From: a virus
Length of the DNA: 37,528 nucleotides
Virus record (IMG/VR): IMGVR_UViG_3300017735_000034
Coordinates: 1 to 37,528 of that record
Reading direction: 5' to 3' (one strand)
In this document: one piece after another, positions 1 to 37,528 of the stretch
How the letters are laid out: each line of letters starts with the position of its first letter
How positions within the stretch are numbered: the stretch's first letter is position 1
Program-made: the position numbers and the translations under genes
The notes under the pieces: generated by a model
Database searches by the model: none
Told to the model about the DNA's origin: nothing
Seen by the model: the letters and a program-made list of their open reading frames with translations, nothing else

Positions 1-224
1 ATCTTATATTCCCAACCGAAGAAGCCGCCATTGAGCGAGCAGACGAAGAAGGCAAAGACAACAACTTCTCCTACTGGACTCAAGGCAAGGGAACCAGATG
101 GTTGACTAAGCCAGTCCCTACGGTTGATGGGCTGTGGGCGTTGAATGTTGATGAGTATGACCTCGATGACCTTGAACAAACTACAGTCACAGAAGACGTA
201 GTGTTCCCAGAACCAGAAGAATAA
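1..224 (+). CDS. C-terminal part of junction-spanning virion-region protein (partial, continues from 37528)
   Basis: Frame 3 is open from the window edge to a TAA at 222-224, giving about 73 residues rich in D and E and ending in PEPEE. The last base of the window (37528) plus bases 1-2 form a GAT codon that joins this frame to the gene starting at 37057, so the two pieces are one gene of about 232 residues. It stops 4 bases before the portal gene. In T7 the corresponding slot between genes 7.3 and 8 holds gene 7.7. I do not recognise the family. Its place among virion genes suggests a virion or assembly role, but that is inference. Confidence 0.8.
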   Translation, partial: LIFPTEEAAIERADEEGKDNNFSYWTQGKGTRWLTKPVPTVDGLWALNVDEYDLDDLEQTTVTEDVVFPEPEE

Positions 225-228
225 TTTT

Positions 229-1758
229 ATGCATAACAAATCAGCAGAGCAAATATACACCTCATTGGAGGGGAAGCGTTACCAATATGTAGATCGTGCG
301 CGTTCTTGTTCTAAGCTAACCCTTCCTTACGTGATGCCAGAAGTTGGTTTTGGTGCTCACTCACGACTAGAAACACCCTTTGCGAGCGTTGCGGCAAGAG
401 GAGTAAACAACCTCGCTTCTAAATTACTGTTGGCACTTCTACCCCCCAACGCTCCTTTATTTCGTTTAAACGTCGACACCTATGCGCTAAAGCAAGAAGG
501 TGCTCCTGACGAACTTGTAAGCTCAATAGAAACATCACTACAGCAAGTTGAAGACGCTGTGATGGATGAGATCAGTCGTGAAAGCTACAGGGCTTCACTT
601 CACGAGGCTCTCAAGCACCTTATCATCTGTGGTAATGCTCTTGTGTATATGCCAGACGAAGGCGGCATGAGAGTCTTTCACATCGACCGCTATGTTGTTG
701 ATCGTGACCCTATGGGCAATGTTTTATACATAGCCACAAAGGAGACCATATCTCACTCAGCGCTACCTCCAGAAATTAAGGACATGGTTGGTTACGAAGG
801 TTCCCCAGACGACGACGTCGATTTATATACAGCAGTATGTCGCAAGGAAAACGGGTGGCATGTGTTTCAAGACATCAATGGCGTTCGCGTTCCTAACTCA
901 GAAGGACACTATAAGTTAGACAAGAATCCCTATATACCACTTCGTTTCTCTCGCATTGATGGTGAGGCTTACGGACGCTCCTATGTAGAAGAATACCTAG
1001 GTGACGTGCAGAGTCTTGAGTCCCTAACACGGGCTATTGTTGAGGGTTCTGCGGCGGCGGCTAAGGTATTGTTCTTAGTAAACCCTAACGGCACAACACG
1101 ACCCAAAGCGCTTGCTGAGAGTCCAAACGGCGCAATTACTCAAGGTAACGCACAGGATGTAAGCGTATTACAACTAAACAAATTTAATGACTTTAGAGTA
1201 GCACAGGAGACAATGAATGGTATTAAAGACCGACTCGGTCACGCCTTCCTGTTAACCTCTGGGGTAGTCAGACAGGCAGAGAGAGTTACAGCGGAGGAGA
1301 TACGTATGTTATCTCTAGAAATTGAAAGCTCTCTTGGTGGTCTTTATTCACTATTAGCAACAGAACTTCAGTTGCCTATGGTCACCAGACTGATGGCGGT
1401 GATGAACAAAAAGAAGAGCCTCCCTAAATTACCAGAAGGCGTAATCAACCCAGTTATTATTACAGGTGTTGAAGCACTTGGGCGCGGACACGACCTACAG
1501 AAACTTGATATGTTCCTAGCGGGTGCAGGACAAGTTGTAGGTCCTCAGGCTGTTGCTCAATATATCAACGTCGGTGAATACTTTAAACGTCGTGCTACAT
1601 CTCTCGGTATCAAAACCGTTGGATTAGTAAAGACAGATGAGCAGTTGGAACAAGAACAACAACAGGCTCAACAAATGCAGATGGCAGAGAAACTTGGACC
1701 CGCAGGTATCAAGGCTGTGTCAGATCAAGCCCAACAAGAACAAACTAGAAGCGAGTAA
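229..1758 (+). CDS. Portal (head-tail connector) protein, T7 gp8-like
   Basis: This 509-residue protein is the expected length for the T7 gp8 family (T7 536 aa). It would form the dodecameric ring at the unique capsid vertex through which DNA is packaged and ejected. The N-terminal part carries the family-like stretch SRLETPFASVAARGVNNLASKL and a later IDGEAYGRSYVEEYLGD segment (about residues 244-260), both typical of podovirus connectors. The C-terminus is Q-rich and low in complexity (about residues 470-505). It is followed after 5 bases by the scaffold gene, the T7 order 8-9-10. The start ATG has an A/T-rich leader (AATAATTTT) and no clear Shine-Dalgarno box. Confidence 0.93.
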   Translation: MHNKSAEQIYTSLEGKRYQYVDRARSCSKLTLPYVMPEVGFGAHSRLETPFASVAARGVNNLASKLLLALLPPNAPLFRLNVDTYALKQEGAPDELVSSIETSLQQVEDAVMDEISRESYRASLHEALKHLIICGNALVYMPDEGGMRVFHIDRYVVDRDPMGNVLYIATKETISHSALPPEIKDMVGYEGSPDDDVDLYTAVCRKENGWHVFQDINGVRVPNSEGHYKLDKNPYIPLRFSRIDGEAYGRSYVEEYLGDVQSLESLTRAIVEGSAAAAKVLFLVNPNGTTRPKALAESPNGAITQGNAQDVSVLQLNKFNDFRVAQETMNGIKDRLGHAFLLTSGVVRQAERVTAEEIRMLSLEIESSLGGLYSLLATELQLPMVTRLMAVMNKKKSLPKLPEGVINPVIITGVEALGRGHDLQKLDMFLAGAGQVVGPQAVAQYINVGEYFKRRATSLGIKTVGLVKTDEQLEQEQQQAQQMQMAEKLGPAGIKAVSDQAQQEQTRSE

Positions 1759-1763
1759 ATACA

Positions 1764-2537
1764 ATGGCAGAACTACACCAAGTCTCAATTAATGAGCCAT
1801 CGGAAGATGAACAAATATCTCTTGAACAAGAGCACCAAATGCAGGAGGAAGCTAAGGCACAAAAAGCCGAGCAACAAGAACCCCTTGAACACAACGGAGA
1901 CCGCCCAGAGTGGCTTGATGAAAAGTTTCAAAGCCCAGAGGATTTAGCAAAAGCTTATTCCGAGTTGCAAAAAAAGCAATCTAAGGCGGGTGGAGAGGCT
2001 GAAGAAGACATTCAAGAAGCCTCTGAAACCGACACAGCTCCTCTTAATAGCACGATTTCAAAAGCTCAAGAGCAGTATGCGGAAAAAGGAGAGCTTACCG
2101 ATAAGATGTTTAAGGAGCTTGAGCAAGCAGGGATACCCTCTGAATTTGTTCAAGCGTATATTGCTGGACAAGAATCCATTTCCGTGTCCGAAGCGTTAGA
2201 AGTCCAAGACACAATAGGTGGTCGCGGTAACTACGAAGCGATGACGGAGTGGGCTAAAGAAAATTTAACCGATACAGACATTGATGCTTACGACGACGTT
2301 GTCACAAACGGCTCTTTAGAACAGGCTAAGATGGCTGTTCAGGGTATGTATGCTCGTTTTGTCGGTGGTGGTGGTCAAGCACCTAATCTTACACAAGGGA
2401 GCACTAGCGGCGACTCTGTTAAACCTTTTAACTCTGCGGCTCAAGTCACTGAGGCGATGAGCGACAAGCGGTATTCAACTGATCCCGCTTACCGCGCAAC
2501 CGTTGAAAAGAGACTTCAAGTATCTAACGTAATCTAA
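1764..2537 (+). CDS. Capsid assembly scaffolding protein, T7 gp9-like
   Basis: The 257-residue protein is highly charged, with a glutamate/glutamine-rich N-terminus and a conserved-looking RPEWLDEKFQSPEDLAKAYS segment around residues 47-67 that is typical of T7-like scaffolds. Scaffolds of this family co-assemble with the major capsid protein into the prohead and leave before maturation. A glycine-rich stretch lies near residue 200 and a short helical tail follows, the region that in this family contacts the capsid protein. It sits between the portal and the capsid genes, separated from the latter by a cluster of small genes not present at this position in T7. Confidence 0.9.
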   Translation: MAELHQVSINEPSEDEQISLEQEHQMQEEAKAQKAEQQEPLEHNGDRPEWLDEKFQSPEDLAKAYSELQKKQSKAGGEAEEDIQEASETDTAPLNSTISKAQEQYAEKGELTDKMFKELEQAGIPSEFVQAYIAGQESISVSEALEVQDTIGGRGNYEAMTEWAKENLTDTDIDAYDDVVTNGSLEQAKMAVQGMYARFVGGGGQAPNLTQGSTSGDSVKPFNSAAQVTEAMSDKRYSTDPAYRATVEKRLQVSNVI

Positions 2538-2549
2538 CCAAGCACTAAT

Positions 2550-2735
2550 ATGAACGTAATCAACTACATTATCGGAAACTCCGACAACCTCCTAGCTATT
2601 GCTACTGCTATTGTGGCGGCGGCTAGTGCTATCGCGGCTTTAACACCAACACCAACGGACGACGGGTGGGCGAAGAAAGCCTACAAGCTTATTGATTGGG
2701 TAGCCTTTAACGTGGGTAAAGCCAAAGACAAGTGA
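2550..2735 (+). CDS. Putative holin (small membrane protein)
   Basis: The 61-residue protein has one strongly hydrophobic, alanine-rich segment (about residues 13-31, LLAIATAIVAAASAIAALT), followed by a PTPTDDGW turn and a basic, amphipathic C-terminus ending in GKAKDK. Small proteins with this PTPxDD...KAYKLID pattern are common in marine phages and are often annotated as holins, which would permeabilise the inner membrane at lysis. The next ORF starts on an overlapping GTG (GTGA), suggesting translational coupling within a lysis cassette. A second holin-like pair lies after the tail fibre gene, so which one triggers lysis is undecided. Confidence 0.6.
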   Translation: MNVINYIIGNSDNLLAIATAIVAAASAIAALTPTPTDDGWAKKAYKLIDWVAFNVGKAKDK

Positions 2736-2932
2736 TCACAACGATTGTTCAACTACTAATAGCCTTTCCCAAATTGGGGAGGCTTTTTTTAGACGTCCGT
2801 AAAGAATATGTTAAGGAAATTAAAAACCGTAGGCACTCTCATCATAGCGATGTTATTGATGAGTGGGTGCGTGACGGTAAGGGAGAGTCAACTGCCGTCG
2901 ATCCTCCAGCAACTGAACAACCACGACTTTAA
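2732..2932 (+). CDS. Putative inner-membrane spanin-like small protein (Rz position)
   Basis: This 66-residue ORF starts with GTG overlapping the stop of the preceding holin-like gene (GTGA). The N-terminus is moderately hydrophobic (ITTIVQLLIAFPKLGRLFL) and the rest is highly charged, with RR and IDEWV motifs. Its 3' half overlaps, in another frame, an ORF encoding a typical lipoprotein. That nested arrangement is the hallmark of Rz/Rz1 spanin pairs, which fuse inner and outer membranes in the last step of lysis. The protein is short for an Rz and its hydrophobic segment contains a lysine, so a peripheral or regulatory role is possible. A terminator-like hairpin lies inside this reading frame (2761-2790). 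Confidence 0.5.
   Translation: MITTIVQLLIAFPKLGRLFLDVRKEYVKEIKNRRHSHHSDVIDEWVRDGKGESTAVDPPATEQPRL
2761..2790 (+). terminator. Terminator-like hairpin inside the spanin-like ORF
   Basis: AGCC at 2761 pairs with GGCT at 2781-2784, with CCC/GGG forming the upper stem, and seven T residues follow (2784-2790). It has the form of a rho-independent terminator 26 bases after the holin stop, yet it is fully inside the open reading frame 2732-2932. It may attenuate transcription of the spanin pair and the capsid region. Confidence 0.55.
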
Positions 2933-2996
2933 CGAAGCCGAGAGATATACTATCGGTAATATACTAGACTACATCAACGAACTAGAAAATGAGTAA
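2808..2996 (+). CDS. Putative outer-membrane spanin lipoprotein, Rz1-like
   Basis: The 62-residue product has a basic N-terminus (MLRKLKT), a hydrophobic core (residues 8-18) and a lipobox LMSGC, with the cysteine at about residue 21. This is a clear signal peptidase II site, predicting a small outer-membrane lipoprotein. The mature part is about 40 residues, with leucines and glutamines suggesting a helix. It overlaps the preceding ORF in a different frame by 125 bases, as Rz1 genes do. Together they would complete lysis by disrupting the outer membrane. It also overlaps the next gene by 8 bases. Confidence 0.7.
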   Translation: MLRKLKTVGTLIIAMLLMSGCVTVRESQLPSILQQLNNHDFNEAERYTIGNILDYINELENE

Positions 2997-3252
2997 ACGC
3001 AAGGGCGTCTCTATGCGTAAAGAGCACAAGAACCCATCTGGGGGCTTGTCTCAAAAAGGTAGAGACTACTACAACAAAAAGACTGGATCAAATCTTAAGC
3101 GTCCTGTAACGGGAAAAGCTAAGAAAGGCTCCAAGGCGGCGAAGCGAAGGAAGTCCTTCTGTGCCCGTATGAGTGGCGTTAAGGGACCTATGAAGGATTC
3201 CAAAGGTAGACCAACCCGTAAAGCTCTCGCCCTTCGTAAATGGAAATGTTAA
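2989..3252 (+). CDS. Small basic protein, DUF6321-type
   Basis: This 87-residue protein is lysine- and arginine-rich. It has the pattern GLSQKGRDYYNKKTGSNLKR, then RRKSFCARMSGVKGPMKDSKGR, and ends PTRKALALRKWKC. This matches, from memory, the DUF6321 family found in many marine phages and of unknown function. The strong positive charge suggests nucleic acid binding, possibly in the capsid, but this is inference. It overlaps the Rz1-like gene and is followed after one base by a second tiny basic protein, so both are probably translated from the same late mRNA as the capsid genes. Confidence 0.75.
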   Translation: MSKRKGVSMRKEHKNPSGGLSQKGRDYYNKKTGSNLKRPVTGKAKKGSKAAKRRKSFCARMSGVKGPMKDSKGRPTRKALALRKWKC

Positions 3253-3253
3253 T

Positions 3254-3379
3254 ATGAGCCTATACAAAAACATCAACCGCCGCCGTGCACTCGGCATCTC
3301 CCGTAGCAAGAAAAAGACTACGGTTAGCGATAAAGCTTATTCTAATATGAAGAAGGGCTTTCCTAAAAAGAAGAAATAA
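3254..3379 (+). CDS. 41-aa basic conserved phage protein
   Basis: ATG at 3254 opens a 42-codon frame ending TAA at 3377-3379. The product begins MSLYKNINRRRALGISRSKK and ends in a run of lysines (KKGFPKKKK). Very similar tiny basic proteins sit next to DUF6321-type genes in marine podoviruses, to my knowledge without a function. The spacing (one base after the upstream gene), the strong basic composition and the family-like sequence support it being real despite its size. Confidence 0.7.
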   Translation: MSLYKNINRRRALGISRSKKKTTVSDKAYSNMKKGFPKKKK

Positions 3380-3500
3380 TTTTACCGTCGACGACGACAT
3401 AGAGTAATCACAGCCCATTGCGATGGATAACTGTGACAGAAATAGTCTTAGAAGACACCAACAACTAACTAAACTTAAAACCTAAACAAAAGGAATAATT
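3380..3500 (+). promoter_or_regulatory. Leader of the major capsid gene with strong Shine-Dalgarno
   Basis: This is a 121-base gap before the capsid gene. It holds the palindromic run CGTCGACGACGAC (3385-3397), a small inverted repeat GTCTT-AG-AAGAC near 3449 and an AAAAGGA box at about 3488-3494, six bases before the ATG. That is the clearest ribosome binding site I see among the late genes, fitting the most abundant protein. A GTGACA...ATAG string near 3433-3446 loosely resembles SP6-class promoters; I do not claim it as a promoter. Confidence 0.45.
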
Positions 3501-4586
3501 ATGGCTTTTATGTCATCTGATGCCGCACCTGCGTCTCGCGTAGGTTTGGATCAAAACAACTCAGGAGCAGGAGTGGATTCACTCTTTCTCAAAGTATTCA
3601 GTGGTGAGATTCTCACTGCTTTTGAAACGTCAACTGTAATGAAGGAACTTCACACTATCCGTACAATCGGTTCGGGTAAGTCTGCAAGTTTCCCCGTCAC
3701 AGGTGTCGCCGATAGTGCCTACCACACGGTTGGTCAATCTATCGTCGAAACTGGAACAAGTTACCTCTCTGACATCGCTAAGACTGAGAAGCAAATCTTC
3801 ATTGATGATATGCTTGTTAGTTCTACCTTCTTAGCCAACGTCGACGAGCTAAAGAACCACTATGACATCCGCAGTATCTATGCGGCTGAACTTGGTAAGG
3901 CTCTTGCTAAACGCTTCGACATTGCAACTATGAAGACGCTCTTCGCCGCTACTGGTGCAAGTGCTAACCTTAGTGGTCAAAGTGCAGGAACTCGCATCAC
4001 TGGTGCAGACCTTGACACTACTGCTGAAATCATCGACGCGCTATTTGGCATCGCCACTACGCTCGACGACAACGACGCACCAAGTGAAGGTCGTTTCGCT
4101 ATCCTCACACCAAAGACCTACTACCAGTTGTTGACTTCTGACAACAATGCCATCAACCACGCTGTATCTTCTGACTACGGTAGCGGTGGTAATGTTGCCG
4201 CAGGGTCTATCCCAATGGTAGCTGGTATCCGTCTAATCAAGAGCAACCACCTCAAGGACATTGCTGAACTTGGTGACCAACGCACAGCGACGGTCACAAC
4301 TCAGACTGGCGTTGACGGTTCTGCTGGTGTCAAGAATGACGTAGCAGGTGTTACAGGAGATGGCTATGAGTCCAACTTCTCGGGTCTTGTTACTGGCAGT
4401 GCTGGTAGTGAAACCTATGGTATCCTTGCTGGAACAAAAGAAGCTATTGGCACGGTTAAGCTACTCGACCTCGCAACAGAGTCCGAGTATCAAATCGAAC
4501 GCCAAGGCACACTGTTCGTAGCTAAGTATATGATGGGCCACGGCGTGCTTCGCCCAGAGTGCTCAGTTGCAGTTACTGTAGACTAA
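3501..4586 (+). CDS. Major capsid protein, T7 gp10-like
   Basis: The 361-residue protein is slightly longer than T7 gp10A (345 aa) and has the family layout. A flexible N-terminus carries LFLKVFSGEILTAFE (about residues 28-42), followed by RTIGSGKSASFPVTG and the E-loop/P-domain region with QIFIDDMLVSSTF. The C-terminal A-domain contains AILTPKTYYQLL and ends with GHGVLRPECSV. It forms the HK97-fold icosahedral shell. It is preceded by a strong ribosome binding site and followed 10 bases later by a rho-independent terminator, as in T7, where the terminator after gene 10 caps the main late transcript. The loop between residues 265 and 305 (glycine-, valine- and threonine-rich) looks like a surface insertion. 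Confidence 0.95.
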   Translation: MAFMSSDAAPASRVGLDQNNSGAGVDSLFLKVFSGEILTAFETSTVMKELHTIRTIGSGKSASFPVTGVADSAYHTVGQSIVETGTSYLSDIAKTEKQIFIDDMLVSSTFLANVDELKNHYDIRSIYAAELGKALAKRFDIATMKTLFAATGASANLSGQSAGTRITGADLDTTAEIIDALFGIATTLDDNDAPSEGRFAILTPKTYYQLLTSDNNAINHAVSSDYGSGGNVAAGSIPMVAGIRLIKSNHLKDIAELGDQRTATVTTQTGVDGSAGVKNDVAGVTGDGYESNFSGLVTGSAGSETYGILAGTKEAIGTVKLLDLATESEYQIERQGTLFVAKYMMGHGVLRPECSVAVTVD

Positions 4587-4596
4587 TCCTTAACCA

Positions 4597-4633
4597 AGCA
4601 CCCCTTGGGTCTATCCCCTTGGGGTGCTTTTTT
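4597..4633 (+). terminator. Rho-independent terminator after the capsid gene
   Basis: AGCACCCC (4597-4604) pairs with GGGGTGCT (4621-4628), with an inner GGG/CCC stem, and a six-T tract follows (4628-4633). The position matches the T7 terminator downstream of gene 10. The GTG start used by the next ORF lies in the right arm of the stem. Confidence 0.88.
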
Positions 4634-5025
4634 CCCTGAAAACTAAAAAGAAGTGTATTTCTTGTAATCGTACGAAGCCTTTAGGGGCTTTTGACTTTCA
4701 CAACAGAGACGCTGGAACCGTGCGTAACCAGTGTAAGTCCTGTCGGTCTATAAAACAGATTGAAAGGACTTATGGCATAACTCGCAAGGAATACGAAGAT
4801 CTGCTTAAAAAGCAGGACGGAAAGTGCGCTATATGTTACACAAAAACACCTTCAAAAGATAAGAGCTATAAAAGGCTTTTCATAGACCACTGCCACACAA
4901 CGGGTGACGTAAGAGGTCTACTATGTGCAACATGTAATCAAGGAATCGGTCTCCTTAAAGACGACTCCAAACTACTCAACAACGCAATTTTATATTTAAA
5001 AAACTATGGCAACCCTAACGACTAA
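4624..5025 (+). CDS. HNH endonuclease, recombination endonuclease VII-like (probable homing endonuclease)
   Basis: The 133-residue protein has an N-terminal treble-clef-like C11xxC14...C37xxC40 motif. It is followed by the endonuclease VII core: C68xxC71, DHCH at 88-91, then C101xxC104N. This is the T4 endonuclease VII/HNH family, whose free-standing phage members act as homing endonucleases cutting capsid- or tail-region DNA. The only in-frame start near the beginning is GTG at 4624, inside the terminator stem; the frame is open back to 4594 without an ATG. Its last 20 bases overlap the tail tubular A gene. Insertion directly after the capsid terminator suggests an invading selfish gene. The start is uncertain (a CTG at 4636 is an alternative). 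Confidence 0.82.
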   Translation: MLFSLKTKKKCISCNRTKPLGAFDFHNRDAGTVRNQCKSCRSIKQIERTYGITRKEYEDLLKKQDGKCAICYTKTPSKDKSYKRLFIDHCHTTGDVRGLLCATCNQGIGLLKDDSKLLNNAILYLKNYGNPND

Positions 5026-5596
5026 ACTAGAAGCAGTAAACTCTATGCTGGGTCACATCGGTGAATCACCTGTGAATAGCATAAGTAGCTCCGCCTCATT
5101 GCCCATATCAGCGGCAACGGCTTCAGGAATACTAGATGAAATCAGTCGTGAGGTTCAGTCAGAAGGGTGGCACTTTAACACCACAAATAAACACACACTG
5201 AGTCCCCTAGATGGTAAGATTATTTTACCAGATAATACATTACACGTAGATGCTTTAGATAAAAACGTCGACGTCGTTCAGAGAGGATTAAGTTTATATG
5301 ACCGAGAAAACAACACAACTACTTTCACAAAAGACCTTAAGGTAGTCCTGATGGTTTTATTAGATTGGGACGACTTACACGAGACAGCTAGACGTTACAT
5401 AACACTCAGAGCTTCTCGTGTGTTTCAAGGACGTATGGTAGGCTCTCGCGAGCTTGAAGCTCTTATAGCGAGAGACGAGTATCAAGCTAGAGCGCGTCTT
5501 GAGGAGATGGATTCTAGCGGATCGGATCGCACTATATTTGACAACTACGACGTAGCCTCTAGAATAGGCATCAACCGTAACTACGAATTGCTATAA
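5006..5596 (+). CDS. Tail tubular protein A, T7 gp11-like
   Basis: The 196-residue protein matches T7 gp11 in length (196 aa) and pattern. It begins with a LEAVNSMLGHIGESPV segment (residues 8-23), followed by an EISREVQSEGWHFNT segment and a C-terminal helix ending in NRNYELL. This gatekeeper ring sits below the portal and connects to the nozzle. The start ATG is within the end of the HNH gene and has no visible Shine-Dalgarno box. Its TAA overlaps the ATG of the tail tubular B gene (TAATG), indicating coupled translation. Confidence 0.92.
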   Translation: MATLTTKLEAVNSMLGHIGESPVNSISSSASLPISAATASGILDEISREVQSEGWHFNTTNKHTLSPLDGKIILPDNTLHVDALDKNVDVVQRGLSLYDRENNTTTFTKDLKVVLMVLLDWDDLHETARRYITLRASRVFQGRMVGSRELEALIARDEYQARARLEEMDSSGSDRTIFDNYDVASRIGINRNYELL

Positions 5597-8451
5597 TGCC
5601 ATTAATTAATACGTCTTTACCTAATCTTATACAGGGTGTATCACAGCAACCTGACGCAACTCGCTTTGCTGGTCAGTGCGAGACACAAGAGAATGCGATT
5701 AGCTCTGTTGCAGAAGGTTTAAAGAAACGCCCAAACACGCGACACGTTGCTAAGTTACTGTCGACGGCTATAGACAACAACAGCTTCGTTCACTTTATCA
5801 ATCGTGATGACGAAGAGAAGTATGTAGTAATACACGGTGGTTCTACTCTTGAGGCTTGGAACATGGTTACTGGTGAGAAGTGTTCTATAACCGATGCTAA
5901 TGCTAACACCCCCAATTACTCGGCTTATTCTACCAACAATTATCTAACTACAACTAATCCAAGAGAAGACATTAAAGCTCTAACTGTATCAGACAATACC
6001 TTTATTGTTAATAAGAATGTTAGTGTTGGTATCTCTCAAACGAAAACACCAGCCTTAGAAAAGAAGGGGTTTGTTTACGTAGCTCAAGGTGATTACAAGA
6101 AGAAGTATCAAGTTAATATTGGAGGTAATATTGAGGGAGATGTACCAGCCAATCAAGCAACATTTAATGTTGTTGTTGAAGGTTACTACCACGGTAGTGG
6201 TTGGCATCGCTTTAGAATAGGGAGTGTTGAAGTTGTTAATGGAGGGTCAGGCTACGCCGCAACGACACCGCGTTTGTTAAACGTCTCTATAGATTTTGGT
6301 CTCTTGGGAACAACAAGACCTAGAAGTTATAGAAATCTTGTTACAAACCCAGTGATACGCGCCGTGTTTGCTGATGATGGCACGGGTAATGGAACTAAAA
6401 AGATAGAATCAGTTATCATCTCCAATAAAGGTAAATTTGGAAGTCACGACAAAAGTGAAACTGGTGATAGTTTTAGTGAGGATTATAACGGATTAGTAGT
6501 CCTTACAGCCCAAGGAGATATCTCTACTGGCATACAACACAGCTTTTCAACGGTAGGGTCAGCCTCTTCCGCTGACGATGCGGCTACAGACAACATCGCT
6601 ACGTCGCTATTTAACGCTACATATTCGCCTAGCTCTTTTAGTGCCGCTGTTCCTATGATTGGGACTGATGCTCTTAATCCAATCTTTATGGATGCGGACC
6701 CCGCGCTTACGCCTACTAGAGAGGGAAACACTATTATTATTAAACATAATAGAACGAGTGGTGATTTTACCCTAGAAACAACAGACGGCTTAGGGGGTGA
6801 AGGGATTAAGGCTGTTTACAAGCGCGTTAATTCACTTGTAGACCTACCAGTAAAAGCACCTAATAACTTTGTAATAGAAATTGTCGGAGACGCTGATTTA
6901 GATCAAGACAACTACTGGGTGAAGTTTACAACAAACAGCGGTGCTGATTTTGGTGAAGGAGCGTGGGAAGAAACAGTTGCTCCTGACGTCTCTGATGGTT
7001 TTGACGCCGCCGACATGCCTATGACCATTAGAAGTGTAGACATAAACAAACTTGAGGTTAGCACTTTAGATTTTAACAGAAGAGCCGCTGGAAACGAAGA
7101 AACTAACCCAGACCCCTCATTTGTAGGTAAGACAATTAAAGACATCGTTTTCTTTCAAAACAGGCTTGGTTTTATAACTGAAGATAGTGTTGTATTCTCT
7201 GAGACTGGTGAGTTCTTTAACTTTTATAAAACCACCGTGTCAGCTTTACTAGACACAGCACCCATTGACGTTACGGTAAGCACCACAAAAGTTGCTAAAC
7301 TTTCTTCAGGTGTGGTATTCCAAGAAAACCTAATGCTTTTTGCAGACAACGTGCAGTTTATTATGAAGGGCGGAGACACGTTTACTCCTAAGACTGTTTC
7401 GGTGTCTGCCTCTACTAATTTTAGTCTAGAAGAAGATGCAAAACCAATTCTTATTGGTTCTTACTTATACTTTGCTTTTACTCGCGGTGCTTTCACTGGT
7501 ATGAGAGAATTATCCGTAAAAGGTAATACTGAGACCTACGACGCTGTAGAGATTACAGAGCACGTTCCCGCGTATATCCCTAATAAAATTATAGCAATGA
7601 AGGGGACAACATCTGAAAATATCCTTGCCCTGCTTAGTGCTAATGACCGCAGTTCTTTATATATCTATAACTACTTTTGGAGTAATGATCAGAAGGTTAT
7701 TAGTGCTTGGTCAAAGTTTACGTTTACGGGTGACGTCCACGGCATGGAATTTATAGATTCTCGTCTTTACTTGGTAATAACTAACAACGGAGAAACTAAT
7801 CTCGTTGAAGCACCTATAGAATCTGGACTAACGGACACCGATGACCCCTTTATACCCGCCAGCCAAACAGCTGTCAGCTTAGGTTTTGTTACTCACCTAG
7901 ATATGCGGGTGACAGCTACAGTCGCTAATGGCGCATCTTCAATAACCCTCCCTTACACCCCACAGGACAACTCGGTAGAGGTTTACACAACAGATGGGCA
8001 TTTATTAAGGTCAACTAATGTAGGGGCTACTGTTACGCTTTCACAGGCTGTAAAGGCAGACACCGATGTATTTGTAGGAATACCCTACAATATGAAATAC
8101 ACTTTTAGTGAGCAGTTATTCAAAGCAACAGCAGGAAAGGGGAAGTCCCCTAATGCCTCTGCTAAATTAATGATTCGTAATGGTTCGGTCTACTACGACA
8201 AAACTAGTTACTTTAAAGTTACCGTCACGCCTAAATCTAGAGACTCTTATGTAAATACGTTTACAACCGCTGTGGTCGGCTCATCTCAGTTAGGCGCACT
8301 AGAGCTAGAAAGTGGATCTTTTCGTTTTCCAGTCTTTACTAAGGCAGAGGATACCACCATTACAATTGAGAATGATAGTGCCTTGCCCAGTAATTTCCAG
8401 TCGGCAGAATTTGAGAGCTTTCTTCACAGCCGATCAAACAGATATGGCTAA
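5596..8451 (+). CDS. Tail tubular protein B (nozzle), T7 gp12-like
   Basis: The 951-residue protein opens with the family signature NLIQGVSQQPDATRFAGQC, followed by EGLKKRPNT. It contains the VFFQNRLGFITEDSVVFSETGEFFNFY block (about residues 515-541) and an ALLSANDRSSLYIYNYFW beta-propeller segment, all characteristic of T7-like nozzle proteins. It is longer than T7 gp12 (794 aa), with extra beta-rich sequence around residues 170-330. It forms the hexameric tail nozzle to which fibres attach. It is coupled to the upstream gene by a TAATG overlap and overlaps the downstream gene by 8 bases. Confidence 0.94.
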   Translation: MPLINTSLPNLIQGVSQQPDATRFAGQCETQENAISSVAEGLKKRPNTRHVAKLLSTAIDNNSFVHFINRDDEEKYVVIHGGSTLEAWNMVTGEKCSITDANANTPNYSAYSTNNYLTTTNPREDIKALTVSDNTFIVNKNVSVGISQTKTPALEKKGFVYVAQGDYKKKYQVNIGGNIEGDVPANQATFNVVVEGYYHGSGWHRFRIGSVEVVNGGSGYAATTPRLLNVSIDFGLLGTTRPRSYRNLVTNPVIRAVFADDGTGNGTKKIESVIISNKGKFGSHDKSETGDSFSEDYNGLVVLTAQGDISTGIQHSFSTVGSASSADDAATDNIATSLFNATYSPSSFSAAVPMIGTDALNPIFMDADPALTPTREGNTIIIKHNRTSGDFTLETTDGLGGEGIKAVYKRVNSLVDLPVKAPNNFVIEIVGDADLDQDNYWVKFTTNSGADFGEGAWEETVAPDVSDGFDAADMPMTIRSVDINKLEVSTLDFNRRAAGNEETNPDPSFVGKTIKDIVFFQNRLGFITEDSVVFSETGEFFNFYKTTVSALLDTAPIDVTVSTTKVAKLSSGVVFQENLMLFADNVQFIMKGGDTFTPKTVSVSASTNFSLEEDAKPILIGSYLYFAFTRGAFTGMRELSVKGNTETYDAVEITEHVPAYIPNKIIAMKGTTSENILALLSANDRSSLYIYNYFWSNDQKVISAWSKFTFTGDVHGMEFIDSRLYLVITNNGETNLVEAPIESGLTDTDDPFIPASQTAVSLGFVTHLDMRVTATVANGASSITLPYTPQDNSVEVYTTDGHLLRSTNVGATVTLSQAVKADTDVFVGIPYNMKYTFSEQLFKATAGKGKSPNASAKLMIRNGSVYYDKTSYFKVTVTPKSRDSYVNTFTTAVVGSSQLGALELESGSFRFPVFTKAEDTTITIENDSALPSNFQSAEFESFLHSRSNRYG

Positions 8452-9397
8452 TGAGATTGTCAGTGTTCACGGTGATTGTAAGGTAGTAAAAGCTACCGAA
8501 GATCACATCGAAGACATCTATCCTTTTATGCGTCGTGAGGATCAGATGGAGGTTGCCTGTATGGGCTATCAACCAAAGGAAGCCTTACAGGTTGCCCTTA
8601 AAAGTGACGCTGTAACTCTTACCGCAGTAGACAAGGACGACGTCCCCTTTGCAATGTTTGGTGCAGGACAGATTGAGGGTATGGCTTACATTTGGTTGCT
8701 AGGCACAGATGGACTTCTTGATAACTCTTATAACTTTATTAAGGCATCCCGTCACTACACACAGCTTTTTGCACAAACGTATGACTGTGTCTTTAACTAT
8801 GTTCACAAGGAAAATAAAAGCGCATTAAAGTGGTTAAAGTTCTGCGGAGCTAAGTTTGTAAATACTACTGAGTTTATGGGTGAGTCCTTTTATGAGTTTG
8901 TTATTACGGCAGACCAGTCACAAGTAGAGCAACCTATTCCCGTCAACGTCGACGACTTCAATAATAAAGTAGTATCTTTTGAAAACGATATAAGGACACT
9001 CGAAAATGCCATCGTAGACCCTGATGAGATTGAGAAGATTAATCCATTAGAGCACTCATTTGGTGAGGGCATGTATGTTCGCAAGATTGTAATGCCCGCT
9101 AATCAATTAATCGTCAGTAAAATACACAAACAGGATCATCCCTACTTTATTATGTCAGGAGATGTCTCTATTCTTACTAAAGATGGCGTCGTCCGTATAG
9201 ATAAACCGCATCACGGGATGACAAAAGCAGGAACAAAGAGAGTTCTATATACACACGCAGAAACCACTTGGATAACGGTTCAACACACTCACGAAACAGA
9301 TTTAAACAAGATAGAAGAAGACGTAATGGCAAAAGGATTTAACGACCCTGCTTTGACCGTTGACGAATTTAACTTACTAACAAAAGGAACTAACTAA
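8444..9397 (+). CDS. GNAT acetyltransferase-like (DUF2833/gp13-type) fused to a cupin-like domain
   Basis: I use the ATG at 8444 (product begins MANEIVSVHGDCKVV, 317 aa), because the longer frame from 8312 would run deep into the nozzle gene. Residues 1-150 resemble the DUF2833/GNAT-like fold seen in T7-like phages at the gp13 position, with an internal GAGQIEGMAYIWLLGTD strand and a KENKSALKWLKFCGA helix. Residues from about 198 onward form a double-stranded beta-helix (cupin-like) unit with EHSFGEGMYVRKIVMPA, KIHKQDHPYFIMSGDVSIL and a final WITVQHTHETD. Phage cupins of this type are usually separate genes, so the fusion is notable. Substrate and role are unknown; its place among virion genes suggests a virion component or assembly factor. 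Confidence 0.75.
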   Translation: MANEIVSVHGDCKVVKATEDHIEDIYPFMRREDQMEVACMGYQPKEALQVALKSDAVTLTAVDKDDVPFAMFGAGQIEGMAYIWLLGTDGLLDNSYNFIKASRHYTQLFAQTYDCVFNYVHKENKSALKWLKFCGAKFVNTTEFMGESFYEFVITADQSQVEQPIPVNVDDFNNKVVSFENDIRTLENAIVDPDEIEKINPLEHSFGEGMYVRKIVMPANQLIVSKIHKQDHPYFIMSGDVSILTKDGVVRIDKPHHGMTKAGTKRVLYTHAETTWITVQHTHETDLNKIEEDVMAKGFNDPALTVDEFNLLTKGTN

Positions 9398-9401
9398 TAA
9401 A

Positions 9402-10031
9402 ATGACTTGGGTAGCAACAACAATCGCTGTTCTTAGTGCCGCGGGCACTATTTATGGGCAACAACAAGCGGCAGACGCGCAGGAGGAAGCTCAAGAAAAC
9501 GCCTCAATACGTGAGAGACAACGCCAGCTTGCTGAGATGTCTTCAATGCGAACTAAGCAACGCTTTGAGCAGATCGCAATGAGTCAAAAATTACAGGTCA
9601 ACGCTCTTAAAGCTAAGGAAGCTAGAGCAACCTCTAAAGCCGCAGGGGCATCGGCAGGTATTACTGGTCAGCTTCTTACGGACATCCTAGATTCTACGTC
9701 ACGCGAAGAAGCAAATTATAGCTACTCAGTTTTGCGTAACCAACAACTAGCCAACATCAACACCGCTATAGGGCTTGAAAACTCTACACAGCAAAGTAAG
9801 GCTAACCTATTACGCATCAATCAACCTATAGCTCAACCAGATTATTTTGGAGCTATACTTAGTGGTGCTCAAACAGGGATTTCCATGAGTTCAGGTCTTA
9901 AAGACGCTGGCATCACTGGAGCTAAAAAGCCTCCCGCGGGTGGTGGTGGGGGCGCTAGCTTTCAATCCTCTAGTCCTTTCTCAACACCTCAAACAAGTTA
10001 CACACCTTTCTCAGCACCAACCTCCCTTTAA
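9402..10031 (+). CDS. Internal virion protein, T7 gp14-like
   Basis: The 209-residue protein has a hydrophobic N-terminus (VATTIAVLSAAGTIYGQQQA), followed by a long, charged, probably helical region and a QAADAQEEAQ...KEARATSKAAGASAG pattern typical of T7 gp14 relatives (T7 196 aa). gp14 is ejected into the outer membrane to form part of the DNA-translocating channel. The glycine-rich C-terminal stretch (about residues 178-190) is low in complexity. It is followed 2 bases later by the gp15-like gene, in T7 order 14-15-16. Confidence 0.85.
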   Translation: MTWVATTIAVLSAAGTIYGQQQAADAQEEAQENASIRERQRQLAEMSSMRTKQRFEQIAMSQKLQVNALKAKEARATSKAAGASAGITGQLLTDILDSTSREEANYSYSVLRNQQLANINTAIGLENSTQQSKANLLRINQPIAQPDYFGAILSGAQTGISMSSGLKDAGITGAKKPPAGGGGGASFQSSSPFSTPQTSYTPFSAPTSL

Positions 10032-10033
10032 TA

Positions 10034-13000
10034 ATGGCTAAAAACCCACTAGAAGAACTTATTAAAAACCGAACCCCTAAATATGGCGAGCTAGGCTCAG
10101 GGCAGGAAGCAGTATCAACTGATGTAGCCAGAGCTGGTAACTTTCAAGTAAACACTGGTCCATACGAAAAGACGAATGCGGCTCTACAGTTTGCTGAAGG
10201 CTTAAATAAACTTCCAGATGTTTATGATTCGGCTGTTAAAGCCCGTCAAAAAGATGCCGCCATAAAGGTCGCACAAATGGACGAGGGTGAGTTTAAGGAA
10301 GCATATCAAAAGATCATTGCTGGTGACGTTGCTGATACAGCTAGTCTGTTTGGATACACTAAAGCACATCAACAAAAGATTGTAGAGCGTTACCACAACG
10401 AAGTTGTACCGCTTGAGCTTAAAGATATATCTAGAGATTTTAGAAACAAACTAAACGACTACCCAAGTATTATAGATTTTGATGAAGATGTAGAAGCGAC
10501 AGTCGACGCCTACTACAGAGAAGTTGGTGAGCGTTTTAATGCAAGCCCCTTCACCGAAGAAGCGCACGGCTTACTTTCTATCGGCAAAGCGGCTAAACTA
10601 AAAGTAGAGCTACACGACGCCTATGAAGCACAGGCTTTAGAATACATTAAAGGTCAAAGTATCTCAAACGGCGTAAAAGCACTGGAGGATATGCAGGGTA
10701 ACGTCGACGGCGTCGAACTTACGTTAAATGCGATTCACGCGGACGCCAAGGCTTCTACTGGGAGTAATGCAGATGCTAATGCTATTACTGTTGCTTCTGT
10801 TAATTCCAGAATTGAAACACTTATAGCAGAAGGCACAAGTGAGACTCTAGATGAAGCTGCAGAGCTTCTGGAATACGCGTATGATGGTGGTCTAGAAGTA
10901 GCTAATAAGGATATTTTTGAGACTGCTGACGCACGTGAAAAAGAAATTCAATTAAGAGTAAAACTTGCGGGCGCACTTAGATTTAAACCCCAGCAAATAA
11001 CGGCAGAGGCTAAGGCGTTTCATGCAGAGCACTTACGCGCCTACGCTACCGCAAAAACACCGAAAGCCCGCGCAGAAGCGTTAGTGAAGTGGAATGAAGC
11101 AAAGGATGCTATTAAAGAGGCTGAGGTTTGGCAGATGGCAACTAAATTCCAAGAAGAGGCGCTCAGTGATCCACTCTTTAGCGCAGAAGAATTCGCAAAA
11201 GAAGCAGTAGAAGAGTTCCTTGATGACACAAGCGATAGAAAGTCAATAAGTAATGTCGAAATTCAATCATTTCTACAGCAAGGTGAGTTTAGCATAGAAG
11301 ATATGAATCTTTTATTACCGCGCTCTGCTGACGATACGGGCGTTGCTCCTACGCCGTCGTTCAACAAGTTATCTGGCGAGGCAATTGATGTGTATAGGAC
11401 TACACTAAACGCTGAGTTAATAAACATATTTTCTTCACCAGAGTATGAGACAGATGAAGAGCGTACAGCCGCAGGTCTTGAGGCAAAACAAAGAGTTTAT
11501 GATCAGACACAAGACTACGTAATAAACCGCGCACGTAGTCTTATATCTCAAGAAAAGCCCAAGAAAGAAACCGATCAAAAAGTTTCAGACCTAAAGTCTT
11601 TTGGTGCTTCTCCTAAACAAATTGAACAATATAGAAAACTTAGAATCCAAGACTCTCCATCCGCAGAACAATACTTTGAGCAAGTTAAAGATACACGGTT
11701 AGGTAATGATATTAAAAAACTTTACGACGTAAAGTCTGATGGCAGTGTTTCGATAAATATAAATGACTGGTGGTTTGTAAGTTCAGATTATGTTCAAATT
11801 GGTGAAAACTTTAACAAGCTAGTTCAAGCCCGTGTATTTAAAGACGAGGACAATCAAAGAGAACAGCACCAAAGAGTTCTTGAGTTTATTAACAGTAGAT
11901 CAAAAGTTGGCGACGAATCTATATATGCGGCGTTGGCTAACGGCGAACAGCAAGGTTATAAGGACATGCTTACTCTTATTAAACTACGAGGAATTAGTGA
12001 AGAAGCGTTCTTAACAGGTGTTGTAAGTGGTGGTTACACCATGTCATACCCAGACGTATCACCAATAGGTGCAGGAGGCGGTGTGCCCATGCAATCTAGG
12101 GAAAGCTCTGATACTTATCTTGGTATGATACTTATTGAAGACAATCTTTATGCTGAAGATATAGATAAGTTTCCTATCGCTCTTGATGGGGATATTAACA
12201 AAACTATAGAAGCTATTGAGTCTGGCGCGGCGTTTGCCTTCAAAGACATAGCTGAAAAGCTAGGAGTGACTCCAGAAAGTGTTCTTGAAGCTCAGAAGGC
12301 TTACCTTAAAACCCTTGGTTACTTTACAGAGGACAATACGGTCGACAACGACGACGATCCTACAGACGACGACGAAAAAAAAAGTAATGTTCAACTAGAC
12401 TCATCAGTTAGTGCTGATACAGTTATAGGAATGGGTGATTTAAATGACTTAAGCGGCGAAGGTGCTCAGTTTAAAATTCAAGAAAACTACTCCTCGCTCG
12501 CTAAAACCTCTACGGATAAAGACGAAAACACTTTTCAGACTACATTTAAAGATTTCATGAGACAATATTATGAAAACAATGTAAATCATAAAGGTGGCAA
12601 GGAAGGCATAGGGGCGGCTTTTGATCGCAAGTTTGAACAGATGGTAAACAGAGACCCTAAATTACTTCAGTTATTAAACCAAAATGTTACTCTATCTTTT
12701 GATATGAGCGAGGAGGATCAATCATCAGGAAAACTAGGTTACTATACGGGTGACTTTAAAACCAAGACAGGTCATATAACCATATCCCCTTCATTAAATT
12801 ATAAAAAAATGGAGCAGATCATCGCCCACGAATTAATCCATTCACTGCAATATAATGTAAAGAATAGGAAGGGATTAAAGACAAACCCTTATACCAACCA
12901 AATAAGGCGACCTCTTGATTATACAGCTCCTAAGGAAGACTTTTTAAAATATCTACAGTCAGAGGTTGAGAGCGAAGCGCGCATGGCAGAGGTCGCTCGT

Positions 13001-13342
13001 TATTACGCTGAGAAGACTGGAACCATGCTAGGTGAAGGGCAACCTGCTCCCTTTGATCAATATCATATAAAGGGCGCATTTAAGGCTTTAGTTCACTTTA
13101 TGACTAACGATTCTATAGCCGATCACTATCGTGACACTCAAGAAGAGCTATATAAGATACTTCAACTAAAAACCCCTAAGATAAATGACTCAATGACGCC
13201 TTTACAAAAAAGAAATCAAAGAAACAATCTTAGGAAAGAACTAAGTAACATTCCAGATGAACAATTAGAGCCAATCCTCGGTTCAATCGCAACCCTAGCA
13301 TCCAATAACCCAATTCAAAACTCTAACCAACAATTAGCATAA
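10034..13342 (+). CDS. Internal virion (ejection) protein, T7 gp15-like, with C-terminal HExxH zincin-like domain
   Basis: The 1102-residue protein occupies the gp15 slot (T7 747 aa) and has the same helical, alanine- and glutamate-rich body (residues 1-760). After an aspartate-rich linker (about 768-783) comes an extra domain with IIAHELIHSLQ; H932-E933-x-x-H936 is a zinc metallopeptidase motif. A downstream SEVESEARMAEVA segment offers a candidate third ligand, as in gluzincin-like enzymes. T7 gp15 forms the periplasmic tube with gp16 and has no such domain. The added domain could cut peptidoglycan or host envelope protein during DNA entry, or mature other virion proteins; this is inference. 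A nine-A run at 12375-12383 lies exactly at the linker. Confidence 0.85.
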   Translation: MAKNPLEELIKNRTPKYGELGSGQEAVSTDVARAGNFQVNTGPYEKTNAALQFAEGLNKLPDVYDSAVKARQKDAAIKVAQMDEGEFKEAYQKIIAGDVADTASLFGYTKAHQQKIVERYHNEVVPLELKDISRDFRNKLNDYPSIIDFDEDVEATVDAYYREVGERFNASPFTEEAHGLLSIGKAAKLKVELHDAYEAQALEYIKGQSISNGVKALEDMQGNVDGVELTLNAIHADAKASTGSNADANAITVASVNSRIETLIAEGTSETLDEAAELLEYAYDGGLEVANKDIFETADAREKEIQLRVKLAGALRFKPQQITAEAKAFHAEHLRAYATAKTPKARAEALVKWNEAKDAIKEAEVWQMATKFQEEALSDPLFSAEEFAKEAVEEFLDDTSDRKSISNVEIQSFLQQGEFSIEDMNLLLPRSADDTGVAPTPSFNKLSGEAIDVYRTTLNAELINIFSSPEYETDEERTAAGLEAKQRVYDQTQDYVINRARSLISQEKPKKETDQKVSDLKSFGASPKQIEQYRKLRIQDSPSAEQYFEQVKDTRLGNDIKKLYDVKSDGSVSININDWWFVSSDYVQIGENFNKLVQARVFKDEDNQREQHQRVLEFINSRSKVGDESIYAALANGEQQGYKDMLTLIKLRGISEEAFLTGVVSGGYTMSYPDVSPIGAGGGVPMQSRESSDTYLGMILIEDNLYAEDIDKFPIALDGDINKTIEAIESGAAFAFKDIAEKLGVTPESVLEAQKAYLKTLGYFTEDNTVDNDDDPTDDDEKKSNVQLDSSVSADTVIGMGDLNDLSGEGAQFKIQENYSSLAKTSTDKDENTFQTTFKDFMRQYYENNVNHKGGKEGIGAAFDRKFEQMVNRDPKLLQLLNQNVTLSFDMSEEDQSSGKLGYYTGDFKTKTGHITISPSLNYKKMEQIIAHELIHSLQYNVKNRKGLKTNPYTNQIRRPLDYTAPKEDFLKYLQSEVESEARMAEVARYYAEKTGTMLGEGQPAPFDQYHIKGAFKALVHFMTNDSIADHYRDTQEELYKILQLKTPKINDSMTPLQKRNQRNNLRKELSNIPDEQLEPILGSIATLASNNPIQNSNQQLA

Positions 13343-13348
13343 ATAAAT

Positions 13349-16300
13349 ATGTCAGCATTTGATAAAGCAATACAAGCGGCTCAACGTGGCGCACGCCAGA
13401 GTGGAGTTGAAGAAGAAAAGAAAACACCTTGGGCAGTCGATTTAGCTAAAGCTATTCCTCGTGGTCTAGAAGGTGGCATACAGGGTATATATAATTTTGC
13501 AGACTACGCCACGGGGGATATTCTTCCTGATTACGATGAAAGACTACTAGGGCGTTCCGAAACGATGGTAGGTGGTTTTGCTGAAGGTGCTGTGCAGTTC
13601 ATGACTGGTTTCATTCCCATTGCAGGACAATTAGGTAAGGCAGGACAAGTAGCACGCCTAGCGTCTGCTGGTGCTAAATCTAAGAGATTTGCTAAAATGG
13701 CTAAACGTCGTAAACGCGCGGCTGACATAGGCGCAGGTGCGGCGGCTGACTTCTTGATGTTTGACGGACAAGAAGCACGACTAAGTAACCTCATGGAAGA
13801 ATTTAACTTCCTTGATACGCCTGTGAGTGAGTATCTTGCCGCAGAAGACGACGACAACGAGGCAGAGGGACGCTTTAAAAATGCCATAGAAGGGCTGTTT
13901 ATTGAGGCAGGTATGCGCGGCTTCGGTGGTGTCTTTAGAAGTGGTATTAAAGCCATGAAGGAAGCACGCAGGGCTAAACTATCCGAAGACCCAGAGACGG
14001 CTTTACGGGCGATGTATGACACTATTTTAAAAGGCTTGGATAAGGCTAATGCTGGGTCTGGTATCTTTAGAGCAACTGACGATAAGTCTTTTGATCGTTA
14101 TGTACAGGAAACAGCAAGCCAACGCGCTCTTTCAGGTGAGGGTGGAAACCTTTCTGCTTATGACTTTACCGAGGGTTGGCTTAAAACAGAAGCAGGACAG
14201 GACAGCGCATACCGCCCTCTACTAGAGCAGTTACTAAAAGATAATGCTGAGACCCTTAAAAATACAGGGTTCTTCGGAGCTGGTGGGAAAGACTTTGATG
14301 CTCTTGGTCGGTTCTATCAATTTGATGACGGATCAGCGGGCATAAGAGTAAGCGGAAGTAGAAAAAAATTCCTAGAAGCAAAGAAAGACTCTGAAACTAC
14401 ATTTTTACACGAAACACTTCACGCGGTAACCGCCGTTAAACTAGAGGACGTATTTCAGCTTAACCAAGTTAAAGTTGCATTAGGCGAAGGGGCATCTAAC
14501 AAGGATGTCTTTTTTGAACAACTAAAACGCATTGAAGAAATAGCTAAAAACAAAAATGTAGAGGAGTCCTTTAGAGGTATCGCTTCTACATACCTAAAGG
14601 CTGTAATGGGTAATACTGGGTATAAAAACGTAGCAGACGTCGACATCGACAAGCTATTTACAGATATAGCTTCTCGTGCAGGAGACAGTCGTAACCGCTA
14701 CGGGCTAACTAATTTACATGAGTTTGTCGTAGAGACGATCAGTAACCCTAAGTTCTTTAGAGAGCTAGAAGGCGGAATAAACCCCGCTCAACGTGGGATG
14801 TTAGCTCAGATGCTACACTGGATAGGACAGATGCTCGGTGTTAAAGAAAACCTTTCTGGTGACTTTGGAACTATAGTTCGTAGTAGTTTATCAGTAGCTC
14901 GTGCTCAAGAAAAAGACATATTAAGTGGTGCGTATCAAACAGGTAACTTTAATCGCGTCGATGAACTACAGCTAAATGACAAGGCTGATGACGCATCGTT
15001 TAATGCCTCACTTGATAAAGTTGATGCTAATGATGCTGTTGAGATGGGTGACACTGGTCGCGCAGACTATGAGGGTTTTGAGGACTATGATGGTTTCTTT
15101 GGTGATACTCCTAGCAAAATAGAAGAGTATGGAATGGGAATAAGCACACGACAGCTCGACCCAGACTTTGGATTAGAAGAAGTCACCCCAGCTAGTGAGG
15201 TTCTAATTAAAGACCCACTTAATGAAGATGCTCAATTTTCTGAACTAGGAAAAGTAAAAGCAATAGACCTAGAAGCTATTAATCTCGACCAACTACCAAG
15301 CCGCTTTGAACAAGAGGACATAGTAGAAGGTGCAAAGAAGATTACTGAGGAAGAAAGGGCGTTTGAGGCAAAGCGTAAAGAGCTTGCTAAAACACCAGTC
15401 AAAGTTAACACAAAGAAGCAAGACTTTACTATTTCTGTTGAGGGTGGAAAAAAGGTAACAGTTAAAGCTAACTCAGTAAGTTATCCAGAGTTTCCAGAAT
15501 TTAATTTCTTTGTTCGTAAGAAGGGCGACATCTATGAACTTAGTGAATCAAAAACTGGGCGTGTATTAGGCGGTGCGGGTGCTAAAACACGAAAGCAGAC
15601 CATAGAAAACGGACGTAATCTTTTAAACAAAGTAGGTGCAAAAAAAGTTGCAGAGATAATAGCAGAGGACACACCAAAGCAAAGACCAGCCACCGTCGGA
15701 AAAAATGCCTTAGCAATAAAACTTAAAGACTTCCGTAAGGAAAAGAAATCGGCTTATGTTCGTTATCTTAAAATGGTTCGTAAAGGTGTTAAATCACCAT
15801 CAAAGGTTCTTGATGCCACGTTTACCATGATGAAGACAAACGACGGAAGGACAATCACGATGGGTATGCGTCACCGCGCCGCCAGACGCCTTCTAAACGA
15901 AGATTTACGAAAAGCTAAACTAAATGACAAATTATTTACAAAGGCTGAACTAAATAGCCGAAAAGAAGCTCTAAGAAAGCTGGATACACTAAGAACAAGA
16001 TTAGAAGAAGTAGATGGACAAAAGCAACAACTTGTAAGAAGTTTTAAGTCTGGTTTTCCTCTTTATGAGAAGACTGGTCGAAAAAACTACGCACAAAGCG
16101 CTATAGACGCAGTAGAGGGTGGTGTTGATTTTCGACTTGGCGTATTTGATGAAGTAAATAGACTACGTCCCTACAAGACTAAAGACGCAGACGGAAATAT
16201 AGTTACTGAAGAAATGCTCGTAAGTGGTAAAACAGATACGGGCGTTGGAAGTGCAAACGCAAGAATACGAAGAGAAGCGGGTGACACCAAACAGATTCTT

Positions 16301-19300
16301 AATGAAGGCTCCACATCTCAGAGACAGACCGTAAGAGAGGTTTTCGATAACGCAAAGGAAACCCACCCAAGTTTAGCGAATGTGCAAGCGAAGGTAGAGG
16401 ATCAAGCCCTTCAAAAGATGAATCTCACACGGGAAGAGGTTAAAAACCTAAGCCCAGACGACAGAGCGTTACTCTTAGAAGAAGCTCGTATGCTTTCGGA
16501 AGCACGGAGAGCTAAGCACGAAGCAGTTCGAGAAAAATTAGATCTTAACGATAAGGAATACGATGAGTTCTTTGGCGAAGGAGCAACTGACAAGCTAATT
16601 GATAAGTTTAGGAATGACCCTAGGGGTGGCGAAGAAGCACTCAGGAACATCCTTAAAAGCACAAGTAGCTCTGCTGGTGTCCTCCACGTAATGCGGACAC
16701 TGGTGCGTCACTTAGGTGAAGCTAAAGAGAGCATTACTAAAGACTCGGACTTAGCCCAAACTACTCAAGACCTTGTTGACGCTCTTGGTGGAAATGCTGA
16801 AACCTTTAATGCCCTAGCGCGTAGCTTGGGTGAGGGCACAGACGCCTTTAAACAGCTAAGAAATGAGCAAGCGGCTATCAAGATGACTATGGATGCCTTG
16901 GCGGTAGACCTACAAGCTCAAGCCGTGAAGTTTCAAAATGATGGCATGTTAAATGTCACCGATGGGCAACGTGTGGAGTTTCTTGAACAGCTGGATAGAC
17001 TTTATGAAGTTAGTCGCCTTTGGGTTATGTATGGTAAAGAAGCGTCTAAGACTTTACGTCAACGTCGTCCTCTTCTCAAGGGTGTTCTTCCAGAGGTTCA
17101 CGAAGCTGTTAATCAGGGAGGAATGAACAACCGAGAGGTTGCTACCCAGATGCCCACTAACGAAGCCAGATCTCGTTATTTGGCAGGTAAAACAACGGCA
17201 AAACGATTTGACCAAATTGTCGAAGAAGTAGCCACCGCTACCAACAGCCAACACCTTGTAAACGACAAGAGTATTAACCCTGTAGTTGCCACAAAAGTAG
17301 CTAAAGGTATTCACGGTTCTAAAGGAATGTCTATGATCCTAGAGTATTGGACAAACTCACTTCTGTATGGACCAACCACACAAGCTGTTAATATCTTTGG
17401 TAATGGTCTTACCTTTGGTTTAAGAGCTATGGAGCTTACCGCTGGGTCGGTTGCTACAGGACAGTTTGAACTTGCCCGAGCCGCCTTTGGCGCGGCGTTT
17501 GCCTTTGACAACTGGAGAGAGTCTTATCGTTTAATGATGAGAACCTTTAAGGAAGGAAATATTCTTACCCAAGGAAGCGCGGCATTTAAAGATAATAAGT
17601 ATGACGTAAACAGAATTACTTCGTCTAACTTAAATGACATGACGCCTCTTAATCTTACACCGCAAGGCACACTAAGGGCGGGAATGTTTGATTTGTTTGG
17701 TAAGTATTCTAGAGTTCCATCATCGTTGTTATCTGCTGGAGACGAGTTCTTTAAACAGCTCAATTATCGTTATCATGTGAAGACGATGTTGGCGTATGAA
17801 GGAGCTGTTAAGAAAGGTTTTAAAGATTTAGAATTACGGGACTACGTAATGACTAAGTTTAAGAGCATGGAAAACGAAGGACGCGCATACAATCAAGAGA
17901 ATATGGACATCAACTTCTACAACTCTGAAATCAAACCTCGGTTAGAAGATCAGAACGAACCTGAGTTTAATGCTGTGCTCGCTAATAAAGAGTATGAAGC
18001 ATATAAAGAAGGTAAGTATGTAAATAAAGACGGACAAGCAATGACACGCGAGATAGCCGAAAAGGGCGAGTCTAGAACAGTTATGGGAGCCGCCGCGCTC
18101 AAGTTTGCAAGAGAGAATACCTTTACAGATGACTTAGATGAAAAGACTGTATTTGGTGTTATGGCTAAGCACTTGAACCAGCTAAAGATGAACCCAGCAA
18201 CTAGCTTTATTTCATTCATTGTGCCCTTTGTCCGCACCCCTACAAATATCCTAAAGTTTGCTCTTGATCGTACTCCAGTCGGTGTTGCGCCTCGTGCACT
18301 TATTGGAGACGGCGGTCGTTTTATTGGTAAGCACCTTATGGGCATACAGACTCAGTATAAGTCAGCACTTATGTCAAAAGACCCAGCCATCAGAGCACAA
18401 ACTATGGGTCAGCTTACTACCGCTGTAGGCATGGGATCTACTCTAATGTATTACTTAGGCACTAACCAAGAGTTCTTTACTGGAGCAGGACCACAAGACG
18501 CAGACAGACGAAAGGCTCTTCAAATGGGTGGCTGGCAACCTTACTCAGTTAAAGTAGGTGACAAGTATTACAGCTACCAACGCGCCGACCCTATGTCTAC
18601 CGTTCTTGGTTTATATGTAGATATGTTTGAAGCATACAAGTATCACGACGTCGACGAAGACACTATGTCCTATTTGTCTGGCGTTATGATGCTCTCATTC
18701 ATCAACAACATTGCCAACAAGTCATTCTTGCAGGGTATAGATAATATGTTGCAGGTTCTTAGTGACCCTATTGGATCAACTACTAAAGCTGGTGGAGATA
18801 TTGCCGCTGGATTTGTTCCCAACTATTTCCAACAAATTAAGAACATTGAGACTACTCGTGAGCTTAAGGAAGCCAGAACAATGTGGGATCGCATAATCAA
18901 AAGGACACCCTACAGCGACGAGCTAATGCCTAAACGTAACGCGCTTGGAGAAACGATTACAGTCGACAACCCTCCTTATGGTCTTGGTGTAATATCACCA
19001 GTCTACATACGTAACGTAAGTGATGATCCTCTCGACCAAGAGATAGCTCGTTTAAACAAGGGCTTTAGTGTCCCTAAGGCTAAGCTAATGAACGCCTTTG
19101 ATATGCGTCAATCTCGCAACGAAGAAGGTCAAACAGCCTACGACCGCTACCAGCAACTTACTAGCGAGGTAGAACTAAACGGAAGATCACTTCGCAAGGC
19201 TCTTAGTGACCTCATGAAAACTCCTTACTACAAGACCTTAGAAGAGGGAACATCAGTAGACCTAGGTAAAGGTATTCAACCGCCTCGCGTAAGAGCGATG

Positions 19301-19411
19301 CAGAAGATTATTACTAGATACCGCAGGTTTGCTAAAAGCAAGATGCTTAAAGAATTTCCAGAACTTCAAGAAGAAGTAGACGCACTTATCCAACGCAGGA
19401 GACAACTATAA
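13349..19411 (+). CDS. Large internal virion (ejection) protein, T7 gp16-like, with HExxH zincin-like domain
   Basis: The 2020-residue protein is much longer than T7 gp16 (1318 aa). An N-terminal region contains a hydrophobic GAVQFMTGFIPIAGQLG stretch. I see no lytic transglycosylase (SLT) motif like that at the N-terminus of T7 gp16. Instead there is TTFLHETLHAVTAVK with H354-E355-x-x-H358, followed about 100 residues later by LHEFVVETISNPKF (E458/E462 are possible third ligands). This matches the zincin-like domains known from phage polyvalent proteins. A long charged region follows. The C-terminal third resembles gp16 relatives, with FISFIVPFVRTPTNILKFA and several hydrophobic segments. 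It probably spans the inner membrane during ejection. Confidence 0.87.
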   Translation: MSAFDKAIQAAQRGARQSGVEEEKKTPWAVDLAKAIPRGLEGGIQGIYNFADYATGDILPDYDERLLGRSETMVGGFAEGAVQFMTGFIPIAGQLGKAGQVARLASAGAKSKRFAKMAKRRKRAADIGAGAAADFLMFDGQEARLSNLMEEFNFLDTPVSEYLAAEDDDNEAEGRFKNAIEGLFIEAGMRGFGGVFRSGIKAMKEARRAKLSEDPETALRAMYDTILKGLDKANAGSGIFRATDDKSFDRYVQETASQRALSGEGGNLSAYDFTEGWLKTEAGQDSAYRPLLEQLLKDNAETLKNTGFFGAGGKDFDALGRFYQFDDGSAGIRVSGSRKKFLEAKKDSETTFLHETLHAVTAVKLEDVFQLNQVKVALGEGASNKDVFFEQLKRIEEIAKNKNVEESFRGIASTYLKAVMGNTGYKNVADVDIDKLFTDIASRAGDSRNRYGLTNLHEFVVETISNPKFFRELEGGINPAQRGMLAQMLHWIGQMLGVKENLSGDFGTIVRSSLSVARAQEKDILSGAYQTGNFNRVDELQLNDKADDASFNASLDKVDANDAVEMGDTGRADYEGFEDYDGFFGDTPSKIEEYGMGISTRQLDPDFGLEEVTPASEVLIKDPLNEDAQFSELGKVKAIDLEAINLDQLPSRFEQEDIVEGAKKITEEERAFEAKRKELAKTPVKVNTKKQDFTISVEGGKKVTVKANSVSYPEFPEFNFFVRKKGDIYELSESKTGRVLGGAGAKTRKQTIENGRNLLNKVGAKKVAEIIAEDTPKQRPATVGKNALAIKLKDFRKEKKSAYVRYLKMVRKGVKSPSKVLDATFTMMKTNDGRTITMGMRHRAARRLLNEDLRKAKLNDKLFTKAELNSRKEALRKLDTLRTRLEEVDGQKQQLVRSFKSGFPLYEKTGRKNYAQSAIDAVEGGVDFRLGVFDEVNRLRPYKTKDADGNIVTEEMLVSGKTDTGVGSANARIRREAGDTKQILNEGSTSQRQTVREVFDNAKETHPSLANVQAKVEDQALQKMNLTREEVKNLSPDDRALLLEEARMLSEARRAKHEAVREKLDLNDKEYDEFFGEGATDKLIDKFRNDPRGGEEALRNILKSTSSSAGVLHVMRTLVRHLGEAKESITKDSDLAQTTQDLVDALGGNAETFNALARSLGEGTDAFKQLRNEQAAIKMTMDALAVDLQAQAVKFQNDGMLNVTDGQRVEFLEQLDRLYEVSRLWVMYGKEASKTLRQRRPLLKGVLPEVHEAVNQGGMNNREVATQMPTNEARSRYLAGKTTAKRFDQIVEEVATATNSQHLVNDKSINPVVATKVAKGIHGSKGMSMILEYWTNSLLYGPTTQAVNIFGNGLTFGLRAMELTAGSVATGQFELARAAFGAAFAFDNWRESYRLMMRTFKEGNILTQGSAAFKDNKYDVNRITSSNLNDMTPLNLTPQGTLRAGMFDLFGKYSRVPSSLLSAGDEFFKQLNYRYHVKTMLAYEGAVKKGFKDLELRDYVMTKFKSMENEGRAYNQENMDINFYNSEIKPRLEDQNEPEFNAVLANKEYEAYKEGKYVNKDGQAMTREIAEKGESRTVMGAAALKFARENTFTDDLDEKTVFGVMAKHLNQLKMNPATSFISFIVPFVRTPTNILKFALDRTPVGVAPRALIGDGGRFIGKHLMGIQTQYKSALMSKDPAIRAQTMGQLTTAVGMGSTLMYYLGTNQEFFTGAGPQDADRRKALQMGGWQPYSVKVGDKYYSYQRADPMSTVLGLYVDMFEAYKYHDVDEDTMSYLSGVMMLSFINNIANKSFLQGIDNMLQVLSDPIGSTTKAGGDIAAGFVPNYFQQIKNIETTRELKEARTMWDRIIKRTPYSDELMPKRNALGETITVDNPPYGLGVISPVYIRNVSDDPLDQEIARLNKGFSVPKAKLMNAFDMRQSRNEEGQTAYDRYQQLTSEVELNGRSLRKALSDLMKTPYYKTLEEGTSVDLGKGIQPPRVRAMQKIITRYRRFAKSKMLKEFPELQEEVDALIQRRRQL

Positions 19412-19431
19412 CCCCCCTAAAATAATTAAAA

Positions 19432-20769
19432 ATGCCTCAAACATATTATGAATACTCTGGCAGTGCCCTATCTGCCACCACTTACAGTGTGCCCTTCAAA
19501 TACCTAGTCATCGACGATGTTAATGCGCTCGGTTTTAATGGGACTAGCTGGACTGCTCTAGCTCTTCACGCGGTTACTCCACGGGATGCAATCAATAACA
19601 CGATTACTTTAGCTTCTGCGCCTCTTGGTTCTTACTCTAAACTTAGACTGTATCGTTCGACGACTACGACCCAACTGATTGACTTTCAGAACGGCTCTAG
19701 GTTAACGGAGAATGATTTAGATACAGCATACCAACAGAGTCTGTTTGTAGCTCAAGAGATAGCTGAAGACTCTAGTACTTCTCAGTTTGCCGCAGTAAGA
19801 AAGGCGGGAGCCGAGGTGGGCACTAGTCTATCAAACTTTGCGAGCGAAAAGCTCGTATCGGATGCAACTAACGGGTTAATTGATGGATCAAATACTCTTT
19901 TTAATATTACAGCCTTTACCCCACAGACTACAGAAACTGAGGCGTATCGTGTAACAATTAACGGGTTACTTCAGGCTCCAGATTCTTATGCAATTAGTTT
20001 AGCTACCCCAAATCTTGTGTTTGCTACAGCACCAGCAAGCGGCGCAGAGGTTGTTGTAGTAACAACCGCAAGTGCTTCTAACGCCGCTTTTGTTGACACT
20101 TCAACGCTTGAAATTACAAGCTCTAACTCAATTAATGTTAAAGACCTAGGCGTAACTAACGCTAAATTAGCTGGAAGTATTACACAGGATAAACTAGCAG
20201 GTGGTATCACAAATGAAAAGTTAGCTGGAAGTATTACACAGGATAAACTAGCAGGTGGTATTACTAATAACCAGTTAGCTGGAAGTATCGCAACAAGCAA
20301 ACTCGCTGAAGTTATAGATGATGACACCTTTACTACAGGCGTGTCGGCAACCGCGTTGGCTAGTTCTGAAAGTATCAAGGCGTATGTAGACAATATAACC
20401 GCCAAAGTCTTTAGAAGTAGTTTTGTTACTATACCTGCCTATTCAGCGTCGAACGCTCCGATTACTTTTACTCACGGACTAGGTGCAGTGCCCGACCTTG
20501 TTCAATATCACCTAAAATATATAAACACCAATGCAGACGGAAGCGACATCACCGTGGATCACTATACCACTGGTGATATTATAATTATACCTGCTAGTAA
20601 TTTTGAAACAAATTACTATGGTACAGTTACTAAAATAAACACGACAACCGTTGCTGTTAAGATCGGCTCAAATGGTCTCTTCTTCCCTACTTATAATACT
20701 GGAGCTAACGACGTTTTAGTAGCAAATCACTGGAAAATGCAGTGCATTGCATCAATCTTCCAACCTTAA
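19432..20769 (+). CDS. Tail fibre protein, T7 gp17-like N-terminal domain
   Basis: The 445-residue protein begins with the T7 tail fibre N-terminal domain (residues 1-125: YYEYSGSALSATTYSVPFKYL, then SKLRLYRSTTT and GSRLTENDLDTAYQQSLFVAQE), which docks the fibre to the nozzle. A middle beta-rich domain (140-215) follows. Residues 240-290 then hold repeats of the type LAGSITQDKLAGGITN, encoded by a 54-bp DNA repeat; such repeats form a slender trimeric shaft. The last 120 residues (ITFTHGLGAVPDLVQYHLKY and onward) are the probable receptor-binding tip. It is the only obvious adhesin in the genome. Confidence 0.92.
   Translation: MPQTYYEYSGSALSATTYSVPFKYLVIDDVNALGFNGTSWTALALHAVTPRDAINNTITLASAPLGSYSKLRLYRSTTTTQLIDFQNGSRLTENDLDTAYQQSLFVAQEIAEDSSTSQFAAVRKAGAEVGTSLSNFASEKLVSDATNGLIDGSNTLFNITAFTPQTTETEAYRVTINGLLQAPDSYAISLATPNLVFATAPASGAEVVVVTTASASNAAFVDTSTLEITSSNSINVKDLGVTNAKLAGSITQDKLAGGITNEKLAGSITQDKLAGGITNNQLAGSIATSKLAEVIDDDTFTTGVSATALASSESIKAYVDNITAKVFRSSFVTIPAYSASNAPITFTHGLGAVPDLVQYHLKYINTNADGSDITVDHYTTGDIIIIPASNFETNYYGTVTKINTTTVAVKIGSNGLFFPTYNTGANDVLVANHWKMQCIASIFQP
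20167..20292 (+). repeat. 54-bp tandem repeat within the tail fibre gene
   Basis: Units at 20167-20220 and 20221-20274 are nearly identical, and a partial third begins at 20275. They keep the reading frame (18 codons each) and encode the LAGSITQDKLAGGITN shaft repeat. Unit number could vary by recombination and change fibre length. Confidence 0.9.
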
Positions 20770-20804
20770 CCTCTTAACCCCCTTAACCTCTTAACCTCTT
20801 AACC
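20766..20804. repeat. Short tandem repeat of the CTCTTAAC type between fibre and holin-like gene
   Basis: CCTCTTAACC-type 8-base units recur about four times (with one CCCCC variant) in the gap from the fibre stop to the next ATG at 20806. No gene or clear ribosome binding site is seen in it; it may be slippage-derived. Confidence 0.75.
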
Positions 20805-20805
20805 A

Positions 20806-20970
20806 ATGACACCTGAAAGCCCTTACGTGCCTCCCTTTATAGCAACCAGTGGAATTATAGGAACTTTAACCCTAGACCACATTAACACTACGGTAGCTAT
20901 ATGCGTCGGACTACTAACTATGAGCTATTTAGGAATCAAAATATACAAGGAGATTTTTAATACTAAATGA
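20806..20970 (+). CDS. Small membrane protein in the T7 gp17.5 (holin) position
   Basis: ATG at 20806 opens a 55-codon frame ending TGA at 20968-20970. The 54-residue product has two hydrophobic stretches (about residues 8-24, PPFIATSGIIGTLTL, and 27-43, TTVAICVGLLTMSYLGI) and a basic tail YKEIFNTK. T7 encodes its holin (17.5) directly after the tail fibre, so this is a holin candidate, although 2550-2735 is another. The next small gene overlaps by ATGA. The short tandem repeat upstream leaves no clear Shine-Dalgarno site. Confidence 0.65.
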   Translation: MTPESPYVPPFIATSGIIGTLTLDHINTTVAICVGLLTMSYLGIKIYKEIFNTK

Positions 20971-21116
20971 TTGAATGGATAGGAGCTTTGTGGCCTGTAG
21001 CGGTTGGCTTTGTAAGCCTTGTTATCGTGCTTGCACGTATGCACTACAACATCGAAAGCCTCGGTGAAAAAGTAAAAATACTATTTGATTTTCATAACAA
21101 TAGAGACGACAAATGA
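20967..21116 (+). CDS. Small single-pass membrane protein
   Basis: ATG at 20967 overlaps the stop of the preceding gene (ATGA). The frame ends TGA at 21114-21116, giving 49 residues. An N-terminal hydrophobic segment (residues 4-23, WIGALWPVAVGFVSLVIVLA) is followed by a charged helix ending in NNRDDK. The layout, one anchor plus a charged helix, would suit a holin partner or a short inner-membrane spanin. I do not recognise a family. The ATGA overlap with the small terminase gene on the other side shows that this whole group is translated as a coupled string. Confidence 0.6.
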   Translation: MIEWIGALWPVAVGFVSLVIVLARMHYNIESLGEKVKILFDFHNNRDDK

Positions 21117-21343
21117 GCGAACCAGCAGAAAGACTACATAACTTACAGGACATTTTAATTGATGAAATGATCCGAAGGATTAAAACAGGGGAAGCCACAG
21201 CGGCTGACCTAAGTGCCGCTAGGCAGATGCTTAAGGACAACGGAATACAAGCAGTAACAACCGATGAATCCCCAATGCTAGAGCTGGTTAACAGCCTACC
21301 GTTTGACGATGACTCAGAACCCATTAAAGTAAATGAATCGTAA
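21113..21343 (+). CDS. Small terminase subunit (DNA recognition), T7 gp18-like
   Basis: The 76-residue protein carries the segment ILIDEMIRRIKTGEATAADLSAARQMLKDNGI (residues 13-44). This is characteristic of podovirus small terminases, which recognise concatemeric DNA and load the large subunit at the portal. It is shorter than T7 gp18 (89 aa) and has an acidic C-terminus (FDDDSEP) that may contact the large subunit. The ATG overlaps the stop of the upstream gene, and its own 3' end overlaps the HNH-like gene by 11 bases. Confidence 0.88.
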   Translation: MSEPAERLHNLQDILIDEMIRRIKTGEATAADLSAARQMLKDNGIQAVTTDESPMLELVNSLPFDDDSEPIKVNES

Positions 21344-21557
21344 TTATCGAAAAGAATATGACTCTTATCACAGCAGTGAGACGCAGAAAAAACGCAGAGC
21401 AGGACGAAACAAAGCTAGGCGTTTACTTGTGCGTGAAAAGGGTTCATCAGCTATGAAGGGCAAGGACGTTGATCACGTAGATCGCAACCCAGCAAACAAT
21501 GCTAGGTCTAACCTTCGCATCTCTTCCAAAAAGAGAAACAGATCTCGAAATAAGTAA
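21333..21557 (+). CDS. Small HNH-like nuclease protein between terminase genes
   Basis: The 74-residue protein is very basic and contains KGKDVDHVDRNPANNARSNL (residues 42-61). The DH...N...N pattern is the core of HNH nucleases lacking the zinc-binding cysteines. Similar small genes sit between the terminase subunits in many marine podoviruses. HNH proteins often assist terminases in DNA cleavage in other tailed phages, which fits the position, but here it is inference. It overlaps the small terminase gene and ends 2 bases before the large terminase gene. Confidence 0.75.
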   Translation: MNRNYRKEYDSYHSSETQKKRRAGRNKARRLLVREKGSSAMKGKDVDHVDRNPANNARSNLRISSKKRNRSRNK

Positions 21558-21559
21558 GA

Positions 21560-23230
21560 ATGGAAATTCCAGAACAACTCAAGGACTTCAGAAACTTTCT
21601 GTTTGTCGCTTGGAAGCACCTTAACCTTCCTAAACCCACAGAAATACAATATGAAATTGCCGACTTCATGCAACATGGACCAAAAAGAGCCATCATTGAA
21701 GGATTTCGTGGTGTTGGTAAGTCTTGGATTTGCTCTGCTTACGTGGTGCACCAGTTGTTACTCGACCCCTCCAAAAATATCCTTGTGGTATCAGCCAGTA
21801 AGACACGCTCAGACGACTTCAGTACGTTTACTTTAAGGCTCATACACGAGATGCCTATTCTAAAGCATCTTATACCTAATTCTTCTCAGCGATTTAGTAA
21901 AATATCCTTTGACGTAGGACCCGCCCCCGCCTCTCATGCCCCCAGTGTTAAATCACTAGGGATAACCAGTCAGCTCACTGGGTCTCGTGCCGATATAATC
22001 GTAGCCGACGACATCGAAGTCCCCTCTAACTCAGCGACACACGGGATGCGCTGGAAGTTAGGAGAACAAGTAAAGGAGTTCGACGCTATTTTAAAGCCTC
22101 TAGATGGTTCCAAGGTGATATTCTTGGGTACACCCCAGACCGAGGACAGCATATACAACACACTGCTTACACGCGACTACGTAGCACGAATTTGGCCCTC
22201 TAGATACATTACTCAGTCCGACAACGAGACACAATACAACAACAACGTATCACCCCTTTGTGTAAACCTAGAGAAACGTGGGAAGTCTACAGAGCCTGTT
22301 AGGTTCTCCGACATCGACCTAGATGAACGGGAGCTGTCCTATGGTCGCTCTGGGTTTGCTATGCAGTTCATGCTTAACACGCGTAAGAGTGACTCTGACC
22401 GTTACCCCTTGAAGCTCTCTGAGTTGGTGGTGATGGACATTGACAACGAACTAGCCCCAGAGAAGGTCGTATGGGCACACAGTCCAGACCTAGCGTGGGA
22501 TGGTAGTGTGCCTAATGTGGGCTTTAGTACCGACAGATACCATAGACCTCTAAAGCTCGTGGGTGACCACATAGCGTACACTGGGTGTGTGATGTCGATT
22601 GACCCCTCAGGACGAGGGCGAGACGAAACAGCTTGGGCTGTCGTTAAGATGCTTAATGGCTTTCTCTACGTCATAGACGCAGGGGGTATGCAAGGTGGCT
22701 ATAATGACGACGTTCTAAAGAGTCTTGCAATAAAAGCCAAGAAGTTCCGCGTGAACGAAATCGTCGTCGAAAGTAACTTTGGAGATGGGATGTTTAGCGA
22801 GATATTTAAGCCTATCCTTTCTAAGATTCACCCGTGTACCGTTGGCGAAGTAAGACATAGTACCCAGAAGGAGAAACGAATCATCGACACCCTTGAACCG
22901 ATCATTAACCAACATAGGCTCATCATCGACCCCAAGGTTATAAAGAGCGATTTTGAAACTGCCCAAGGGTACACCCAAGAGACCCAGTTGCATTACCAGT
23001 TGTTTTATCAAATGAGTCGCCTCACTTCCGCTAGGGGTGCTATCAGTCATGACGACAGACTGGACGCGCTTAGCATCGCTGTCAACTACTGGGTTGAGCA
23101 AATGGCACAGGATGCTGACCTCAAGATTACTGACAGGAAACGAGAGCTGTTAGACGAGGAGATGGCTAAGTTCACAGATGCCTTTTACGGGCGTTCTAAG
23201 GGGTCTAGAAGCGCTTACGTTTGGTCGTGA
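21560..23230 (+). CDS. Large terminase subunit (packaging ATPase and nuclease), T7 gp19-like
   Basis: The 556-residue protein is close to T7 gp19 in length (586 aa). The ATPase domain shows Walker A GFRGVGKS (48-55) and Walker B IIVADDIE (D150, D151). The coupling motif GTPQTEDSIY follows at about 193-202. The C-terminal RNase H-fold nuclease begins at MSIDPSGRGRDETAW (D348) and carries the later acidic site HDDRLDALS (D498). It pumps DNA into the prohead and cuts concatemers. It is the last rightward gene of the virion block; a 331-base non-coding gap with promoter-like elements follows. Confidence 0.96.
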   Translation: MEIPEQLKDFRNFLFVAWKHLNLPKPTEIQYEIADFMQHGPKRAIIEGFRGVGKSWICSAYVVHQLLLDPSKNILVVSASKTRSDDFSTFTLRLIHEMPILKHLIPNSSQRFSKISFDVGPAPASHAPSVKSLGITSQLTGSRADIIVADDIEVPSNSATHGMRWKLGEQVKEFDAILKPLDGSKVIFLGTPQTEDSIYNTLLTRDYVARIWPSRYITQSDNETQYNNNVSPLCVNLEKRGKSTEPVRFSDIDLDERELSYGRSGFAMQFMLNTRKSDSDRYPLKLSELVVMDIDNELAPEKVVWAHSPDLAWDGSVPNVGFSTDRYHRPLKLVGDHIAYTGCVMSIDPSGRGRDETAWAVVKMLNGFLYVIDAGGMQGGYNDDVLKSLAIKAKKFRVNEIVVESNFGDGMFSEIFKPILSKIHPCTVGEVRHSTQKEKRIIDTLEPIINQHRLIIDPKVIKSDFETAQGYTQETQLHYQLFYQMSRLTSARGAISHDDRLDALSIAVNYWVEQMAQDADLKITDRKRELLDEEMAKFTDAFYGRSKGSRSAYVWS

Positions 23231-23361
23231 GACTCAGGGGTCGCTCTGGGTGTTTATTTGTGTTCTTAGGGCTTTAAAATCGGTCAGACGACTACGTCGT
23301 ATACGAACACCTGTTTTATACGCTAAGGGCGTGTCGAATTGACTAGGGACTAATATGGACG
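23231..23361. other. Non-coding stretch after large terminase, with nested inverted repeats
   Basis: No gene is seen. An outer inverted repeat GTGTTC (23260-23265)/GAACAC (23305-23310) encloses a hairpin ACGAC-TAC-GTCGT (23288-23300). There is no T tract, so it is not a standard terminator. The stretch lies where T7-like genomes have their right end, and it is one candidate for the terminal repeat region. Confidence 0.4.
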
Positions 23362-23477
23362 AATGATGACGAAGACGATAAGAATGACTTATATCTGTAT
23401 TTTAGGCTTGACAAGGGTCAACTAAGGTATACCTATAAGTGTCTTAGGGTTTAGAGTTTAAAACGTCTACATCATCT
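23362..23477 (+). repeat. Promoter-like direct repeat, copy 1
   Basis: This stretch starts AATGATGACGA, carries TTTTAGGCTTGACA and then a near-identical tract from TATAAGTG (23434) to 23477. The last 44 bases match copy 2 (28198-28241) at 40 positions by my count. The second copy precedes the early genes before RNA polymerase. The two copies bracket the accessory region. Confidence 0.85.
23408..23439 (+). promoter_or_regulatory. Candidate promoter in repeat copy 1
   Basis: TTGACA at 23408-23413 and TATAAG at 23434-23439 are 20 bases apart, long for a sigma-70 promoter. GGTATACCTATAAG here matches 11 of 14 positions of the SP6-like string in copy 2, so it may be a phage polymerase promoter instead, or both overlaid. 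Confidence 0.5.
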
Positions 23478-23497
23478 AACTAAGGTCAATTAATGAG

Positions 23498-23526
23498 TTG
23501 ACAAAGTAACACTCATCGACCTTAAT
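23498..23526 (+). promoter_or_regulatory. Candidate sigma-70 promoter
   Basis: A perfect TTGACA (23498-23503) is followed 17 bases later by CTTAAT (23521-23526, 4 of 6 matches to TATAAT). It lies just upstream of the rightward acidic gene at 23562 and would drive it with the host polymerase. Confidence 0.45.
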
Positions 23527-23561
23527 ACCTTTATATTAATACGTGTTGTGTTGTATTATAT

Positions 23562-23855
23562 GTGTATATGGGTCACTTTGAGTTCGCTTGGAGTGACCCT
23601 CTTTCTTTTATGGCTCCCTCAGATCAAATTATCGGACTTCTCGGTGAACACTTTAAAAACTATGTGCTCATTGTGCAGGACTACGACCACCCTCACCACT
23701 TTGTAATGCACAAATCGGACGTGTTCGCCGCCTCTGGGCTTATTAACGAGGCTCAAAAAGAGCTAAACGCAGAGATTGACGCGGTTGCCGATGGTGCTTT
23801 TGAGTGGGTTGACTGGGATTTGTCAGACGACGACGAAGAAACCACGGATTATTAG
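23562..23855 (+). CDS. Small highly acidic protein, unknown function
   Basis: The 97-residue product has about 21 D/E against three lysines and no arginine. It ends with WVDWDLSDDDEETTDY. An alternative start at the third codon (MGHFEFAWSDP) is equally possible. No transmembrane segment or known motif is recognised. It is the first gene after two promoter-like sites, so it is probably expressed by host polymerase and early. Strong negative charge in a small early phage protein recalls DNA mimics such as T7 Ocr, but there is no sequence evidence beyond composition. Confidence 0.6.
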   Translation: MYMGHFEFAWSDPLSFMAPSDQIIGLLGEHFKNYVLIVQDYDHPHHFVMHKSDVFAASGLINEAQKELNAEIDAVADGAFEWVDWDLSDDDEETTDY

Positions 23856-24052
23856 GTGCAAAAATGTGTTACCTTAACACTATATGTGATTTTTCTCCGA
23901 TCCCCCATGCCCTTCTTGCGACTGAGTCTCAATCTCGCGCTCGCTCGCGCTGATAGTAAGGGGTAGGGGCACGTAGTGCCACTAGACTTCCTCCTCGTCC
24001 ACCTTGGGGCACCAATGGTGCACCGCTAGTGCCCTCTGAGTGCCTCGACGAG

Positions 24053-24097
24053 CCAGCCACGGGTGCTTGCGCGTGTCCGTGTTTGCTGGGGTTTTTT
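24053..24097 (+). terminator. Rightward rho-independent terminator
   Basis: CCAGCCACGG (24053-24062) pairs with CCGTG (24077-24081) and GCTGG (24085-24089), leaving a three-T bulge, and six T residues follow (24092-24097). It would end transcription coming from the terminase gene and the acidic gene before it enters the leftward module. Confidence 0.75.
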
Positions 24098-24186
24098 GCT
24101 AGCTCCTGTACACGAGAGCACCGCAAGACCCAGCTGGAGCGTAGCGGAAGCCGGGTCGAGGATGCGGGGTTACACGCTGAGGGCAC

Positions 24187-24220
24187 AAAAAACCCTAGGC
24201 ATCCGAAGACACCTAGGGTT
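24187..24220 (-). terminator. Leftward terminator with UUCG tetraloop (copy 1)
   Basis: On the minus strand AACCCTAGG pairs with CCTAGGGTT, extended inward by TGTC/GATG closing a TTCG loop, and a T tract (A run at 24187-24192 on the plus strand) follows. It lies 22 bases past the stop of the 99-aa leftward gene. The hairpin is identical to the one at 24801-24835. Confidence 0.88.
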
Positions 24221-24242
24221 GGAATAGCAAGCTCCTCTGAAT

Positions 24243-24542
24243 CTACAGAAGTCCAGAAGTATCTAGAACATCGCAGTAACGGTCACCATCCGTGCCCGTA
24301 TACAACTCAATATACACTACGGCTCCAAGCTCTATAGTCGGCTCATCTACGCGGTTCTTTACCCAAGCATCACGAACGGCTGGCATACCTTGCTCATCAA
24401 TATACACAACATCACACGCCCATTTCTTTGCGGGCACCTTTGAACCTTTCGGTGCACCATTGCGCCACTGCGTTTTTACACGCGCTTTAGTAACTACACG
24501 GTTCTTATCTACTGCGACTTCATTTGTTTCTGTATTATTCAT
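24243..24542 (-). CDS. 99-aa protein of unknown function
   Basis: I start this leftward gene at the ATG at 24540-24542 (product begins MNNTETNEVAVDKNRVVTKA). The frame extends further upstream, but that part is translated from a 12-bp tandem repeat (SSAC repeats) and is unlikely to be coding. The protein has a basic middle (KTQWRNGAPKGSKVPAKKW), a beta-rich CDVVYIDEQG segment and an acidic end. I recognise no family. It has its own terminator 22 bases downstream, a near copy of the one ending the next leftward unit. That suggests the two short genes are separately expressed members of one control scheme. Confidence 0.6.
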   Translation of the reverse strand: MNNTETNEVAVDKNRVVTKARVKTQWRNGAPKGSKVPAKKWACDVVYIDEQGMPAVRDAWVKNRVDEPTIELGAVVYIELYTGTDGDRYCDVLDTSGLL

Positions 24543-24800
24543 ATGTATAAGTGCTTCATATTTTCGGGAAGCTACCGATTTAGTATTAACAACCACAAGC
24601 AGACATGCTCTCTGGTCACCAAGACCCAGAGAGTATGATGCAGAGCTACACGCAGAGCTACACGCAGAGCTACACGCAGAGCTACACGCAGAGCTGTGCA
24701 CGAGGGGCACTGTGGGGGACATGTGTGGTGTGCATGCGTGGGCGCGTTAGCGCTACTATGTTAGGGACGCCTACGATAAATGATAGTAGGTGAGGACCAC
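24543..24800. other. Non-coding gap with hairpin and tandem repeats
   Basis: I see no supported gene. A hairpin CTCTCTGG/CCAGAGAG (24608-24615 with 24626-24633) is followed by the 12-bp tandem repeat listed separately and then a GT-rich tract. The promoter of the leftward 99-aa gene should be in this gap, but I cannot assign boxes with confidence. Confidence 0.5.
24641..24695. repeat. 12-bp tandem repeat, about 4.6 copies
   Basis: The unit CAGAGCTACACG occurs exactly at 24641, 24653, 24665 and 24677, and a partial unit follows at 24689-24695. All four full units are identical, which points to recent expansion or a functional array such as protein-binding iterons. T7 has short repeats next to its terminal repeat, a possible parallel. 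Confidence 0.92.
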
Positions 24801-24835
24801 AAAAAAACCCTAGGCATCCGAAGACACCTAGGGTT
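24801..24835 (-). terminator. Leftward terminator with UUCG tetraloop (copy 2)
   Basis: This has the same stem and loop as copy 1 (AACCCTAGG...CCTAGGGTT with a TTCG loop) and a seven-T tract on the minus strand (24801-24807). It lies 26 bases past the stop of the ribbon-helix-helix gene. Confidence 0.88.
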
Positions 24836-24861
24836 GTGTTGGTTGTTATGACTACGACGAC

Positions 24862-25044
24862 TTATCCACGATACACTCCGATAGCATCTGTTTTAGATAG
24901 CTGAGTGACTATGTTGCGGATACGAATACTAGGTGCGATACCATCCTTTTGTTTTAAGGATAGTAGATGGTTTACTGTAGCTTCATCCAATTTGATTGTG
25001 ATTGGTTTAGGAGTTACTTGTGTGTTGTCTGATGACAGGTTCAT
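24862..25044 (-). CDS. Putative ribbon-helix-helix DNA-binding protein
   Basis: The 60-residue leftward product contains KPITIKLDEATVNHLLSLKQ (about residues 13-32), followed by DGIAPSIRIRNIVTQLSK. That is a short beta strand, helix, turn, helix with the hydrophobic spacing of Arc/MetJ/CopG-type ribbon-helix-helix repressors, which dimerise to bind operators with the strand. The N-terminal dozen residues look disordered. It is located between the amidoligase operon and the 99-aa gene and has its own terminator. A role as local repressor of the leftward module or of the duplicated promoters is plausible but unproven. Confidence 0.6.
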   Translation of the reverse strand: MNLSSDNTQVTPKPITIKLDEATVNHLLSLKQKDGIAPSIRIRNIVTQLSKTDAIGVYRG

Positions 25045-25181
25045 AATATTATATGTATATTTTGGTTTATGTGTATATTAGTGTATTAAAAGCCATCGCT
25101 ATGTGACGGCTTGCAAGTGTCATTAGCATATATATAAATATACACCATAGTATTATAGTGAGTATGACTCCCACTGTTACG
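25045..25181 (-). promoter_or_regulatory. Leader and probable promoter region of the RHH gene
   Basis: This is a 137-base AT-rich gap. On the minus strand the leader holds CACATAAACCAA (25062-25073 on plus) 18 bases before the ATG. The same 12-mer lies before the amidoligase gene (27991-28002). TATA-rich strings abound, so no exact -10 box can be chosen. Confidence 0.4.
25088..25112 (-). terminator. Weak leftward terminator candidate after the GATase gene
   Basis: On the minus strand AAGCC and GGCTT pair, with partial pairing inside, and only four T residues follow. It lies about 70 bases beyond the stop of the GATase-GGCT gene and may end the two-gene operon. Confidence 0.4.
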
Positions 25182-26243
25182 CTAGTATGATTGTATCATT
25201 TTTGTATTAGGGTTACTAAGTGCATTGGCTTTGAAGTATAGCCATGCGTTGGTGATGTCGCCGTTATCTAACTCAACGGGTATTTGTTTCCGTTGGTAGT
25301 GCCATGGGACACCTTCAAGTGTGTCTAGTGAATCGCGATCTTCTATTTTGTCTACTTCGTATACTTCAATGCGTACGTTGTGACCTTTACCAGCTTCGTC
25401 GAACATATACGGTAGGCTGGATGATATTTGCAGTGGATACTTGTTTATAGTGTAGCCTGTGCTAACTAACTTCATGCCAGTGTTGAATCTATCGTAGTTT
25501 CTACCGCCTCCTTTAAGAGTGCCGTAGACTGCAACTTTGTTGTTGTTTTCCCAGCTAGGATAATCTGTATCTGAATACCAATTATCGTAGTAGTCGTCTT
25601 CGTATAGGGGGTCACTACATATAGGTTCTTTTGCTAGATGACCGCTATATCTAGTGGTACAACTGGTTGATTTTTTACTATATGATGTGAGTGGTTGTGA
25701 GTATTTACCTGACCAGTTGTAGTGACCAGATGTATAACCCGTTCCGTAACCGATGTATTTAGCGAAACAGTCTGATTTGCTGTAGTATACACCTTCTTTT
25801 TTGTGCCATTTGCCGTGGCGTGTTACGTTGCCGTCACCGTCTACGAGTGCAAACCGTGTTTCTGTGAATGATAGCATTGCATCCCAGTGTTCTTCTGGTG
25901 TATTGCTTAGTATATCACATACTACTTGAGTGTCGCACTTGTCTTTTGATCCTAGATCGGCAACAGTGCCGTTACTGAATAGCCAGCGTTCTGGTTTGTC
26001 TACAAAGAACGGGTGACAGTTATCTAGTATGACCGGTCCTTTGGTTGCATACCTATAGTGTGCTACGAAGGGTCGCTTTACTTCTAGAAGTGTGCGCGCA
26101 CGTTCATAGTCCATTGTTGTGATACATTCTAGATCGTCTAAGTAAACGATACCGAATCCGTCTGGGTTCTTAGTCTCCGCATTATCTATGTAAGTGGGAT
26201 TAAGGCTTGTTTTTGCTTTTGGTTTATGTATTATTAGGCACAT
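25182..26243 (-). CDS. Class II glutamine amidotransferase fused to a gamma-glutamylcyclotransferase (AIG2)-like domain
   Basis: The 353-residue leftward protein begins MCLIIHKP; Cys2 would be the N-terminal nucleophile after methionine removal. Class II GATase landmarks follow: GFGIVY, HYRYATKG, NCHPF and FSNGTVADLG (all before about residue 95), the usual places for the RxAT and NG motifs that bind glutamine. From about residue 236 a GGCT/AIG2-like fold starts with VYGTLKGGGRN (Y240), continuing with IEVYEVD, DSLEGVPWHYQRK-type and NAWLYF segments. The first domain would release ammonia from glutamine. The second is of the family that cyclises or cleaves gamma-glutamyl linkages. It lies 4 bases downstream of the putative amidoligase, indicating one operon and probably one pathway. 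Confidence 0.8.
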   Translation of the reverse strand: MCLIIHKPKAKTSLNPTYIDNAETKNPDGFGIVYLDDLECITTMDYERARTLLEVKRPFVAHYRYATKGPVILDNCHPFFVDKPERWLFSNGTVADLGSKDKCDTQVVCDILSNTPEEHWDAMLSFTETRFALVDGDGNVTRHGKWHKKEGVYYSKSDCFAKYIGYGTGYTSGHYNWSGKYSQPLTSYSKKSTSCTTRYSGHLAKEPICSDPLYEDDYYDNWYSDTDYPSWENNNKVAVYGTLKGGGRNYDRFNTGMKLVSTGYTINKYPLQISSSLPYMFDEAGKGHNVRIEVYEVDKIEDRDSLDTLEGVPWHYQRKQIPVELDNGDITNAWLYFKANALSNPNTKMIQSY

Positions 26244-26247
26244 TGTA

Positions 26248-27981
26248 TTATACTTCTGTGGTTTCTATTGTGTTGTTATGGGCTACTTCTAGAGCTTCTG
26301 TATTTAGAAGGTCGTCGTGTATATCCCATGAGCTTTGGTTTTGACTCCAGTGACGTTGTGCGTCTGTGAGTAAATTTCTAGGTCCTTCTGATTCGTGAGT
26401 GCGTAGATACTGAAGGATACTGGTTAGGTTAACTGTGGGGTCGTCGTCGAGCCATGCTTGGAACTGGTATGAATTGATTACCATAATTTTTAGGTCATCA
26501 ATACGATTTTTGTATGCTGGTTCTAAGAAGTCTTTTATATCCCATAATAAGAATCTAATTTTTTTGTAAACATGTGAGTCGTAGAACTCTGATCTGAAAC
26601 ATAGATCATATTTGAAATTACGATACAATGTTTGTGTTCCAAACTCTACATCTAATCTACTGTTAACAGTATCCATAGTATTTATATATTGCTCTTTGTT
26701 TTCTACATAGTTATATATATGGCTGAATAGATGTTGGAACAGTTTGAATCTGCGTAGTAGTTGTTGTTTGTTGTTGATGCGACTTGGTAGTCTGAATTCT
26801 ACACGACGTGGGTTGTCTTTCATAACAACAGCTCCATACCGTTCGTGGTTACCTGCACGTAGTTTTTTGTTATAACTACTGTAAGTATTTCTTAGTCGTT
26901 TTTTATACATGCTATATATAGGACCTACGAATTTTGATATGTCACTTAGCTCTATTTGGTAGTCACATATGTCATCTTCTTTGAATGCTACATTTGTATG
27001 ACCACCGCAGTCGTAAGTGGTTTGTTCGTCTACGTAGTCTGATGCTACTACGTGTGCTTGGAATGTATCAAAGTCACCAAGGTTGTATATGTTGGTTACA
27101 CCTTCTACGCCACAGCTACTGTCTGTTTCCCAGTGACTGAATAGTGGTTGTGTTTCTACTGCTTGACCACATCCTCGTCTACCATTTACACTTGTTTTTT
27201 CTACTTCAAATCCGATTGTGAATTTGTTTAGTCCTGCTACATCTGTGCGTGCTGTTGATGTGTTTGATAGATCAATAGGTCGTGGACCGTGGTGGTAGTC
27301 GTTGATGTAGTCACGAGTGTTGCGTGTTTCACCATACTCGCTACTACTACTTCTATGTGGTGCGTCTTCATGATAGTAACAATCGTGCTCTTCGTTGTAG
27401 TTACAGTGTTCTTCTAGGAAGTGTTCTTCATAGTGATCACAATACCTGATTGAATCTGATTGCGGTGTGTATGCACAGTCGTCAACTATTATTGGTATAC
27501 CTTCATTATTTTGTGCAAATAGTTTTTCTATAAGCATATACGGCATTACTTCGTATATATTATTTACTGCTCGGTCATTAAAATCAACACCACTTATTCT
27601 TTCATACCATTCATATTCCATACGTAGAGTATTTACATAGTACAAGCCATCTATTATTGTAGCTATTTGTCGTGCCATGTCTACATGGTATATTTTTGTT
27701 TGTCTTGGGTTAACAATTACTAGTCTGTAGTTATGTAGCTCGTTTGCATAACGATCTTGTGGTATATTTTTATACTCACCATTTTGGTCTATTACTCGTA
27801 TATATGGTCTTTCTGATATGCTTTCTACACTATGTATAGGTTTGCATACTTCTGCACACACATTATCTATTTCTGAATCTCTGCGTGCTCTGAGAAACTC
27901 AAACACATCTCTAGTTTCATAGAATTTAGTATAGTGTCCGATGTCTCCTGTTGATTGTGCTTCTGTGTAGTCGTAATACAT
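26248..27981 (-). CDS. Putative amidoligase (COOH-NH2 ligase, glutamine synthetase-like fold)
   Basis: The 577-residue leftward protein has a unique N-terminal half with a Cys/His cluster (about residues 181-210, CDHYEEH...CNYNEEHDCYYHED) that may bind metal. The C-terminal half shows the amidoligase pattern: GFEVE at 257-261, HWETDSSCGVEGVTNIY, then CGGHTNV from C325, and RRVEFRLPSR at about 392-401. These resemble the metal- and ATP-binding acidic residues and the GGH and R motifs of the amidoligase_2-type family, which form amide bonds between carboxylates and amines. Adjacent class II GATase and GGCT domains are the known companions of these enzymes in bacteria and phages. The substrate is unknown: peptide, peptidoglycan, protein or DNA modification are all possible. 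The gene is AT-rich. Confidence 0.72.
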   Translation of the reverse strand: MYYDYTEAQSTGDIGHYTKFYETRDVFEFLRARRDSEIDNVCAEVCKPIHSVESISERPYIRVIDQNGEYKNIPQDRYANELHNYRLVIVNPRQTKIYHVDMARQIATIIDGLYYVNTLRMEYEWYERISGVDFNDRAVNNIYEVMPYMLIEKLFAQNNEGIPIIVDDCAYTPQSDSIRYCDHYEEHFLEEHCNYNEEHDCYYHEDAPHRSSSSEYGETRNTRDYINDYHHGPRPIDLSNTSTARTDVAGLNKFTIGFEVEKTSVNGRRGCGQAVETQPLFSHWETDSSCGVEGVTNIYNLGDFDTFQAHVVASDYVDEQTTYDCGGHTNVAFKEDDICDYQIELSDISKFVGPIYSMYKKRLRNTYSSYNKKLRAGNHERYGAVVMKDNPRRVEFRLPSRINNKQQLLRRFKLFQHLFSHIYNYVENKEQYINTMDTVNSRLDVEFGTQTLYRNFKYDLCFRSEFYDSHVYKKIRFLLWDIKDFLEPAYKNRIDDLKIMVINSYQFQAWLDDDPTVNLTSILQYLRTHESEGPRNLLTDAQRHWSQNQSSWDIHDDLLNTEALEVAHNNTIETTEV

Positions 27982-28126
27982 TTTATTATATTGGTTTATG
28001 TGCGAGCCAGCCAGCCACCGTGACGGACTGCCCTCAACGAAGTGGGCAGACCGACAAAGGAAAAGAGAGGAAGCTTAAAAAGCATTGAAGAGTTAAGACG
28101 TAAGAGCCGAAGCGTTACTTTAGTGT
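27982..28126. other. Non-coding gap upstream of the amidoligase operon
   Basis: This holds the leftward leader with CACATAAACCAA (plus 27991-28002) and a hairpin CTGCCC/GGGCAG (28028-28033 with 28044-28049). The AGCCAGCCA string near 28006 resembles part of the terminator stem at 24051. No gene was found. The leftward promoter for the amidoligase gene should be here, but no convincing pair of boxes is visible. Confidence 0.45.
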
Positions 28127-28241
28127 AATGATGACGACGATTATTAAAACAAATTATATTGTGTTTTAGGCTTGACAGCTGTTATTTAGGGGACACTTAT
28201 AAGTGTTTAAGGGTTTAGAGTTTATAACGTCTACGTCATCT
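28127..28241 (+). repeat. Promoter-like direct repeat, copy 2
   Basis: This is the second copy of the block at 23362-23477: AATGATGACGA, TTTTAGGCTTGACA, TATAAGTG and a conserved GGGTTTAGAGTTTA leader. Conservation runs well past the -10 position, into what would be transcribed sequence. Confidence 0.85.
28172..28203 (+). promoter_or_regulatory. Candidate early/phage promoter, SP6-like
   Basis: TTGACA is at 28172-28177 and TATAAG at 28198-28203 (20-base spacing). From 28184 the string ATTTAGGGGACACTTATA closely resembles the SP6-class promoter ATTTAGGTGACACTATAG, differing by one substitution and one inserted T. It may serve the phage-encoded RNA polymerase, with the TTGACA box serving the host enzyme. 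Confidence 0.55.
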
Positions 28242-28278
28242 AGCTATAGTTAATCTTATGGTGCACTCTTAGTGTTAC

Positions 28279-28327
28279 TGATGATAGTTGTCGGTTCGCC
28301 TACGTGATGATAGTTGTCGGTTCGCCT
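28279..28327 (+). repeat. 23-bp direct repeat upstream of the early genes
   Basis: Identical 23-base copies lie at 28279-28301 and 28305-28327, each beginning TGATGATAGTTG and ending CGGTTCGCCT, separated by three bases. They sit immediately upstream of a TTGACA box, as operators or activator sites often do. Confidence 0.9.
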
Positions 28328-28337
28328 GAAAAAATGC

Positions 28338-28366
28338 TTGACACAACACATTATGGGTCTCTTACT
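28338..28366 (+). promoter_or_regulatory. Weak sigma-70 promoter candidate before the first early gene
   Basis: A perfect TTGACA (28338-28343) is followed 17 bases later by CTTACT (3 of 6 matches). The -10 is poor, so activation through the adjacent direct repeats is possible. Confidence 0.35.
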
Positions 28367-28413
28367 CGCCTCTCAAGCCTTTAGCTTTTTAAGGGCATAA
28401 CCCAAAATACACA

Positions 28414-28584
28414 ATGATTATACAAAACGAAGATGCACGCAACAGCTATGACGCTCAAATACCTGAATTTATGAAGTGGGCGCAACAACGAATAGCTAGA
28501 GAGGTTAAAGAAAACGAAGAGCTTGTTGATAAATACGGAACAGCGGACATTCATTCGCCTTTCATTAAAAAGACTAATAAATAA
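28414..28584 (+). CDS. 56-aa early protein, unknown
   Basis: ATG at 28414 opens a 57-codon frame ending TAA at 28582-28584. The product begins MIIQNEDARNSYDAQIPEFM and is highly charged with a predicted helix through QQRIAREVKENEELVDKYG. It ends in PFIKKTNK. I recognise no family. It is the first gene downstream of the early promoters and lies four bases before the next small gene, so it is probably an early host-interaction factor. Confidence 0.6.
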   Translation: MIIQNEDARNSYDAQIPEFMKWAQQRIAREVKENEELVDKYGTADIHSPFIKKTNK

Positions 28585-28588
28585 TAAC

Positions 28589-28792
28589 ATGATAGTTAAA
28601 ACCACTCCGCGACCGCCCTTATTTAAACCAGATACTGAAGCTATTTTAACCAGAGGAGTAAACGCATTAACTATGGCGTGTGACTCCTTGAACTCTCAGA
28701 ACGAAGAACTGTTAGAAGAGATTAAAGGCTTGAACTTACAAATAAGTCGTCTTCAAGAAAAGATACTAGAAAACCCAGCAGACAAGGAGTAA
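28589..28792 (+). CDS. 67-aa coiled-coil early protein, unknown
   Basis: I use the ATG at 28589 (product begins MIVKTTPRPPLFKPDTEAIL), because the longer frame from 28523 would overlap the previous gene by 62 bases. The C-terminal half (SLNSQNEELLEEIKGLNLQI and on) has leucine heptads and looks like a coiled coil. No family is recognised. The stop is one base before the RNA polymerase ATG, with GGAG just upstream of that start, so it probably forms an operon with the polymerase. Confidence 0.65.
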   Translation: MIVKTTPRPPLFKPDTEAILTRGVNALTMACDSLNSQNEELLEEIKGLNLQISRLQEKILENPADKE

Positions 28793-28793
28793 A

Positions 28794-31223
28794 ATGACAG
28801 ACACGCTATCTCAAGAGCAGTTAAACGCTGATATGCAGACCCTAGGTCTTGGACGCTATCGTTCGCGCAACGAATCAGCCAAGAACCGAGATGCTGAGCT
28901 TGAGACGCGCTATGGTCAGAGACTCATGAGAGCCTCTCTGCCTATTTATGTTAAGGCTATTGATGACTGGATGCTAAAGATTGCATTACAGAAAAATCAA
29001 GCTCGTTACCAGATAGACGTCGTCGACTTAGACTCTAAGCTAGTGTCGTTTGTTGCCGTTAAGGGTATCTTAGACAGCATCACCAAGAGAAAGCCCTTGT
29101 CTGGTGTTGCTCACCACGTAGGTGCACAGATAGAAAATGAGTGTCGCTGTGCTTTTCTTTTAGAGAATAACGAGGAGAAAGGAAGTGGTATACTGTTGGG
29201 GGCTAAGCGTCGTAAGGGGAAAGCCTCTAAGATACGCCACGTTCGCTCTAGCATGAAGCATGAGGCTTCAAAGGGGTTGATGGACGCTTGGGATAAGTGG
29301 AGCCATAGGGACAAGCTTAACGCAGGTTTACACCTTGTTGAGCTGTTGCGTACATCGACGTCGTTGATTGAATACGTCTACATCGTCGACAGTAAAAGAA
29401 AAAAGAAACCAACTAGGTATGTTACAGCCACCAAAGAAACTTTAGAATGGATTGAGAACTTCAACGAACACCGAGAGTTGCTTGAGCCATTCTGGTTGCC
29501 AACCATTGAACTACCTACTCCTTGGGAAAGCGTGTGGGAGGGAGGGTATGATACTAAAAACACCTCCCTTCCACTGTTGCCGTTCATAAAGACATCCAAT
29601 ATGGATTTCTTAAGGGACATAAAAGGTTCTATAGATGCTCCTATGCGTGCCACAAATCTTATCCAACAAACACCGTGGCGTATCAACTCCAAGGTTTTAG
29701 ATGTCATGGGGTGGTCTTGGGAGAACTCTTTACAAATAGGAGATCTACCTTCTAGGGAGGACGAGCATCTACCACCATTACCCTCAGACTTTAAAGAAAA
29801 CGAGAAGGCTAACAAGCAGTGGAGGCAGATGGCGGCTCGTGTGTATAACCACCGACTAAGTACCACCAGTAGACGCCTGTTAGTTGCCAAGGTTCTTTAT
29901 GTTGCCAATAAGTTACGTGGCAATCGCTTCTTCTATCCATCTCAAGTGGACTTTAGAGGGCGCATCTACAACATCCCTGCGTTTCTTGGTATCCAAGGAC
30001 CAGATATGAGCAGGGGGTTGCTTGAATTTAACCGCCCATGTAAGATCAAGAATGATGAACAAGCCTATTGGTTGGCTATTCAAGGGGCAAACACCTACGG
30101 CAACGACAAGGTGACTCTAGACGAGAGGGTAGCGTGGGCTAGAAGCATAGCTAACGAGGTCGACAAGGTAGTACAAGACCCCAAGAACAACACCTTTTGG
30201 CACGAAGCCGATTCACCTTGGCAGTTCTTAGCTTGGTGTTTTGAGTGGGCTGAGTATTGCGCTACGGGTTCTGTCACTTCTCATCTTCCAGTTAACATGG
30301 ACGCAAGCAATAATGGCTTGCAGATTCTTTCTATGCTTATGCGTGATCCATACGGATGCGAAGCAACCAACGTATTACCAACAGACACACCTGCCGACAT
30401 ATACCGAGTGGTGTCTGACAGTGTTGTTGCTAAACTAATCCACGACAGAGACACGGGGGGTAATCCCGTCGCTTCCGATTGGTTGAGCTTTGGGATAGAC
30501 AGAAAGCTCGCTAAAAGACCCACAATGGTTTGGCCCTACGGTGGCACTTTTTATAGCTGTAGAGCCTACGTCGACGAATGGTATCAAGACACACTTAGAA
30601 AAACTAGGTGTCCTAACCCTTTCTCAGAGGACTTACGCTATAAAGCTACTGGCTATCTTGCTAGGTTAACGTGGGCGTCAATTAACGAGGTGCTCCTTAA
30701 GCCTAAAGAATGTATGCAATGGTTACAGGGGGTAGCTCTTGAGCTTGCTAAGCACAAGCAACCAGTTCAGTGGGTGACGCCTTCTGGTTTTCCTGTATTG
30801 CAGGACTACCGCAAGACTCAAAGTCAGCACGTTCAGAGTCTAATCAACGGGGAGGCTACACATATCAAGTGGTATACCGACTCCTCTGACATCTCAGCCA
30901 GAAGACAGAAGCAGGGTATGTCCCCAAACTTTGTTCATTCCCTCGACGCTTCAGCCTTGACTGAGTCTGTAATACGAGCTAATGAATACGGTATATACGA
31001 CTTTTCAATGATACATGACTCTTACGGAACGCACTCAACGTCGTGCGCTTTATTTGGAGATTTATTAAGAAAATCATTTTATGACATTTTTAGGGTTGAC
31101 TTGCTTGCTGACCTTAGATACCAAGTTATTGAAAGACACCCAACTATAAACATTTCAGAACCACCACGCTACGGAGATGTAGACATATCAAAGGTCTGCG
31201 ACAGCACTTATTTCTTCTGTTAG
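28794..31223 (+). CDS. Single-subunit DNA-directed RNA polymerase, T7 gp1-like
   Basis: The 809-residue protein is shorter than T7 RNA polymerase (883 aa) but keeps all catalytic motifs. Motif A is PVNMDASNNGLQ with D503, and motif B is KLAKRPTMVWPYGG with K574 and Y582. VHSLDASALTESV follows, and motif C is MIHDSYGTH with D742. These correspond to T7 D537, K631, Y639 and D812. It would transcribe the middle and late genes from phage promoters. The reduced length falls in the N-terminal half and probably reflects a different promoter-binding domain. A GGAG box lies just before the ATG. Confidence 0.97.
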   Translation: MTDTLSQEQLNADMQTLGLGRYRSRNESAKNRDAELETRYGQRLMRASLPIYVKAIDDWMLKIALQKNQARYQIDVVDLDSKLVSFVAVKGILDSITKRKPLSGVAHHVGAQIENECRCAFLLENNEEKGSGILLGAKRRKGKASKIRHVRSSMKHEASKGLMDAWDKWSHRDKLNAGLHLVELLRTSTSLIEYVYIVDSKRKKKPTRYVTATKETLEWIENFNEHRELLEPFWLPTIELPTPWESVWEGGYDTKNTSLPLLPFIKTSNMDFLRDIKGSIDAPMRATNLIQQTPWRINSKVLDVMGWSWENSLQIGDLPSREDEHLPPLPSDFKENEKANKQWRQMAARVYNHRLSTTSRRLLVAKVLYVANKLRGNRFFYPSQVDFRGRIYNIPAFLGIQGPDMSRGLLEFNRPCKIKNDEQAYWLAIQGANTYGNDKVTLDERVAWARSIANEVDKVVQDPKNNTFWHEADSPWQFLAWCFEWAEYCATGSVTSHLPVNMDASNNGLQILSMLMRDPYGCEATNVLPTDTPADIYRVVSDSVVAKLIHDRDTGGNPVASDWLSFGIDRKLAKRPTMVWPYGGTFYSCRAYVDEWYQDTLRKTRCPNPFSEDLRYKATGYLARLTWASINEVLLKPKECMQWLQGVALELAKHKQPVQWVTPSGFPVLQDYRKTQSQHVQSLINGEATHIKWYTDSSDISARRQKQGMSPNFVHSLDASALTESVIRANEYGIYDFSMIHDSYGTHSTSCALFGDLLRKSFYDIFRVDLLADLRYQVIERHPTINISEPPRYGDVDISKVCDSTYFFC

Positions 31224-31260
31224 TAATAACACAACAACAACAACCAAAAAGTAAATAACA

Positions 31261-31863
31261 ATGAGTAAAACAATACCAACACCTGTAGGAAAAGCCTACT
31301 ACCCACGCATAGATACAGCAGACACGAAGTTCAACCCAGATGGCGTTTACAGCTGTAAGCTCCACGTCTCTGAGGCTGATTATAATTCGTTTGAGTTGAT
31401 GATGAAGGACATCGTCAACAAAGCATACCAAGAAGAGTGTTCAAAACGAGGCGTGTCCTCGCTGAAGCTCGCAGGAACCTCACCTGTTCGTGTTACGAAA
31501 GATGGTGATTACGAAATATACGCAAAACAAGTAGCAAAGAAGGACACTCGCAAGGGTCTTCTTACTTTCTCTGTAAGTGTATTTGACGCCAAGGGCAACA
31601 AGCTAGAAGAAGTGCCCAAGATTGGAAGCGGATCGACCCTCAAGATGGGTGTCGAAGTCTTCCCTTACTTCACTGATTTGAATGGCTTCGGTTATTCACT
31701 AAGGCTCAAAGCCGTACAAGTATTAGACCTCGTTGAATACAACGCGGGTGATGCGTCGAGCTTTGGGTTCTCCTCCGAGGAGGAAGGTTTCACAAGCAGT
31801 GGTGAGTCACTAACAGAGGCGTTTGACGCTAATGAGAAGACGCTGGAGCAAGCCCCGTTCTAG
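31261..31863 (+). CDS. Single-stranded DNA-binding protein, T7 gp2.5-like
   Basis: The 200-residue protein opens with IPTPVGKAYYPRIDTADTKF, resembling the OB-fold start of T7-like SSBs. It contains GSGSTLKMGVEVFPYF in the central barrel and ends in an acidic tail whose last residue is phenylalanine (EQAPF). That aromatic tail docks onto the polymerase and helicase in T7. It coats single strands during replication and recombination. The upstream 37-base gap is A/C-rich (AACAACAACAACC) with no Shine-Dalgarno box. The endonuclease gene overlaps its 3' end. Confidence 0.88.
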   Translation: MSKTIPTPVGKAYYPRIDTADTKFNPDGVYSCKLHVSEADYNSFELMMKDIVNKAYQEECSKRGVSSLKLAGTSPVRVTKDGDYEIYAKQVAKKDTRKGLLTFSVSVFDAKGNKLEEVPKIGSGSTLKMGVEVFPYFTDLNGFGYSLRLKAVQVLDLVEYNAGDASSFGFSSEEEGFTSSGESLTEAFDANEKTLEQAPF

Positions 31864-32212
31864 TACTTACCGTTCTCGTTTTGAAGAGACCGTCGCCTCC
31901 TCTCTGTCTGAGCAGGGGGCGACTTTTTCTTACGAGTCCGTTAAGCTCAAGTATGAGCGTCAGTGCGTCTATACGCCAGACTTTATACTACCTAACGGAG
32001 TTGTAATTGAAGTAAAGGGGCGGTGGATAGGTTCAGATAGAACTAAACACATCGCCGTAAGAGAAAAGAATCCAGAGGTGGATATACGCTTTTGTTTCCA
32101 AAATGCTTACAACAAGCTGAATAAAAACAGCAAGACAACATACGCAGATTGGTGCGACAAAAACGGCTTCCTCTGGTGTCACAAAGAGATACCAAAAGAA
32201 TGGCTGATTTAA
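31832..32212 (+). CDS. Endonuclease I (Holliday junction resolvase), T7 gp3-like
   Basis: I choose the ATG at 31832 (product begins MRRRWSKPRSSTYRSRFEET, 126 aa) rather than the TTG at 31823. The catalytic pattern YTPDFILPNGVVIEVKG gives D50, E60 and K62, with the same spacing as T7 D55, E65 and K67. A SDRTKHIAVREKNPEVDIRF segment follows, as in gp3. The enzyme resolves branched phage DNA and degrades host DNA. It overlaps SSB by 32 bases and the primase-helicase by 13, a tightly packed string. In T7 an amidase gene (3.5) lies between genes 3 and 4; it is absent here. Confidence 0.92.
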   Translation: MRRRWSKPRSSTYRSRFEETVASSLSEQGATFSYESVKLKYERQCVYTPDFILPNGVVIEVKGRWIGSDRTKHIAVREKNPEVDIRFCFQNAYNKLNKNSKTTYADWCDKNGFLWCHKEIPKEWLI

Positions 32213-33783
32213 CATCACAACTCACACACCAGCCGTGCGATTCCTGTGGCTCTAGCGATGCTTTAACCGTTAACACAGACGGTTCAACCAAGTGCTTTAG
32301 TTGCGGTGAATTTAATCCACGCGCTCACATACACACACAAACAACACACACACAAATGACAAATAGTTTTATACAAGGGGAGACGCTCGACATCCCTTCA
32401 AGAAAGATAAACCGAGACACCTGTAAACGCTACGGATACACCGTAGGTAATCTAAGAGGTGAGCCTGTTCACATAGCCAACTACAGAAACATGGATGGCA
32501 CAGTGGTAGCTCAGAAGTATCGCACCAAAGACAAGGGGTTTCAATGTGAAGGAACTCCTTCTTTTTTCTTTGGACAGCACCTAAATCCTAACGGGGGTAA
32601 GCGTGTGGTCATCACTGAAGGAGAGATAGATTGTCTTACAGTCTCACAAGTCTTTGATAATAAATGGCCTGTGGTTTCTCTTCCAAGCGGGGCGCAGTCT
32701 GCAAAGGGCACATTCAAAAAGAACTTTGATTGGCTTAGCTCTTGGGACGAGGTCGTTCTTATGTTCGACTCTGACGAGCAGGGCATCAAAGCGGCTGAGG
32801 AGGTTTGCAACATTCTACCTGCGGGTAAGTGTAAGATTGCCAAGCTCCCACTCAAAGACCCTAACGAGATGCTGTTGGATGGTAAGGGAAAGGACATCGT
32901 ATACTCTGTTTATAATTCTAAGGTATGGAGTCCAGACGACATCGTCGACGGCGTTGAGATTTATGACTTACTAAAGAATCCTAAATCTAATGAATCTGTT
33001 CCTTATCCTTTCTACGGTCTTAACGAGAAGACGCGCGGTATTCGTAAGGGAGAGATCGTTACATTTTGTGCAGGGTCTGGGCAAGGCAAGAGTCAAGTGT
33101 GTCGCGTTATTGCTCACCATCTGTTGACCAACACCGACAAGAACATTGGATACATAGCCCTTGAAGAGTCTCTTGAAAGAACAGCACAGGGCATACTAGG
33201 TGTCCACATGAATAAGCTCCTACACTTAGAGCCTCATAGTTTTACTGAGGACACTGAACAGGCATTTAAAGACACTGTAGGTAGTGGACGCTTCTTTATG
33301 TATGACCATTGGGGATCAATCCAGAGTGATAACTTACTTGGGCGTGTGCGTTACATGGCTAAGTGTATGGACGTCGAATACGTCGTTCTTGATCACCTCA
33401 GTATCGTTGTCTCTGGTCTAGGAGATGGCGACGAGCGACGCATGATTGACAACACAATGACGAAACTCCGCAGTCTTGTGGAAGAAACTAAAATTGGAAT
33501 GATTCTAATTAGTCATTTGAAACGACCAGAAGGCAAGGGACACGAGGACGGGGCAACTACAAGCCTTGCTCAACTCCGTGGGTCTGCTAGTATTGCTCAG
33601 TTAAGTGATATGGTTATTGGATTAGAGCGTAACCAACAAGACCCAGAAAATGCTAACCAGACAGTGGTGCGCGTTTTAAAGAACCGCTTCAGTGGTGAGA
33701 CGGGTGTTGCTACAGCCTTGCGTTATGATACTGAGACAGGTGCTCTTAACGAGACTTCATTAGAAATCGACAACCCCTTTTAA
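32200..33783 (+). CDS. Primase-helicase, T7 gp4-like
   Basis: The ATG at 32200 (product begins MADLTSQLTHQPCDSCGSS, 527 aa) is preferred over the TTG further upstream because it starts directly before the zinc domain. Residues 13-36 hold CxxC...CxxC (CDSCG and CFSCG), the template-recognition zinc finger. A CA-rich DNA tract encodes the HIHTQTTHTQ linker. The TOPRIM primase core shows VVITEGEID and MFDSDEQG. The RecA-like hexameric helicase has Walker A GSGQGKS (292-298) and YVVLDHLSIV as Walker B. It unwinds DNA and primes the lagging strand. An internal ATG at 32356 could give a zinc-free short form as in T7 4B. Confidence 0.94.
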   Translation: MADLTSQLTHQPCDSCGSSDALTVNTDGSTKCFSCGEFNPRAHIHTQTTHTQMTNSFIQGETLDIPSRKINRDTCKRYGYTVGNLRGEPVHIANYRNMDGTVVAQKYRTKDKGFQCEGTPSFFFGQHLNPNGGKRVVITEGEIDCLTVSQVFDNKWPVVSLPSGAQSAKGTFKKNFDWLSSWDEVVLMFDSDEQGIKAAEEVCNILPAGKCKIAKLPLKDPNEMLLDGKGKDIVYSVYNSKVWSPDDIVDGVEIYDLLKNPKSNESVPYPFYGLNEKTRGIRKGEIVTFCAGSGQGKSQVCRVIAHHLLTNTDKNIGYIALEESLERTAQGILGVHMNKLLHLEPHSFTEDTEQAFKDTVGSGRFFMYDHWGSIQSDNLLGRVRYMAKCMDVEYVVLDHLSIVVSGLGDGDERRMIDNTMTKLRSLVEETKIGMILISHLKRPEGKGHEDGATTSLAQLRGSASIAQLSDMVIGLERNQQDPENANQTVVRVLKNRFSGETGVATALRYDTETGALNETSLEIDNPF

Positions 33784-33784
33784 G

Positions 33785-35572
33785 ATGACTACATTATTTT
33801 TTGATATAGAAACTAATGGGTTGTCTGACTGGACTCGACACAGCGACCTACATGATTTGCATTGCATGGTCGTCATCGACGAAGATGATAATGTATTTAG
33901 ATACAGAGCCGACACTATTGAGGAAGGACTTAATCATCTAAAGCGGGCTGATACTATTATAGGTCACAATGCTATTAACTTTGATTACCCTGCGCTTCGT
34001 AAGCTGTTTGGGTTTTATCATACCAACGTGTGTGATACCATTGTTATGACTCGCTGTATGTATCCAGACATCAAGGTCGAGGACTTACGTGCGGGTCGAG
34101 ATAGAAGCATCATTGGTTTTCACAGCTTAAAGGCTTGGGGTAAACGGATCGGTGTAGCAAAGGACGACTTTGGTGATACTACGGATTGGTCTCAGTGGTC
34201 ACAAGAGATGGAAGACTACTGCGTCCAAGACGTCGTTGTCACTAAAGCACTCTATGATTACCTTATCGCAAAAGAACCTAGCCAACAGATGTTAGACCTT
34301 GAGCATAAGTTCGCTAGAGCTATGCGTAGTCAAGAGTGGAATGGTTTCCCTTTTGATGTTGATAAGGCTGAAGACCTAGCGCAGTTGCTGATCGTGCGTC
34401 GCGTAGAACTTAAGACAGAACTAGAGGAAATATTTGAGCCTACCATCCTACAGATGAAGTCTCAACTCTGGGATACTCCAGACGGCAAAGAGTGGTCTAC
34501 AAAAAAGATGGCTCTGTCTGCGGGATACAAAGACGAGGACATCGTAAAAGGTAAACACAAAACCAAGACAATACCCTTTAATCCAGCTTCGCGTGACCAG
34601 ATAGCCGAGAGGTTAATTAAGCGTGGATGGAAACCACAGGCGTATGAAGGTAAGCGTCCCGCCATTAATGAGGGCGTCCTTAAGTCTATAGGAACACCAG
34701 AGGCTTCTTTGCTTCTTGAATACCTCCTTGTATCAAAACGCTTGGGACAGCTTGCAGAAGGAAAGCAAGCGTGGCTCAAGCTAGAGAAAGGCGCACGCAT
34801 ACATGGATCTGTTATGACTAATGGAACAGTCTCTGGTAGATGTAGTCACCGCAACCCTAACGTGGCTCAAGTTCCTGCTGTAAGAGCACCCTACGGCTCC
34901 GAGTGTCGTGAGCTTTTTAAAGCACCAGAAGGCAAAGTCCTTGTGGGCTGTGATGCCTCTGGTCTGGAGCTTCGCGCTCTGGCGGGTTATCTGTTTCCTT
35001 ACGACAATGGTGCTTATGCCAAGGAGATACTAACAGGTGACATTCATACCGCTAACCAGAAAGCCGCAGGTCTACAGACACGCGACCAAGCTAAGACTTT
35101 CATATATGCCTTTTTGTATGGCGCAGGTGATGCCAAGATTGGTGAGATTGTAGAAGGTTCTAATAAAGAAGGTAAGCGACTAAAGGAATCCTTTATGTCT
35201 AAGACACCTGCTATTAAGAGACTGACCACCGCTGTGGCTGAAGCTGTCTCAACAAGAGGAACACTCAGAGGCTTAGACGGACGTCCCTTACCTTGTCGTT
35301 CCTCTCACTCCGCACTCAATCTTCTTCTTCAATCGGCAGGTGCTGTTATCATGAAACAGGCTCTAATAGAGTTTATAGATACAGCCACTAAGCCTTATGA
35401 GATGCACGCTAACGTACACGACGAGGTTCAGTTTAGTTGTTTAAAGGAACACGCCGATGAGCTTGGTGGGCAGTTTGTAAGTGCTATTGCCAAAGCTGGA
35501 AAAGTACTTAACTTTAAGTGCCCACTTGATGGAGAATATAAAATAGGAAATAACTGGAAGGAAACACACTAA
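33785..35572 (+). CDS. DNA polymerase A family, T7 gp5-like
   Basis: The 595-residue protein has an N-terminal 3'-5' exonuclease (FFDIETNGL with D7 and E9; HNAINFDYPAL). Its polymerase domain shows motif A VGCDASGLELR (D390), motif B RDQAKTFIYAFLYGAG and motif C HDEVQF (D546). It is about 110 residues shorter than T7 gp5. The segment before FNPASRDQIAERL, where T7 carries its thioredoxin-binding loop, is clearly shorter here, so host thioredoxin may not be the processivity factor. It is coupled to the exonuclease gene by a TAATG overlap. Confidence 0.96.
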   Translation: MTTLFFDIETNGLSDWTRHSDLHDLHCMVVIDEDDNVFRYRADTIEEGLNHLKRADTIIGHNAINFDYPALRKLFGFYHTNVCDTIVMTRCMYPDIKVEDLRAGRDRSIIGFHSLKAWGKRIGVAKDDFGDTTDWSQWSQEMEDYCVQDVVVTKALYDYLIAKEPSQQMLDLEHKFARAMRSQEWNGFPFDVDKAEDLAQLLIVRRVELKTELEEIFEPTILQMKSQLWDTPDGKEWSTKKMALSAGYKDEDIVKGKHKTKTIPFNPASRDQIAERLIKRGWKPQAYEGKRPAINEGVLKSIGTPEASLLLEYLLVSKRLGQLAEGKQAWLKLEKGARIHGSVMTNGTVSGRCSHRNPNVAQVPAVRAPYGSECRELFKAPEGKVLVGCDASGLELRALAGYLFPYDNGAYAKEILTGDIHTANQKAAGLQTRDQAKTFIYAFLYGAGDAKIGEIVEGSNKEGKRLKESFMSKTPAIKRLTTAVAEAVSTRGTLRGLDGRPLPCRSSHSALNLLLQSAGAVIMKQALIEFIDTATKPYEMHANVHDEVQFSCLKEHADELGGQFVSAIAKAGKVLNFKCPLDGEYKIGNNWKETH

Positions 35573-36312
35573 TGGATACAGCAATTATTGATGGAGATAT
35601 GATCGTATACAGAGCCGCCTCAGGTTCTGAACGCGAGATCAAGTGGGACGACGAAGTCTTCACTTTGCACTTAGATATGAATGAAGCTAGAGACAAGGTA
35701 GCTACAGCACTAGAGGCTATACTACGTAAACTAAACACCACTCAATACAAGATGGTGTTCAGCCCCTCTAAGAACTTCAGACACGAGATATGTAACACCT
35801 ATAAAGCTAACAGAGCTAACAAGCGAAAGCCCTTGGGTTATCGTTATTTAGTTCAAGACATCTTTGATAAGTTTCATGGTGTCCGTTTTCCCAATGTCGA
35901 GGCTGACGATGCGGTTGGTATTTTATGTACAAGTGATGATAGTTGTATTGCCGTTTCTGGAGATAAAGACTTTGCTACGCTTCCGTGTCGTTGGTATAAC
36001 TTCATGAAGGATGAGCTTACCGAGAGAGACGTAGACGAGGCTAATTACAATCACCTGCTACAGACTCTTACGGGTGACTCTACTGATGGTTACGCGGGTG
36101 TTAAAGGTATCGGACCAAAGACAGCGGAGAAGCTCCTTACAAAGAAAGGGGCGTCTTGGAAGACTGTAGTAGAGATATATGAGTCTAAAGGTATGACGGA
36201 GGACGAAGCCCTTCTTAATGCGCGTCTAGCTTATATTTTAAGAGCAGACGACTACGACATCAAAAACCACAAGATAAAAGCACTATGGACACCAGAAACC
36301 AAAAACAAGTAA
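35572..36312 (+). CDS. 5'-3' exonuclease (FEN-like), T7 gp6-like
   Basis: The 246-residue protein begins with the acidic IIDGDMIVYRAAS motif, continues with YKANRANKRKPLG and has NVEADDAVGIL and AVSGDKDFATL. It ends the core with a helix-hairpin-helix GYAGVKGIGPKTAEKLL (about 177-193). These are the metal-binding aspartates and DNA-binding loop of the 5'-nuclease family. It removes primers and degrades host DNA. It is shorter than T7 gp6 (300 aa). The start overlaps the polymerase stop; the next gene starts 28 bases before its end. Confidence 0.93.
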   Translation: MDTAIIDGDMIVYRAASGSEREIKWDDEVFTLHLDMNEARDKVATALEAILRKLNTTQYKMVFSPSKNFRHEICNTYKANRANKRKPLGYRYLVQDIFDKFHGVRFPNVEADDAVGILCTSDDSCIAVSGDKDFATLPCRWYNFMKDELTERDVDEANYNHLLQTLTGDSTDGYAGVKGIGPKTAEKLLTKKGASWKTVVEIYESKGMTEDEALLNARLAYILRADDYDIKNHKIKALWTPETKNK

Positions 36313-36659
36313 AACTACCAGACTCTGGGGAACGCTCAGAGTTTAACACGGGCGCAGTCCGAGACTCAATGGTCGGTAAAGGTATGCCTAGTTTGATTCC
36401 AATAGATGCGCTTAGAAAAGTAGCAAGGCGTTTTGAGGATGGGGCTAACAAGTATGGAAGAGATAACTGGAAAAAGGGTATACCTGCCTCCAGATACGTC
36501 GACAGTCTGTATCGCCATCTTTGGCAATTAATGGAAGAAGACGAGCTTGAAGACCACGGCGGTGCTGTTATATGGAACGCTATGTGTCTCGTTCAGACAC
36601 TAGAATGGATTAAACAAAATAAACTACCTAAAGAACTCAATGATTTAACAAGGGACTAA
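36285..36659 (+). CDS. DUF5664-type dATP/dGTP pyrophosphohydrolase-like protein
   Basis: The 124-residue protein has the family pattern TGAVRDSMVGKGMPSLIPID, then RRFEDGANKYGRDNWKKGIP, SRYVDSLYRHLWQL and EDHGGAVIWNAMCLVQTLEW. This all-alpha MazG-like family (DUF5664) is described as an N-terminal domain of dATP/dGTP diphosphohydrolases. The acidic and histidine positions fit a metal-bound nucleotide pocket. Encoded directly after the replication enzymes, it probably adjusts nucleotide pools, for example by clearing host-type or damaged purine nucleotides. Exact substrate is unknown. The start overlaps the exonuclease gene by 28 bases. Confidence 0.78.
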   Translation: MDTRNQKQVKLPDSGERSEFNTGAVRDSMVGKGMPSLIPIDALRKVARRFEDGANKYGRDNWKKGIPASRYVDSLYRHLWQLMEEDELEDHGGAVIWNAMCLVQTLEWIKQNKLPKELNDLTRD

Positions 36660-36660
36660 T

Positions 36661-36846
36661 ATGAAAGAAGCTGTAATACCAAAAGCCGTCGTCGACTATT
36701 TAAATGAAGTTTTCCCACTTAGGGATGACTTTAGCCACGCTGTAACTCAAGAGGCTCTCGTTTATTATTTAGGGCAACGCGCGGTTGTTCGCTTTTTACA
36801 AGATAAATATAAACAACAAAACGAAACCCTATCAACCACCAACTAA
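36661..36846 (+). CDS. 61-aa protein, unknown
   Basis: The product is a short, probably helical protein (begins MKEAVIPKAVVDYLNEVFPL) with alternating charged and hydrophobic residues, and a Q/N-rich tail. It starts one base after the upstream stop, which supports translation as part of the same mRNA. I recognise no family. In T7 the genes between 6 and 8 include small virion or host-range factors (6.7, 7, 7.3), so a virion role is possible. Confidence 0.6.
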   Translation: MKEAVIPKAVVDYLNEVFPLRDDFSHAVTQEALVYYLGQRAVVRFLQDKYKQQNETLSTTN

Positions 36847-36848
36847 TT

Positions 36849-37052
36849 ATGTGTTCAAAACCTAAAATCGAAAAACCTACTCCACCTCCTCCACCTCCTC
36901 CACCTCCCGTGCAGACTGCTAAAAAGGTAGTGGACACCAGCCTTAAGGCTAAACGCGAAAGCAACAAGAAGAGTGGAACAAGTAAATTAACCATTCGTCG
37001 TCCTTCCGTTTCTATGAATAGTGGCGGAACAGGCGCAAGTATAAATTACTAA
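36849..37052 (+). CDS. Tail assembly / host-range protein, T7 gp7.3-like
   Basis: The 67-residue protein has an N-terminal polyproline run (nine prolines at about residues 12-20), a lysine-rich middle and a C-terminus SKLTIRRPSVSMNSGG...SINY. The serine/glycine-rich ending resembles that of T7 gp7.3 (SLSVARSSGGGINI), a tail protein needed for adsorption. Its position just before the portal region matches T7. The proline run is encoded by a repeated CCTCCA-type hexamer. Confidence 0.75.
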   Translation: MCSKPKIEKPTPPPPPPPPPVQTAKKVVDTSLKAKRESNKKSGTSKLTIRRPSVSMNSGGTGASINY

Positions 37053-37056
37053 GTTC

Positions 37057-37528
37057 ATGCCACAGAAAGTCCTTACGGTAGTTAAAGACGGGGTCACCTC
37101 AACACTAGGTGTCAACAGAGACATCCTTGCAGGTGTAACTACTCTGAGTAAAACGTCAGGCACAGTCCCTCTTACAGACGATACTACCTCAATCCAAGTA
37201 ACCGTGGCGGGACATGCTGACATTAGTGGTATATATACAGGAACCACCGTAGCAGGAGCCACTTGGAATCAACAAGGAGGCGTTGCAAGTATTAGCGCTA
37301 GTGGTTTTAATGAGACAGACGGATACGAGTATTTACTTCAAGACGGTGATTCCGACCCACAGATACTTCTTAATACTGGGGCTGGTTTCACCGATAGACC
37401 TTGGAAGGCTGTTATTCCAAGCTCTATAACAATCACTGGCATCGCATCCACAGAAACCCTCACAGTAAACCGCACAGCCGATAGTGGTGGAGGAACTATG
37501 ACTGCTACCACTCCATTGAGTGATGGCG
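37057..37528 (+). CDS. Virion-region protein, N-terminal part (partial, continues at base 1)
   Basis: ATG at 37057 begins a frame (MPQKVLTVVKDGVTSTLGVN) that is open to the window end with one base left over. That base joins bases 1-2 to give GAT and continues in frame to the stop at 222-224. The product is about 232 residues in total. The N-terminal part is rich in T, G and V and looks beta-stranded. A middle WKAVIPSSITITGIAS segment follows, and the C-terminal part (ERADEEGKDNNFSYWTQGKG) is charged. It lies between the gp7.3-like protein and the portal. No family is recognised. Confidence 0.8.
   Translation, partial: MPQKVLTVVKDGVTSTLGVNRDILAGVTTLSKTSGTVPLTDDTTSIQVTVAGHADISGIYTGTTVAGATWNQQGGVASISASGFNETDGYEYLLQDGDSDPQILLNTGAGFTDRPWKAVIPSSITITGIASTETLTVNRTADSGGGTMTATTPLSDG

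What the first reader, a model, noticed from the sequence alone, without database searches (positions are those of the whole stretch)
14366..14800. A second HExxH domain in the gp16-type ejection protein, in place of a transglycosylase
HETLH at 354-358 and LHEFVVETISNPKF at 456-470 fit the zincin domain of phage polyvalent proteins. The T7 gp16 N-terminus has a lytic transglycosylase instead, which I do not find here. Two metallopeptidase-like motifs in consecutive ejection proteins suggests a changed envelope-penetration mechanism, such as cutting peptide crosslinks or envelope proteins rather than glycan.
Basis: partly seen in the sequence, partly recalled or inferred. Interest (0 to 1): 0.7.

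Follow-up and report, generated by a model that had tools for sequence, protein, structure and literature searches.

The report
Zinc-peptidase domain in phage ejection protein
A marine T7-like phage carries, in the large protein it injects into its host, a genuine zinc-peptidase-type domain; the same domain is already present in several well-studied phages (phiKMV, PhiM1, N4, crAss-like), so it is a new member of a known kind rather than a new way of breaking the cell wall.

Summary
HETLH (residues 354-358, nt 14408-14422) and the HEF motif (456-469, nt 14714-14755) form one zincin domain. H354, E355, H358, Y451 and E458 are invariant in 51 relatives down to ~11% identity; E458 is the likely third zinc ligand. 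AlphaFold2 gives a confident zincin core (pLDDT 86, pTM 0.84), and the best structural and profile matches are zincins. The domain is the known zincin peptidase of phage polyvalent and ejection proteins. It occurs at the equivalent place in phiKMV gp37 and PhiM1 TEP (both solved, the latter labelled 'endolysin/exotransglycosidase-like'), in N4 virion RNA polymerase and in crAss-like phages. It does not replace a transglycosylase: none of 45 gp16-type relatives has a detectable SLT, half lack the zincin too, and phiKMV and locus L074 have a glycosidase in the gp15-type partner together with the gp16-type zincin. The domain is an optional, fast-diverging cassette gained or lost at least four times. 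It most likely acts on proteins after ejection. The neighbouring gp15 has a separate HELIH domain in the slot where relatives carry a lysozyme or glucosaminidase; that is the more interesting lead.

The parts
13349..19411 (+). gp16-type internal virion / ejection protein, 2020 aa
   Evidence: phrog_6651 internal virion protein, E=1.6e-38, residues 1581-2011; tblastn to Pelagibacter and Roseobacter T7-like internal virion protein D; follows gp14- and gp15-type genes
13439..14068 (+). conserved N-terminal region (residues 31-240), shared with gp16-type proteins with and without the zincin; no SLT
   Evidence: tblastn, alignments A3-A6, Pfam
14162..14953 (+). zincin metallopeptidase domain (residues 272-535)
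   Evidence: AlphaFold2 model pLDDT 86, pTM 0.84; fold matches; profile matches
14408..14422 (+). HETLH (354-358): predicted zinc ligands H354 and H358, catalytic E355
   Evidence: invariant in 36/36 and 51/51 sequences
14699..14755 (+). second active-site motif Y451...E458-F459...NPKF; E458 is the predicted third zinc ligand
   Evidence: Y451 and E458 invariant in 36/36 and 51/51; on the second conserved helix of the model
17198..19378 (+). conserved C-terminal region of gp16-type proteins (residues 1284-2010)
   Evidence: tblastn, A2 and 80 loci
10034..13342 (+). gp15-type ejection protein, 1102 aa, with its own HExxH domain near the C-terminus
   Evidence: position between gp14-type and gp16-type genes; weak Pfam hits SprT-like and DUF6782, phrog_87 metallo-protease E=6.6e-5
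12827..12841 (+). gp15 HELIH (residues 932-936); candidate third ligand E979 (nt 12968-12970)
   Evidence: HExxH and E979 invariant in window, L022 and L023 only
9402..10031 (+). gp14-type internal virion protein
   Evidence: PF24072 T7_gp14 E=7.5e-21

Best explanation
Residues 272-535 of the gp16-type ejection protein are a zinc-dependent gluzincin peptidase domain (H354 and H358 plus E458 bind zinc, E355 is the catalytic base). It is packaged in the virion core as a cassette between the conserved N- and C-terminal parts of gp16 and ejected with the DNA. It most likely cuts protein substrates after ejection, most probably host proteins (about 45%), next the ejection proteins themselves (about 25%). 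Shown by computation: the fold, the conserved active site, family kinship, optional mobile distribution, and absence of SLT. Inferred: zinc binding, catalysis, timing and substrate.
For: Active site invariant in 51 sequences. Model with N-terminal helices, three strands, HExxH helix and later helix with E458, pLDDT 86, pTM 0.84. Nearly all top VIA-align rows are zincins: M34 lethal-factor protease, SPRTN-type, MATCAP, ACE2, LTA4 hydrolase (best Z 6.7, rmsd about 4.5, about 140 aligned); Foldseek top is a putative zinc metallopeptidase, probability 0.91. Profile of the phage domains finds phiKMV gp37 (1e-21), PhiM1 TEP (4e-15), an M34 zincin (6e-6) and N4 vRNAP (4e-5). Cassette behaviour: 22 of 44 non-redundant relatives have it, at least 4 gains or losses on the tree; among relatives without it are SAP, methyltransferase or ART-PolyVal domains in gp16, i.e. 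effector-like modules. It diverges faster than its flanks (36% against 58-60% identity to L022) while the active site stays fixed, which fits changing substrates. PMC5512222 describes the same domain in N4 vRNAP as the commonest peptidase of polyvalent proteins and reports that N4 vRNAP is packaged unprocessed.
Against: No zinc or activity measured. Z below 8 alone would not prove the fold; the case rests on profile plus model. Host-target cleavage is inferred from company and divergence, not from a substrate. PMC5512222 prefers self-processing for many such domains, and P1 DdrB is processed.
Confidence: 0.5

Rival explanations
1. Self-processing: the zincin cuts gp16 or gp15 in the capsid or after ejection, to free or remodel domains of the ejection channel.
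For: Proposed for polyvalent zincins in PMC5512222; the cassette sits between two conserved structural parts, where cutting could separate them.
Against: Half of related gp16-type proteins do without it; PMC5512222 reports that N4 vRNAP is packaged unprocessed.
Confidence: 0.25
2. Envelope penetration: the zincin cuts peptidoglycan peptide crosslinks or envelope proteins instead of glycan.
For: No SLT, lysozyme, glucosaminidase, Amidase_2, Amidase_3, M15 or M23 domain found anywhere in the contig; ejection proteins cross the envelope.
Against: phiKMV and L074 keep a glycosidase in gp15 beside the gp16 zincin, and PhiM1 does so according to PMC11440229; relatives without zincin also lack SLT; no kinship with peptidoglycan peptidases; same domain occurs in N4 vRNAP and crAss-like RNAP-associated proteins.
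Confidence: 0.12
3. Non-catalytic structural or regulatory domain that kept the zinc site for stability, e.g. organising DNA in the capsid or regulating a partner, as the N4 CTD inhibits its polymerase.
For: In PhiM1 the domain lines a groove along DNA (PMC11440229); N4 CTD autoinhibits vRNAP (PMC12633501).
Against: Catalytic E355 is invariant together with the ligands; a purely structural zinc site would not need it.
Confidence: 0.12
4. Chance HExxH in a helical protein.
For: T7 gp16 has such a chance motif.
Against: Shuffle frequency 0.5%; invariant coupled second motif in 36/36 and 51/51; zincin model.
Confidence: 0.01

Closest known systems
phiKMV gp37 (PDB 9sfn chain G), gp16-type internal virion protein of an Autographiviridae phage
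   Same: Same domain at the same place (HEAVH at 423 of 1337; profile E 1e-21), same gene order, preceded by a gp15-type protein
   Different: gp15-type partner gp36 carries a lysozyme domain, residues 751-854; here that slot holds a HELIH domain; the Tyr at the 451 position is not kept in gp37
Pectobacterium phage PhiM1 tetrameric ejection protein (PDB 8vb2)
   Same: HEAAH at 385, same position and order, profile E 4e-15
   Different: Published as an 'endolysin/exotransglycosidase-like' domain, residues 268-528 (PMC11440229); partner OEP reported to have a lysozyme-like domain, which the Pfam lysozyme model did not find there
Zincin (MPTase, C1) domain of N4 virion RNA polymerase and polyvalent proteins (PMC5512222; PMC12633501)
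   Same: Same fold family and active-site pattern; phrog_2206 match E=1.1e-4; PDB profile match
   Different: There fused to a polymerase; here to a T7 gp16-type channel protein with a longer insert between the two active-site helices
crAss-like phage RNAP-associated proteins fused to a zincin (phi14:2, cr11_1, cr4_1)
   Same: HExxH and EF motif in the same order, virion proteins
   Different: Different carrier protein and phage lineage
T7 gp16
   Same: Gene order and C-terminal kinship through the internal virion protein D family
   Different: T7 has an SLT at 15-127 and no zincin

Membership tests
Zincin-like metallopeptidase of phage polyvalent / ejection proteins (PMC5512222) | HExxH on the first of two conserved helices | tested here: met
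   HETLH 354-358, helix 76-98 of the model
Zincin-like metallopeptidase of phage polyvalent / ejection proteins (PMC5512222) | glutamate ligand on the second conserved helix | tested here: met
   E458 invariant in 51/51, helix 185-194 of the model; actual zinc geometry not measured
Zincin-like metallopeptidase of phage polyvalent / ejection proteins (PMC5512222) | three-stranded sheet flanked by an N-terminal helix | tested here: met
   strands 35-39, 49-53, 59-63 after N-terminal helices
Zincin-like metallopeptidase of phage polyvalent / ejection proteins (PMC5512222) | sequence-profile kinship with members | tested here: met
   N4-like vRNAP and crAss-like proteins found by a profile built only from gp16-type domains; phrog_2206
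Zincin-like metallopeptidase of phage polyvalent / ejection proteins (PMC5512222) | zinc-dependent peptidase activity | not testable with these tools
   needs purified protein
T7 gp16-type internal virion protein D | C-terminal kinship and place after gp14- and gp15-type genes | tested here: met
T7 gp16-type internal virion protein D | N-terminal SLT transglycosylase (T7 itself) | tested here: not met
   no hit with PF01464 while T7 gives E=1.7e-31; also missing in 44 relatives, so not a defining feature of the wider group
Peptidoglycan hydrolase (lysozyme, glucosaminidase, amidase, M15, M23) | match to the curated family | tested here: not met
   no match anywhere in the contig
M34 (lethal-factor-type) zincins | close fold and sequence kinship | tested here: inconclusive
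   profile E 6e-6, Z 6.7: nearest solved peptidase fold outside phages, not filed as a member

The most novel reading that the evidence does not exclude
This phage clade (window, L022, L023) has swapped the peptidoglycan glycosidase slot at the C-terminus of its gp15-type protein for a second, different metallopeptidase, so that it enters the cell with two injected peptidases and no recognisable wall glycosidase, opening the wall through peptide or protein cleavage.
Probability: 0.12. Interest if true: 0.7.

Novelty: new member of a known kind. Interest (0 to 1): 0.38.

Why it matters
It shows that a zincin cassette long known from N4-type polymerases and polyvalent proteins is also a common, optional part of gp16-type ejection proteins of T7-supergroup marine phages, and that two solved ejection proteins (phiKMV gp37, PhiM1 TEP) carry it. 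For PhiM1 this suggests that a published 'endolysin/exotransglycosidase-like' label should be re-read as a peptidase. Model phages are thus at hand in which the role of injected zincins can be tested.

Tried and rejected
Pfam and NCBIfam do not recognise the domain. Single-sequence phmmer of the window domain and of the whole gp16 against PDB found no relative; profiles were needed. AlphaFold2 on residues 1-600 was poor (pLDDT 59) and its fold search meaningless; the absence of SLT therefore rests on profiles, not on a fold of the N-terminus. The 7-sequence alignment A1 was too divergent for a collection scan. Foldseek did not list 8vb2, 9sfn or N4 in the rows shown; this is not evidence against kinship. 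A search of gp15 in the phage collection found nothing. Chance motif considered and rejected.

Full report
Observation. The ORF at 13349-19411 (+) encodes 2020 aa and follows gp14-type (9402-10031) and gp15-type (10034-13342) genes. HETLH lies at residues 354-358 and LHEFVVETISNPKF at 456-469. Only 0.5% of shuffled versions of the protein contain any HExxH.

Relatives. By BLAST, the N-terminal 31-240 and C-terminal 1284-2010 regions are shared with gp16-type proteins of Pelagibacter and Roseobacter phages, but the HETLH region is not. The six isolate or fosmid relatives examined have no HExxH. A weak tblastn with residues 268-584 instead picked crAss-like RNAP-associated proteins and Acinetobacter N4-like virion RNA polymerases through the second motif only; all six examined carry an HExxH 20-55 residues upstream of the matched stretch. 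phrog_2206 (virion RNA polymerase) matches at E=1.1e-4.

Conservation. Scans of viral contigs by the C- and N-terminal regions gave L021-L119. Of 44 non-redundant full-length gp16-type proteins, 22 have HExxH and 22 do not. In all 36 HExxH segments H354, E355, H358, Y451, E458 and G497 are invariant. In a 51-sequence set that includes many other giant phage proteins, H354, E355, H358, Y451 and E458 remain invariant; members of that set were required to show a Tyr before the second motif, so the Tyr count is partly built in, the other four are not filtered beyond HExxH itself. A profile built only from gp16-type domains finds the crAss-like and N4-like ones at 1e-7 to 1e-17 and PhiM1 TEP, and rejects T7 gp16, which has a chance HERLH.

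Structure. AlphaFold2 of residues 272-535 with these relatives gives pLDDT 86 and pTM 0.84: helices, three strands, the HExxH helix, an inserted helical part, and a helix with E458. The top solved-structure matches are zincins; Z of 6.7 is moderate, but the sequence profile independently finds an M34 zincin (6e-6), phiKMV gp37 (1e-21), PhiM1 TEP (4e-15) and N4 vRNAP (4e-5).

Transglycosylase. PF01464 finds the T7 SLT but nothing in this contig or in 23 related contigs; Pfam finds none in 45 gp16-type proteins. So SLT absence is general in this group and is not linked to the zincin. Glycosidases appear at the C-terminus of the gp15-type protein instead: lysozyme in L039 (residues 952-1070 of 1086), glucosaminidase in L074 (793-904 of 926), lysozyme in phiKMV gp36 (751-854 of 898). 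PhiM1 OEP is reported to have a lysozyme-like domain from structure comparison (PMC11440229); the Pfam lysozyme model did not find it there, only the separate endolysin. L074 and phiKMV also have the gp16-type zincin, so the two coexist; L039 has the lysozyme without a gp16 HExxH. Most other gp15-type relatives scanned show no recognisable glycosidase.

The gp15 neighbour. Window gp15 has HELIH at 932-936 with an invariant E979, shared only with L022 and L023. It is weakly SprT-like and only its strand-plus-helix part resembles the gp16 zincin. It occupies the C-terminal position where some other clades have a glycosidase; the homology of the slot is positional only, since gp15 sequences barely align.

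Evolution. On a tree of gp16 C-termini the zincin needs at least four gains or losses (quick method, some long branches). Among relatives without it, two gp16-type proteins match SAP domains, one a methyltransferase and one ART-PolyVal. The domain is 36% identical to L022 where the flanking regions are 58-60%.

Mechanism. Zinc peptidase chemistry is inferred from the conserved site. Effector-like companions in the same protein family, rapid divergence around a fixed active site, and presence in N4 and crAss-like injected proteins favour action on proteins after ejection. Self-processing, proposed for such domains in PMC5512222, remains open. Peptidoglycan cleavage by this gp16 domain is unlikely but not excluded; the contig has no detectable SLT, lysozyme, glucosaminidase, Amidase_2, Amidase_3, M15 or M23 domain, although it may be incomplete.

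Known or new. The domain was described for N4 and polyvalent proteins (PMC5512222) and seen in the N4 structure (PMC12633501). PhiM1 TEP residues 268-528 were called endolysin/exotransglycosidase-like (PMC11440229), while the same stretch holds HEAAH at 385 and matches the zincin profile. I found no paper in the library that names a zincin in phiKMV gp37 or PhiM1, but the library is incomplete.

Noticed in passing
12827-12841 (gp15, HELIH) and L022, L023: A second, different HExxH domain at the C-terminus of the gp15-type protein, where some other clades have lysozyme or glucosaminidase; found only in this small clade.
   Followed up: partly
PhiM1 TEP, L121:2198-5986: A solved ejection protein whose published 'endolysin/exotransglycosidase-like' domain carries the zincin motif and matches the zincin profile.
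   Followed up: partly
whole window: No SLT, lysozyme, glucosaminidase, Amidase_2, Amidase_3, M15 or M23 domain found; no endolysin recognised (contig may be incomplete).
   Followed up: partly
8312-9397: gp13-type protein whose C-terminal half matches tail fibre adhesin families (phrog_24280, phrog_12032).
   Followed up: no
25182-26243 (-): Gamma-glutamyl cyclotransferase domain (GGACT) preceded by a weak class-II glutamine amidotransferase match, beside an unknown 577-aa ORF at 26248-27981 (-).
   Followed up: no
4624-5025: Recombination endonuclease VII gene between the capsid and tail tube genes.
   Followed up: no
L041 gp16 (3854-8338): gp16-type protein without zincin but with a SAP domain and a weak methyltransferase match; another relative has ART-PolyVal: alternative injected cassettes.
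   Followed up: partly
L016, L017: crAss-like loci with in-frame TAG codons in the zincin gene, read here as Q.
   Followed up: no

Follow-up and report, generated by a model that had tools for sequence, protein, structure and literature searches.

Leftward amidoligase and GATase–GGACT genes in a T7-like phage genome

The window analyzed here, that is the whole 37.5-kb stretch of DNA of IMG/VR record IMGVR_UViG_3300017735_000034, is T7-like, as already noted in an earlier sequence-only reading, with a marine Ayaqvirus as the nearest relative, and it encodes an RNA polymerase (phrog_414, 1.4e-217), terminase, connector, primase/helicase and DNA polymerase. Megablast searches of its first 24 kb against phage records returned no match, and no exact repeat was found at the contig ends at any of the six lengths tried between 12 and 150 bases.

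That reading had also proposed two leftward genes separated by four bases, and ORF calling recovered both at precisely these positions. The upstream gene (26248..27981, minus strand) encodes a 577-amino acid putative amidoligase, a divergent glutamine synthetase (GS)-like carboxylate-amine ligase with a catalytic core at approximately residues 245–430 and a variable N-terminal half. The downstream gene (25182..26243, minus strand) encodes a 353-amino acid fusion protein, for which ORF calling, Pfam and a structural model delineate a class II glutamine amidotransferase (GATase) domain (residues 1–163), a low-confidence linker (164–225) and a gamma-glutamylamine cyclotransferase (GGACT) domain (approximately 233–353). 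Together, the pair occupies 2.8 of the 37.5 kb (7.4%).

Further downstream in the same leftward unit lies a 60-amino acid ORF (24862..25044, minus strand) without family match, relatives of which (cluster c76) are present at loci L008 and L009, followed at its 3′ side by a terminator-like intrinsic hairpin (24802..24836, minus strand). An identical second copy of this hairpin is found at 24187..24221 (minus strand), and a 159-amino acid ORF without confident family match (24243..24722, minus strand) is located between both copies and is assigned to the unit by its position only. A consensus scan of the minus strand from the ligase start (27981) to 28850 yielded no promoter site.

Residues, fold and family placement of the amidoligase

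The motifs GFEVE, CGGHTNV and VEFRLP, on which the ligase assignment had initially been based, are all present in the 577-amino acid protein. In an alignment of 23 rows (A4; the window and 22 relatives, a hand-chosen subset of its ligase cluster, which has 54 members), residues G257, E259, E261, D287, S289, E293, R362, Y382, E395 and R397 are invariant and H328 is kept in 22 rows, so that the order GxExE ... GxE ... GxH ... R ... ExR, a motif set derived from the alignments of this analysis, is found throughout with the exception of H328. The identical motif order is observed in a second, Pfam-positive ligase branch (A6; 14 sequences chosen from the other ligase cluster, which numbers 22).

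The predicted model of the ligase has a mean pLDDT of 67.3, with blocks 251–330 at 86–96 and 401–430 at 93, and with lower values in the core at 361–380 (42–52), a poorly modelled part, and at 381–400 (70–77). Its best fold match is YbdK (Z 8.7, 4.6 Å, 194 residues), a score barely above the best value typical of models without clear match (7–8), followed by GS and glutamate-cysteine ligase (GCL) at Z 6.4–7.4; the 50 fold matches listed are presumably all chains of the GS superfamily (YbdK, GS, GCL). In addition, models of named viral amidoligases match the ligase model with E-values of 5.6e-7 and weaker, and a Foldseek search of the PDB gave nothing below E 0.001 (best E 9.6e-3).

The window ligase matched no Pfam family at E 1 and no NCBIfam model, and gave a single weak PHROGs match (E 0.094); none of the 23 rows matched Pfam Amidoligase_2 (PF12224) at E 0.1, and a profile built from them retrieved only a ribosomal chain from the PDB sequences (E 0.88). 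When 19 records were searched with Amidoligase_2, three matched and G000 did not, and profile–profile comparison of the window branch with the Pfam-positive branch was weak (probability 4.9). Judged by its sequence, with no match over the curated cut-off, the window ligase is not to be filed under Amidoligase_2. The motif order, the modest fold match to YbdK and glutamine synthetase, the viral amidoligase models and the conservation among relatives support its predicted membership, at modest scores, in the GS-like COOH–NH2 ligase superfamily.

The window ligase and the ligase of a relative each matched a single phage record, MW202828. Used alone as IMG/VR query, the window ligase found one near-identical contig, and its family was reached in IMG/VR only through the GATase-based alignment described below.

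A Cys/His cluster in the N-terminal half (residues 181–204), previously singled out as a feature of the ligase, did not withstand comparison with relatives: Cys181 is kept in 18 and Cys193 in 9 of the 23 rows, the remaining six of the eight positions in only 1–4, and the cluster was dropped as a candidate zinc site. In the one close pair available, the window and its relative, dN/dS of the ligase was 0.56 versus 0.04 for the polymerase and 0.27 for the fusion partner (based on only 6 changes), and the 186-residue ligase core held 4 of the 28 ligase changes. The N-terminal half looks like a fast-changing recognition region, and the faster change of the ligase compared to the polymerase could also reflect weak constraint.

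The fusion protein combines two predicted gamma-glutamyl-active domains

The fusion protein contains Cys2, HYRYATKG and SNGTV, as had been noted for it. Residues C2, R64, N91, G92 and D104, which we take to be the glutaminase-site residues of class II (Ntn) GATases with N91 and G92 as the Asn-Gly pair, are identical in every row with letters at these positions (81–83 of 83 fusions), two rows (L071 and L073) being without the GATase N terminus owing to a late ORF start. GlmS glutaminase was the best match to the Ntn domain model (Z 13.1, 3.5 Å, 158 residues), with EgtC at Z 12.2. In profile searches of the kind suggested earlier, the C-terminal part of the fusion scored 69.2 bits with Pfam GGACT (6e-19; cut-off 22.8), whereas GATase_4 reached 20.6 bits, below its cut-off of 23, on this short, divergent domain. 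Accordingly, the N terminus is not filed under GATase_4, and its assignment as a class II GATase is supported by predicted fold and residues.

The GGACT domain model superimposes on GGACT with Z 18.2 (1.6–2.0 Å over 119–121 residues), with weaker matches to YkqA (13.6), human GGCT (11.7) and ChaC2 (10.1). Structure prediction is in line with the proposed folds; the ligase score is modest, and part of its core lies below 55 pLDDT. Y240-G-T-L, E310 and Y316 are present in 83/83 fusions and Y336 in 82/83 (alignment A5 comprises 20 chosen of the 83), and in alignment with GGACT entry 3jud, an E82Q variant, E310 falls on the substituted residue. The counterparts of the YGTL loop, the glutamate and the tyrosines Y316 and Y336 are listed as the catalytic site of mouse GGACT in the accessible text of PMC2954230. 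By score, predicted fold, YGTL loop and catalytic glutamate, the domain is a member of the GGACT/GGCT-like cyclotransferases.

Pairing and gene neighborhood in relatives

Whether the two genes are neighbors in relatives had been set beforehand as a test of the proposed module, and here the expectation was borne out. The survey covered the best 80 of 207 confirmed IMG/VR loci, for which only the GATase–GGACT protein had served as query. A same-strand ligase gene is present at 72 of them, within 250 bases in 31 cases and up to 3.9 kb away in the others. The eight loci without ligase all have less than 2.2 kb of upstream sequence, and no locus with at least 2.2 kb upstream is without one among these best 80 of 207. 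Since the query holds both domains, the ranking favors the fusion by selection, but not the presence of the ligase; near-duplicates are retained (L011/L012 and L028/L029 look alike, and L008 is the contig of L006). Single-linkage BLAST clustering splits the 72 ligases in two, with 51 in the cluster of the window and 21 in the other; three are counted as not upstream of the fusion, and at L009, L010 and L084 the ligase ORF overlaps the GATase start by 10–41 bases. The recurrence of both genes together across IMG/VR phages argues for a pairing beyond chance. Ligase and partner distances also covary across 20 loci (rho 0.55; 0/5000 permutations), which follows from shared phage ancestry as well.

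In T7-like relatives the pair is positioned between terminase and polymerase, and elsewhere it stands ahead of replication/recombination genes. An Opitutales MAG encodes an Amidoligase_2 protein followed by two GGACT genes, indicating that ligase and GGACT associate even without GATase. A Campylobacteraceae MAG carries a GATase–GGACT fusion with no ligase found in the 6 kb upstream, and a plasmid search with a relative's partner protein gave one match, which is GGCT-only.

Comparison with known systems

The linked amidoligase, GATase and GGCT functions that characterize published phage cassettes are found in the present pair, in agreement with the known theme named in the sequence-only reading. 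In the text available to us, Iyer et al. 2009 and Hardies et al. 2013 are cited for the prediction of 'peptidoglycan modification' cassettes in RIO-1/PSA-HP1, LUZ24/tf/UFV-P2, PA11 and phiEco32, and these three functions occur together in podoviruses (PMC5498523, PMC3890496, PMC11945000). According to the sections at hand, the genes of the UFV-P2 and PSA-HP1 cassettes are separate and accompanied by another ligase as well as an enzyme of the ATP-grasp type (PMC3890496, PMC5498523), whereas the window has two genes, a fused GATase and GGACT, and a ligase branch invisible to Pfam. PF14395, the family searched for the second COOH–NH2 ligase, and R2K_3, the sole ATP-grasp family tried, each matched 0/19 records, in searches where controls gave no match for PF14395 and one weak match for R2K_3.

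Similar to the window, the marine OM43 phages MEP401 and MEP402 have an amidoligase adjoining a GATase, as far as the consulted part of PMC10580990 describes them. This GATase shares 27% identity with the window fusion and, in contrast to it, is without GGACT domain; their ligase is a weak Amidoligase_2 match that, at 21.0 bits, stays below the cut-off of 22. Human/mouse GGACT (A2LD1) shares the fold, approximately 30% identity, the YGTL loop and the catalytic Glu82 position with the window domain, but is a stand-alone enzyme. YbdK, glutamine synthetase and glutamate-cysteine ligase have the core fold and motif order in common with the window ligase, which differs by its modest structural score, the lack of a PDB sequence match and its long extra N-terminal half. 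EgtA is a gamma-glutamylcysteine synthase and EgtC a hydrolase of the class II GATase fold. In ergothioneine synthesis, these enzymes similarly combine two such fold types around a gamma-glutamyl intermediate, in a different pathway and without GGACT domain; the enzyme names are given in a table of PMC6154287.

Overall, the family theme is already known, and less familiar is its reduction to two genes, together with the fused partner and the fast-changing N-terminal half of the ligase. Our literature search found no fused GATase–GGACT paired with an amidoligase, and Iyer 2009, Hardies 2013 or the mycobacteriophage Marvin paper may describe one.

Proposed role of the pair and alternative explanations

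The conserved active-site positions, the folds, the pairing and the early-region position are the observations on which we build; from these we infer substrates, reaction direction, target and benefit. We consider it reasonably probable that the pair makes and edits gamma-glutamyl-type amide bonds, and put at about even the fuller proposal of an early-region two-enzyme module performing this chemistry on a host target. The ligase would use ATP to activate a carboxylate, probably the gamma-carboxyl of glutamate by analogy to GS, glutamate-cysteine ligase and YbdK, and join it to an amine or ammonia. Its fusion partner would recognize the gamma-glutamyl group twice, the Ntn domain (Cys2) hydrolyzing glutamine or another gamma-glutamyl amide and the GGACT domain converting a gamma-glutamyl amine into free amine and 5-oxoproline. 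Target choice would lie with the ligase's variable N-terminal half; as the likeliest target we see a host envelope building block such as a peptidoglycan precursor, altered early to the benefit of the infecting phage, for example by exclusion of later phages. We nonetheless rate peptidoglycan as the target below even odds; for phage amidoligase cassettes, this superinfection idea is a 2009 prediction repeated in later papers, and the literature on the cassettes, in the portions available, yielded no assays of the enzymes themselves. Against the proposed role, ammonia supply and gamma-glutamyl amine cleavage within one protein are not obviously one pathway. In a quite unlikely variant, the pair would act as a writer–eraser switch, with the ligase adding gamma-glutamyl to host proteins or amines picked by its N-terminal half and the fusion removing it, resulting in a reversible, non-ribosomal isopeptide tag early in infection.

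A metabolic or anti-defence role outside the cell wall, directed at small molecules or host proteins, appears rather unlikely; here amines, signals or proteins would be gamma-glutamylated and released, or nitrogen would be scavenged. The GGACT-type domain, the early-region position and a ligase half resembling a recognition region are consistent with it, and similar deep-sea phage genes were proposed to aid nitrogen metabolism (PMC10945688), although the growth effect given in the accessible text came from the whole phage and not from enzyme assays. The four leftward ORFs had no match in PADLOC, a library that covers defence rather than counter-defence proteins.

Unlikely, too, is a glutamine-fed amidation in which Ntn-derived ammonia would serve the ligase to amidate carboxylates, with GGACT as a side function, e.g. 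in recycling gamma-glutamyl by-products. A parallel would be MurT/GatD, which amidates peptidoglycan glutamate with folds unrelated to this pair. The complete class II glutaminase residues, GlmS glutaminase as top Ntn match and the conserved pairing with a GS-like ligase, an ammonia-using fold, point in this direction; however, a side function leaves the GGACT residues intact in all 83 fusions unexplained, EgtC, a gamma-glutamyl hydrolase that lacks a synthase partner, matches about as well as GlmS does (Z 12.2 versus 13.1), and L092 has the fusion without ligase. Attachment of amino-acid groups to phage DNA bases, a target also listed among the early suggestions, could in principle be achieved by amide-forming enzymes, yet is very improbable, as a PHROGs scan of 26 window ORFs (some small ORFs lying outside the scan) revealed no modified-nucleotide gene and none of 17 distinct representatives of neighboring clusters resembles a base-modification gene. 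That the genes are decaying or non-functional, as the ligase dN/dS might suggest, is hardly credible, given that the 23 ligase rows and the 83 fusions retain their catalytic positions, that the partner dN/dS is lower and that few changes fall in the ligase core.

For the peptidoglycan/superinfection idea, this T7-like phage offers a small test system in the form of two genes spanning 2.8 kb, with two proteins and three active sites. Judging by the GGACT-type domain, the chemistry to be sought is that of gamma-glutamylamines.

A conserved amidoligase and GATase-GGACT pair in T7-like and other phages

Within the leftward unit of the window, two minus-strand ORFs separated by four bases encode a predicted glutamine synthetase (GS)-like amidoligase (26248–27981, 577 aa; hereafter the ligase) and its partner, a class II glutamine amidotransferase (GATase) fused to a gamma-glutamylamine cyclotransferase (GGACT) domain (25182–26243, 353 aa), and our ORF calls coincide exactly with the coordinates that the sequence-only reading had assigned to both. 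The window, a 37,528-base virus record, carries the gene set of a T7-like phage. Its polymerase and terminase both have their best named match in the uncultured marine phage MedDCM-OCT-S45-C18 (Autographiviridae, Ayaqvirus; AP013544), followed for the terminase by Roseobacter phages. No such pair is annotated in the examined 27.8 of 40.6 kb of AP013544, which include the terminase-to-polymerase interval.

The gene-neighbourhood survey that the earlier reading had proposed was performed in IMG/VR with the GATase-GGACT protein as query, and the ligase accompanies the partner, always on the same strand, in 72 of the best 80 of 207 confirmed loci. Upstream sequence in the other eight is shorter than 2.2 kb, and every locus with more has a ligase. 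The 72 ligases form two sequence clusters (51 in that of the window, 21 in the other); the ligase is the next ORF in 31/72 and lies within 250 bases in 31/72, the greatest distance being 3.9 kb. Among named phages, the pair is present in Podoviridae sp. ctfjg026 (58 bases apart) and in phage C75C1 (852 bases apart, the ligase annotated as amidoligase), and Acinetobacter phage vB_AciJM_313 and OM43 phage MEP401 have a ligase followed by a GATase without GGACT. Ligase and partner distances covary (rho 0.55, 20 loci), as expected of genes travelling together; shared phage ancestry would give the same result.

A scan of 84,980 cellular genomes with short patterns returned at least 19 loci, three of which (L090, L091 and L092) encode the fusion, the others having a GGACT domain only, as far as HMMs show. 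No ligase was found near these three, the upstream sequence amounting to little over 1 kb or less in L090 and L091 and to 6 kb in L092, a Campylobacteraceae MAG in which the fusion adjoins DMSO-reductase-type genes. Given these 6 kb in which no ligase was found, the fusion can stand alone. Likewise, the ligase and GGACT can occur without GATase, since in an Opitutales MAG (L093, 4406–6369) two tandem GGACT genes come directly after an Amidoligase_2 gene, with no GATase found there. In L092 (664–6822), the fusion also adjoins a uracil-DNA-glycosylase-like gene and an Eco57I-type restriction-modification gene.

Active-site positions are kept in both proteins

The C-terminal part of the partner matches Pfam GGACT (6e-19, 69.2 bits, cut-off 22.8), and its N-terminal part scores below the cut-off for GATase_4 (20.6 of 23 bits). 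Its predicted model (mean pLDDT 80.3, pTM 0.50) has two confident domains joined by a floppy linker (164–225). It matches human and mouse gamma-glutamylamine cyclotransferase with Z 18.2 (1.6–2.0 Å over 119–121 residues, identity ~30%), well over YkqA (13.6), human GGCT (11.7) and ChaC2 (10.1), and the N-terminal domain matches the GlmS glutaminase (Z 13.1) and EgtC (Z 12.2). E310 aligns with the GGACT glutamate at which the wild-type and E82Q entries differ. This residue, together with C2, R64, N91, G92, D104 and the YGTL loop, is kept in every lettered row among 83 fusions, the N terminus being absent from two rows.

The ligase is claimed by no Pfam, NCBIfam or PDB family in sequence searches, and none of the 23 rows comprising it and 22 aligned relatives matches Amidoligase_2. 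Its model is uneven (mean pLDDT 67.3; residues 251–330 at 86–96, 401–430 at 93, 361–380 at 42–52 and 381–400 at 70–77). All 50 matches that VIA-align lists are YbdK (Z 8.7, 4.6 Å, 194 residues), glutamine synthetases or glutamate-cysteine ligases (both Z 6.4–7.4), values to be read with the program's own warning that a best Z of 7–8 is common even without a clear match. Foldseek retrieved amidoligases among viral models (named ones from E 5.6e-7) and nothing significant in the PDB, where the best hit (E 9.6e-3) is a glutamine synthetase. GxExE (257–261), D287, S289, E293, H328, R362, Y382 and E395/R397 are found in 22–23 of the 23 rows, and motif order is identical in the second, Pfam-positive branch, one member of which (L035) reaches 85 bits for Amidoligase_2; compared directly, profile against profile, the two branches score weakly. 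The window protein is nonetheless read as a GS-like ligase.

The core has a mean identity of 0.41 to the window ligase, against 0.18 in residues 161–244 and 0.08 in residues 1–160, and in the 23 rows the GFE(V/I)E motif is preceded by anything from 133 to 348 aa. The window ligase and that of the close relative L006 show 28 differences, 4 of them within the 186-residue core (Fisher p 0.04, from one pair only). Estimates of dN/dS are 0.56 for the ligase, 0.27 for the partner (six changes only) and 0.04 for the polymerase. The N-terminal half reads as an accessory region, perhaps a target-recognising one, with relaxed constraint as the alternative; the Cys/His cluster highlighted there by the earlier reading is not conserved.

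Genome position and predicted function

A T7-like polymerase cluster is held by 9 of the best 80 of 207 loci. In the window and in all five polymerase loci that reach the terminase (L009, L010, L019, L020 and L025), the pair occupies the interval from terminase to polymerase, which is the early end of the T7-like genome. Six of the nine loci have pair and polymerase on one strand; in the window and in L008, L009 and L010 the two are on opposite strands. Phages of other groups carry the pair ahead of gene clusters assigned to exonuclease, ssDNA-annealing, DnaA-like and primase families (each in 19–25 of 83 stretches, families assigned from cluster representatives). These positions would fit a role in host takeover better than one in virion building. 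A tyrosine integrase cluster (c33, assigned by Pfam on one representative) adjoins the pair in eight of the nine polymerase-bearing loci (L009, L010, L014, L017, L018, L019, L020 and L025) and is absent beside it in L008 and the window.

The gamma-glutamyl amide is a chemical theme common to the active sites of ligase, GATase and GGACT, and for this reason we favour a module that would form and edit gamma-glutamyl amide bonds on a host target. For related phage amidoligase/GATase/GGCT cassettes, passages of earlier papers propose a cell-wall change and superinfection exclusion (PMC5498523, PMC10580990, PMC11318856) or, alternatively, a role in nitrogen metabolism (PMC10945688); the passages of these four papers on the enzymes report no enzyme assay. 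R2K_3 ATP-grasp and PF14395 ligases were found in none of 19 records, in tests that both lacked strong positive controls.

Taken together, these results show that the enzyme pair is real and conserved and retains its active-site positions. It represents a compact variant of a known phage theme whose function is predicted only, and it combines a ligase branch beyond current Pfam detection with a GATase-GGACT fusion. Its interest is that of a small test system and not of a new kind of system.

Repeats and hairpins in the window

The whole leftward unit is flanked by an imperfect direct repeat of 129 nt (23362–23490 and 28127–28254, 78% identity), each copy standing upstream of rightward genes, and L006 shows 99% conservation of the right-hand one. 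This repeat may mark a recombination boundary or serve as shared regulatory DNA. A 35-nt terminator-like hairpin is present in two identical copies 615 nt apart (24187–24221 and 24802–24836), and L006 also has two. A twelve-base tandem repeat (24628–24699) lies within the minus-strand ORF 24243–24722; in L006 the repeated peptide has another sequence and another length. A 23-nt sequence that precedes the polymerase unit occurs twice in identical form, 26 nt apart (28279–28327), and a run of 27-nt repeats (20155–20316) is located within the tail-fibre-like gene 19432–20769.
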